From Halichondria panicea (lineage: Eukaryota > Porifera > Demospongiae > Suberitida > Halichondriidae): a stretch of DNA of 64,000 nt. Below are positions 1-64,000 of this stretch, one piece after another; positions within the stretch are counted from its first letter, which is position 1, and every line of letters begins with the position of its first letter. Location: positions 309,001-373,000 of the forward strand of contig NC_087387.1 in the NCBI RefSeq assembly GCF_963675165.1. The letters run 5' to 3'. Made by a program: the position numbers and the translations under genes. Below the pieces are notes generated by a model. That model worked only from the letters and a program-made list of their open reading frames with translations, made no database searches and was not told where the DNA came from.

Positions 1-147
1 TAAACATGTCCAATGGTATCAACTTACACGGCAGATTCTCACAACTTGACTGTGTATAACCTGTGCAAGAGAAATACATATCATCATTACATCATCCCAA
101 TCATTGTGGACCAGTACATAAACGCAATAGTCCTTATATACACCATA

Positions 148-421
148 TTGACAGTTACATGTACAACGTTGAAAATGGTCTACACTGACAATAGCTATAC
201 TAACAATAACTTAATTAGGAATGAAAAGCTTTGTACCTGTATTGTGCTAATGTATTAACTACAGGGACCTCACCCAGGAGACTGCATGCATATATACTTG
301 ACAGTTACAAGGCTACATGTACTTATACTGATAGCTATATACAACAACATAATTAGGAATGAAAAGCTGTTTTGTACACGTATTGTATGTGTATTTAACT
401 ACAGGGACCTCCCCCAGGGGA
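148..421. repeat. Diverged tandem duplication (~150-bp unit)
   Basis: Two similar stretches lie side by side. Both run from a 'gacagttaca' segment through 'aattaggaatgaaaagct' to 'ctacagggacctc'. They differ by small indels. No coding function is seen. The rest of bases 1-429 holds nothing recognisable, although the sema-like gene to the right may continue through here and off the window. Confidence 0.6.
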
Positions 422-429
422 CAGACTAA

Positions 430-3400
430 CTACTCTACCTCAGTGCCACTGGCTGTAGCAGCCGTGTTCTCTCTAATGAACACAAAGTAGAAGTGGTAGT
501 CTTCAGGGCGGGGGGTCCCACCGGACACACTGAGTGCCTCCACTGTGGGGGGTATGTAGTCCGCACGATAGTAGTCCACAAACGTCACAGGTGCTGCGCG
601 CGCGTGGGTGTGTGTGTGTGTGTGTGTGGGAGGGGGTTGATCATTGCTTCTATACGAACATCAGTGTAATTACATAGGATAATTTGTTATGCAAACTAAC
701 TGAGGTCAGGTGATGCATGTACTTACATTTGAGCCATGACTCGTCTATTCTGGTGGTGATGTCAGTGACCACGCTCAAAGATCCGTTACTGGGAGATTGG
801 ACATTATAGAAGGCCATCTGATAGTCACGCCCCACTCCACGATTACCTTGGTAGAAACCAACACCAAAATACGTCGTAGTGTCTGCAGAGGGTAGGGGTC
901 AGGGGTTAGGGGTCAGAGGTCAGTTGAGGGGTCGATAATATACATACTGTGCATTTAAGTACACACCATAATATCGCATGTAATAAATTGATATAATTAT
1001 AATTATTAAACTAACTACAAGATCAAAAGGCAATCATCATAGGAAACTTACCATTTCGAATGAACTCTCCAAACCCTTCAAACTCAGGATAGTAACTAAC
1101 AATGGCGTTGGCAGCGTTCACCGGACCCTGTACAGCTGTGAGCATGTTGCTGGATACCTGTACACAGGAGGTATCAATTAAACTGGGAAGTGTACTTAAT
1201 GGTATGGGGACTCTTTCAGCTGCCATAGCTTGAATTCCGTGTAACCAATTTATGATTTTCTGAACGCTTAGAAAGAGACCTTTCAAATGGTACCATCAAA
1301 GTTCATATTTGAGGGAAAAAAGTATTTGCCAATTTAACGATACCATGGATTATAGCCCATGGTCCAAGGCCGAAATATGACAAATTAGGGCCTCAACCAA
1401 ATTTTGGATTGAAACACATCATTTGAAAGGTCTCTTTCTAAGCTTTCAGAAAATCACAAATATTTTGAAATTGGATCATCAAAACTAAAGTTATGGCTAC
1501 TGAAAGACAATCAACTACGATTGTACACAAACACCAGCTCTAATTACTAGACCAAATTACTGTACCATAAAAACACTCCATGGTCAATTGAACTTTATGA
1601 ACCCACCCATACTGTCAGCCATGTTATACTCACGTCAATAGTCATGCACTGCGGTGGTGAGATACTGGCCTCCGTCCCACACACGAGTACAAGGTTCGTT
1701 TCCATGGGAATTGCCTTGTACAATCTAATGTGGTTCTGACATGTGCGTGTCTACACGACACAGAGAGAGAGAGAGAGCAATGGATAATAAACACACACGT
1801 GCTGTTTGTTTGTTTGTTAAGTAACAAGCCACAGAAGGAAACAGCTGGCCAGGGTACATGTAGCCTGGTAAAGAGGGCATATGCATTGCCAGGTATACAG
1901 CTGTTAGACTTAATAAATTGATCAAAGCATTAAAATTTGGTATTATTAATAAAAGTTCGCTAATGAGCTATTGATATGCATGATGCCATAAAATACTTGA
2001 ACTTCTTGAGTACATGACCTGCTTGTCACCCACCCCTACAGTTGACCTTTGACCTCTTACCCGGTCAGCGCTGTTGACCATGAAGCATTGCTCTGTGTTC
2101 GCGTGTGTAGCATTCCACACCAACTCATCCAGACAGACCAGATTATTGCTCAGCAAGTAGAGCTTGTCCCTGTACAGTGAAGAATCGATACATTATACAA
2201 CTCACTCCCCATATTGTACCATCTCTCAAACCATATACAAGTATACAGTTGTTACAATAACCAGTGAGAGAGCGCTAAAGATACTCATGCTATGAAACAG
2301 CAGGGCATTATAAAAATCAATTTAAAGTACTGTTTGGTGTGATTGTGCTCAGCAGTTGTTTATAGCAGACTCTAATCCAACTAGTAGCTAGACACAACAC
2401 CACAATCACACCATGACTGTGTACACCAATACATTACTAATACATGCAGCCATTTATAAGCGCAGAAGTTGTGAGTTAATTGTAAGAGCCTAGAAAAGAG
2501 AGGTAGCTATTGCACATGATATGATATATACTTACGCTGCTCCAATGAGGATATTTCCAGCGCTAGCCTCGAAGTTGAGCTCACTGATAAAGTAGCTAAC
2601 ATCTGAAGGGAGTGTACAGGGAGAAGAGGGGCTGGCAGTGACGCTGAAATCAGGGAACACTACGCCATTAGCATCTGAGGAGGGGAGGAAGTGAAAACGT
2701 GACATGGCGTACCCTGTTTATAAGCTCTCCATTTCGGGGCTAAAAAATCCTGTTTATGGGTGTACTATTCGTATTTACATATGTACTACTGTAGTTGGAT
2801 TGTGTTGTGCGTTCCAGAATGGATACTGTATTCAGAAGCACGAACAAACACAATGAATGTGTTCAGTTACTTTGTAACCAGGAATGCATAAAACAGCCAC
2901 TCAAACATTTCCCGATACTGCCACAAGAATAACAATTCTTGGGAGTAAACACAACAAAAACCAAGTACAATATAATTATCACACGCACACACCCACACCT
3001 ACGCAGGTTTGTACCAGTACACAATCTACCCTCATACTATACAATATATACTCCCTTATATACATCAATGAGGGACTCAAGTTACAAGGGAACTAGTTGA
3101 ACAATACAGATCTTAGAGCATGCTTGAGAGATAATGTTTTGATAATAAAGTACCCCCCCCCCCCCCACACACACACACACACACAATGAGAGTTACACCA
3201 CACACACACAGTGAGAGTTACACCACATTATACGAGTGTGATTGATTGTTGTGGTGCTAGGTATACGGACCTATGACCTATGACCTTACGTTACACACGC
3301 AGACACTTGTATTTCATGCACCTATATAATACTTCTGTATGCACTTGTATGGGCCTAGCTCACAGCTTCAGCTACGTAACTAGAGTATACAAGTCCAAGC

Positions 3401-6400
3401 TAGTTCTTTGTGATAATTTCTACAAAAAATTGAACAGACACGCCTATCTTTACTCGGTGCATAGACTAGAGGCTGTGTCATGTGCACACACTATTAACAA
3501 CACATGAATCCCCTTCACCCCATTCATGCTTAAATATATTCATTAGTTCAGCTTGAGGGGTGATGGCCGCTGATGGGGGCACTAAACCACAGTACAACAG
3601 TATTCAAATATTAACCAAGGTGTGAGTCTCATAGCCTCAAGCCAAATAGCCAGACAAATTTACCATGTTAATTATATGACCTGTACCCACCAGTACAACA
3701 AGCAACAATGTTGTCTATAATGAAGCCTCCCTCCAACAAGACATGTTAACATGTATGATACAGCCTCCCTCCAACAAGACATGTTAACATGGGGCATGTA
3801 CAACACTAGTTCAAGTACACCCCCCTGGAGTATAGCACTGTAACTTAATACCCCATACACTGCGGAGTGTTGATTACACTATGTACTAGGAATGGTTGGT
3901 ACGAAATGTGAAACCATGATGTGATTTATTCATGATGGAACAGTTACAGTATTGCATCACAGTCACATCACTGACACCATGTTTGGAAGGTTAGAGGCTA
4001 CTGATGAATGGCTCGTGTGAAATGTCTTAAAGAAAGCTTCTTAAAAGTTGTTCAGAGTAGAAACAAAAGCTTTGTGCTTAAGTACATGTCATTGCTCTCT
4101 GCCGGGTGAGTATAATACAATACAGGCAGGAGTGCTCCTGGTACAAGGATAAGAAGTTAGAGCCCTAGATCACCAAAACTGGCTCATCCACAGAGCTAAC
4201 CAGAGAGCTTATAACAATATTCTATTATTAACTAAATGCTACACATCCCATGGTAACAATGTACCCACAATGCAAGTTACTCTAATAAAATTAATGTTAT
4301 TTCATTAGTGTACAAGTCCACAAATGATTAGCAGAGCCTATAATTATATTTGCAGCTTTCAGAGAGTAGCAGTACAACTAACTCCATGGGACACTTTGGC
4401 CACTAAAGGATGTAGAACAAGCCAGGTGGTCAGTCTCTCTCCCTACAGCTGGCCAGGCCAAGCTCAGAGCTTTCATAACACACAAGCCTTATTGACAATC
4501 ACTGGATTAGGGCAGGTGTGAGTATTTGATACGAAAATGGGAGCAGTTTGTTAATTGAGGGCAGGGATGGTTTGGCAAGAGTGCTCTGGCTAATGTGGGG
4601 GACTATTGTGTTAGCTAGGGGAGGGGAGCCAGGCCTTGCTCATAAATGAAGGGAGTGTCATTAGGAACTAGCCACTTCTTTGTTAACAAGTCACCCTACA
4701 CATTGATTGAGTTTCCAGTTGCTAAGTTTTTAATTGGGATTAGAAAGCAGTTAGTATCTATAGTGGGACTAGTATACACACATTCTCTATACAGGCCTTA
4801 GCAACCTTAGCAACCCCCACCACCTGGGCATACAGAGCAGCAGGCCTATCACTCCCCCACCCACAGAGGGCATGACTATTATTCATTATGACCTGTCTTT
4901 CATGACTGCACACACCATTTGTCAACACCCTATAGAGAAAGGTTTGTGTAGCTAATGACCCAGTGAATGGGTGCAGTAACCAACACCTCATTAGGGCATT
5001 CAGGCTCACAGGGAAATATGACAATCAATCTCAAGTGTGTAACAGAATGCCAAGTATAGGGTATACATAAACAATCAGTTAATTTTCCATTAAGGCAAGG
5101 GGAGAGAAACTAACAATGGGTTTTTGTACAGTGGAACAGTATTTTTCATTGCTAACTAAAGCTAGCAATATCACATCATTTATATCCCAATCTATAGTTA
5201 CTGGAACTACAGCTCATAGTTCCTACTACACAGCTTAGGTGTCATATCAAAACAAATTGTTCTAGGAACAAGTATCTTTGAAATTTCATAAGTTGCATGG
5301 TGTTACTAAGAGGAGGTAATACTAGTACATGTAGGTCTTGTGCTTGGTGCAGCAGAGTTCACGCAGAGCTACTAGGGGTCAACTGGAATGCTGGAATCAA
5401 AACACACTTCAACAACAGAAGCTTCTTTCCTCTGTCCCAAAACAGTATTCCATGTACATGTACATGTACAGTAAAGCCACAAACTGGTACCTTAATCATA
5501 TTATTATAGGCAATAAAACTGCACCTGTGGAGATGCAAACCTTGGAAAATGCCACAGGCCTATTTTAACAAGTTAATTTAATTTAATTTGCCCCACCAGC
5601 AGTTATTGACTTACTGCCACATGAGATTTTTATGCAGAAATCAAATCTCTCACTCACAGGTAGTAATCAAGGCTCAAGTACATTGTGTACTAGACTGTAT
5701 TAGAGTAACATGCACTCTCAGTACATGTATACTTGAGCCTTGTATCATAGCTGACAACAACAGTTTCCAAGTGGCTAGCTGCTAAACACAAACAATTCTC
5801 GGAAAGCGATACAATTCAAGCGGACGAAGAACAACAGCTACCTACCGTACACCCCCTACCGTACACACAATTACACGCACATTTCTATTGTCGTTAGCAC
5901 AACAAGTTTACCCAGTTCTGAACAGGTTACAAGTAGGAAATGTCGAGGATGGGATAGGTATGCATGCAATACAGTATTATATATAATAGCCGTGAGGAAG
6001 GGAAAAATCATACAGATCAGAAATCACTGACCTGAGCAAGTACACTATCAAAGAGCTACCAAATGCTGTGTCTACAAGAGTACTCATGAAGATAATTCTA
6101 ATTCTAATAAGTTGACAGACCATACACGGGCTGCTCTCTAAAGAAGCTGCATAAGTGTTTGTTTAGCAGTGACCCACACAGCCTTCGCTGTATACCACAA
6201 AGGGGTTTAAAGAAGCCACATATGATGAGCATCAAAAGAGTCAGAGTCAATAACGAGTATGCCTAGATCTTGTACTAGTAGTAATATTAAGCTTATAAAG
6301 CAAACCTTGTAGTAGGAATAGCAGCTAGTGCTTGGTTGATGGTTAGAAGGGAGGGTACCAGGAAGACTAGGTTGAAATAGAAAACAGGAACACATATTAT

Positions 6401-7909
6401 TACCTACTCGGAAGGTGTAGTGAGATATTACAGACACTCTGGGAATGTAGACACAGACACTGTGATGAGTACAATGTGTAGGTACACAGGTCATCCCTAG
6501 CTACTGTTACACACTGCATGCCCTCTGAGTAATTAAGTGGCCATAGATACTCTCATGCAATACACAGTATAATCATGAGTAAACAATCCAATGTATACTC
6601 AACTAACTGTAACTGTGTGTGCATTTAATTAGTGACTGAGGGTACATGTACAAGCAATTAGAAGCTCTTAAATTGTGATTTAATATACACTAATGCTGAA
6701 TACACAGCACTGACCTACACAGTGTGTAACTGAAGTCATCACCAAGAGAGGAAGGATAGAAGCCAGTGATTAGAGAGGGCCTATAAGGTATAGACTAAAC
6801 CCTCATAGTTCAATCTCCATGGCAGGATGGAGAGGTGTCAATCTACTGTAACAGCATTGCCTATAGGAAAGTCTAAGGAGCCATAGAAACGAACAATTAA
6901 GACTGCATTATTATAGTTTACACCGACATAGTGAAAGTTCCTTTTAAATTAGCTGCAGTTTGGCACCTGACAAATAAGCCTGAGGTAACAAAGAGGCAAC
7001 TAGTTCAATATGGCCTGGTACATCGTGAGACTATTGATGAGTGACTATGGAAACAAGGCTGACTATTAAAAATCACAACAGTTTGGAATAGCATCCCAAC
7101 AGCTGTAAAGGTATAAGGCTTCTGTCATTAAATTAAACCAAACCATGCACAACTCAATTAAAACCATAATTATATTAAAATAACACAAGGGCCTTGAGAA
7201 TGAGAGCACTAATATTGGACCACTAATATTGGACTTACATGTGCCAGGGTGTTTATGGTTGAGCTAACTGTATATTAATATAATAAATGGACAGGACAAA
7301 ACAAATAAATAAACAATTTCACACAATCTAAACAGGCAATGACCACATGTATTGATAGCATGCGATATTCACTGCTGGAGAATAGGACACTATAAATACA
7401 TGCAATTCAGAATAGGGGAGGTCACTGACCAACACAAACCTGCACCAAGGTAACCCATGCACTATAAAGCTTTGTACAGCTTTTTAGTTTCAAATTTGAA
7501 TTGCTCGTTAAAGAATCATTAGATCTGCAAAACATTCCTGTTAATGAAGAACCTTGTGGTAAAATTTACACTAGGATTACAACAGCTTTCCGATAGTTCC
7601 ACAGAATGTTGCAAAGTATTTTGCACCTTCTCTAGCTCTAGCTAGTTAATGTGACACACTTGATATTTAATTAACTACAGAGATATCTATATAAAATATA
7701 ATTATTTGCAGTGTTTGCATTTATACAGTGCATGTTCTGCTTAGACTATTGCAGGAACTATTAACCTACACCTATTTTAATATGCACTCACCACTGTAGG
7801 CGATGTTTGTGGCATCTGTTCTAATGGCATCATATCCACAGTGGGTATTTCTCAAGTGTAGTAGAGCAATCAGGAGGCTTAAGAGCAGCCGGCAATGGCT
7901 CCAGTTCAT
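430..7909 (-). CDS. Sema-domain-like secreted or surface protein (N-terminal part)
   Basis: Seven exons join in phase: 7909-7792, 2674-2536, 2169-2061, 1714-1634, 1157-1052, 882-727 and 593-430. They give about 290 residues. The start encodes a typical signal peptide (MNWSHCRLLLSLLIALL). The region with NILIGAADKLYLLSNNL, followed by spaced cysteines and TNLVLVCGTEA, resembles the first half of a sema domain as found in plexins and semaphorins. A sema domain is about 500 residues, so this is only about half. The last exon reaches a TAG at 430-432, but a GT donor-like site (GAG|GTAGAG) just before it suggests the gene really continues to the left of the window. Intron 1 is 5.1 kb. The gene is divergent from the fucosyltransferase, with 434 bp between start codons. 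The family call is moderate; the exon structure is firmer. Confidence 0.55.
606..628. repeat. (GT)n microsatellite
   Basis: Simple GT repeat in the intron between the last two visible exons of the sema-like gene, immediately before its acceptor side. Confidence 0.8.
1205..1525. repeat. Dispersed repeat family R1, copy 1
   Basis: This intronic sequence shares long matches with 19780-20995 and 38917-39490. Shared parts are the 'catcatttgaaaggtctctt' segment, a 'ggaccatgggctat...ccatggtatcg' palindromic core and the 'caaattagcaaa' stretch. No ORF is present. It is probably a non-coding mobile repeat or fossil. Confidence 0.7.
3153..3184. repeat. Poly-C followed by (CA)n
   Basis: A run of about 14 C followed directly by a CA dinucleotide repeat, inside the large intron. 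Confidence 0.85.
3724..3791. repeat. 38-bp tandem duplication
   Basis: The 30-base block beginning agcctccctccaacaaga occurs twice, 38 bases apart. Each copy ends in the short palindrome catgttaacatg. Confidence 0.8.
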
Positions 7910-8342
7910 GGCTACCAGTGTATCCAGTTGGTGGGGGCTAGAAGACGAGGCTTAGAAGTGCGAGCAGAGCAGAGAGACTTGCACATGAACTTGTTTCAGT
8001 GTTGTTTGGCCCGAGATTATTGTCAACGCCCATTATTACTGGGGGAGGGACACACATTTAACCACGCTCGATCACTAGAGTAGGACGAACGTCACAGCCG
8101 CCGGTAGTAAGTTGGCCACACCCACTTTATAAGGTTTGGCAGCACTTGAAGATTATCCTTCTCTAGCTCTATAACAGATTGACTGCATATGTGATATGTG
8201 AGGGTAAGTATACATTAAGTCTCTTGTAGCCAATGATCATGTGCATTCAGTTGAGCTGTTAAGTTGACATGACCTTGTACACATACACATGCACACACTG
8301 CAGGTATCTCCCACCATATATAGTACGCAAGTCGAGTCCACC

Positions 8343-9608
8343 ATGCCACCTGTCACCAAAAGACCTGGGAATCTTCTGAAATGCCTCGGTTTTGCTATCA
8401 TTATTCAAGTCGCTGTCGGTCTCATACTCGTTGCAAGTGCACTACTGAAAACAGAAACGAATACAAACACGCCTATCAAGTTGTGGTCACGAGAAGTAAT
8501 CACGGAGAACTTAGAAAATCGAGTACCCATCATTCGAGTTCCCTCAATTAAGTCCGCAAAAGAACCTTCACTACCTTCCTCTAAAAAGCCGTCAAAAATG
8601 CCGCTACTTGACAAACCTTCCGAGAAGATATCTATTTCTGAAACCAGCCCAAAGAAAAAGAAAAACAAACCTGATTTAAGTGACAGTGAACCGATAAAAA
8701 TTTTGCAGTGGACCGGTGGAAGAGGAGAGGGACCAGTGAAGAAATGTGATGTACCATGTTTCCACACGTCTGATAGAAGTGCTTCTACGCTCAGTACTGT
8801 ATCCGCCATTGTATTTCATATTCCCTCGTTTGGCGGTAATCCAAGATCTGCGTTAAATGGAAAAGCTAGTCAAGCTCTCACTGTTGCTTTATCCATGGAG
8901 TCGGGCGAATACTATCGACGACAAAAGGACTTATCGGATTACGATCTAACGGTTACGTGCAGTTTTGACAGTGACCTTCCCGTGACGTACTACGGATGGG
9001 ATTACAATCTGTTACTGGACGTGAGTGACTGGCCTTGGGAGAGAAGAGAACCAGCCATCGTATTTGTGGCAAAGAATTGCCATTCGAGGAATCGCAGAGA
9101 AACGCTCGTCAAGATGCTTCAAAAGTACGTGCGTGTCGATTCAGTTTCCTCGTGTATGAATAATCATCAATGGCCGCCGGATATCCCTCGATCAAATAAA
9201 GATGCTCTACAAAAACGATACCTGATGTATTTAGCAGCCGAGAACTCGATTGAAAAAGACTATGTGACGGAGAAAGTATACGGTGGTCTGATCAACGGTG
9301 CTGTTCCCTTGTATCTCGGTTCTCCTACTATAGAAGAATTTGTACCCACTCATTCGGTCATCCCAGTGCCGGCAGATTTCACCGAAGAAGATGTTAAACG
9401 GATTGCCGACATTGCTAAAACGATTATCGCTAACAAGACAGTGTACGAGGAGTGGATTGAGTTTAAAAAGCATCCTTACGAGGAGAAATTCAAGAGGAAG
9501 TTTGCTGTTGCTAACACTCACATTTGGTGTAGATTGTGTCGGAAACTTTATGCCATGAAGAATGGACTAGGATGGGATAAAGAGCTACAAGAAATTATAT
9601 TCGACTAA
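8343..9608 (+). CDS. GT10 alpha-1,3-fucosyltransferase, type II membrane
   Basis: A 421-residue protein that would transfer fucose from GDP-fucose to GlcNAc-containing glycans in the Golgi. A short cytosolic tail (MPPVTKRPGNLLKCLGF) is followed by one hydrophobic anchor near residues 15-36. A Ser/Pro/Lys-rich stem runs to about residue 120, then a catalytic domain. The GT10 signature is clear around residues 300-330 (DYVTEKVYGGLINGAVPLYLGSP), preceded by VAKNCHSRNRRETL near 243. The start at 8343 has a good context (ccaccATG); an upstream in-frame ATG at 8289 lies in a probable 5' intron. That intron is suggested by gag|GTAAGT at about 8202 and ctgcag| at about 8303. The coding sequence is a single exon. 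It is divergent from the sema-like gene and convergent with INCENP. Confidence 0.9.
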   Translation: MPPVTKRPGNLLKCLGFAIIIQVAVGLILVASALLKTETNTNTPIKLWSREVITENLENRVPIIRVPSIKSAKEPSLPSSKKPSKMPLLDKPSEKISISETSPKKKKNKPDLSDSEPIKILQWTGGRGEGPVKKCDVPCFHTSDRSASTLSTVSAIVFHIPSFGGNPRSALNGKASQALTVALSMESGEYYRRQKDLSDYDLTVTCSFDSDLPVTYYGWDYNLLLDVSDWPWERREPAIVFVAKNCHSRNRRETLVKMLQKYVRVDSVSSCMNNHQWPPDIPRSNKDALQKRYLMYLAAENSIEKDYVTEKVYGGLINGAVPLYLGSPTIEEFVPTHSVIPVPADFTEEDVKRIADIAKTIIANKTVYEEWIEFKKHPYEEKFKRKFAVANTHIWCRLCRKLYAMKNGLGWDKELQEIIFD

Positions 9609-9988
9609 TTTATTGTTAGAAAAAATCAGATGTGTAATCCTTGACATTCACTGCATGCAATATTATACATGCAACAATTTTGTACATGTTAGTTTGCCTT
9701 TATTATTCTCGACCCAATCACTGTGTATGTGTAATAATTATGTGTTGTGTTATAAGTCCGATGACTCATTTCTCCCTTTATAATTATTTGTATAGCAAAC
9801 ACTGAAACTGCTTTTTCCCCTTATTATTGAAAGATATAATTGAGAATACAATTATCAACACTATGATACAAACGGTGCTCGTAATTACAATCCAGTCACG
9901 ACCATTGCACCGAGGACACAAAGCTAGCTACAGTACAGTACATAACTTCAGCACACAATACATGTAAAATAAAAATATGACAACACAG
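9609..9988. other. 3' intergenic region between convergent genes
   Basis: 380 bp shared by the 3' ends of the fucosyltransferase (+) and INCENP (-). It is AT-rich and presumably holds both 3' UTRs. No gene or distinct repeat is seen. Confidence 0.6.
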
Positions 9989-12900
9989 TTAAACAATTCG
10001 GTTCTTTTTTAGAATAGGTGAGTTCCAATGTGCTGAGCTGGTTCGCTGGTAGAAACGCTGTCTCTTTCTCCGAAATATCTTCCCCAGGTTGGGATCTCGG
10101 AGAAGCTGCTCTGGAGGGAATATTTTAGCGATGTCAACTCTGTTCCTGTTCATGTCATCTTCTTGACTCTGCATCATGGCATTCAGGGCATCGGGGTGTG
10201 CCCACATGGGGAGCTCCTGCAAGGGATAAGGATAGTAAAATACATGTACATTATTGTTATAAAGCTCATGCATGTAGATCTACTGTAAGCTGGGTAACTG
10301 TGAAATTAGAAATGCTATAATTAGGTAAGGTACGCCCAGTAAAAAGCTTAAATTTGAATTGAATATGTACAGTGTAGGTAAAGGGTCATCACACAAACAA
10401 ACCTTCTTAGGGTCCTCATCGTCATCAGTAGAATCAGAGGCACTCAGATTAGCAATGTCGTAGTTTTCGTAGCCATAGAGAGGGTCGTTCTCTGCAGGCG
10501 TCATCTCATAGGATATGGGCGGGGCCTTGACAAGAGCAGGGGTGCCTGGCTCCTTGGTGAACGTAGAGTTGAGACGAGAGTCGGCCGGGCTCAGAGCTGT
10601 GGGGGGTGGCATCTGGGTACTACTGTAGTAGGCCTGCAACAGTCTGTTGGTGAAGAGAAATACGGTCATTCTATTTCTACAGTATTTTATTTCCATTTTA
10701 CATGTAAATCCATTCTATAGATATTTTTTAGTATCACTACTCAAAAGCAGCACACAGTGTGTACAATAGGAAACCATGCAGCTAGCAGATGTGTTGTGTT
10801 GCTTTACTACATGTAGCTCACTTGTTTGTTTTCTCACTGCTGCTGCTGTTCCCAGACTTCTCACCAGACTTGATCACATGACTGATCTTGGGAGTCATCA
10901 CGACAGGCACTTTGGCTGCAGTCACTCCTAGCAACTTCTCAAACTGTTTCAAAATCTCCGAGTGCTTGCTCGGTGCATTCTCGGCAGTACGAGCCATCAG
11001 TGTTTCGGCCACCTGCTGTTTTTGTACCTCCTCCTCTCGTTTACGCTTGAGCTCCTCTTGTTGCTCCTCCACTCGCTTGAGATAGCGATCGCGATCTTGC
11101 TTCAATTTCTCACGTCTTTTGATTCTTTTCTCTTCCTCCTACACACACACACAACACACACACTCATTCAGACACTGGTACAAACAATCCAGACAATAAC
11201 ATTGCTTTTACAAAGATTGCACGGCCCAAGAATTACAGAATGCAAGTGGACAACCAAGCAGCCATGAGTGTCAAAGGTAGCAATGAAGCAAGACATGTAC
11301 CAGTACAGTACCTCCATTTCCTTCCTCTTGGTGGCCAGCTCAGTCACCATTCTTCTCTCGTCCTCGAGCTGTTGCAATCTCTTCTTCTGTTGTTCCTCCT
11401 CTTGTTTACGACGAGCCTCGGCAGCCATCATACGCTGGGAGGGTAGGAACAATAACACACAATGAAAGTAATTTAAATGTACACATAATTATGTGTGTGA
11501 ATATTGCGATCTTCAAACTTTGCCATTATCTCTAGTGTAGCTACATGTACGAATCCAATGTACGTATGCTTGGAGGTTAGACTAGACATTTTTGAGGGAG
11601 TTACAATACCTCTTTGAGTTTCTTGTTTTTCTCTTCAATCTCCTTTGCTTTTTTGATGGTGACTTTCTTACTCGGGTCCTGGCTCTGCTGGCCCTGTACA
11701 AGTAACATGTACATTTGACGTACAGTTTTGAACGGAACAAACAGCTGAGGCTAATATTACATGTACACTTGAGATAGCAGCCATGACACTGTGCAGTTCA
11801 CTATACCTAGCCAATAAGTTACTAGGGACTGCAACAACCAACTACCCTCACCACACTGTACCTTAATCTTCTGTTTCTTCTCCTCCTCCTTCTGACGTAG
11901 TGCTGCCTGTTTCTCGGCCACCCTCCGCACACGCTCCTCTCTCTTCTTTATCTTCTCTATCATCTCCTGCTGACGCCGAGTCTTCAGGTCCTCTTGTCGT
12001 TTCTTGCCTTCTTTGTTCTTACGATGGAGCTTGTCGGCCAACTGAGCTTTTTTCTCCTGCACATTCAACAATAAAGATATAATTATGTAGGGCTTGCAAG
12101 TTAGTGTGATAGTAACCACAGCTACGTTACAAATTACCATGACTAGAAGCCAATAATGTTGATCATAATTATACATTTGCATACTCAATACTTACTTCAA
12201 CGGTTTCCACCTTCACTGGTGATTTCTGGGGTATGAACGAGAGCAGCTGATTGGTCCCCGCCTTGTAGACCACACCCTCCATGGGCGTATGGTGAGACTC
12301 ACTTAAAAATGTATAAGACCGAGTTTGGTTCTGTCTGAGGTTCGATTCCGTTCCAGAGTTAGAGCCATCAGTTCCAGTTCCATCTATACAAACAGAAGCA
12401 TACATGTACATTGTACAAGCACACAATCATTGCACACATTACACACGTACTCACATTGCACACAAGTGGAGTGTGTATACATACAAAGCACTGCCATTTA
12501 ACTCTGTAAGCATGTGCTACAAACGCCTAGGTGTACTAATAGTGTGAGGTGACTGTACACACACAGAGAGTTGTGTACACACACGTACAGCTGTATAAAT
12601 GATGGTACAAGTCTCACCTTCACCTGAGTCTCCTCCAAGGGTCTCCTGAGAGCTCTCGCTATTCTCACTGGAGCAAGTCCTCTTCCTGCCACCTCCATTC
12701 CATTCTTCCCCGGCCGACTTCTCCATGTAGCCTGAACGCAGCATTCTCTTACCCAACAACAACCCATCAGCCTCCACATCCTCTTCACACACTTGACCAC
12801 CATTCTCCATCGGATCAGCTGGCTCAGCTACATCATCGACATTAGGTAGGGGAGCAGGTGTGTCTGGCAGGTTTCGAGCACTGGCGTACGTGTTGACTAG

Positions 12901-15115
12901 GAGAGGTGTTTTGTGCGGGTCCGAGGGCACTGAGTGTGTTTTGGAGGCAGTTTGATTTGCCGGAGAGTGAACGGCCATCTTTTGGGGTGTTTTAGGAATC
13001 TTGGAACCCTTCTTCAGAGGACTGCCAGAACGTCTGTAGGTGGAACAAGTGTACAGATATACATGTACGATTAATTGATAGGTACTAAAATTACCCAATT
13101 GGCATGTACATGTACAGTGGGGCCAAATGCTGCAATTCTACGAAAGCTTAGGGCAGTATGTACACATAGATGCATGCCAACAACACTATTAATAAATCTA
13201 CAGCCTAGCATCAGTAAAATTGACACGCATGACATAATTTAGGTACATGTTATTGATTGCACGGAAAAGCATGCAGTAAGACTGCACATGTACTTCTAAA
13301 TGCGTAAATTGCATGTACTCATTATATGCATGTACTCACCCTCCACTGTTGAGCAGCTCAGTGAGAGAGACCAGCTTCCCACCATTACGAGATTGATACT
13401 CCTCCCTCAGTTTGAGCAGCGTGCGGGGGGTACCAGTCAGGTACGAGGGGGCACTAACGACAGGGGGGGCAGCGGGTATGGGGGTAACATCATTATCTGT
13501 CTCGGTATCACGACTGGGCAGTTGAGGCGTGGTGTTGTTAGCAATGGAGGGAGATGGGGTCAAGTTAGACACACAGGATTGGTACAAGGTCTCCGTAGAG
13601 GTGGCAGGTGAGAGGTGGTGGGCAGGGAACTGTGGGAGAGCTGGAACAGTGGCTTTGCTAGAGGCCTGGCCATCCACTGCCACTTCTACACAGAGGAAGA
13701 TCATACATAATTATGAATAAATACATGTAGATCAGCACAATAATAATATGATACTTTATGGAGCTCAAAGTTACACAGATTATTCCCGCATGAATTAGCT
13801 CACCTTCTGCTGTTGAACTCTGCTCCCTGAGTTCTGCTGCCCTGGTCCTGGGCCTTCCAGCACCTCCTTTCTTGCCTCCCTTCTTCCGTAGTTTAAGAGC
13901 CTTCCGTCGAGGGGGAGTAGGTTTGGCCAGAGACAACTCCACATCATCATCTCCAGGTTGACTCTCCTTGGAGGGGGTGGGTTGATGGGGGAGAAGAGAC
14001 GAACCGGTCGATTTGACACAGTCAGATTTTTCTAAAGTCAAGAGATTCGACATACTCTCGGTATCCATATCAGTGGCAGATTGTGATTTAAGTTCATTCT
14101 TTGAGAGAACAGCATCAGTTTGCTTTTCAGGAATCTCATCTTCGCCTTCAGAGAGGACAACAGTAGCGGGGTCACTGGGAACGGGAGTGTGAGATTTGGA
14201 CAGACGTATAGGGAGTTTATCGATTGAAACACGACATATGCTTCCACTACTGGTTCGACTGAGAGAGAGCTTCCTCGAGAGGTGATTGTCTTTGATTTGG
14301 ATGAGGTCATCCGAATCGATGCCAACAATCGAGGATCGGAGCATCAGAGGTTCGTGTTTAGTTGATTCTTCCATTTTCTGATTGACGCTTTTTTTCTGCG
14401 CCTCTTCTGTATTGCTCGCTCTTGTACGTCTTGTTCGTACGGTGGCTGGGGGTTCAGCTATAGTAACTGTTTTGGGTTGCTGTGTTTGAAGTCTAGTTGA
14501 TCTCCGTACAGACCGTTTGTCATCAGCAACTTCCTCCATGTTTTTCACTGGAGCATTCTTTCGACTGCCTCGAGTTTTTGTTTTCTTAGGGGCAATATCG
14601 ATGATGACAGGAGATGATTCCTTTTCTGGTATGTGGGCAATTTTCGACATGTGGTTTGAGTGGCCGGGCGTCTTGGTGGAGGGAAGGATGGGCACAATGC
14701 TGCTCCTACGAGGTGGCCTAGAGGGGGAGATAAAAAATGAACATACCTTGGTTTAACTAGGCATTTAATAACGTATGCTGTGTGTCCAATGTGTTTCAGA
14801 TACACAGCCTACCTTAATAATAGCGTGTGCTGTGTGTGTATTGTATAGGATCAATCACCTGTCTCCTGTGATCTTCACAAAGAACTGGTCAAAGATATTT
14901 GTGAGTTGAACACTGAAATCCTCAACAAGCTTTCGTCTCCTCTCACAAATGAGGGGCCAGTTGAAGCCTGGCTCCTTCAACCTCAGGTCCTCTCCATTCT
15001 TATAGAAAGCTCTTCTTCCCTTAGAAGATACCCCATCACGGCTCACATGTTTTTCTAGCTCTAGTGGCACAGAACTTCTTGAAAACCATTGTTCTCCAAA
15101 CATAGAGGAGGCCAT
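9989..15115 (-). CDS. INCENP: Inner centromere protein INCENP
   Basis: Scaffold of the chromosomal passenger complex that binds and activates Aurora B kinase at centromeres and the spindle midzone. Eleven exons join in phase to 1102 residues: 15115-14859, 14717-13804, 13685-13340, 13033-12618, 12383-12196, 12056-11862, 11693-11610, 11434-11312, 11138-10822, 10643-10403 and 10216-9989. The last exon (about 1028-1102) is the IN-box. It starts PMWAHPDAL and contains KIFRRKRQRFYQRTSSAHWNSP, matching the family's TSS phosphorylation motif and WNSP. Exons 6-9 (about 708-947) are very rich in Lys, Arg, Glu and Gln, the expected single-alpha-helix or coiled-coil region. The middle is low-complexity with many SP/TP sites and basic patches. 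The N-terminal centromere-targeting part is not obviously conserved. For exon 10, the nearer AG at 10633 breaks the frame, so 10643 was chosen. Confidence 0.93.
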
Positions 15116-15639
15116 CTTTGCTTTCTTGGATAGATCTAACCGTGAGCAGTAGTGAACTAAGAACTAACTAGCTAGCTAGCTACTTTAATATTTACATGTG
15201 TAAACATGTACCTTCATGTACATACAAGTAACATGATAGACTTTTTGAATCCACCAATCAGAATGAGCTAAGCCCAGTCACATGGAACTGTGAAAGAGCC
15301 CCGCCCCCACTCAAACTCGTCTTTTCTGCCTCCAATCCACATGGCCGTATGTTGGCAAAGTGGTTAGGCGTTCGGTTATAAATCGGTTGGTTGTGAGTTC
15401 GATTCCTGTCAGTAGCAAAAAGTTTTTCGGTTTAGCAAGTACTTTACAACATTAAACCAGATGAAAATATACATTAACAGATAGACCAGATGAAAAAACC
15501 AGATGAAAAAAAACATTGGTAAACCAGATCATAGATTGAAGAGTTAGATAAAAACACAAGGCCTCTTTTTCTTTTTACTACCTCCAAACCCACGTGGCAG
15601 CTTTTGTCCCATGAGAATACAGATAGCTACAGTTGTGTG
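15116..15639. promoter_or_regulatory. Divergent INCENP/LYAR promoter region
   Basis: Start codons of INCENP (-) and LYAR (+) are 524 bp apart, so this interval should carry both promoters. It contains a GC-rich patch near 15298-15310 and a SINE-like sequence at 15346-15540. No TATA box stands out. Confidence 0.5.
15346..15540 (+). repeat. tRNA-headed SINE-like sequence
   Basis: Pol III-type A box TGGCAAAGTGG (15353-15363) and B box gttcgattcc lie about 44 bases apart, as in a tRNA. Acceptor and T stems do not pair well, so it is not a working tRNA. A tail follows with repeated 'accagatgaaaa' units (15457-15534), typical of tRNA-derived SINEs. Boundaries are approximate and no target duplication was found. 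Confidence 0.55.
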
Positions 15640-16744
15640 ATGGTTTTCTTCACCTGTAATGCGTGTGGAGCCTCTCTGAAGAAGAATCAAGTTGAAAAAC
15701 ACTATCAGAGTCAATGCAGAAGTTGTGAGGTAAGCAGCCACCAAGGAAATTTCTTTGACAGGCGAGTAGACTACACACGTACACTTCAAGCTCTATAAAT
15801 TATCATTCTCAGGTGCTCTCATGCATGGACTGTGGGAAAGATTTCTTTGGCAATGAGTATGCCTCACACACCAAGTGCATCTCTGAGGCTGAGAAGTACC
15901 AAGGTGCTCTGTTTGGTGGAGGAGGAGCTACCAAGGGAGAGAAGAAGCAAGAGGAATGGTTGGAGGTACGTACGTGTCAGACATCTTATATCAGCTTGTA
16001 TATCTCTGCCTGTGATTATTATTAAGCGTAGTATTACGTTATATAATATTATCGGTTTGGGATTCATTGCTGTATCTATTTGCCTGCAGAGAGTGAAGCA
16101 ATCGAGTTCTACTGCTAAAGTTTCTGGCCGAGTTGCGTCTCTGCTGGAAAAGATTGCTGAATATCCAAATGTACCACGCAAGAGAAAAAAGTTTGAAGTA
16201 AGTGATCAAATTTAAATCATTGGTTTATACAATTGTTCATTTGGGTATCATTTTCATGCAGAACTTTGTACGAAACAGTATTAATGTCCGTGACGAAACC
16301 ACATTATCTCAAGTATGGGACGCCTTCAATGAAGCAACCAAAGCAACTGCAGTACCGCCTCAGAGTAATGGCGACAACAAGACTGATCCATCACCCAACC
16401 CTCCAGCACATGATGACATAGCTAATGGAACAGAAGCTGACGATACACTCACAACTTCTACAGCTGTGCTTGAAGTCAGTGAACTAACAAAAAAGAAAAA
16501 GAAATCTAAGAAATGTCCAATGGAACTGGAAGATTTGTCTACAGAACAAACTTTGCAAGAAAACGACAGTGGAGATAAAAAGAAGAAAAAGAAAAAATCC
16601 AAGAAGCATGCTGAAAGCAAAGATGTTGTTGATTGCTGCCAGTTAAACGGCACTGTTGATATAAAAAAAAAGGATCGTAAACGAAATCATGGAGGTGAAG
16701 ATATTCAATTCAGAACTAAAAAGCCTAAAAGAACAGACTCTTAA
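15640..16744 (+). CDS. LYAR: LYAR-type nucleolar zinc-finger protein
   Basis: Homologue of the cell growth-regulating nucleolar protein LYAR, linked in other animals to rRNA synthesis and processing. Four exons join in phase to 277 residues: 15640-15729, 15813-15965, 16090-16197 and 16262-16744. The N-terminus (MVFFTCNACGASLKKNQVEK) is the conserved LYAR zinc-finger region. Likely ligands are C6, C9, H21, C26 and C29, then C34, C37, H49 and C52 in LSCMDCGKDFFGNEYASH. The C-terminal half is Lys-rich with KKKKKSKK-type clusters, expected nuclear and nucleolar signals. AEBP2 follows on the same strand 181 bp downstream. Confidence 0.92.
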
Positions 16745-16881
16745 TTATTTGTGTAAGAAAAAACCATGCCTTTGTTTTTTTAGAGAGCTGCATACCAGCC
16801 CCACCTCTTATCTCCGGGGAAAACCCCCTGCGAAGGGTTGCGTATTCAAAAATAGGACTCGGACTGGGTAGACATTGAAAT

Positions 16882-16915
16882 AGCCTCGATTCCAAGGCGG
16901 TCTAAAATCGAGGCA
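16882..16915. repeat. AATCGAGGC hairpin, copy 1
   Basis: The inverted repeat gcctcgatt...aatcgaggc (16883-16914) lies just before the AEBP2 start codon, probably in its 5' UTR or promoter. Similar hairpins occur at 24403-24442 and 34962-35008. Confidence 0.6.
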
Positions 16916-16925
16916 AGGGAGTACA

Positions 16926-18882
16926 ATGTCTAAGAAACTCAAGATAGATCTGGTGTGTAAATGGACTGGATGTTCTTCTGAGGTGAGCTACACTAGACAG
17001 CTGCTACCAGAGATCACGAGATCAGCGCTGTACTTGTCCCCCTGTACAGAGCACAAAGTTTGAGAAACCTGAGGACCTCTCACAGCATGTTGACGAGATC
17101 CATCTTGGTCCATGTGCCCATAACGACTTGTTCTTCTGTCAGTGGGAAGGTTGTAAAGTCTACAATAAGCCATCGTTCTCGTACTCCTGGCTAAAGAGAC
17201 ACACCAAAGAGAAGCACACTAAAGTATAACGTAATTCGGGCCGCACAAGTACAAGCACCACGTGTACATTTTGCTTATAATTATAACAACGGTATCATAC
17301 AATTCATGGTACTTAGTCACAACCGTAGTGGCGCTTTAATTCAGGCTTCTACTGTATCTTAATTACAACAAAATGATTATGTCTAGTGACTCAGCACATC
17401 TTATATTGGACTGCTGGGTAGGAGTGGTACAAGCATGGTGGAGAAGATGTGTTTAATATCCTTCATTCTCTCTCATGCAGGAGCGACCTAACAAGTGTCT
17501 TATGAACGGTTGCAACATGTCCTTCAATTCCGTTGACGCACTTCAGAGGCACATGATGAGGCACTTTGAGCGCACACCACCCGCCCCCGCAGTGAAGGCC
17601 GTCGTCCAATCAGATGCTCTGGATGCCCTTCCACCCGTGCCCTCTCCTCGGAGTGAAGAGGGTGCTATTAGTGACAGTGGATCGTCTGCCAGTAGTACGC
17701 ACAAAGGTGAGACTAAGTATGACACTCTTTACCCACCCTCTCCCCTTCTTAAGAGGATAAAATGCAACTGGCCTCATTTCCGTGGTAGCATTAATTTTAA
17801 TACTGTGTTTCCTGTTCAGGTGTACATAGACCCAGGAAAAGACATTCTCTGAAAGTGAGGATCTCACGACGCCATCTTTTCAGCTTCGTAAACAGTCAAC
17901 ACGAACCCATTGCATTTAACGGTGAGACGTGTGATACTAAACAATAATAAGGTGTTGCCAAGATACCATTTAACTTGCGTTTGGAATGTCACAATTAAAA
18001 GATGTATTTCATAGCGCTCTTTGAAAGGCGTATCCAATGATGTGCTTAGATCAGTCAGATCAAAATGTGCAGACTGTTGTGTTTTGTAAATGGACGATAC
18101 GTACAAACTTCAACGGTTACTGGTTGTCATAGGTGCCCATTTCCATGGCGAGGTGTTGGACCACAGAACAATGGATGTGATCAAACAAACAGTCAATGCT
18201 CTGGCATACACAGACACACGCTCGGGACAGCCCACCACCTGCTTTACCTTATATGGTCAGGTGAGCCTCGATGTAATCCAGGCCACACAAATTAAGCATC
18301 CTAATATTTCTATGTACTGATGTGACTCTAGACTTAGTTGAATGTTCTGATTGAATGAGGTGTCAGATGTAGCCCATATTTTACTGTACACACCAATATA
18401 AGAGTCATGTAAATGATACTACATGTTGGTAATATGAGAGATTTTGATTTGATTGTTTCCCAGGTGATTGGTAGGAGGAAGAGAGCAGCTGCAGAGGCCG
18501 AAGTGTTGGTCAGATGGAAACCACGATTGTAAGAAACCATAATCGTGTCATATCTTACATACTAATTACGTACACGTTTACTCTAAGTGCCATGCTCCAC
18601 TATGTAAACACAGTTTCTGACATGTACTAAATGATACATCTATCCTTGGTAACCTCTCTGCTGTTAGTAAAGAGTGTATAGAATGTAATATATAATGTGA
18701 CCCTCTTCTCCTCTTATCATGGCAGAATCTCCGACTGTTGGGTCCCTGTGTGCAGTTACAACCAACAGAGGGTGGTCTCCACTAACGAGCTCTCTACGGG
18801 GCAACTATCATGTATTGCCGAGAGCTGTTTCAGTGGCTCTGGTAGCAAGAATAGAAAAAATAAACGCAAACCTGGGAATTAA
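16926..18882 (+). CDS. AEBP2: AEBP2-like PRC2-associated zinc-finger protein
   Basis: AEBP2 (Jing in flies) is an accessory subunit of Polycomb repressive complex 2 in the nucleus. Seven exons join in phase to 298 residues: 16926-16982, 17050-17223, 17481-17706, 17820-17921, 18133-18260, 18474-18526 and 18726-18882. Three C2H2 fingers of the Gli type are visible: C11, C16, H32, H37; then C49, C54, H70, H75 (FFCQWEGCKVYNKPS, very like AEBP2); then C83, C88, H101, H105. A basic stretch PRKRHSLKVRISRRH follows. The C-terminal AEBP2 region comes next, with FTLYGQVIGRRKRAAAEAEV and LVRWKPRLISDCWV matching its conserved Trp pattern. The extreme C-terminus is weakly conserved. The gene is convergent with the kinase gene. 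Confidence 0.88.
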
Positions 18883-19159
18883 TCACAGACCGAACGATAA
18901 TAATTATTAGACATAGTGACTATAAAAATATCCTTGAAAATATTTTCAGCTTTCTTTTAAATTTATATACAATCATGTTTTATACATAACATTGTTTTTT
19001 CAATAATTATTATGCCTTGGTGCTTGTAACATTCGTATTAAAAGGTATAATTATTTCATACTACACAATAATTATGAAGATGTGCTCCATGCATGAAAAT
19101 AATGTTCTTTGAGAGTCTATACAAAAAATATAATTATTGTGAAAGCCCTCCATTTCTTA
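18883..19159. other. AT-rich 3' intergenic region
   Basis: 277 bp between the convergent AEBP2-like and kinase genes. It presumably holds both 3' UTRs. Nothing else is seen. Confidence 0.5.
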
Positions 19160-22100
19160 TCAGTTTATCCATCTGAGTGCATTGCCTGCGATACTGCCAC
19201 CGCTGTCCGTAAGACGTTCCCTACTCGTTCGAATACCCCTCTCCATTTGGGGGACACCCCTGACCATAATCTCGTATGGGTACGACCCAAACTTTGTGTG
19301 AGATGCTATGCTCTCCAAAGTTGGGTTCATTTTGACATAGTAACTGTTCCCCATACTGATATATGACCCTTGTGGCATACTGTCGCCGGTCAAAGTGAGT
19401 TCGTCATGATGTGTTTCTGATTTAGCACATTCTTCAAAAAGGTTCTCAAAACTTCCAGCTGGTGTGTACTTGAGTTGGTTGACAATGGTGTCCAAAAGGG
19501 ACTCTTCGTTAGATCCAGCCTTGATATGGACCTTGTAGCGAGCGTTCCCGATTGTGGGTGTGCAGGATTCGGGTATAATGTAGCCGTTAAACATTTCGAC
19601 AATTTCGGTGAAAAGGGGGCGGTCTTCGGGATGCTGGAACCAGCAACGCTTCATGAGGTCATACCTACAGAGGACGGGGATGGTTTGGAATAGTTGTAGT
19701 AGCGGGTATATAGGATTGTACAGTACATGCTGCTAAGCTAGATTGTAGCAATTACATACATAGATAAGGTCTTTCAAAGGGCTACAAAATTAATTGTAAT
19801 GGAAAAAAGGAAAAATCACCATGGCCTCTTTAAACGACAATAACTTTAGAGCCATTGATGTAATGCCAAAAATTTTATGATTTCCTGAAAGCTGAGAAGA
19901 GATCTTTCAAATGATGTGTTTCAATTCAAACTTTCGTCAGAGCCCAAATTAGTCATTTTTCGGCCTTGGACCATGGGCTATTTATTCATGGTATCGCCAA
20001 ATTAGCAAATTTTTTTATCGCTCAAATATGAACTTTGATGGTACCATTTGAATGAAATCATGAACTTTTTGACACTGGATCCACGCAATGCAAGTTATGG
20101 CTGTTGAAAGAGTCCTCGAACCATTGATTGGAGGGGGGTTGAGTTAAACATCTTGCAACAGCCATAACTTTAGTTTCGTTGATCCAACAGCAAAACTTTT
20201 ATGATTTCCTGAAAGCTGAGAACGTTATCTTTCAAATGATGTGTTTCAATCCAAACTTTGGTCAGGGACCTAATTTGTCATTTTTCGGCCTCGGACCATG
20301 GGCTATAATCCATGGTATCGCCAAATTAGCAAATACTTTTATCTCTCAAATACGAAGTTTGATGACACCATTTGAAAGGTATTTTTCTGAGCTTTCAGAA
20401 AATCATAAAATTTTTGACATTGGATCCACTGAATTCAAGTTATAGCAGCTCAAAGAGTCCCCGAACCATTGATTAAATTGTGGAGGGGGAACATCTTTCA
20501 ACAGCCATTAACTTGAGTACCGTTCATCCAATGTCAAAAATATTCTAATTTTCTGAAAGCTTAGAAAGAGACCTTTCAAATGATGTGTTTCAATCCAAAA
20601 CTTCTTCGGAGCCTTAATTTGATATTTATAGCAGCTCAAAGAGTCCCCGAACTATTGTGGAGGGGGAACATCTTTCAACAGCCATTAACTTGAGTACCGT
20701 TCATCCAATGCTAATTTTCTGAAAGCTTAGAAAGAGACCTTTCAAATGATATGTTTCAATCCAAAACTTCTTCGGAGCCTTAATTTGACATTTTTCGGCC
20801 AATTAGCAAATTTTCTTATCTCTCAAATATGAACTTTGATGGTACCATTTGAAAGGTCTTTTTCTGAGCTTTCAGAAAATTGTAAAATTTTTGAAAATTA
20901 GGTCTACGTACGGAATGCAAGTTATGGAAGCTGAAAGTAGTCCCAAAACTGTTGATTAACATGTAGGGTTGCAGTTGAACATCTTTTAAGGAATTACTAT
21001 GCATTCTTTACATTTCGTCGCTGCATAGAGCAGGTCGTTTTAATCTCCTCCCCTGTTCCAGGTACTCGAGCATCTCGTGGTTGGTTACCGTGGGATACGG
21101 CGTTCTCCCCAGGCTGAACACCTCCCAGCAAGTTACCCCATACGCCCACTGCAAGAGGAATAAACAATTAAAGCTTGACTATTTTTAATTCTACCATGCT
21201 ATCAGAGCGGAAAGAGTATGTCACTTAAAACATTATCATGCAGTATACATGTATATAACATATAGCGGGTAATTTTCGTGGGGGCAAAATATTCGTGGTT
21301 TTTGTGGTTGGAGGTCTGACCACGAATATTTTACCCACGAATGAAGCGACCTTGCCTACCTTTACCTGCAGTGCAAGCTCCAACCACGAACATATTACCC
21401 ACGAAATGTCTTAATATTGCTGAACCACGAATATTTTGTCCCCCGAAAATTACCCGCTATACAGTACATGCATGTAAACAGAGCTATAGCATGCATGCAT
21501 GTACTCACAACGTCTGTTGCTTCATTACTGATCCTATCGTACAGACTCTCTGGAGACATCCACTTGACGGGGACCTTAGCGTTGAATCTCTGAATGTAGT
21601 AGTCAGTCTCGTAGATGTCCCTCGTGAGCCCAAAGTCAGCCACTTTAATACTGACATTCCTGTCCACCCTGCATGTTCATATAAAAGCATAATTCACAAA
21701 ATAATCTTCTGTAGCTACGTTCACACAATAATTGATCGGCTGAGGCATATAATTATTGTAGTTCGTTGCACACATAACAACATTCAGCACTCTGCATGAT
21801 CACTGATTCAACTCACATGCAGTTCCTTGCTGCAAGATCTCTATGTACTAGCTTCCTTGAGGCAAGGTACTCCATTCCTTTGGCCACCTCGTGACATATT
21901 CTCACCAGCATGTCATACTGAAGACCCTATAGTAGGTAAGTAAATGGATGCATGCTCCAGGAGTTTAACTGCACATTTCGCATGGATAACTAGTATATAT
22001 AGAGCATAACTCCATACCTCTGGATAGCCCGTGTCCGTTGATTTTGTAGCCACCTCTCGCTTGTTCTTGAGGAAAGTTCGCAGGTCTCCGTTCTCCATAT

Positions 22101-24332
22101 ATGGCAGTATGATGTAAGGGGAACTGTTTTTGTCCAGGCTTATACCAATTAGCCCAAGCACATTCGGATGATCGAAGCTATGCATCAGAGCACTCTCCTC
22201 TATAAAGTCCCGTATATTCTTGTAAGAATCTTGGACTTGAGTTTCTACGTGCATTGTGTGTGGGTGTGGTCGACACAATGAGACTTGTGTGTTTGTGTGT
22301 GTGTGTAGCTGGTGATAAAAGTGTAATGAGTGGACTGTATACCTTTGATCGTTTTAATAGCAACTTGCATCAAGTCTCCCCCAACAGTCCGAGTTCCATG
22401 AGAGTTCACTGACCTCGTGTACACTCCTCGATAGACACGCCCGAATGCTCCTATGAGGTGTCATGATAAAGTTACAGTGATACATTCTGTAAGAAACTAA
22501 CACTTCAATTAATAGCAAACAAACACGAAAGGAAATACCATTGCAGAACAACTTGATATGTCATCAACATAATAATTATGTTGCTTAGCTATCCTGCTAA
22601 GATTACTGTCTCGTCCTGTTTTTTATGCATGATTGTACACAGTAGTAACAAGTGGCAAACCTTGAGCAATTTCATCAGTGAAGCACAACTGTCTGAATGG
22701 AACAAGGATATCCCTCAAACTGTTACCAAGACGATCAGCGTCCTCGGAGAGTAGCTGGAACAGAGGCAATTCGTCATTTCTATCCCCACCGCTTTTCACA
22801 GACTCCAGTGGAACAACTTCTCGAAGTAGATAGTCATTACTGCTGTTCTCTCTCCTGCATGCAGAAGTTATATCAATAACTTAATGACTCTATAGATCTA
22901 CTTACATGTAACATGTGACTTGAAACGGATTTACAGCTGTCGGATTTGAATAGTTCATGGGCCTGAATGAACTTTGTCCTTGCTTTTTCTTCTTTCTACG
23001 GCAGTAAGCGATAATGGCGCAGAGTAGTAGTAGTAGAATAAAGGCTATGATTGCCACAGGTCCGACTGTTGCTACGGGGATGATCCATTCAAGTGGTAAA
23101 CTGTCTGTTTCGGGTAGAGTTTCAGCTGTAGCATTGATGTTCCCTGCATGTAGATGAGAGTAAAATATGCATGAGTAATGGTGAACACATGTTTCTACGT
23201 AATTATTGTAAGATGGCAGAGCACGAACATATACTCACCAGAAATGTTGAAGCATTCAAAGGAATCTGTCGTGTAATTAAACCAAATTGAAGATTGCGAA
23301 CCATTCTGACAATTTATATTAACGTGGAACGTATCCACCAGAGTTGTGGCACTCTCCAACATTTTAAACGTTTCCATACATTCTCCCTGAGTGACAAATT
23401 TACTGCACTCATCGGCACAAATGCCCACAGGGACCTCTCGAGAAGTATTACATCCTGGGTACACATAGTTACAAATGTAGGACATCACCACCTCTTCACA
23501 ATAGTCTGAGATACTTAACATTTTCACGTAATTTAAGAAACGTTGAAGATTGTCCTGAAGCTCAGCAAAATCGGCTCCATAATCAAAAAACTGACATTTT
23601 TTCTCCGAAATAACTGGGACACACTCACTAAAGATTATACTACGCACTGCCTCTTCGTAAGGAACACATCTGCAAGCGTGAGAATGTGAAGTATCTTTAT
23701 GCTACTAGTATTTCATCTCACACTGATGCGACACCTGCGTGATACAGGCTTGAGTGTCTTTATAGAGTGGGAGACAATAACGTTCCGTAGCTAGATCAGA
23801 TTATGCTGAGTTTGAGTACATTTAGCTATCAGTATGATACCACTGAATAAGCCACTTGAGCTTAGTCGAATATTAAAGCACTCCATGCACTACTTCTTAC
23901 TGCAATTTTGCAATTGTATACTATACCCATTTTACTGTATGAATAACGATAATATTATTATGTCCAAGTGTTAATAATTAAGTGGCAGGTTACAGTGATG
24001 TTTACCTTCCCTCAGTGGTTTGTAACAGGTCGTCAACACTGCTGCCTGACCCCTCTTCATTAGTGTTGTTACACTCCCATGAGCCATAGCAACATGTTGT
24101 ATGAACAATTGTCAGGAGCACTAGTATCACTAATAAGGGAAGAGCACAAGACACTTGAGTTTTATCACATTTTTGTTTACTATTAAAATTTGAGATAAGT
24201 GTATAATATAATTATGTAGATCTACAGGCTTTGTTCTGAGAAGCTAGAGTTTTAAGGACTCTGCTGTTGGTAAGATAACATTAAAGTGTTTAATCTATGA
24301 ACAGACTCACGTTTTGCTCTGCTCATGACCAT
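19160..24332 (-). CDS. Receptor tyrosine kinase with Frizzled-like ectodomain
   Basis: Eleven exons join in phase to 751 residues: 24332-24311, 24129-24006, 23669-23239, 23143-22906, 22854-22661, 22450-22343, 22244-22018, 21926-21817, 21668-21509, 21148-21012 and 19664-19160. The N-terminus ([20 protein letters not shown]) is a signal peptide split by intron 1. Residues 49-192 resemble a Frizzled cysteine-rich domain ([18 protein letters not shown], then [10 protein letters not shown]). One transmembrane helix spans about 213-239, followed by RRKKKK. The kinase has every key element: glycine loop GAFGRVYRG (337), VAIK lysine 369, HRDLAARN (D478), DFG (496), WMSPES and DVWAYG. The tail has three YxxM motifs (about 685, 693 and 714), the consensus for PI3-kinase p85. 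Fz-containing kinases elsewhere include ROR and MuSK, but the kinase sequence does not place it firmly in either. Confidence 0.88.
19780..20995. repeat. Dispersed repeat family R1, tandem block
   Basis: About 1.2 kb in the last intron of the kinase gene, made of roughly three imperfect copies of the R1 repeat. An internal near-duplicate runs at about 20440-20620 and 20630-20790. Hallmarks are the 'tttcaaatgatgtgtttcaat' segment and the paired ccatgg palindrome in 'ggaccatgggctataatccatgg'. Confidence 0.75.
21260..21463. mobile_element. MITE, tatagcgggtaatttt family, copy 1
   Basis: A 204-bp element with inverted ends (tatagcgggtaattttcg / cgaaaattacccgctata) in a kinase intron. The body has several 'accacgaatattttg...acccacgaa' internal inverted repeats. 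It is the same family as 53858-54064, whose target duplication is TA. Confidence 0.85.
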
Positions 24333-24402
24333 CTTGAAGTTTGATATCTGACCAAGACAGCAACTTTGATGCGCATGTGCAAAAAACCAGTTTCCGCGGT
24401 AT

Positions 24403-24442
24403 CCTCGATTCTAGATCGCAAAGAAAGGACCTGGAATCGAGG
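24403..24442. repeat. AATCGAGG hairpin, left copy
   Basis: cctcgatt at 24403-24410 pairs with aatcgagg at 24435-24442. It lies between the kinase start codon and the left end of the giant inverted repeat. Confidence 0.6.
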
Positions 24443-24867
24443 CTATTTCCGCGCGAGACACAATGGAAGTGTGCGCATGTAGGACCAGAAAGCCAGAAAT
24501 CGGAAAAAGCGGAAGTGAAGGTTAAATGAGTGGGCGTAGCAGGGCAATGCATTCCAAGGTTAACCCTTGACTTTGCGCAGATGTAATGAGATGCTCTTGC
24601 CTGATCACTCTACTAGTATGTTAGTAAGTAGAGAGCTGGCCAGCCTAGTTTTAAGAGTCAGGTAAGTAGACTCTTCATTGTCTGCAGTATAGAGCTAGCT
24701 ACTTGCACATGTCTGCAATAATTATGTCTGTACACTGAGCTAGATTTAGTATGATTATCATAATTATTTTAAGGTGTGTTAATTCAGCCAGTCACCTAAC
24801 TCCTACTTATACTGACTCCCCAATTTATTGTCCTGAGGTTATTTGGCTCTACTGAACACGCCGAGCC

Positions 24868-24922
24868 ACTTTTCTGACTTTCTGAGAGCCATGAATCATG
24901 GCTCTCAGAAAGTCAGAAAAGT
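24868..24922. repeat. 27-bp near-perfect palindrome
   Basis: The arm acttttctgactttctgaga... (24868-24894) is followed by one base and then its exact reverse complement (24896-24922). It is built from the same gactttc/gagag core found in each tandem unit and lies at the outer edge of the left array. Confidence 0.9.
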
Positions 24923-25007
24923 CAAAAAAGTGGTTCGAGAACGGGAACTGGAATAATTATGTTCAGTCCTGGTCTATAGACAAGTATCAGCCAATAAGTT
25001 ATGTATA

Positions 25008-26450
25008 CTGGAACTTGCTGAGAAACTTTTCTGACTTTCCGAGAGCAGTGATTCAATAACGGGAACTCTGAATATATTCAGTGGTACTCAAATTTACAAT
25101 GTTGAGGTTACTTTAATCGACTGGAACTTGCTGAGCAACTTTTCTGACTTTCCGAGAGCTGTGGTTCGTTAACGGGAACCCTGAAAAACAATATATTCAG
25201 TGCTGGTCTAGACATGCATGCAGATATCAGCCAGTATGTTGATATATATACTCAAGTTTACAATTCTGAGGTTACTTTAATCGACTGGAACTTGCTGAGC
25301 AACTTTTCTGACTTTCCGAGAGCTGTGGTTCGTTAACGGGAGCCCTGAAAAATAACATATTCAGTGCTGGTCTATAGACATGCATGCAGATATCAGCCAG
25401 TATATTGATATATATACTCAAGTTTACAATTCTGAGGTTACTTTAATCGACTGGAACTTGCTGAGCAACTTTTCTGACTTTCCGAGAGCTGTGGTTCGTT
25501 AACAGGAACCCTGAAAAACAATATATTCAGTGCTGGTCTAGACATGCATGCATGCTAATATCAGCCAATATGACTCTTCTGAGGTTACTTTAATCGACTG
25601 GGAACTTAATTGCTGAGCAACTTTTCTGACTTTCCGAGAGCTGTGGTTCGTTAACAGGAACCCTGAAAAATAACATATTCAGTGCTGGTCTATAGACATG
25701 CATGTAGATATCAGCCAGTATTTTATATAATTATACTCAAGTTACAATTCTGAGGTTACTTTAATCGACTGGAACTTGCTGAGCAACTTTTTTCACTTTT
25801 CGAGAGCTGTGGTTCGTTAATGGGAACCCTGAAAAATAATATATTCAGCATGCAGATATCAGCCAGTATTTGATATAATTATACTCAAGTTTAAAATTCT
25901 GAGGTTACTTTAATCGATTGGAACTTGCTGAGCAAGAACTATAGCTGAGAAACTTTTCAGACTTTCCGAGAGCAGTGATTCGTAAACGGAAACCCTGAAA
26001 ATATGGTCAGTGCTGCATGGTCTTAGACAAGCAGGTATCAGCCAATACGTTGATATGCCCAATTAAGATTGAGGTTACTTTAATCGACTAGAAATTGCTG
26101 AGCAACTTTTCAGACTTTCCGAGAGCAGTGCTTCGTAAACGGAAACCCAGAAAATATATTTAGTGCTGGTTTTAGACCAGCAGGTATCAACCAATACGTT
26201 GATACACTCTTCTCGGGTTAATTTAATTGACTGGGAACATGCTGAGCAACTTTTCAGACTTTCCGAGAGCATGCAGTGCAGAACTTGACCCTGAAAATGT
26301 TCAGTGTTCTTAGACAAGCATGTATCAATTAATACCTATATAATTATATACCCAAGTTTACAATTCTGAGGTTACTTTAATTGACTAGAACTTGTTGACT
26401 TTCCGAGAGCAGTGATTCGTAAACAGAAACCCTGAACATTTGTTGAAACA
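25008..26450 (+). repeat. Left-arm tandem array (~10 units)
   Basis: Units of roughly 110-180 bp, each carrying ggaacttgctgagcaacttt, a gactttccgagag core, gttcgttaacgggaaccctg, cagtgctggtct and ctgaggttactttaatcgac. Units diverge more and shorten towards the right, from about 25900 onward. No ORF is conserved between units. Confidence 0.9.
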
Positions 26451-27225
26451 CCCCTTAATATAAGGTATATTCTATACCATGCAGGATCCAACACAGTAAT
26501 GATACACAAACGATCTTCATTATTATTATAGTCAAGTCCAGTTATGTATATATTATACTCTACAGCTATACAATAATTATAGATGTAGGTATGGATATTA
26601 AGCAGGATGATAATTAATTATCATGAGGTAGGCAGTGCATGATGATGCTGCAATACTAGAGATGAAAAAGATATGAGAGTGAGTGAGGAATGCTTAGAAT
26701 GTGCTGAATCAGAGGTATACAGGCATAATTATAGTTACAACATATTAAACTGTCGATGTGTACATGCAGTGTGTTAATTACGTAATGGTTATGCTACGTT
26801 TATAGTTTTAGTTTTGTGGTATCGTGCCAGGCCAGTTTCTTAAAATAATTGTCCCCATATTGGAAGGCATGCAAGCATATCCCTACCAACGATCGGAGCG
26901 CCCCAATGATAAAGGCTTACTATACCATACACATATACCGTGACAATCTGTCAGTGGGTGAAATTGAAACCCATTAACCAACCAGAAAGAAAAGCGCATG
27001 TGTTGCGTACAGAAGAAAAAGGATGCCATCAAAGGGAGATTAAAAAGAAATTCGAGCATTAGAGGTGCAAAAATAATTATATCAATAGTTCTTGACTCAA
27101 CCAGAAAATCAAATTAAAGGAAGATTTGAGAAAACCATGCTTTAATAATTACGTCCAGTGCATTCAAGCAATCCTTAGCATCAAGTTCTAATGAGCATGA
27201 TAGACTATCCTGTAGACATATAATT

Positions 27226-29934
27226 TAGGTACAATTGCAAGTGGATAATGTCTTGCGCATTGATGTCTTTTCGAGGTATCTCATTTTGCACAAAGCAACA
27301 AAGCAATCAGCAGTTGCGTCTCCAGATTTTTTCGCTGATTTTCGATTTTTGTTAATTTTGGATTTCTGGTTCGGCTTGAGTGTGAAAGATGTTCTGAGTT
27401 GTGTGTGTCACTATGACGCTGAAAGTGAAAATTATTCGAAGCAGTGCTATATAATTATACTGAGACATCTCAATCCCAGCTAGGGCAAGGTAACTGCATG
27501 TATAAATTGTTTTATGCTGTAATAATTAACACTGTGCATTCTCTATATAATTATAATTAGCTATAACTGCAATGCATGCATGTGACTGTTTAATTTAGAA
27601 ACCAATAGATTCTGTGAGGTATGAAATCAGTTGATTGTATCTGCATGTACACATTGATGGTGTCCTGCATGCATGCATGTGTCCAATGAGAATTATTTAT
27701 AGAAGAATGAAGTTTGCTAATGTCTTCGTTCTTGATGTAATCTGCTGAAGATATCATGATCAGGTCATTTATGCATATTATATGGGAACATGCAGTTAAA
27801 ACATTCCAGTAGTTTTAAGCATCTAAATAGTGTCATACAATTTGTCTCACTTTTTCAAAACTCAGCTAGTGTATTTAAATAATTATATAGGGCATACTCT
27901 TTCAAACTGGAAAAGCTCTGTTACCTGTACTATGTGCATGCATGTGAATGGCATTACACACTATTGGTGAACTGATACTTATATGAAATGGCTGAGTGCA
28001 TGTTATATATGTACCCATGGCTATAACTATGCCATGGTATTATGTGAGATACCGTATACGTATTGTGCTAGAAATAATATACGAGCATATAAAATTATGT
28101 ATTTTGGCCAATTTTAAGGCTCCTATATAAAACGTTATGTGACATTTATTTATGCCGTTTCGTCTAGTATAAATGCCACGATTTCAATGGGAATTGTTCC
28201 CTGCATGCAGGCCTCTAATTAATTGTGCGATGTAATAATTATCATAACCGCTCGTATTAGTTAGTATATATCTCGCATTAATATAGCACTACGTTAACGG
28301 CAAGAGCATAAATAATATAAGAAGAGAAGAGTGTCGAACTACCAATACCTCTATGCACAAAACTGTGCACAAAGTAACGTGATATCCTGTCAATTGCGCA
28401 AGCTTGCGCACACATTACGCAACGCACAGAATTTGTTAGCAGTGAGTAAAGAGTGGAAGTGAAGAGGATCAACCCGACTATTGTCTCTATTTATGATTTT
28501 TGTGAAAAGATAGTCTTCTATCAGTGTGCAGTGAGCAGCTCTGAACGTTGAACGCGAACGAATATATAGCTAGAATCAGATGTCATTGTACATGCACCCC
28601 TAAAAACGTCACGGTTAACATTTTCTAGGAGATTACTAGTAAGTTTACAGTATACTTCATCACATGCGCGAGTCATGTTACTTTGTGCACATTTTTGTAT
28701 AGAGGTATCGGTATAGTTTTTCTCTGCTGATATATATTATAGGCATACATAATTATACATATCATGCATGCATATAATTATACTAGACTTTGGAATGAAG
28801 AATTTGTTCGTGTATACAGATTCCCTTGTCTTCTTTGATTATTCAATTTAGAGGTGATGATATAAAAAGAAAGAAGGGCTTGTCAATTAGTTGAGACCGA
28901 CAGACAGGCATCACTAATATGATGCCGCTGAGTATAAAACACATAATTGTAATGGACAAACACATAACATTATAGACAGATTATTAACGCTATAGCTATA
29001 GTTCTGGTAAGTTCTTATGCATGCAGTTCACCATACATCTGTCACAAGGGCATAGGTATAGTGGATTTAGAGAACAGCTTTTTGGGGTTGCTGCTAGAGT
29101 TTGTGCTAGCTATAGGTGCATGTGTGTCATAATCAATTTTAGGATCATGCAGGGATTGGTTTTGTAATTGCAGTTCTTCTATAGTTTGCATAGCTTGATA
29201 GTAGTGTATATTTCCTTAATCCATGCAAGTTTTTAACATTATGTCTTATTCCTTGGTGAACCAGTTAAGGACGCTGTTGTGGCCGTTGCATGTCTGTATA
29301 TACAATAGCTGATGTTGTCTGTTTTTAGTTCTATATAAACAGGCAGTTTTAACATATTGGGAGGCTTAGGGAGATGATTGGGTGGAAGTAGCTACTGCTG
29401 AAGTTATATAGCTTGAATTGTAAAAAAAGTTACTTGTGGATCAAATAGGCGGCTTATAACTATATATAGTTGGCTGTGAGAGAGAATAAAACCAAGAAGT
29501 GGCGGTTGGAGTATAGTTATATACCTTAAGGTGACATATTTTCGCGTGTATTAATTTCTGCTATTTCTGCGAATGAGAGTAAAATCGCAAAAATTAGTAC
29601 TCGCAAATAATTGGCCGCTCTCTTGTTTAATGTATCCAGATCGACATTTCGCAAAAAATTATACCGCAAAATGTACAAAACTGTAAAAACGCAAACAAAT
29701 CTACCTGTGAAAATATGTCACCTTAAGGTAATAAGGATTGGTTGATCCACTATACCGGCCTCTCTGGTGTATCTGTTAAAATATATAAATCTAGAATATT
29801 GCCCTATATATGTGTGAGGGAGGCTATCAGTTGGATAATTAAGTTTCAATCACACAATTAACATTTAACAGCCCCATATTAAAGCCTGTCTGGTATGTAT
29901 ACGTTGTATATATATATATATTATTATCTTGCTT
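27226..29934. other. Loop of the giant inverted repeat
   Basis: 2.7 kb of AT-rich sequence between the arms. The longest open frames are 60-80 codons and resemble nothing known. The only recognisable feature is a TA-flanked MITE at 29524-29728. Confidence 0.6.
29524..29728. mobile_element. MITE, ccttaaggtgacatatttt family
   Basis: A 205-bp element with inverted ends (ccttaaggtgacatattttcgc and, at the other end, gaaaatatgtcaccttaagg). It is flanked by TA on both sides (29522-29523 and 29729-29730). No coding capacity. The TA flanks suggest a Tc1/mariner-type mobiliser. Confidence 0.85.
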
Positions 29935-31249
29935 TGTATGTCTACGGGATAGGGATAGTCCATGCATAATGCTCATTATATAAACTTGATGCTATAAAAG
30001 GATTGCTTGAATGCATTGGATGGTTTATTCTCAAATCTTCCTTTGATTTTCTGGTTGAGTCGAGAACTATTGATATAATTATTTTTGCACCTCATCTTTG
30101 CTAATGCCAGAACACTTCATGGAATCTCTTTCTTTGACAGACTTTTCGTCAATGGTTGAAACACCTGTGGCTTGGTGTATTTAATTATAATTATGGTGTA
30201 AAAAAATTATTGACATAATTATTCATTTTACATACTGACAGATTAATTGTCACGGTATGGTTACGGTACGGCCACGACAGTAGTAAGTCTTTTTTATTGG
30301 GGCTATCCAATCTTTGGTAGAGATATAATCATGCTTGCCTTCTGTAAGCAACATAAATTATACTGTGTGTCAGGAAGTGCTTGGATGCACCAGAATCACC
30401 TGCATTACAGCTATATATAGGACATATAATTATATATCTAGAGACGATGGTGTACAATCTACAAGCTTAACTATAACGATTATTATCTACTTGCAATATA
30501 GTTTATGTTGTAACTATATACGCCTGCATGTATTTATCCAGTGAGAGTTTTCCTCACTCTCTCTCATAACTGTCTTTCAATCGCAGCATCACATCACTGC
30601 CTATATACTTCATTGTCACTGCATGCTCGTCCATATACCTATTGTATATATAGGACTGGTGTAGACTACGTATATATACACTGCCAGGACTTGACTATAA
30701 TGAGGATTGTTTGTGTATATACTGTGTTGCATGGATCCTGGTATAGAATTTAGTCTACACCCATGACACACACTATATATATTATATCAAAATAATTATC
30801 AAGACAATACACAGTATACTATACATCTATTCAAGCAAAATCTATAGTAATTAGCTGCTGACAACACACTATATATAGATGCATGCATGGTCATGCAACA
30901 AACCAGGTACACACCAGTCTATCAGCCCAGCAAAATAAAATTATAATTATAGTATAGAGTCTATGTATAGTCCGTACACTTTGATTCAATCTCTATAGTC
31001 AGAACTCAATACAGTTTCTCATGATTGAATCTTCTGTCACGAACTTACTCAAAAGGCTATCTTTGCACTGAGCCGTGAATAATAATCTTGCATCTAGTGA
31101 AATTGTAATTACCATTTGAATTACTGCCCATGGAACGTCAAGAGTCGTTCTAGTTGAGTAAAGTAACAATAACTGAAGGTATGGATGGACTGACTGCCTG
31201 CATTGCTTGTCCGAGAAATGCTTTTTATGAATTACAGTTGAATCACTAC

Positions 31250-34200
31250 ACATGGAAAGTCTGAAAAGTTGCTCCAGGAAGTTCCATGCAGTCGATTAAA
31301 GTATAGCCTCAGAATTGTAAACCTAGGTATTATCAACATAATTATTGGCTGATACCTGCTTGTCTATAAGACCAGCACTGAATATATTTTCTGGGTTTCC
31401 GTTTACGAATCACTGCTCTCGGAAAGTCAGAAAAGTTGCTCAGCAAGTTCCCAGTCAATTAAAAGTAACCTCAGAAGAGTGTATCAACGTATTGGCTGCT
31501 ACCTGCTTGTCTAAGACCAGCACTAAATATATTTTCTGGGTTTCCGTTTACGAAGCACAGCTCTCGGAAAGTCAGAAAAGTTGCTTAGCAAGTTCCAGTC
31601 GATTAAAGTAACCTCAGAATTGTAAACTTGAGAATATATCACCATACTGGCTGATATCTACATGCATGTCTAGACAAGCACTGAATATGTTATTTTTCTG
31701 GATTCACGTTAACGAACCACAACTCTCGGAGAGTCAGAAAAGTTGCTTAGCAAGTTTACAATTCTGAGGTTACTTTAATCGACTGGAACTTGAGTATATA
31801 TCAACATACTGGCTGATATCTGCATGCATGTCTATAGACCAGCACTGAATATGTTATTTTTCTGGATTCACGTTAACAAACCACTGCTCTCAGAAAGTCA
31901 GAAAAGTTGCTTAGCAAGTTCCAGTCGATTAAAGTAACCTCAGAATTGTAAACTTGAGTATATATCACCATACTGGCTGATATCTGCATGCATGTCTATA
32001 GACCAGCACTGAATATGTTATTTTTCTGGATTCCCGTTAACGAACCACTGCTCTCGGAAAGTCAGAAAAGTTGCTTAGCAAGTTCCAGTCGATTAAAGTA
32101 ACCTCAGAATTGTAAACTTGAGTATATATCACCATACACTGGCTGATATCTGCATGCATGTCTATAGACCAGCACTGAATATGTTATTTTTCTGGATTCC
32201 CGTTAACGAACCACTGCTCTCGGAAAGTCAGAAAAGTTGCTTAGCAAGTTCCAGTCGATTAAAGTAACCTCAGAATTGTAAACTTGAGTATAATTATATC
32301 AACATACTGGCTGATATCTGCATGCATGTCTAGACCAGCACTGAATATGTTATTTTTCTGGATTCCCGTTAACGAACCACTGCTCTCGGAAAGTCAGAAA
32401 AGTTGCTTAGCAAGTACCAGTCGATTAAAGTAACCTCAGAATTGTAAACTTGAGTATATATCAACATACTGGCTGATATCTGCATGCATGTCTATAGACC
32501 AGCACTGAATATTTTATTTTTCTGGATTCCCGTTAACGAACCACTGCTCTCGGAAAGTCAGAAAAGTTGCTTAGCAAGTTCCAGTCGATTAAAGTAACCT
32601 CAGAATTGTAAACTTGAGTATATATCAACATACTGGCTGATATCTGCATGCATGTCTAGACCAGCACTGAATATGTTATTTTTCTGGATTCCCGTTAACG
32701 AACCACTGCTCTCGGAAAGTCAGAAAAGTTGCTTAGCAAGTTCCAGTCGATTAAAGTAACCTCAGAATTGTAAACTTGAGTATATATCAACATACTGGCT
32801 GATATCTGCATGCATGTCTATAGACCAGCACTGCATGAATATGTTATTTTTCTGGATTTCCGTTAACGAACCACTGCTCTCGGAAAGTTAGAAAAGTTGC
32901 TTAGCAAGTTCCAGTCGATTAAAGTAACCTCAGAATTGTAAACTTGAGTATAATTATATCAACATACTGGCTGATATCTGCATGCATGTCTAGACCAGCA
33001 CTGAATATGTTATTTTTCTGGATTCCCGTTAACGAACCACTGCTCTCGGAAAGTCAGAAAAGTTGCTTAGCAAGTACCAGTCGATTAAAGTAACCTCAGA
33101 ATTGTAAACTTGAGTATATATCAACATACTGGCTGATATCTGCATGCATGTCTATAGACCAGCACTGCATGAATATGTTATTTTTCTGGATTTCCGTTAA
33201 CGAACCACTGCTCTCGGAAAGTTAGAAAAGTTGCTTAGCAAGTTCCAGTCGATTAAAGTAACCTCAGAATTGTAAACTTGAGTATAATTATATCAACATA
33301 CTGGCTGATATCTGCATGCATGTCTAGACCAGCACTGAATATGTTATTTTTCTGGATTCCCGTTAACGAACCACTGCTCTCGGAAAGTCAGAAAAGTTGC
33401 TTAGCAAGTACCAGTCGATTAAAGTAACCTCAGAATTGTAAACTTGAGTATATATCAACATACTGGCTGATATCTGCATGCATGTCTAGACAAGCACTGA
33501 ATATGTTATTTTTCTGGATTCCCGTTAACGAACCACTGCTCTCGGAAAGTCAGAAAAGTTGCTTAGCAAGTTCCAGTCGATTAAAGTAGCCTCAGAATTG
33601 TAAACTTGAGTATTAAACATACTGGCTGATATCTGCATGCATGTCTATAGACCAGCACTGAATATGTTATTTTTCTGGATTCCCGTTAACGAACCACTGC
33701 TCTCGGAAAGTCAGAAAAGTTGCTTAGCAAGTTCCAGTCGCTTAAAGTAACCTCAGAAATTGTAAACTTGAGTATATATCAACATACTGGCTGATATCTG
33801 CATGCATGTCTATGGACCAGCACTGAATATGTTATTTTTCTGGATTCCCGTTAACGAACCACTGCTCTCGGAAAGTCAGAAAAGTTGCTTAGCAAGTTCC
33901 AGTCGCTTAAAGTAACCCCAGAATTGTAAACTTGAGTATATATATCAACGTATTGGCTGATATCTGCATGCATGTCTAGACCAGCACTGAATATATTATT
34001 TTTCAGGGTTCCCGTTAACGAACCACTGCTCTCGGAAAGTCAGAAAAGTTGCTCAGCAAGTTCCAGTCGATTCAAATAACCTCAGAAGAGTATATATTAA
34101 CATAATTATACTAGCTGATATCTGTATGCATGTCTATAGACCAGCACTGAATGTATTATTTTTCAGGGTTCCCGTTAACGAACCACTGCTCTCGGAAAGT

Positions 34201-34400
34201 CAGAAAAGTTGCTCAGCAAGTTCCAGTCGATTCAAATAACCTCAGAAGAGTATATATTAACATAATTATACTAGCTGATATCTGTATGCATGTCTATAGA
34301 CCAGCACTGAATATATTATTTTTCAGGGTTCTCGTTAACGAACCACTGTTCTCGGAAAGTCAGAAAAGTTGCTCAGCAAGTTCCAGTTGATTAAAGTAAC
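31250..34400 (-). repeat. Right-arm tandem array (~19 units)
   Basis: Inverse-oriented units of about 165 bp with the core ctctcggaaagtcagaaaag, then ttgcttagcaagttccagtc, gattaaagtaacctcagaat and ggctgatatctgcatgcatg. Central units are almost identical, indicating recent amplification or homogenisation. The ends of the array are more diverged. Confidence 0.92.
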
Positions 34401-34961
34401 TTGAGTATATCAACATAACTTATTGGCTGATATACTTAATTGCTTGTATATAGACCAGGATTGAACATAATTATTCCAGTTCCCGTTCTATAATCATGGC
34501 TCTCAGAAAGTCAGAAAAGTGGCTCGGGGTGTTTCAGTATATAGAGCCAAATAACCTCTGGACAATAAATTGGGGAGTATAAGTAGGAGTTAGGTGACTG
34601 GCTGAATTAAAAATGATAATGTTAAATTCATACTAAATTTAGCTCAGTGTACAGACATAATTAATTCAGTCATTGTGCATGTAGCTAGCTAGAGTCTACT
34701 GCAGACATGTGCAAGTAGCTAGCTATTATATCAAGTCTATACTGCAGACAATGGAGAGTCTACTTAAAACTAGGCTGGCCAGCTTTCTACTTACTTACAT
34801 AGACTAGTAGAGTGATCAGGCAAGAAGATATCTCATTACATCTGTGCAAAGTCAAGGGTTAACCTTGGAATGCATTGCCCTGCTACGCCCACTCATTTAC
34901 CTTTCACTTCCGCCTTTTCCGATTTCTGGCTTTCTGGTCCTACATGCGCATGCATGAGCTT

Positions 34962-35008
34962 AGCCTCGATTCTAGGCCGCCTTGTTCAAGCGGCCTGAAA
35001 TCGAGGCT
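34962..35008. repeat. AATCGAGGCT hairpin, right copy
   Basis: agcctcgatt and aatcgaggct form the outer stem. A second stem, aggccgc/gcggcct, lies inside it. It abuts the right end of the giant inverted repeat. Confidence 0.8.
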
Positions 35009-35081
35009 AGCATGAGCTTTGCTATAAATACACACAACACTTTTCCACGGGAACAGCTAGCTAGCTGACAGTATAGCTCTT

Positions 35082-35606
35082 ACTGGTTTGTTTATTAGTT
35101 TTCAGAGGCTAGATTCCTTACTGAAATGTAAGTGGTTGAGTAGCCTTGCCACTACGACCCACTGAAATTAGGCCATTGACGTCATAAAATATCGACGTTT
35201 CTCTTCTAAGTATCAAAATTATTGATAGAGGGTAAACTGCATGTGCACAAGTTTTAGTTAGTAGTATTATAGACACGACTATTTTGCTTGTTCAGATGTT
35301 ACTATAGACTCAGCAATAATTCCCAAAATTAATATTATTATTACGGTTCAATAGCTGGGTACATCCTACATCCTGCTGATCCATAACCTGTTGACTATTG
35401 ATATTTAGCAGTTGAATGGCCTCAGTTTTGCTTTGACTAGACTGAACTCTGGGAACTGTGTATGACTTAATTTCACACTTACACAGTTTAGCTTTCTTTC
35501 CTGTAAAGTCAGCCCTTGTTCTATATGGCTGTGCATAACAAGGGATTCATTGCTGTATTTAAAAGGTTCAAAACTCTAGGTATCAAACAATTTCAAGCGA
35601 GTCGTC
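35082..35606 (+). promoter_or_regulatory. Conserved upstream block of A1
   Basis: Nearly the same sequence precedes all three A genes (also from 40728 and 47942). It contains a perfect CRE-type palindrome TGACGTCA at 35177-35184 and a TATA-like tatttaaa at 35556-35563, about 45 bp before the ATG. Conservation in three copies may reflect recent duplication rather than selection. Confidence 0.6.
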
Positions 35607-37908
35607 ATGACACCCACACTCTCTTTGCTCGCATTATGCAGTTCTGTGCTGCTCGTTCAAGCTCAATTCAACTGTCCGGACATTTCCGAAGTCTGTGACA
35701 GTAATCCCTGTACAAACGGTGCTCGCTGTCCAAGATTCCTCAATTCTGAATGCAGAGTGAACACTTGTGATGGAATATGCTCACCAATTTTCTTCTTTCG
35801 AGGACGCAATGTCACAAGTCGATGCGAAACGCTCCGAACATGTGTGTCGAGAAGATGTCCTCCTCGTAGGTCGCAGTGTGTTGATGAGGTAGTGGAGTCT
35901 TGCAACAGGAGAGGCCGGTGCAGACAGAGGCTTGAAGGAAGATGTATAGTACCTCCCACAACACAGCAACCCAATAGTAAGTCCATGCATGCATACTGCA
36001 CTGTATTGCATGATGCAGGCCCAACACACCACCCCCTACCATAAATAATTTGTTACGACACTTTAATTGTATATATAACCTTATGGGATTAATCAGTGCA
36101 TTAATTCACTTCTCCCTGCAGCAGTCTCAACTTCAGCCACTCCCCTACCAACTGACAGCACCCCCTTCACTACGTCACCAACAGGGAATCCATTTACTAC
36201 CAACCCTTCACCGACTACACCGACTAATTCTTCTTTATGTACCCAAGACTGTTCCAGTTTGGGTCTGCAGTGTGTTCCAATTTCGTCTACTGTAAATGGC
36301 GTAACTATAGTAACTGGGACATGTTTGTCACCGATTGGACGCAATTGTGAAGACATTGATTGAGCTGATAATCAAGAGTGTAGTATACAATCGTTTCCTG
36401 AGAGAAATATAACATTTTCACAATGTACTCCTTCTGATAATTCCACACAAATGATGACTATGTTCTCATGTGCAACAACACAATGCCCTGAGGGAACTGT
36501 GTGCATTGATTTACGTTCTGGAGACATGCAAGTAACGGGGATATGTTTAGCAACAAACTGTGCGAACACTAACTCTTGTCAGTCGGGTGATGTCTGCACA
36601 TTAGTTCCAGATGAATTTAGATTGGACAATATCAGTTCTGTCTGCGTTCCAGGTTCTGTTCAGTTCCAGCTTGGAACCGAGACGTGTGAGCAAAGTGATC
36701 GTGTATGTCCAAGTCGTACGATTTGTCAAGAAGTATTTCTTGATGACCTTCCTGGTACCATTTGTGTGCTTAGTCAACCTCCTGCGGATTGCAGTCAAGT
36801 TAACTGCAGAGAAGATGAAGAGTGCTTAGTAGTAACGTCTTTTGCTTCACGCTCTTCAGTTAGCTGTCTTCCGAATAACACTTTCCCTCTCCTCTTACAA
36901 ATTTTGGAATTCCTTGGTATAGTGGAAAGTTCAACAGCAACTCCTACTTCAGTTACCTCAACAGAATTACTTACAACCCTCTCCGGCACTCTTGTTCCAC
37001 CAACACCCTCGTCAAATACGAGTTGTCCCTTCACTTGCTCGTTTGGAACAACTTGTGAGTTTTTAAATGGATTCCCAACCTGTGTACAACCAACAACATG
37101 CACAGACGATTTTACTGCATTCTGTATGCAAACCGGTTCTGTCTGTCGAGAATCCAATGGCACATCACGATGTGTTTCTCCAAGCAGTTGTGAAGAACTA
37201 GCGACTGTGTCACCATGCCCTAATGGATCGCAATGTGTTGTAATACCTCCGTTTGTATTTCCAGGCCTTAATGATACCACAGCAACCTGCTTGCCTCTGA
37301 TTGGTCGTAGCTGTGAAGAGATAACTTGTAGTGAAAATGAAGTGTGCTTAGTGACAGAGCTAGCAGAGAGGGAATTGACAGCTGCTCAATGTGAACTATC
37401 CCGAAATGTAATCTCTCTTATACCTGAGACGTGTGCTACTCTGCAATGCAACGAGGGAAGCGTGTGTGTCGATCTACAGATAAATGGATTCCCTGTGACA
37501 GGTGCATGCCTAGAAACAAACTGTGGAAACAGTGGAAATAACACGGAATGTGATGGTGGTAGTAGGTGCATCGAGGTGCCTTCCGAATTTGAAATACCGG
37601 CAGAATCGTTGTGTGTTTCTTTTAATGTGGATCCTCAGCTTGGAACTCAGACATGTGCTGAAAATGGACGAGTCTGCGAGTCGTTCCAAGTTTGCAACGA
37701 GGCATTCATTAATGGTAGTATAATTGGTACGGCTTGTAGCCAGTTTTCAAGTATCATTGCTTCAACTTGCCAAGCCTCCATGTGTGAAGATGGTGAAGAA
37801 TGTATACTTACAACAGTTGAGGGCTTTGGGACAGTGCAGAATTGTTTATCTACCGAAGCTGCTGATACATCAGCAATGTTTTTTGAGTTTATTTTCGCAA
37901 ACATTTAA
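35607..37908 (+). pseudogene. A1: secreted Cys-rich protein gene with an in-frame TGA
   Basis: Exon 1 (35607-35976) encodes a signal peptide (MTPTLSLLALCSSVLLVQAQ) and a Cys/Arg-rich domain. Exon 2 (36122-37908) encodes two Cys-rich modules joined by Pro/Thr/Ser linkers. I do not recognise the family; the modules repeat patterns such as CATTQCPEGTVCIDL and TGxCL-TNC. The frame is open except for a TGA at 36361-36363, where A2 and A3 have the Cys codon TGC (DCPDNQE, DCADNQE). Translation would stop after 203 residues; otherwise it would run 718 codons. It lacks the middle exon present in A2 and A3. It faces B1 convergently. A recent nonsense mutation is most likely; recoding or an assembly error is possible. 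Confidence 0.6.
36361..36363 (+). other. In-frame TGA at a conserved Cys codon of A1
   Basis: The sequence reads gacattgat TGA gctgataatc. A2 has tgc cctgataatc and A3 has tgc gctgataatc in the same place. The frame is then open for a further 514 codons. Confidence 0.9.
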
Positions 37909-38311
37909 TCACATTTTTGCATACCTCTTTTATGGTAGCTATACAAATACTGTTTCATTGTGCTTGCATGTATAATTAACATTCCTTCTGGATCATCACT
38001 GTATAGCTGTAAAGTGATGTATATCGTATAGCGCGAAATTTTCGAGGCACTTATATTTCATGGATTGGCCTCTATGTTGCACAATGTTCGCGAAATGACT
38101 GCTTACTGGAAGCCACGCCTTTAAATCTTTGCACGTTATAATTCTAATTAAAGAACAATTTTCGTGTACTTAATTTTCGTGTAGGATTGCTAACCCACGA
38201 AATCTGCGAAAATTAAGCCCCTCGAACATTTCGCGCTATACGGTATTATGTTTATATGCCCGGTCATAATTATAGCAGAAAACGGTCGTATACATGTGAG
38301 GATAACATTGA
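37909..38311. other. A1-B1 convergent intergenic region
   Basis: About 400 bp between the A1 and B1 stop codons. Most of it is the MITE at 38025-38245. Confidence 0.7.
38025..38245. mobile_element. MITE, cgtatagcgcgaaatttt family, copy 1
   Basis: Inverted ends (cgtatagcgcgaaattttcgag / ctcgaacatttcgcgctatacg) sit between convergent A1 and B1. The same element is at the matching position in the other two cassettes (43876-44110 and 52045-52240), so it was inserted before the duplications. Confidence 0.8.
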
Positions 38312-38916
38312 TTAACATACATCATGGTCAATATGCAGACCATTTAACTTTTCCTGTATACATACAGTATAATGCAAGTCACTAGCGGAGTATGTACTGT
38401 TGCTATGGTAATCTACAAATCTATCCACAAGAGCCTTCTGAAAACTTCCACCTCCAACAGTCAGTAGCAGTCTACCGTCAAACAGACTGGCTTCTTCGAC
38501 CAAAGAAACGAATCTTGCATTCGATGTATACGATGATGATCCATTGATATCCTGTGGAACGTATTCTGATGCATTAACAGTTAACATAGAGATCATTTTG
38601 TGTGCCTCCTCTTTGCAGTCTTTAGCGGGATGCCAGTGCCCTTGATACTGACAGGCATCAGTACCGTGTTCGCCAATGTCTTTGATAAATATTGTTCGAT
38701 TGAGTGGAATCTGCATCTTATTGGAGACTGCCTCTAGAAGCAGCTGAACTCTCCTCATGCAGCAGCTGTAAAAACCAGTTTGATTTGAACTGTTTGTATT
38801 CTTGTGTGAATTGAATGCAAACTCCAACAACTTCGCGAACCGAATGTGAACAGAAATGTAGTCGTTTGGTTTTAGTCTCTTGGATTTCACAAATTGAGCA
38901 GCTTGAGATTTTACTT
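38312..38916 (-). pseudogene. B1: truncated O-fucosyltransferase-like gene
   Basis: Only the C-terminal ~200 residues of the B family remain, from SQAAQFVKSKRLKPNDYISV to the shared end LNGLHIDHDVC. Homology to B3 stops abruptly at about 38916, where repeat R1 begins. The N-terminal half and the membrane-anchor exon are missing, so no functional enzyme is expected. Confidence 0.85.
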
Positions 38917-39490
38917 GTCATGTTTGAGAGATAAAAGAATTTGCCAATTTGGCGATACCATGGATAGCCCATGGTCCGAGGCCAAAAAATGTCAAATTTA
39001 GGCTCCGAAGAAGTTTTGGATTGAAACACATCATTTGAAAGGTCTCTTTCTAAGTTTTCAGAAAATTAGAATATTTTTGACATTGAATGAACGGTACTCA
39101 AGTTAATGGCTGTTGAAAGATGTTCCCCCTCCACAATTTATCAATGGTTCGGGGACTCTTTCAGCTGCTATAACTTGAATTCTGTGGATCCAATGTCAAA
39201 AATATTATGATTTTCTGAAAGCTCAGAAAAAGACCTTTCAAATGGTGTCATCAAACTTCGTATTTGAGAGATAAAAGTATTTGCCAATTTGGCGATACCA
39301 TGGATTATATATAGCCCATGGTCCGAGGCCGAAAAATGTCAAATTTAGGCTCCGAAGAAGTTTTGGATTGAAACATAATTATCATTTGAAAGGTCTCTTT
39401 CTAAGCTTTCAGAAAATTAGAATATTTTTGACATTGGATGAACGGTACTCAAGTTAATGGCTTTTGGGATGTTTTGAGAGCCTGTTGCAT
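38917..39490. repeat. Dispersed repeat family R1, copy truncating B1
   Basis: About 1.5 copies of the R1 repeat, matching 19780-20995. The gcgataccatggat...agcccatggtccgaggcc core occurs twice. It directly replaces the 5' part of B1. Confidence 0.8.
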
Positions 39491-39589
39491 TGCAATACCT
39501 CTCCAATGGTGTACTTACATTCATGATAACATCATGTGATAGACCTCCCTTAAAGCTACTGAATTGTACGTATTCCCTTGTGCAGACTG

Positions 39590-40443
39590 TCTCTAAATGA
39601 TGCTTCCATTCCCATCCGTGTGTTCATCACCAGTGACAACGGTGTGTCTGTTCGTACACACATGTACAGGGAGGTGGAGAACCCACGCACAAAAGAGGTG
39701 TGGTCTAATGCATGTGATATGCTGTCATGTCATACCCCCACAGCTTGTGTTTGAGAACTACGACCAATCAGAATCAGGGTCACTGAATGGCCAGAAGGTC
39801 AATACCCCGTACCCCAGCAAAGACCACCTTCAACAGAAGAGATACATTGCTCAATCCATGGGAACCACTTATGTGTACGACTTCCTGGAGCTTTTCAGAC
39901 AAGTAACCCACACACTTCCCACACACTTCCCACACACTGCCCACACACTGTCCACACACTGGCTATGTGTGTACATTATTTAGGGAGTGATGAAACAATG
40001 GGAGCGCTACATTGGTCAGGTGCGGAGGTCAAGAGGAGATAAACTGACTCTACCAAACTATGACAAAGTGCTCAACAGTACAGAGCTAGTGTTGGATGAT
40101 CAAGGGGTGCTCAGAGAGGTCAATAGGGTCGCTGGCGAGAATGAGGTGTGTGTAGTGTAGTGTACTCTGACCCCTAAGCTATTCTTAGCGTTCCTTCAGG
40201 TTGCCATGGTAGCATGGCGTGTAAGTATGCTGACTCCGCAGTATCCAGAAGGCAGGGACATGATCATCATTGCCAATGATATCACGAATCAGATAGGGTC
40301 GTTTGGCCGGGCCCGAGGAGGACTGATTGTTCCAACAGGCCTCAGCTCTCAGCCGGGAGCAAGGAATCCCGAGACTCTACATTGCTGCCAACAGTGGGGC
40401 AAGGATAGGCCTAGCAGAGAAACTCAAGCAGCTGCTTGCACAT
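39590..40443 (+). pseudogene. ACACA-like fragment: Acetyl-CoA carboxylase fragment (carboxyltransferase region)
   Basis: Pieces of animal acetyl-CoA carboxylase in order: LNDASIPIRVFITS...MYREVENPRTKE, then NTPYPSKDHLQQKRYIAQ and MGTTYVYDFLELFRQ, then ELVLDDQGVLREVNR, then [17 protein letters not shown] and [12 protein letters not shown]. Exon-intron borders are kept (breaks near 39702, 39744, 39902, 39982, 40146 and 40199), so this is a DNA-level copy and not a retrocopy. After IGSFG the frame shifts. In another frame an in-frame TGA is followed by [20 protein letters not shown] and [13 protein letters not shown]. Start and most of the enzyme are absent. The function in intact genes is malonyl-CoA synthesis. 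Confidence 0.88.
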
Positions 40444-40445
40444 AA

Positions 40446-41262
40446 TACACTCGTATAAACACAGTATACTACAATCATGTGTAAGCTAAAAGTGCATTGT
40501 ACAATCAATTGTATGTACATTAAAATTATATGAACATAATTATAATTTTTGTGTATAATTATAATATAATTATATACACACACATACACATGCACACGAC
40601 ACCTATACACCTGTAATAACAATGAGAGGATATACCACACCTAAGAGGAGAATATATGCACCCATATATCCTCCGCTACCGTGGTTACTCCGAGGCGGAG
40701 CTGAGGGGTATGTAACCATGGTATTTTTACTGGTTTGTTTATTAGTTTTCAGAGGCTAGATTCCTTACTGAAATGTAAGTGGTTGAGTAGCCTTGCCACT
40801 ACGACCCATTGAAATTAGGCCATTGACGTCATAAAATATCGACGTTTCTCTTCTAAGTATCAAAATTATTTATAGAGGGTAAAATGCATGTGCACAAGTA
40901 GTAGTATAGACACGACTATTTTGCTTGTTCAGATGTTACTATACACTCAGCAATAATTCCCAAAATTAATATTATTATTACGATTCAATAGCTGGGGATT
41001 TTATACATCCTGCTGATCCCATAACCTGTTACTATTGATATATAGCAGTTGAATGGCCTCAGTTTTTGCTTTGACTAGCCTGAACTTTGGGAACTGTGTA
41101 TGACTTAATTTCACACATACGACAGTTTAGCTTTCCTTCCTGTAAAGTCAGCGCTTGATGATGGTGTGTATGACTGTGCATAATGCATGCATAACAAGGG
41201 ATTCATTGCTGTATTTAAAAGGTTCAAAACTCTAGGTATTAAACAATTTCAAGCGAGTCGTC
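40446..41262. other. Cassette 2 upstream region
   Basis: Starts with a block (taatacactcgtataaacac...) also found at 47668, marking the duplicated unit's left edge. It contains the palindrome block 40651-40735 and the conserved A-gene upstream block from about 40728, with CRE-type TGACGTCA at 40824-40831 and tatttaaa at 41212-41219. Confidence 0.65.
40651..40735. repeat. Nested hairpin block at cassette 2 border
   Basis: taccgtggttac (40688-40699) pairs with gtaaccatggta (40722-40733) with one mismatch. cctccgc / gcggag and a gaggagaatat...atatatcctc stem lie around it. The same block occurs at 47855-47941, but in cassette 1 the giant inverted repeat takes its place. Confidence 0.65.
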
Positions 41263-43759
41263 ATGACGCCCACGCTCTCTTTGCTCGCATTATGCAGTTC
41301 TGTGCTGCTCGTTCAAGCTCAACTCAACTGTCCGGACATTTCCGAAGTCTGTGACAGTAATCCCTGTACAAACGGTGCTCGCTGTCCAAGATTCCTCAAT
41401 TCTGAATGCAGAGTGAACACTTGCGGTGGAATATGCTCACCAACTTTCTTCTTTCGAGGACGCAATGTCACAAGTCGATGCGAAACGCTCCGAACATGTG
41501 TGTCGAGAAGATGTCCTCCTCGTAGATCGCAGTGTGTTGATGAGGTAGTGGAGTCTTGCAACAGGAGAGGCCAGTGCAGACAGAGGCTTGAAGGAAGATG
41601 TATTGTACCTCCCACAACACAGCAACCCAATAGTAAGTCCATGCATGCATACTGTACTGTATACTGCATGATGCAGGCCCAGCACACCCCCTGCTATAAA
41701 TAATTTGTTATGACACTTTAATTGTATATAGCCTTATAGGGTTAATCAGTACATTAATTTACTTCTCCCTGCAGCCGTCTCAACTTCAGCCACTCCCTTA
41801 CCAACTAACAGCACTCCCTTCACTACGTCACCAACAGGGAATCCCTTTACTACCAACCCTTCACCGACTACACCAACTAATTCTTCTTTATGTACCCAAG
41901 ACTGTTCCAGTTTTGGTCTGCAGTGTATTCCAATTTCGTCTACTGTAAATGGCGAAACTATAGTAACTGGGACATGTTTGCCACTGTTTGGACGCAATTG
42001 TGAAGACATTGATTGCCCTGATAATCAAGAGTGTTTTATACAATCGTTTGCTGAAAGAAATATAACATACTCGCAATGTGCTCCTTTTTCTGACATTTTT
42101 CGAGTGATGCCCTCATGTGCAACAACACAATGCCCTGAGGGAACTGTGTGCATTGATTTACGCTCTGGAGACATGCAAGTAACGGGGACATGCTTAGCAA
42201 CAAACTGTGCGAACAGTAACTCTTGTAACACTCAGTTGGGGGAAGTTTGCACATTAGTTCCAGGTGAATTTGGATTTGACAATATCAGTTCTGTCTGCAT
42301 TCCAAGTTTTACTCAGTTTGAGTTCGGAACTGAAAGTTGCGAGCAAAGTGGTCGAGTATGCCCTGACCTTACAGTTTGTCAAGAAACATTTCTTAATGAC
42401 GATATTTTCGGTGCTTTTTGCATTGTTAACATACTTAACACGGATTGCAGTCAAGTTAGCTGCAGTGAAAATGAAGAGTGTGTAACAACCTCTCTTTTTT
42501 CTAGCTCTCAGAGTGTAGCTATCTGTACGCCAAACAGCATTATCCCTCTCCTCTTACAAATTTTGGAAGCCCTCGGTCTAGTGGAAAGTTCAACAACTAC
42601 CCCACCAAATAGTAAGTCCATGCATGCAAATTGTACTATATACTGCTGTAAGCAATGCAGACCCATCCCTTTGTGTGTAATATTGTTTTGTCTGGTAAAC
42701 ATAAATAACGTATTCAAACATGTATAATTATAGGGTTAATTAGATTTGCTTCTCCCTGCAGCAGTATCAACTTCAGCCACTCCCCTACCAACTAACAGCA
42801 CCCCCTTCACTATGTCACCAACAGGGAATCCATTTACTACTCTTGTTCCACCAACACCCCCGTCAAATACGAGTTGTCCCTTCACTTGCTCGTTTGGAGC
42901 AACTTGTGAGTTTTTAAATGGATTCCCAACCTGTGTACAACCAACAACATGCACAGACGATTTTACTGCATTCTGCATGCAAACCGGTTTTGTCTGTCAA
43001 GAATCCAATGGCACATCACGATGTGTTTCTCCAAGCAGCTGTGAAGAACTAGCGACTGTGTCACCATGCCCTAATGGATCGCTATGTGTTGTAATACCTC
43101 CGTTTATATTTCCAGGCCTTAATGATACCACAGCAACCTGCTTGCCTCTGATTGGTCGTAGCTGTGAAGAGATAACTTGCAGTGAAAATGAAGTGTGCTT
43201 AGTGACAGAGCTGGCAGAGAGGGAATTGACAGCTGCTCAATGTGAAGTATCCCGAAATGTAATCTCCCTTATACCTGAGACGTGTGCTACTCTGCAATGC
43301 AACGAGGGAAGCGTGTGTGTCGATCTACAGATAAATGGATTCCCTGTGACAGGTGCATGCCTAGAAACAAACTGTGGAAACAGTGGAAATAACACAGCAT
43401 GTGATGGTGGTAGTAGGTGCATCGAGGTGCCTTCTGAATTTGAAATACCGGCAGAATCACTGTGTGTTCCTTTTAATGTGGCTCCTCAGTTTGGAACTCA
43501 GACATGTGCTGAAAATGGACGAGTCTGCGAGTCGTTCCAAGTTTGCAACGAGGCATTCATTAATGGTAGTATAATTGGTACGGCTTGTAGCCAGTTTTCA
43601 AGTATCATTGCTTCAACTTGCCAAGACTCCATGTGTGGAGATGGTGAAGAATGTATACTTAGAACAGTCGAGGGCTTTGGGACAGTGCAGAATTGTCTAT
43701 CTACCGACGCTGCTGATACATCAGCAATGTTTTTTGAGTTTATTTTCGCAAACATTTAA
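41263..43759 (+). CDS. A2: secreted Cys-rich multi-module protein, intact
   Basis: Exons 41263-41632, 41775-42611 and 42762-43759 join in phase to 734 residues. Residues 1-20 are a signal peptide (MTPTLSLLALCSSVLLVQAQ). Exon 1 adds a Cys/Arg-rich domain. Exons 2 and 3 each begin with a Thr/Ser/Pro linker (STSATPLPTNSTPFT) followed by a Cys-rich module with many NxS/T sites. Both introns have the same donor (ata|GTAAGTCCATGCATGC) and acceptor (tctccctgcag), showing that exon 2 arose by internal duplication. I recognise no known family. The segment CSFGATC fits the C-x4-S/T-C pattern used by protein O-fucosyltransferase 1. It is likely secreted. Compared with A3 it lacks one module. Confidence 0.8.
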
Positions 43760-44180
43760 TCACATTTTTGCATACCTCTTTTATGGTAGCTATACAAATA
43801 CTGTTTCATTGTGCTTGCATGTATAATTAACATTCCTTCTGGATCACCGCTGTATAGCTGTAAAGTGATGTACATCGTATAGCGCAAAATTTTCGAGGCA
43901 CTTATATTTCGTGGATTGGCCTCTAAAAGCATTTCGTTGCACAATGTTCACGGAATAACTGCTTACTGGAAGCCACACCTTTAAATCTTTGCACGTTATA
44001 GCAGATAATTTTAATTAAAGAACAATTTTCGTGTACTTAATTTTCATGTAGGATTGCTAACCCACGAAATCTGCAAAAATTAAGCCCCTCAAACATTTCG
44101 CGCTATACTGTATTATGTTTATATGCCCACGGTCATAATTATAGCAGAAAACGGTGGTATACATGTGAGGATAACATTAA
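43760..44180. other. A2-B2 convergent intergenic region with MITE
   Basis: Holds the second copy of the cgtatagcgc MITE (43876-44110), more diverged at its ends (gcgcaaaatttt). Nothing else is seen. Confidence 0.7.
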
Positions 44181-45952
44181 TCAACATGCATCATGGTCAA
44201 TATGCAGACCATTTAACTTTTCCTGTATACATACAGTATAATGCAAGTCACTAGCGGAGTATGTACTGTTGCTATGGTAATCTACAAATCTGTCCACAAG
44301 AGCCTTCTGAAAACTTCCACCTCCAACAGTCAGTAGCAGTCTACCGTCAAACAGACTGGCTTCTTCGACCAAAGAAACGAATCCTGCATTCGATGTATAC
44401 GATGATCCATTGATATCCTGTGGAACGTATTCTGATGCATTAACAGTTAACATAGAGATCATTTTGTGTGCCTCCTCTTTGCAGTCTTTAGCGGGATGCC
44501 AGTGCCCTTGATACTGACAGGCATCAGTACCGTGTTCGCCAATGTCTTTGATAAATATTGAGTGGAATCTGTGTCTTATTGGAGACTGCCTCTAGAAGCA
44601 GCTGAACTCTCCTCATGCAGCAGCTGTAAAAACCAGTTTGATTTGAACTGTTTGTATTCTTGTGTGAATTGAATGCAAACTCCAGCAACTTCGCGAACCG
44701 AATGTGAACAGAAATGTAGTCGTTTGGTTTTAGTCTCTTGGATTTCACGAATTGAGCAGCTTGAGATTTTACTTTCGAGCTGAATGGTATTTGGGTAAAG
44801 GGTAGCACACAATGATGCATAGTTTTTGGATCTGTAAATGGTCTTGTAAATTTTCCTTGCCAGCTAACGAAAAGAACACTGGCATTTAGTTTGGAGGAGT
44901 CCAAGTAGTTTACTAAATGGTCCATAAGTTGAACTAGTGATAATGAAACGTCACGATTTACACAAAACACTTCTTATGGAGAATTTTTGGTCGTCAGTAA
45001 TCGTTCTGTTAAAATCTTTCTGCTGCTCTTTTCTTAGTACATCTTCAATGGCTGGTGTCAGCGATTTGTATGCTGTATCCGTGCAAGTAAGAATTGGTTT
45101 GTCTTTATTACTTGAAAAAATACTCTTTAAAGAGGAGTCCATTGTCTTGTGAATCTCCCTCGGTAGTACAAATATGTGAGGTGAAAAGTAAACAAAAATA
45201 ATGTTTCTAAAGGATTTTCTCAAGAATGAATCAATCAGACTTTGTTTATTGCCTCCAACACACTCGGTATATCTCTTGTGGAATAACTTCATGTCAAGAA
45301 GCTCTTGAATATCGATATAGTTACTGTCAGGATTCATTTGAAATCCGCTCATTCTCGAGTTTAGAACAAAAGGTTCTACACCTGTAAAATTCCATCTTGT
45401 AGATCTAGCTAGGGACAGAAATTCATTGTAATGGGCAAAAGCATTCGTAAACTGCTCCGCATACACCATTGATATCATGTATCGTTTAAAATCAACTTTT
45501 TCTACAGTAGTCTGCTCTTTCACTTTGACTACTTTGTTTGTTGACTGGCTTTGAAAACCCCATTTCGATTTTAGCGACAACAAAAGATGATTCTGCAAAA
45601 ACAATCAATGTACACTACCTCAACCTTTATAGTTATATAGTCACACAAGCACACGTACTGATAGACTGAATAACTTTTAATAATGGCCCTTTGGTTAACT
45701 TCTAAATAGTAGTGTAGCTAAATTTATATAGTCACAAGTGAAACTACTAAAAAATGGAGGCTATAGATAGTATATATATATATAGTTCTAGAATTAACCA
45801 ATTTATGTAGAAAATCAATTCTAGCTTACTGCAGTGACTCCAGGCCTGTAGGTCCGCAACAAGTTATTGTTCAGGTCTACTCGGAAATATATAACACAGC
45901 AACTGAACACTGTCAGCAACAGTAGAGTTGTGTAGACCCAGGAGAGTTTCAT
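44181..45952 (-). pseudogene. B2: frameshifted O-fucosyltransferase-like gene
   Basis: Full-length relative of B3, with membrane-anchor exon (ATG at 45952) and main exon. Compared with B3 it has an 8-bp deletion near 44560 (atattgagtgg for atattgttcgattgagtgg) and a 2-bp deletion near 44975 (cttcttatgg for cttctttgatgg), both breaking the frame. In-frame indels also occur: 9 bp lost near 45225 and 6 bp gained near 45405. It is probably a pseudogene. Its intron keeps the empty target site (45707-45708) of the MITE found in B3. Confidence 0.85.
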
Positions 45953-46587
45953 CGCAGAATTTATGGCTAAACCATAAATAATACGGCTAAACTACCAATA
46001 CATGTAGATCTAGTTGGCATGGCTTGTTGCCAAACAGGATCCAGGAATTTTGAAATGGGGGGGCAGTGTTTGATTACTACCAATCTGACAGTGTAACTTT
46101 TCTGATCACGGATTGATTGATGACAGTATGACATACATAGTAGCAAGAGATAGCAGAAATGGATGAAGTCTTGCTCTTCAGCTTCAAAAGTCTACAACTA
46201 GAGATCGTCTGCTATTCTGCATGCTGTAATAATTCATTGCTGCTCTAAGCCACACCCACTTTGTGAGCCAGAAAGGGGGGGGCACATGCCCGTTGTGCCC
46301 TGCACTGGATCCGCCACTGGACTGTGAGTTTGTTGCCAAACCATAAATTAAAATCGTATAATTATACCGATATGTAAATAATTACCTTGCTGCGCATGCA
46401 CAACGGATGTCTATCTTCAACCACAGATACTGTACACTGTCATGCTGAGTGAAAACAGGAATATATCATATTCACAGTTGCTAGGATATGGAACTATGAC
46501 TTATAGCAAAAAGTAGTACACACATAAACACACACAACAGCCTTTATATAATAATTATAGTCTAAAAATTTTTAATGAAAGTTTCAA
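45953..46587. other. Intergenic region B2 to hydroxylase fragment
   Basis: AT-rich, partly alignable with 54293-54663 of the next cassette. An extra segment of about 300 bp (46040-46320) is absent there. No gene is seen. Confidence 0.5.
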
Positions 46588-47596
46588 TCACTGTAGCTTC
46601 CTCAGTGCGTCTTGTAGGATGTCCACTTCATACTTGATATCGCTCACCAGGTTCTGCACTGAGCTCTTGTCCTTGATGATGTCCACACTCTGGGTGTAGG
46701 GGTTGTAACGCACAGAGAATGGCCGCGGGATTGTACGTGCAAATTCCCTATAGAGAGAAGAGAAACGAAGTATACAAATAAGGACACTTGGTCAGTAAAT
46801 GATATATTTAGATCCCATACATTTGAGTATATTTAGCAGGGAACTACAGCTATTATAGTACCGGTACTATATTATAACCTAGTATAAACAATACATGCAT
46901 GAGTGCATACAATTATGGGTACAGCATTGTTATCAGTTTTACACCTGGTACACAATGAGTAACAGTATAGGTATACCATATATATATAGCTGGTTATTTT
47001 TGTATGAGGGAAATTATACATGCATAATTATAACCAAAACAATTTCGGCCATACACAATTCCTCTTAGTCATAGATGCACAATGTATTGCAAGTGTGTGT
47101 ATGGTCAGCAGTACGGATATTACTGTAGTCACTCACATCAGCTTCTGTTTAGCATTTTCAAAGCTATTGGCCAAGAAGTAGACTGGTTGCATCTCTGTGA
47201 TGGGGTACTTCTGAAAAGAGGTTTTGAATGGATCGAGGGGACGCACATCAGGCTTGTCAGACAGGCAGTACTGCATGTGTGTGTGTGTGTGTGTGTGTGG
47301 GGGGGGGGTCTCAATTTGCAATAAAAATATGGAGCTAGCTTTATTTCGTATATAGAGGGTTAGGATTAACACAAGGTATATATACAACATACATGTCCAC
47401 ATCAAAGCTATGGAAGCTACCGGCACTTTAATGTGGACATGTGCACGTCAGTCATGTTTTAGGAATTTTGAGCACTAAAAATATCTCTCTCAGCTGATAC
47501 CTCCAACTCCCCAAAGGAGGAGAGTAGACCAGCTCCATATGCCTTGGTCTGCCCATTCTGCTTGCACAGACCAAACTCAATGGTAAACCAGTAGAG
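46588..47596 (-). pseudogene. Phenylalanine hydroxylase 3' fragment (last three exons)
   Basis: Exons 47596-47501, 47270-47137 and 46747-46588 encode [21 protein letters not shown], then [14 protein letters not shown]...[14 protein letters not shown], then [20 protein letters not shown] to the stop. This corresponds to the C-terminal part of the aromatic amino acid hydroxylase catalytic domain plus the tetramerisation tail. Upstream exons with the CHELLGH iron site are absent: beyond about 47650 the sequence switches to the cassette 3 border. It is a duplication relic and cannot encode a working enzyme alone. Confidence 0.88.
47277..47310. repeat. (TG)n plus G-run
   Basis: A short TG repeat followed by G, abutting the hydroxylase exon acceptor. 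It is expanded at the matching site in the other copy (55271-55340). Confidence 0.85.
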
Positions 47597-48411
47597 CTGC
47601 AGGGGTGGTGGTGGTAAGAGAAGGATAAGGTAGGAGGGAAAGTGAAGCAGAAACAGGACACATTGCACACAATACACTCGTATAAACACAGTATACTACA
47701 ATCATGTGTAAGCAAAAAGTGCATTGTACAATCAATTGTATGTACATTAAAATTATATGAAATTATAATTTTTGTATATAATTATAATATAATTATATAC
47801 ACACACATGCACACGACGCCCATACACCTGTAATAACAATGAGAGCTATGTATAGGACTAAAAGGAGGATATGCACCGCATATATCCTCCGCTACCGTGG
47901 TTACTTCGAGGCGGAGCCGAGGGGTATGTAACCACGGTATTTTTACTGGTTTGTTTATTAGTTTTCAGAGGCTAGATTCCTTACTGAAATGTAAGTGGTT
48001 GAGTAGCCTTGCCACTACGACCCACTGAAATTAGGCCATTGACGTCATAAAATATCGACGTTTCTCTTCTAAGTATCAAAATTATTGATAGAGGGTAAGC
48101 TGCATGTGCACAAGTTTTAGTTAGTAGTATTATAGACACGACCATTTTGCTTGTTCAGATGTTACTATATAGACTCAGCAATAATTCCCAAAATCAATAG
48201 CTGGGGATTTTATACATCCTGCTGATCCATAACCTGTTGACTATTGATATATAGCAGTTGAATGGCCTCAGTCTTTGCTTTGACTAGCCTGAACTTTGGG
48301 AACTGTGTATGACTTAATTTCACACATACTATGGCTGTGCATAACAAGGGATTCATTGCTGTATTTAAAAGGTTCAAACTCTAGGTATCAAACAATTTCA
48401 AGTGAGTCGTC
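47597..48411. other. Cassette 3 upstream region
   Basis: From about 47668 it repeats the cassette 2 border, including the nested hairpin block (47855-47941) and the A-gene upstream block with TGACGTCA at 48040-48047 and tatttaaa at 48362-48369. Confidence 0.65.
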
Positions 48412-51400
48412 ATGACGCCCACACTCTCTTTGCTCGCATTATGCAGTTCTGTGCTGCTCGTTCAAGCTCAACTCAACTGTCCGGACATTTCCGAAGTCTG
48501 TGACAGTAATCCCTGTACAAACGGTGCTCGCTGTCCAAGATTCCTCAATTCTGAATGCAGAGTGAACACTTGTGGTGGAATATGCTCACCAACTTTCTTC
48601 TTTCGAGGACGCAATGTCACAAGTCGATGCGAAACGCTCCGAACATGTGCGTCAAGAAGATGTCCTCCTCGTAGGTCGCAGTGTGTTGATGAGGTAGTGG
48701 AGTCTTGCAACAGGAGAGGCCAGTGCAGACAGAGGCTTGAAGGAAGATGTATTGTACCTCCCACAACACAGCAACCCAATAGTAAGTCCATGCATGCATA
48801 CTGCACTGTACTGCATGATGCAGGCCCAACACACCACCCCCTACCATAAATAATTTGTTATGACACTTTATAATAGGATTAATCAGTACATTAATTCACT
48901 TCTCCCTGCAGCAATCTCAACTTCAGCCACTCCCCTACCAACTAACAGCACCCCCTTCACTATGTCACCAACAGAGAATCCATTTATTACCAACCCTTCA
49001 CCGACTACACCGACTAATTCTTCTTTATGTACCCAAGACTGTTCCAGTTTGGGTCTGCAGTGTGTTCCAATTTCGTCTACTGCAAATGGCGTAACTATAG
49101 TAACTGGGACATGTTTGCCACTGTTTGGACGCAATTGTGAAGACATTGATTGCCCTGATAATCAAGAGTGCTTTATACAATCGTTTGTTGAAAGAAACGT
49201 AACATATTCGCAATGTACTCCTCTTTCTGAAACTTTCATTTTTCGAATGATACCGTCATGTGCAACAACACAATGCCCTGAGGGAACTGTGTGCATTGAT
49301 TTACGTTTTGGAGGCATGCAAGTAACGGGGACATGTTTAACAATAAACTGTGTGAACAGTAACTCTTGTAACACTCAGTTGGGGGAAGTTTGTACATTAG
49401 TTCCAGATGAATTTGGATTTGACAATATCAGTTCTGTCTGCGTTTCATTTTTTACTCAGTTCGAGTTTGGAATTGAAACTTGTGAGCAAAATGGTCGAGT
49501 ATGTCCTGGCATTACAGTTTGTCACGAAGAATTTCTTGATGACGTTCTTTTTGGTACCTTATGCAATGTTAACCTACTTAACATGGATTGCAGTCAAGTT
49601 AGCTGCAGTGAAAATGAACAGTGTGTAATAACCTCTCTTTTTTCTAGCTCTCAGACTATAGCTGCCTGTTTCCCAAACAGCATCTTCCTTATCCTCTTAC
49701 AAATTTTAGAAACCCTCGGTCTAGTGGAAGGTTCAACAACTACTCCACCAAATAGTAAGTCCATGCATGCAAATTATACTATATACTGGTGTAAAGCAAT
49801 GCAGACCCATCCCTTTGTGTGTAATATTGTTTTGTCTGGTAAATATAAGTAGAGTATTCAAACATGTATAATTATAGGGTTAATTAGATTTACTTCTCCC
49901 TGCAGCAGTCTCAACTTCAGCCACTCCCCTACCAACTAACAGCACTCCCTTCACTACGTCACCAACAGGGAATCCATTTACTACCAACCCTTCACGGACT
50001 ATGTGGTAATCTGGTAATGTGATTTAGGAAATCACCAGAACCTTGGACTTGTAAACAGGATATTAATAGATGTAGAACCTTCTAGATGTTAGTGTAGTCT
50101 TGTACTAGTTTAATCTAGTAACTTCTTATTCTGGAACATTCTTACTGTTCTGTTTTTGTATAATTATTTGTGCACGTTTTATATCTATCAGAGTTCTAAT
50201 TATTTAAGTTATTGACTACAAGACATTACAGACTACACCGACTAATTCTTCTTTATGTACCCAAGACTGTTCCAGTTTTGGTCTGCAGTGCATTCCATTT
50301 CCGCTTACTGTAAACGGCGTAACTACAGTAACTGGGATATGTTTGTCACCGATTGGACGCAATTGTGAAGACATTGATTGCGCTGATAATCAAGAGCGTA
50401 GTATACTATCGTTTCCTGAGAGAAATATAACATTTTCGCAATGTACTCCTTCTGATAATTCCACACAAATGATTACTATGTTCTCATGTGCAACAACACA
50501 ATGCCCTGAGGGAACTGTGTGCATTGATTTACGCTCTGGAGACACGCAAGTAACGGGGACATGTTTAGCAACAAACTGTGCGAACACTAACTCTTGTCAG
50601 TTGGGTGATGTCTGCACATTAGTTCCAGATGAATTTAGATTGGACAATATCAGTTCTGTCTGCGTTCCAGGTTCTGTTCAGTTCCAGTTTGGAACCGAGA
50701 CGTGTGAGCAAAGTGATCATGTATGTCCAAGTCGTACGATTTGTCAAGAAGCATTTCTTGATGACCTTCTCGGTACCATTTGTGTGGTTAGTCAACCTCC
50801 TACGGATTGCAGTCAAGTTAACTGCAGAGAAGATGAAGAGTGCTTAGTAGTAACGTCTTTTGCTTCACGCTCTTCAGCTCACTGTCTTCCGAATAATACT
50901 TTCCCTCTCATCTTACCAAGTTTGGAATTCCTTGGTATAGTGGAAAGTTCAACAACTACTCCTACTTCAGTTACCCCAACAGAATTACTTACAACCCTCT
51001 CCGGCACTCTTGTTCCACCAACACCCCTGTCAAATACGAGTTGTCCCTTCACTTGCTCGTTTGGAACAACTTGTGAGTTTTTAAATGGATTCCCAACCTG
51101 TGTACAACCAACAACATGCACAAACGATTTTACTGCATTCTGTATGCAAACCGGTTCTGTTTGTCGAGAATCCAATGGCACATCACGATGTGTTTCTCCA
51201 AGCAGCTGTGAAGAACTAGCGACTGTGTCACCATGCCCTAATGGATCGCAATGTTTTGTAATACCTCCGTTTATATTTCCAGGCCTTAATGATACCACAG
51301 CAACCTGCTTGCCTCTGATTGGTCGTAGCTGTGAAGAGATAACTTGTAGTGAAAATGAAGTGTGCATAGTGACAGAGCTGGCAGAGAGGGAATTGACAGC

Positions 51401-51926
51401 TGCTCAATGTGAACTATCCCGAAATGTAATCTCCCTTATACCTGAGACGTGTGCTACTCTGCAATGCAACGAGGGAAGCATGTGTGTCGATCTACAGATA
51501 AATGGATTCCCTGTGACAGGTGCATGCCTAGAAACAAACTGTGGAAACAGTGGAAATAACACAGCATGTGATGGTGGTAGTAGGTGCATCGAGGTGCCTT
51601 CCGAATTTGAAATACCGGCAGAATCGCTGTGTGTTCCTTTTAATGTGGCTCCTCAGTTTGGAACTCAGACATGTGCTGAAAATGGACGAGTCTGCGAGTC
51701 GTTCCAAGTTTGCAACGAGGCATTCATTAATGGTAGTATAATTGGTACGGCTTGTAGCCAGTTTTCAAGTATCATTGCTTCAACTTGCCAAGACTCCATG
51801 TGTGGAGATGGTGAAGAATGTATACTTACAACAGTCGAGGGCTTTGGGACAGTGCAGAATTGTCTATCTACTGACGCTGCTGATACATCAGCAATGTTTT
51901 TTGAGTTTATTTTCGCAAACATTTAA
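48412..51926 (+). pseudogene. A3: longest Cys-rich gene, split by a solo LTR
   Basis: Exons 48412-48781, 48912-49754 and a third running 49906-51926. It starts with the same signal peptide and exon 1 as A1 and A2. It has both the middle exon (as in A2) and the two-module last exon (as in A1), so it shows the fullest architecture. A 229-bp LTR lies in the Pro/Thr linker at the start of exon 3 and brings a TAA at 50008-50010. Translation therefore ends after about 439 residues. Downstream the frame is open to 51926. One module Cys is Arg (ADNQERSIL versus ADNQECSIQ in A1). Reusing splice-like sites at the LTR edges still gives a stop, so simple splicing does not rescue it. Confidence 0.8.
49997..50235. 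mobile_element. Solo LTR (229 bp) with 5-bp target duplication
   Basis: The insert 50002-50230 begins TGTGGTAATC and ends AGACATTACA, so it has TG...CA ends. It is flanked by GACTA on both sides (49997-50001 and 50231-50235). A1 and A2 have a single GACTA at this position (ccttcaccgactacac or ccttcaccgactacacc), giving the empty site. It has no coding capacity. It is best explained as an LTR-retrotransposon insertion reduced by LTR-LTR recombination. Confidence 0.88.
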
Positions 51927-52310
51927 TCACATTTTTGCATACCTCTTTTATGGTAGCTATATACAAATACTGTTTCATTGTGCTTGCATGTATAATTAAC
52001 ATTCCTTCTGGATCACCGCTGTATAGCTGTAAAGTGATGTATATCGTATAGCGCGAAATTTTCGAGGCACTTATATTTCGTGGATTGGCCTCTACGTTGC
52101 ACAATGTTCGCGAAATGACTGCTTACTGGAAGTCACGCCTTTAAATCTTTGCACGTTATAATTCTAATTAAAGAACAATTTTCGTGTACTTAATTTTCGT
52201 GCGAAAATTAAGCCCCTCGAACATTTCGCGCTATACGGTATTATGTTTATATGCCCACGGTCATAATTATAGCAGAAAAAACGGTGGTATACATGTGAGG
52301 ATAACATTGA
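51927..52310. other. A3-B3 convergent intergenic region with MITE
   Basis: Holds the third copy of the cgtatagcgc MITE (52045-52240), which lacks about 27 bp near its right end compared with copy 1. Confidence 0.7.
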
Positions 52311-54292
52311 TTAACATACATCATGGTCAATATGCAGACCATTTAACTTTTCCTGTATACATACAGTATAATGCAAGTCACTAGCGGAGTATGTACTGTT
52401 GCTATGGTAATCTACAAATCTATCCACAAGAGCCTTCTGAAAACTTCCACCTCCAACAGTCAGTAGCAGTCTACCGTCAAACAGACTGGCTTCTTCGACC
52501 AAAGAAACGAATCCTGCATTCGATGTATACGATGATGATCCATTGATATCCTGTGGAACGTATTCTGATGCATTAACAGTTAACATAGAGATCATTTTGT
52601 GTGCCTCCTCTTTGCAGTCTTTAGCGGGATGCCAGTGCCCTTGATACTGACAGGCATCAGTACCGTGTTCGCCAATGTCTTTGATAAATATTGTTCGATT
52701 GAGTGGAATCTGCATCTTATTGGAGACTGCCTCTAGAAGCAGCTGAACTCTCCTCATGCAGCAGCTGTAAAAACCAGTTTGATTTGAACTGTTTGTATTC
52801 TTGTGTGAATTGAATGCAAACTCCAACAACTTCGCGAACCGAATGTGAACAGAAATGTAGTCGTTTGGTTTTAGTCTCTTGGATTTCACGAATTGAGCAG
52901 CTTGAGATTTTACTTTCGAGCTGAACGGTATTTGGGTAAAGGGTAGCACACAATGATACATGGTTTTTGGATCTGTAAATGGTCTTGTGTATTTTCCTTG
53001 CCAGCTAACGAAAAGAACACTGGCATTTAGTTTGGAGGAGTCCAAGTAGTTTACTAAATGGTCCATAAGTTGAACTAGTGATAATGAAACGTCACGATTT
53101 ACGCAAAATACTTCTTTGATGGAGAATTTTTGGTCGTTAGTAATTGTTCTGTTAAAATCTTTCTGCTGCTCTTTTCTTAGTACATCTTCAACGGCTGGTG
53201 TCAGCGATTTGTATGCTGTATCCGTGCAAGTAAGAACTGGTTTGTCTTTGTTACTTGAAAAAACACTCTTTAAAGAGGAGTCCATTGTCTTGTGAATCTC
53301 CCTCGGTAGTACAAACACGTGAGGTGAAAAGTAAACAACAACGATGTTTCTAAAGGATTGTCTCAAGAATGAATTCATTGGATCAATCAGACTTTGTTTA
53401 TTGCCTCCAACACACTCGGCATATCTCCTGTGGAATAACTTCATGTCAAGAAGCTCTCGAATATCGATATAGTTACTGTCAGGATTCATTTGAAATCCGC
53501 TCATTCTCGTGTTTAGAACAAAAGGTTCTACACCTGTAAAATTCCATCTTGTAGCTAGGGACAGAAATGCATTGTAATGGGCAAAAGCATTCGTAAACTG
53601 CTCCGCATACACCATTGATATCATGTATCGTTTAAGATCAACTTTTTCTACAATAGTCTGCTCTTTCACTTTGACTACTTTGTTTGTTGACTGGCTTTGA
53701 AAACGCCATTTCGATTTTAGCGATAACAAAAGATGATTCTGCAAAAACAATCAATGTACACTATCTCAACCTTTATAGTTATATAGTCACACAAGCACAC
53801 GTACTGATAATAGACTGAATAACTTTTAATAATGGCCCTTTGGTTAACTTCTAAATACCGTATAGCGTGTAATTTTCGTGGGGGCAAAATATTAGTGGTT
53901 TTCGTGGTTGGAGGTCTGACCACAAATATTTTACCCACGAATGAAGCGACCTTGCCTACCTTTACCTGCAGTGCAAGCAGCTACCATGAAAATATTACCC
54001 ACGAAATGTCCCAATATTGCTGAACCACGAATATTTTGTCCCCCGAAAATTACCCGCTATACGGTAGTAGTGTAGCTCAATTTATATAGTCACAAGTGAA
54101 ACTACTAAAAAATGGAGGCTATAGATCTATAATAGTTCCAATTTATGTAGAAAATCAATTCAAGCTTACTGCAGTGACTCCAGGCCTGTAGGCCCGCAAC
54201 AAGTTATTGTTCAGGTCTACTCGGAAATATATAACACAGCAACTGAACACTGTCAGCAATAGTAGAGCTGTGTAGACCCAGGAGAGTTTCAT
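52311..54292 (-). CDS. B3: O-fucosyltransferase-like type II membrane protein
   Basis: Exon 1 (54292-54170) encodes a short N-terminal tail and a hydrophobic signal-anchor (MKLSWVYTALLLLTVFSCCV). Exon 2 (53738-52311) completes 516 residues. The layout is that of a Golgi type II glycosyltransferase. Around 333-341, NDYISVHIRF resembles the conserved His-x-Arg of GDP-fucose O-fucosyltransferases. Near 455-475, LLLTVGGGSFQKALVDRF resembles their C-terminal Gly/Ser motif. Several Cys and NxS/T sites fit a lumenal domain. Family placement is inference from these motifs. The gene is intact, convergent with A3, and carries a MITE in its intron. Confidence 0.65.
53858..54064. mobile_element. MITE, tatagcgggtaatttt family, copy 2, TA target site
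   Basis: A 207-bp insert (ccgtatagcg...cgctatacgg) in the B3 intron, flanked by TA (53856-53857 and 54065-54066). B2 has the uninterrupted site ttctaaaTAgtagtg, so insertion followed the B2-B3 duplication. Confidence 0.93.
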
Positions 54293-54663
54293 CGCAGAGC
54301 TAAATCATAAATACTAATATCTATGGCTAAACCATAAATAATACGGCTAAACAGCAGTAGATCTAGTTGGCATGCAGTGTGAGTTTGTTGCCAATTAAAA
54401 TCGTCACTGACATTTCAATAATGCTAAATAATTACCTTGCTGCGCATGCGCAACCGATGTCTATCTTCAACCACAGATACTGTACACTGGGAGTGCAATG
54501 TACTGATGAGTAACTATGTGAAAAAACAGGAATATATCATATATACACAGTTGCTAGGATATGGAACTATGACTATAAATAATTATAGCAAAAAGTACAC
54601 ACATAAACACACACAACAGCCTTTATATAATTATAGTCTAAAAGTTTTTAATGAAAGTTTCAA
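54293..54663. other. Intergenic region B3 to hydroxylase
   Basis: AT-rich sequence homologous to 45953-46587. It presumably holds the B3 promoter and hydroxylase 3' UTR. No gene is seen. Confidence 0.5.
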
Positions 54664-55266
54664 TCACTGTAGCTTCCTCAGTGCGTCTTGTAGGATATCC
54701 ACTTCGTACTTGATATCGCTCACCAGGTTCTGCACTGAGCTCTTGTCCTTGATGATGTCCACACTCTGGGTGTAGGGGTTGTAACGCACAGAGAATGGCC
54801 GGGGGATTGTACGTGCAAATTCCCTATAGAGAGAAGAGAAACGAAATGATAATAGTATACAAATAAGGACACTTGGCCAGTAATGATATACCCATTTGAG
54901 TGTATTTAGCAGGGAACTATGAGCTATAGTATCGGTACTATATATTGCTCTGGGCTACAAACTACAACATTATACATTGTATTAATTGTCATTTACAAGG
55001 AGATACACATATTATATACATGCTAACAAGAACAATTTCAGCTATACACAATTCCTCTCTTATTAGTCATAGACGCATAATGTATTGCAAGTGTATGTAT
55101 GGTCAGCAGTACGGATATTACTGTAGTCACTCACATCAGCTTCTGTTTAGCATTTTCAAAGCTATTGGCCAAAAAGTAGACTGGTTGCATCTCTGTGATA
55201 GGGTACTTCTGAAAAGAGGTTTTGAATGGATCGAGGGGACGCACATCAGGCTTGTCAGACAGGCAG

Positions 55267-55327
<61 letters not shown>

Positions 55328-56065
55328 GGGGGGGGGGGGTCTCAATTTGCAATAAAAATATGGAGCTAGCTTTATTTCGTATATAGAGGGTTAGGATTAA
55401 CACAAGGTATAATACAACATACATGTACACATCAAAGCTATGGAAGCTACCAGCACTTTAATGTGGACATGTGCATGTCAGTCATGTTTAAGCAACTGTT
55501 AGGAATTTTGAGCACTAAAAATATCTCTCTCAGCTGATACCTCCAACTCCCCAAAGGAGGAGAGTAGACCAGCTCCATATGCCTTGGTCTGCCCGTTCTG
55601 CTTGCACAGACCAAACTCAATGGTAAACCAGTAGAGCTGCAGGGGTGGGGTGGTGGTAAGAGCAGGATAAGGTAGGAGGGAAAATGAAGTAGAAAATCAA
55701 TGACAGGACATTGCACACAATACACACACACACACACACACACACACAACACCTAAACGATCATACATCTATACTGGTAGTATAATTATGCACACACACA
55801 CGCTTAAAAATACTGCAAAGTGAGGAAATGAACTGACCGTGGCTAACTGTTGTACATATTCCTCAGGGGCTCCGAGGGAGGCCAGCCCAATCTCTTGTGA
55901 GAATTGAGCAAATGATGGGTCACAGAACAGGGGCACATGGCCGAGCAGTTCATGACAGACATCAGGCTCAGGGGTGTAGTTTGGCTTGGAGAAATGACGG
56001 ATGTACTGGGTCGAGTGGAACACACGGAAAGCCAGCCCAGCAAGGAAGTCACGCGAGGATAGTAG

Positions 56066-56100
<35 letters not shown>

Positions 56101-56732
56101 GAGGTTTCAAAATAAAATTATAAGAAAATAATAAATAACTTTTGGGTGGAATTGTGTCCACTGCTCATATTACTAGCTCAAACGGGATGCTCGCTTAATT
56201 TAATTTTAACATTTGATGCTAATTAAGTGTATTTTACGACACGGATTTACCAGAAACAAACGTACAAAGAAACTAGACAGTACAAAACCATACAGATATA
56301 GAAAAAGCAAACAGATGCTCGGCCTTGAGAGCCGAGAATGATGGGTTAAAGAGTCTTTAATGGTGCACCAACCCTCCCCATTCATCTGTTGCAATTGCAT
56401 TCAGAACTAAATAATGATTGTAAGCTATTCACTTGGGGCCATGCTGATTGTAAGCTATATTCACATTGGAGGTAATGCTGACATAAAGTATAGAACTTAT
56501 CTTAGACTTGATATTGGCTGCTGTAATACTTCAACTTAGCTTGCATGGCTATGTACTTGTGTAAACTAAATCTGACCTTGAGGGAGGCTTATCTTATAAG
56601 GCTGTATTGTCTGGGCCAGGTGGTTTTGTGGTGGTATATATCTGATAGTATATATCTGATAATTATGGGGATGGGTCTATGTGGTTCCTCTAGGTGGCAA
56701 GCACAAAACAATTATTAACCTCTAAATAGTGG

Positions 56733-56777
<45 letters not shown>

Positions 56778-56884
56778 TGTGAGCAGTAGTGGCTTTACTA
56801 GGTGGCAAGCACAAAACAATTATTAACCTCTAATTTTGGTTCTTAGAATTAGCATTAGGCATTAGTCAAAATAAATAGAGATGG

Positions 56885-56918
<34 letters not shown>

Positions 56919-59900
56919 GAGAGTCAGTAAGTAACCAAAGAGAAGCCAGTTGGTTTATTACTCAAGTATGGGTTATGTGTGTGTAGGAGAGTGTGTGAGG
57001 GTTTCAAATTATTATACTCTAATACCAAAATCAGATTACTCATCTCATACCGTACAGCAGGCAGTTGGGTGAATCAAGGTGAGGATCATTATTGTGACCA
57101 CCGTAGTTATACCCAGAGGAGGTCCGACATGCGTGCACTAATCTCTACAAGTTCAGTGTATTGATGTACATGTCATTTGCAGTCACGTGATAATGTTCAG
57201 GACAATACACTGCACTTGTAATATGTCAGACATCCTCTGGTTTATATAACTGCAGTGTACGTACCTTGGGCTGTGGTCAGACAGCTTGTGTTAGTACTAA
57301 ACTAAAGTCTATTTGGTTTGGATGTTTGTCATACCGATATTAATATTTGTACAGCTCAGGAGAGTGACATTGAACCTATTGTGCCAGGATTCTCTACTGA
57401 TACGAAAATATCCACATACAAAAATAACCCGCTATACGGTAGTTTACTCAATTTCAAAAATTCATTGGATTCCTTGTTAAAAAGCGCTTCTATCTATATG
57501 CTTTAGAGGTGATGACTCCAACCAAAAGTTTCCATATTAATCACATAAATGGCTAAATGAAGCCATAATTGACTACATAACTTCAGGCCAAACTCAACAC
57601 TAGACTTCCCTACTGATTCAGAAACCTGTGATCTTTATAGTTGCAGCTTTTACTTTTAGCTGGGACTGTTCCAGCACCACACAAGTACATACTTTTATGT
57701 ACCGTACCCTTGCGAAAATACGCCCACCCTTTTCTGCAAGAAGTCTAGGCTTATTAGGGGACTGGGCGTTTAATCGCGAACGGCGAGTTTTCATTCGAAT
57801 ATACGCCCACCCGCGGCCTCAAATCGAGGTTTACACTTTGCTATGCCAATTCGTATGAACATTTTATTGACAACAACAATGTTATAAACTAATGCATGAG
57901 TATGATTAAAGCATGACAAGAGAATGAACATGAAGAAGTGGACTCTGACTCTATTCGTTGCTTATTGATGTTAGCAGGAGTACATGAATAGGAGTAAGCA
58001 ACTACTATACAGCCCATACAAACGTGTTGTTATCTCACTGTGTCATGTCACGTCATACTACATGTGTGTAAAACGCCCACATCTCAAGTGGCCTACAACC
58101 ACAATCAAAACAGTGTGGTTAATTACATGCATTGTGCAAGCACACTTGGTAGAATAGGTCCAGGTAGCTAGCTCTTGCACAAAATGAAGAAAAGCAAAGA
58201 AACATGAACACAGCAAAGCAACTGTGATAGAAGTTGCCAAAAAGCTTGCTAGCATTGGTGAGAAAATTAACTGAAGAAGTAGAGAAGCTATACCACAACT
58301 AGAGATGTACCCTGAGAGAAAATAGGTTTTTAATCTAAGGAACAGGATGATGGCTTGGTGAAGCTTGCAGACCGCCTGTGCAATCAATACAAACAATTTT
58401 ACATCAAGTGTAGAGGCAAAGATGCATACTTAAATTTTCAAATTCAGTGGTACGATTTCCTACATTGCGTTGCATCTGGGGTAGAAATGAAGCTCTCAAA
58501 AGACTCACAAGTAATTGACTCAGACTATGAAGAAACTCCTACTTTTAATCTCTTGTTATATACTGCTATGTCTCTCAAGGTTGACGTTGTTTCCTCAGAC
58601 ACACAACTTGCTGCAAGTTGTGTGAGGAAACACAACTTGCTGCAAGTTGTGTGTCTGAGGAAACAATGTCAACCATTGCAAGTAAGAGATGGAGCAACTT
58701 TAGCAGCTTGTCACACCTCTAGTTTAGTTCTCTCTATACACGGTAACCCGGCACCACACACAATGCTAACTGCTTTGCATTGCATCAAACATGTTATTCA
58801 GTAAAGATTAGTTACCAATTTCATGGTGAACAGCCAATTCCGTCTTTTTCTAAGGTTAAGCATTCTCTAGATGATATTAGCTGAGTAGATCTAGATCTAT
58901 GCTATTCTCTAAGTCTTGTATATATATAGTTTCAGCCTAGCCTGCACATGCACTTGCACTCTTGTTGACAATTTCTGTGAGCCTACCATGCAGCCATACA
59001 TGGTCATGTGTACACAAAGTAACCACAGTTTACACTACTACAAGTGTTTGTGACGTATTGAGATAATAACGAATTTATATGGTGTACATAGTAGTTGCTT
59101 ACTCCTATTCATGCATGTACTCCTGATGTTAGATGTAGCAGAAACTTCTCGAAGGATGGTAGGTCATACTCCTACAGAGCAGCTATCAGGTGCTTTGTTT
59201 CAGAAAACCAAGGCAAGGTAACCAAAATTAGCCTGTGTGATAACTTTCTTGGACTTTGTGTTTTCCTTTCTCAGCATAATTATAGGACTACTTGTTCCCT
59301 GCATATACATCTTCAGGGGCAAACAGATCCATGCAGAGAAAGTTATAATGTCTGATCTTGGTCCAGCAAGGAGTATAGTCTTACTAGCTACTACCTAAAA
59401 CTTTCTTTCTTCACTAAAATTAATAGTGAACATGTGGCATTCAGCTACTGCGCATGCTCAACTTCTTATTCTGGGTGGGCTTATAATCGAGCGAAAATAC
59501 CCTCGTGCAAGAACTTCGAAGCAAAAGAGGGGATGGGCGTTTATTCAAGATGGGCTTATTTTCGCGAGGGTAGGGTATATGAATCTGAAATAGCAAGGGG
59601 CTAGTGTGTTCCCACTATAAACATAACAAGCACAGAGGTACTGTACAAGGGGCCAGCAAATAATAATTATGAAACATAGTTAGTTTCTGTACCTGCAACT
59701 GGTCTGAGCCTGAACCCAGTACATGATTGCAGGTATTGAGAGACCTCCTCCAGTTGGGGAATATTGTCCTCCCTGCAGTAAACACAGACAATAGTGTGTG
59801 TGGGTGTGTGTGTGTGCGTGTGTGCGTGTGGGTACACAGTAGGGTTATAAGTATACACAAAGAGCAAGCACACACTTTCAGCTTCAGCTCAAGTGTTTAG

Positions 59901-60425
59901 CCATGAACATACATGCAAGGATCAGTCAATAGCGTATATTCTTATGCTATAATCATATACATGTACGTACACTGCATACAAGGAGCACATGACTCTGACT
60001 CTTACACAGTGCTACTGCATTCAGCATAGTATACCTGAAGCCACAGTTCTCTTGTAGCAGTGGGAAGACATGGTTGTGCTCCTTGCAAGCGTGAGTAGGG
60101 AACAGCTTAATCAGCTCACAAAAGATGGTGCGCCTGTGGAAATATTGTTAATAAAAAATTATTGTCACTGTGTACTTAAATCTAAAATTGTACTTAGAAT
60201 TAGAATTAACTGTACGTACATGTACAATGATAACATGACATATCATATACACAGTCGGTAGTACACACACTGAAATATAATTTCAAACTTGAAAGATGTG
60301 CATTTTGTAGTTCCCAGGGAGATATAGATGTAAGTAAGTGTACTGATATTTAATATTGTAAAATGTACGCTCACCAGGTGTTGACCTCCTTGTCAGTGTA
60401 CTCCACATGAGGTATTGGCTCTCCA
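54664..60425 (-). CDS. PAH: Phenylalanine-4-hydroxylase-like, catalytic domain (5' exons not seen)
   Basis: Seven exons join in phase: 60425-60375, 60133-60035, 59772-59693, 56067-55838, 55636-55541, 55268-55135 and 54823-54664. They give about 282 residues. The enzyme hydroxylates phenylalanine to tyrosine with tetrahydrobiopterin and iron. Visible signatures are [84 protein letters not shown] (two iron-binding His) and [12 protein letters not shown] (iron-binding Glu), then the C-terminal oligomerisation tail. The sequence is closest to phenylalanine hydroxylase, but tyrosine or tryptophan hydroxylase cannot be fully excluded. About 150 N-terminal residues (regulatory ACT domain and start) were not found; B4 lies where they would be expected. 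They may lie beyond the window, making B4 nested in an intron, or be lost. Confidence 0.88.
55271..55340. repeat. Long (TG)n plus G-run next to a splice acceptor
   Basis: About 28 TG repeats and then about 15 G. On the minus strand this is C-run plus (CA)n directly upstream of the hydroxylase exon acceptor at 55268. Confidence 0.9.
57702..59577. mobile_element. 1.9-kb DNA transposon-like element with long TIRs
   Basis: Left end taccgtacccttgcgaaaat and right end (reverse) taccctaccctcgcgaaaat match with few differences. Inner parts also match: 57963-58060 against 59030-59135 in reverse, sharing aggagtacatg...aataggagtaagcaactact. The flank TATG occurs just outside both ends and may be the target duplication. 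A 149-codon open frame (58355-58804) lies inside but resembles no transposase I know. Probably a non-autonomous element. Confidence 0.7.
58579..58674. repeat. 96-bp compound hairpin
   Basis: ggttgacgttgtttcctcag... pairs with ...ctgaggaaacaatgtcaacc with two mismatches in the outer stem. The centre is two copies of acacaacttgctgcaagttg, each itself palindromic. It lies inside the element's open frame. Confidence 0.85.
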
Positions 60426-60740
60426 CTATAGAGGAGAATAAAAATACAACACATAAAAACATTTTGGTTCTGCAAGTGATTTGGTAAAGATGGTTACAGT
60501 AAAAAGATGCTAACATAGTATTGTATTGAGTTAGTGAAAGTGTCGATCAGTGCTCTAGTTTACTTTTTTTGCATATCTAGATTATGGTATATCTACATCA
60601 ATTGTGTTTTCATTGAGATTAGTTATGCCTTGTATAATAATGTTTTGAATCACTGTATATGCATGCACTCACTTCCCCCCCCCCCTACTAGTACTATTTT
60701 GACTATTAATAATAATTATATACAAGGAGGATAACATTGA
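60426..60740. other. Interval between hydroxylase exon and B4
   Basis: About 315 bp with no recognisable exon. It should contain the B4 3' UTR. A short C-run lies near 60675. Confidence 0.5.
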
Positions 60741-62425
60741 TCAACATACATCATGGTCAATATGCAGACCATTTAACTTTTCCTTTATACATACAGTATA
60801 ATGCAAGTCACTAGCGGAGTATGTACTGTTGCTATGGTAATCTACAAATCTGTTCACGAGAGCACTCTGAAAACTTCCACTCCCAACAGTCAGTAGCAGT
60901 CTACCGTCAAACAGACTGGCTTCTTCGACCAATGAAATGAATCCTGTGTTGGATTTATTGATATTCTGCGGAACGTATTCTGATGCATTAACAGTTAACA
61001 TTGATGTCATTTTATTCATCTCCTCTTTGCATTTCTTACCAGGATGCCAGTGCCCTTGATAGTGGCAAGAATCAGTACCGTGTTCGCCAATGTCTTTGAT
61101 AAATATTGTTCGATTGAGTGGAATCTGTGTTTTGTTGGAGATAGCCTCTAGAAGTAGTTGCACTCTCTTCATGCAGCAGCTGTAAAAACCAGTTTGATTT
61201 GAGTTGTGTGAATTGAATGCAAACTCAAATAACTTTTCGAACCGAATGTGAACAGAAATGTAGTCGTTTGATTTTAGTCTCTTGGATTTCACGAATTGAG
61301 CAGCTTGAGATTTTGCTTTCGAGCTGAACGGTATTTGGGTAAAGGGTAGCACACAATGATACATAGTTTTTGGATCTGTAAATGGTCTTGTGTATTTTCC
61401 TTGCCAGCTAACGAAAAGAACACTGGCATTTAGTTTGGAGGAGTCCAAGTAGTTTACTAAATGGTCCATAAGTTGAACTAGTGATAATGAAACGTCACGA
61501 TTTACGCAAAATACTTCTTTGATGGAGAATTTTTGGTCGTCAGTAATTGTTCTGTTAAAATCTTTCTGCTGCTCTTTTCTTAGTACATCTTCAACGGCTG
61601 GTGTCAGCGATTTGTATGCTGTGTCCGTGCAAGTAAGAACTGGTTTGTCTTTGTGACTTGAGAAAACACTCTTTAAAGACGAGTCCATTATCTTATGAAT
61701 CTCCCTCGGTAGCACAAACATGTGAGGTGAAAAGTAAACAACAACGATGTTTCTAAAGGATTGTCTCAAGAATGAATTCATTGGATCAATCAGACTTTGT
61801 TTATTGCCTCCAACACACTCGGCATATCTCTTGTGGAATAACTTCATGTCAAGAAGCTCTCGAATATCGTAACTGTCAGAATTTTGAAATCCGCTCATTC
61901 TCGAGTTTAGAACAAAAGGTTCTACACCTGTAAAATTCCATCTTGTAGCTAGGGACAGAAACTCATTGTAATGGATAAAAGCATTCGTAAACTGCTCCGC
62001 ATACACCATTGATATCATGTATCGTTTAAGATCAACTTTTTCTACAGTAGTCAGCTCATTCACTTCGACTACTTCGTTTGTCGACTGGTTTTGAAAACTC
62101 CATTTCGATTTTAGTGGCAGAAGATGATTCTGCAAAAAAACAATTGTAAGTACACAACCTCATATTAATTATATAGTCACATGTGCTCACATGTATACTA
62201 GATACACTGAATACTATATGAATATATAATAGGTTCTAAATAATAGTGTGGCTAATTTAGTTCTGTCTAGGGTTGAATTAACATAATTCAGATCTAGCTT
62301 ACTGTAGTGACTCCAGGCCCCTTGTTGATCCGCAACAAGTTATTGGGGTCTACTCTGAAATATATAGCATAGCAACAGAGCACTGACAGCAACAGTAGAG
62401 TTGTGTAGGCCCAGAAGAGTTTCAT
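60741..62425 (-). CDS. B4: O-fucosyltransferase-like type II membrane protein
   Basis: Exon 1 (62425-62303, MKLFWAYTTLLLLSVLCCYA) and exon 2 (62129-60741) join in phase to 503 residues. It has the same layout and motifs as B3: signal anchor, ISVHIRFEKLFEF, GSGSFQSALVNRF and the shared C-terminus LNGLHIDHDVC. It is the most diverged copy: several residues are deleted (a shorter NSHNSNQTG region) and the Lys/Glu composition differs. No A gene accompanies it. It lies on the same strand as, and just upstream of, the first visible hydroxylase exon. The intact frame suggests a working gene. Confidence 0.68.
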
Positions 62426-64000
62426 TGCAGAGCTAAACTACCAGTATACATATACATATACATATACATAATTATACATTATAATATATATTATACAGTC
62501 AAACCGCAATGGTTCCAGCACATGCTCCTCGTGGAGTTTTATTTTCTCATGAATATAATTATTAATGAGCTATTCGCAATTGCTTGCGCAAAAGTAGCAT
62601 TTTTTTATAACTCTCTTCCCTTTGCAGTTTGTTTCCTGCTTCCTGCACCAATCTATTACACATGGCAGGAACTAAATATAGCCACAAAGCCGCCACGTGG
62701 CTTTGCTTAGAAACTTCAACACAAACAAATTTAGACAAATTTACATGCCACAGCAAACTGAACTGACATTGCAAAAGTATGAGATGAATTTGAACATGTT
62801 CAGTGCTATCTTATAGGATTGATGAACATCTATATGTAATTGTTTTTCGTGTCGATCCATTGAGAGTCGAGAAATGCATCGTTGAAAATGCTGTATAAAA
62901 AACCACAAAATAGTACTAGTTGGAGAGATGTGAGCACACAATAAGCCACATTTTGTGTATTACATCCAACAGATGTCCTCCTCAATACATTCCAAGCATC
63001 GTCCAAATCAGTCGTGATGTACTTGAATTCTGTGTGGTACGAAAAATATGCTATTATTACAGGTCAAAAATTTTTTTAATCAGGAATTACCTGAACAGAC
63101 CATTGTATATGCTTACCCCACTGTAGAGAAGCTCAGCTAACCTACCCAGCTTATTTAGTATACCTAGCAAGTGGAATAAACCTGTAATGTTACTCATAAA
63201 TTATTCCTGAACATCCAACATTAACGAGCAACAGGTTAATTAATCTCACCATTATTTGCCACGTAATAGCGAGTTTTTAAGCATTTCTAAATGTTAGCAG
63301 CAGTGGGATACAGCCATTATTACTGTGGCTGTGGACCAGGGTGTACTTCTGGTCCATTTGCAGAGAGATTGCTGAAACGAAAGAGCCGGAAATTGAATTG
63401 GACTCAGACAGCGAAGACCAGTGACAGTGACAAGGAGAATATAGAGACAAAAGTCATCACTGGCCTGGAGTAAAAGACGAATTGATAGATATGCAAACAT
63501 GACTGAACATTTAACCATATATAATGTTTTAACTATGCTCTTTGTATTGTTTGCATACTATTTATGATATATTCACAATGTAGTGCCATCTACAAAAGTC
63601 AACTGACAAATTGTTGCAAAGAGAATACAGTTACAAAAATCTGCATACACTTAGCTTAATAACATTGGAACAGACTTATATAGTTAGAAGTTGTGTCCCA
63701 CCCGTAACAGACTAGCTACTCCATGTAAAAGCCCAAAATCATGTTTACAGGAATGGCAATTTTGGCTACATTACTCAACAAAACTTGCTTCAACTTGAAG
63801 TATACCCCTAATTTCAAACATATACTACAAAACCAACTTCAGTACTTACCTTTTGAGCTTTGAACAGCTTCTAACAGTGGTCTGGGTCTATGCTACACAG
63901 CTCTAACTACAGGGAGCTACTCACACAATGGCACCAGCTATTTGCTTCCGGACACGCCCACTTCCTGGAAAATAAACTTCTCGCATTTATTCCAGTTGCT
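62426..64000. other. Right-edge region, no confident gene
   Basis: Holds the B4 promoter side, then AT-rich DNA. I looked on the minus strand for hydroxylase regulatory exons and found none I trust. One exon-like minus-strand stretch (63034-62970, after ccacacag) and a minus-strand donor-like site (ctcaaaag|GTAAGT near 63853) may belong to an unseen gene. Confidence 0.4.
63291..63473 (+). CDS. Possible small ORF or 3' exon, unknown
   Basis: A 60-codon frame ending in a Lys/Asp/Glu-rich tail (TSDSDKENIETKVITGLE). The part after 63366 looks compositionally coding, with an AG acceptor-like site (ccatttgcag) before it, but a second frame there is also open and acidic. I recognise no family; it may be the last exon of a plus-strand gene or nothing. 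Confidence 0.25.
   Translation: MLAAVGYSHYYCGCGPGCTSGPFAERLLKRKSRKLNWTQTAKTSDSDKENIETKVITGLE

Follow-up and report, generated by a model that had tools for sequence, protein, structure and literature searches.

The segment at positions 24478-34944 of the window, a 64,000-nucleotide stretch of the Halichondria panicea contig NC_087387.1, is a complete transposon, one copy of a multi-copy foldback family. It is 10,467 bp long, begins with TGTAGG, ends with CCTACA, and has the 6-bp duplication TGCGCA on both sides. We consider it very probable that the element is a non-autonomous cut-and-paste DNA transposon with foldback architecture, mobilised in trans.

Layout and coding capacity of the window element

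In the preliminary description, inverted arms were traced from 24473 and 34950 inward past 27200 and 29935. The arms themselves were confirmed; the two outer positions belong to the target-site duplication, whose identical copies occupy 24472-24477 and 34945-34950. The inner limit was correct to about 30 bp, the inverted match ending at 27201/29966. The left arm is 2.7 kb and the right arm 5.0 kb long; in each, an outer domain is followed inward by an array of ~165-bp units and then by a degraded inner domain. On the forward strand, the left outer (flanking) domain (24478-24832) carries the tip TGTAGGACCAGAAAGCCAGAAATCGG and belongs to the 'L-type' clade of the tip tree. Unit-like sequence starts at 24833, and the left array (24833-26436) contains 8 unit matches ≥100 bp long, along with partial units. 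The left inner domain (26437-27201) has a degraded inverted match, in three blocks of 68-79% identity, within 29966-30752. The non-coding middle domain, or loop (27202-29965, 2.76 kb), lies between the arms. On the reverse strand follow the right inner domain (29966-31253), placed by the inverted alignment of the arms, the right array (31254-34538), where 20 unit matches reach 100 bp or more and blocks of units are duplicated, and the right outer (flanking) domain (34539-34944), which is 'R-type' in the tip tree and terminates in CCTACA.

Kilobase-long inverted arms of ~165-bp tandem units were present as originally described: the interval 23000-36500 contains 148 inverted pairs ≥60 nt long (25 of them listed), and the tandem period was 164-166 bp, with additional periods of 152 and 318-496 bp. 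Positions 24478-26436 aligned in inverted orientation to 32850-34944 with 76% identity over 2215 columns, and weaker blocks were found further in. Among three control stretches taken from the window, only one had any match, namely two short ones (29 and 42 columns). The element thus has the arrangement that defines a foldback, namely a middle domain flanked by kilobase inverted arms in which tandem repeats occur.

The ~2.7-kb loop had been described as lacking a recognisable protein, and no long open reading frame (ORF) was found in 27202-29965. The element's longest ORF encodes 98 aa, and the median in 100 mononucleotide shuffles was 109. An 801-bp loop probe had 30 genome matches of at least 480 bp. 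Ten flank and window ORFs were scanned against Pfam; five had matches, all of host type and two of them (Fz and a kinase end) under the Pfam cut-off, and the other five had none. Polinton/Maverick elements have AG..CT ends and a set of viral-type genes. This class was rejected for the present element, which has TG..CA ends and no coding capacity. No viral contig contained an exact match to the 26-bp tip.

Dispersed copies, target duplications, and unoccupied sites

The foldback plan proposed earlier was correct, and it withstood the check for a second copy with matching ends: dispersed copies share ends and target duplications. The 22-bp tip occurs at 71 places in the genome, including 23 convergent pairs 7.5-11.7 kb apart, and a reversed-tip control had a single match. 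An assembly artefact, raised in the preliminary description, is excluded because more than 20 copies lie at different places, with differing flanks in those fetched. Compared with its nearest counterpart (C11:6.49-Mb), the window copy shows 1.1% substitutions (9,315 columns, with 105 mismatches and 93 gap positions); dispersal has been fairly recent.

Duplications were counted in 16 of the 23 long pairs. Outside this count were c11c (a 5,000-base N run, one tip in the examined stretch), c3, c4, c1b, c1d, c7b, c8, c6, and c5d (one end each in the examined stretch), and c10b (one tip past the mismatch limit). An exact 6-bp duplication centred on GCGC was found in 14 of the 16 long pairs and in one of two tiny pairs; mismatched duplications were found in the long copies c16b and c5b and in one tiny pair. 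Lengths from 3 to 10 bp were tried, and no pair matched at any length other than 6. Six long-pair duplications differ from TGCGCA (TGCGCG, TGCGCT, AGCGCA, TACGCC, GGCGCA, and AGCGCG). Among 49 tips, G, C, G, and C stand at positions -5 to -2 in 47, 49, 46, and 48, respectively; the terminal bases are TGTAG in 48 and TGTAA in one. Two unoccupied sites were also recovered. When the flanks of copy c15 are joined, they align over the junction with stretches inside c10a and c1d (97.5% over 325 columns), and both counterparts carry a single TGCGCA.

Two features of the flanks were considered. A preference for CpG islands was rejected: median CpG o/e was 0.49 in the flanks of 16 copies versus 0.60 around 28 GCGC sites located elsewhere in the window. 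Of 16 copies, 3, including the window copy, have the palindromic repeat CCTCGATT... no more than 150 bp away (six sites, four at the window copy); elsewhere in the window it has two sites. It is above background near copies, yet it is no general target.

The ~165-bp units could also be read as primary and the ends as incidental, the whole being inverted, rearranged satellite DNA. Arrays do reach 23 units in tandem, and full units within one arm have a mean identity of 97%. A total of 498 matches to one unit were counted, of which ~150 were listed, from 40 of 71 candidate regions scored, and compared with the tips by eye. All of those listed, except one inverted fragment (C1:13912263, 13912622), lie in copies or inward of a tip, and no free long tandem array was among them. 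Moreover, the long copies have common tips, most of those examined with target duplications. The rearranged satellite suggested in the preliminary description is therefore the weaker account, and we give it next to no chance.

A further reading is a hairpin-RNA locus, in which the arms are kept for a long double-stranded transcript feeding small RNAs. The element is located between genes, its arms have complementary stretches (e.g., 323 nt at 94%), and the outer 450 bp of both arms are 99-100% alike in 2 of 17 two-ended copies (c10c and c5c). In the other 15, however, the outer arms are 77-89% alike over the aligned part, whereas identity between the window copy's left tip and the closest tips at other places is 97-100%; for the most part, then, complementarity is not being kept up. 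Rfam gave no match in the window at the gathering threshold. A hairpin transcript is not needed, because dispersed copies with target duplications are explained without it, and we regard this reading as highly unlikely.

Proposed mobilisation and array change

We propose that the TGTAGGACC... tips are recognised by a transposase whose gene lies at another locus; this enzyme would cut out the ~10-kb transposon and insert it at a GCGC-centred target, where a 6-bp stagger would yield the 6-bp duplication. By analogy with Galileo, the arrayed units, each with a tip-like motif, may act as reiterated transposase docking sites; extra transposase sites in arm repeats have been demonstrated for Galileo, the one such case among the reports consulted (PMC3688188). 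The motif CRGAAAGYCAGAAA has 37 matches in the window, all 37 inside the element (shuffle mean 0.09), these being mostly copies of one tandem unit matched by a pattern drawn after both sequences had been viewed. Tip and unit agree at 12 of 14 bases; among 300 random pieces of the window 8 do as well, as do 7 among 300 shuffled units. Taken alone, this apparent resemblance is modest. As an account of why foldback transposons have kilobase tandem-repeat arms, the docking-site idea can be examined by comparison among the fairly young copies with unequal arrays and a small sister foldback.

Array lengths in 16 of the 17 two-ended copies are 7-10 units on one side and 8-23 on the other. In the window copy, identical (100%) right-arm units are spaced 334, 660, or 994 bp apart, and the three full left-arm units have their best partners in another copy (99.4-100%). 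Unit identity is 97.9% between R arms of different copies (five copies) versus 97.2% within one arm. Because units are equally alike between copies and within an arm, recent array change is indicated solely by the duplicated blocks within one arm. Unit number in the R-type arm may have been altered by unequal exchange or slippage of unit blocks.

The sister foldback, L047, was reached through GCGCNTGTAGGGCC, which occurs at 12 genome places. It is 1 kb long and has the same terminal hexamer, target, and duplication, with different arms; no similarity between the arms of the two families was detected. Its own tip motif is reiterated within it (8 matches with up to 2 mismatches, mutually inverted copies included; mean 0.01 in 200 mononucleotide shuffles). 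Other tip variants were set aside. Sites of the GCGCNTGTCGGACC type (103 places, 100 listed) are mostly unpaired, mostly have C preceding TGT, and resemble an unrelated repeat. The genome contains no instance of GCGCNTATAGGNCC, the TA-ended version at GCGC. L048 is a single sister tip (C3:4586290), 9.4 kb from a PF24764 match; this link was dropped, as no second place matching the L048 tip region was found (40 of 194 candidates scored). When L047 and L048 were compared with 17 elements by BLAST, the 8 best rows were all L048, with a 26-32 bp segment that also occurs in the outer arm of some copies, and none was L047.

As to the enzyme, an integrase-like transposase of the IS3EU/GingerRoot type is our first choice, held with less confidence than the transposon itself and with the odds somewhat against it. 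The Pfam domain rva_4 (PF24764), which we take to be IS3EU, has at least 156 genome matches. No autonomous partner was found inside tip pairs among the listed PF24764 and PF00665 matches (150 of 234 and 150 of 389 candidates scored, respectively; by-eye comparison with 71 tips). Some PF00665 matches come near tips: ~10 kb inward of the single tip C1:11049921, 0.55 kb outside C10:3235549, and 3-5 kb outside both a C14 copy and the tiny pair on C1; this nearness is taken as coincidence. Eleven single tips (C1:3807465, C1:11049921, C1:15262397, C6:1091272, C6:1100233, C6:1148875, C8:898507, C10:3235549, C11:2589596, C11:3041840, and C17:3492147) had no loop match among those listed.

It is equally conceivable that the enzyme acting on the same transposon is of the Mutator, P/Galileo, or hAT type, as in described foldbacks. 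Galileo, a foldback-like element, is placed in the P superfamily in the section consulted (PMC3688188), Tm1 is classed as Mutator/Foldback, and hAT families with 6-bp duplications exist, as far as the source excerpts go. On the other side, the duplications given for Tetris are 8-10 bp (PMC4079207) versus 6 bp here, and the TGTAG ends match the TGTNR rule of integrase-like transposons as excerpted (PMC2836005). The 6-bp GCGC-centred duplication points away from the groups of enzymes assigned to the foldbacks compared here, and the ends and duplication together seem to fit IS3EU/GingerRoot better. More tentatively still, an integrase-like lineage (IS3EU/GingerRoot or a relative) may mobilise a set of foldbacks, the 10-kb and 1-kb families having each built arms by reiterating their own tip motif; this would point to repeated foldback evolution to load transposase, outside the Mutator and P groups.

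Comparison with known systems

The closest published plan is that of Tetris in Drosophila virilis. In the portion of the report used (PMC4079207), Tetris has a three-part arm (a flanking domain, a tandem outer domain of ~220-bp units, and an inner domain), a non-coding middle, variable unit number, no known autonomous partner, and ends common to a smaller element. Its arms reach 1.7 kb, whereas here they reach 5 kb with ~165-bp units; its 8-10 bp duplication contrasts with 6 bp around GCGC; and, unlike Tetris, the present family showed no free satellite arrays among the unit matches listed.

In a limited literature search, no foldback with a 6-bp GCGC duplication was found. The terminal bases and duplication of Galileo differ from those of the present element. 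Galileo shares the long arms and internal tandem repeats with extra transposase-binding sites, but its transposase is known and bears a THAP domain, whereas nothing is coded here (PMC3688188, in part). IS3EU and GingerRoot share the 6-bp duplications, and GingerRoot ends are occasionally TG..CA; IS3EU ends are TA..TA, long foldback arms go unmentioned in the excerpts of these reports, and no transposase is tied to the present element (PMC10045372, PMC12730594). Ginger1 and Ginger2/TDD have TGTNR ends, and Ginger1 prefers a CpG-containing target, CCGG or CCGT; however, the excerpted account gives TIRs of ~40-270 bp, a transposase inside, and 4-5 bp duplications at CCGG/CCGT or RTATAY, and with 6 bp at GCGC the present element was not assigned to them (PMC2836005). 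Foldback-like elements can cause inversions through recombination between copies, as Galileo does in the part of its literature consulted.

Limits and anatomy of the element

The inverted arms and ~165-bp tandem units of the preliminary description were both confirmed by self-comparison and an inverted-match search. In the latter, matches occurred in only one of three control stretches of the window (two, of 29 and 42 columns). Alignment of tips, the terminal 22-bp sequences, from extracted copies placed the element ends (TGTAGG...CCTACA) at 24478-34944 (10,467 bp), with TGCGCA flanks on both sides; the two outermost coordinates first proposed both lie inside these duplications. The left arm consists of an outer domain (24478-24832) and a unit array (24833-26436), and its outer 428 bp have many relatives across the genome. 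The right arm has a unit array at 31254-34538 and an outer domain at 34539-34944. Inner domains, weak as an inverted match, reach 27201/29966 and enclose a 2.76-kb loop.

The longest open reading frame is 98 aa in this element and 157 aa, in copy c1a, among 16 other copies scanned. A frame of ~113-117 aa (152 in c14) is common to 10 of 17 copies; its counterpart here (28393-28658) is split in two pieces. A small inverted pair in the loop (28340-28713; 43 columns, 88%) encloses the place of this frame and is possibly another nested element. The ~207-bp insertion at 29523-29730, with ACCTTAAGGTGACATATTTTCGCG-like inverted ends, is probably a nested miniature element.

The genes of the window resemble those of animals: a Pfam scan identified a fucosyltransferase and a biopterin-dependent hydroxylase and, below its cut-offs, stretches resembling a kinase and Fz. 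The element lies immediately upstream of the first copy of a gene pair present 3-4 times in tandem. As reading frames, the pair comprises a cysteine-rich, signal-peptide-like protein (+ strand; 35580-37908, 41236-43759, 48406-51926) and a ~479-aa protein (- strand; 38312-38917, 44181-45604, 52311-53750, 60741-62159), with no Pfam match in the single frame scanned for each gene. The sequence from about 35081 onward recurs at 40727-40847 with 99% identity.

Family members and insertion signature

The window occupies C11:309001-373000 of a 131-Mb genome (39 contigs), which was searched with the 22-bp tip. The tip occurred at 71 places with at most 3 mismatches, versus one match for the reversed control. 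Pairing by hand from the listed places gave 23 convergent pairs 7.5-11.7 kb apart and two tiny pairs, one of 82 bp and one of 154 bp; the remaining 21 tips have no partner. c10b is an additional long copy whose second tip exceeds the mismatch limit. A loop probe, with 40 of the 71 candidates scored, produced 41 matches. Thirty reach 480 bp or more; judged by position, 28 lie in copies with a tip, and no assignment was possible for the two at C8:1461967 and C12:5169876. Aligned over 9,315 columns, the window copy and its closest relative (C11:6.49 Mb) show 105 mismatches and 93 gap positions. At C11:6224000-6235300, a 5,000-base N run, which may be an assembly gap, adjoins the single tip of a copy.

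Sixteen long pairs had both ends extracted and within the mismatch limit. Exact 6-bp duplications were present at 14 of them; c16b has two mismatches and c5b one. Six of the 14 exact duplications are not TGCGCA, so shared target preference alone is not an easy explanation. One tiny pair has an exact duplication and the other a single mismatch. The four bases of GCGC at -5 to -2 are present in 47, 49, 46, and 48 of 49 tips. The sequence surrounding c15 is also found unoccupied within c10a and c1d. The joined c15 flanks align through the junction (325 columns, 97.5%), with a 3-bp length difference a few bases to its right, and each unoccupied stretch has one TGCGCA versus two at c15. This comparison provides direct evidence that insertion was accompanied by a 6-bp duplication.

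At C5:3634627-3655160, two complete copies and a fragment of a tip follow one another. In the part extracted, their junctions are single TGCGCG hexamers, as if newer copies had inserted into the duplication of an older one.

Divergence of arms and units

In a tree of 46 tips (38 inner forks, 8 strongly supported and 20 drawn open; one c10a arm, interrupted by an insertion, unsure in placement), the two arms of an element were not grouped in 15 of the 17 two-ended copies and were grouped in c10c and c5c only. Between own arms, the outer 450 bp are 99.3% identical in c10c and 100% in c5c, whose arms are also identical to one arm of c14. The identity is 77-89% over the alignable part in the other 15 copies, which argues that arms have mostly not been converted to each other.

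Counting unit matches of 100 bp or more, the window's element has 8 in one arm and 20 in the other, and 16 of the 17 copies have 7-10 in one and 8-23 in the other; c10c has two R-type (right) arms with 14 and 6. Among 154 full units, mean identity is 97.2% inside one arm, 92.3% between the two arms of an element, and 95.7% between elements. Units in R arms of five related copies are on average 97.9% alike between copies. Homogeneity thus follows arm type, not element. The three full left-arm units of the window are 99.4-100% identical to those of c11b, and at most 97% to each other or to the right arm. Right-arm units that are 100% identical lie 334, 660, or 994 bp apart, a mark of recent block duplication.

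Putative transposase and relation to known foldbacks

Since the element lacks a gene, a transposase supplied from elsewhere would have to act on it in trans. The unit motif CGGAAAGTCAGAAA resembles the tip motif CAGAAAGCCAGAAA at 12 of 14 bases. A joint tip/unit pattern had 37 matches in the 64-kb window, all within the element; since the units are mutual copies and the pattern was defined only once the sequences had been seen, the fair comparison is tip versus one unit. Of 300 random pieces, 8 attained this likeness, and of 300 shuffles, 7 did; the resemblance is at most suggestive. A second line of support comes from a sister foldback of 1,025 bp (C16:4824409-4825433), which shares the TGTAGG end, the target, and the duplication (TGCGCA) but differs in arm sequence; its arms match in inverted orientation at 77% over 1083 columns. 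The tip motif of this sister, CACTAAACARGAAC, has 8 matches at no more than 2 mismatches, inverted copies of each other included, whereas mononucleotide shuffles averaged 0.01. For Galileo, binding assays demonstrated secondary transposase sites inside arm repeats (PMC3688188). From these likenesses, we infer that the arrays are docking sites for the transposase, whose number would drift through unequal exchange.

A pair of tips of the sister type lies 1.45 kb apart at C5:4294000-4295452. A GCGCCTGTCGGACCTC-bearing repeat occurs at 103 places in the genome (e.g., C1:6975878, C14:534237), and window position 57121 (-) resembles it. Of 40 places matching the stretch around a single sister tip (C3:4586290), 11 lie within 200 bp of this repeat.

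An integrase-like transposase is a tentative candidate for the enzyme. PF24764, a Pfam integrase family that presumably covers IS3EU/GingerRoot-type transposases, had at least 156 matches in the genome and none in 14 control genomes. Among the matches listed, none lay within a tip pair, and the genome search found no TA-ended tips at GCGC. TGTNR ends are ascribed to Ginger and most Gypsy elements, with duplications of 4-5 bp for Ginger (PMC2836005), and IS3EU/GingerRoot have 6-bp duplications and TA..TA ends, occasionally TG..CA in GingerRoot (PMC10045372).

By architecture, the present family is a foldback. Tetris of D. virilis shares this plan, has arms of up to 1.7 kb, and likewise lacks a known autonomous partner; however, its duplications are 8-10 bp (PMC4079207). 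With 6 bp here, the family does not fit the duplication length of Tetris or Ginger. No foldback like this family was found in the literature searched, to which the claim is limited. We call the family a variant of the known foldback plan, itself new as a variant.
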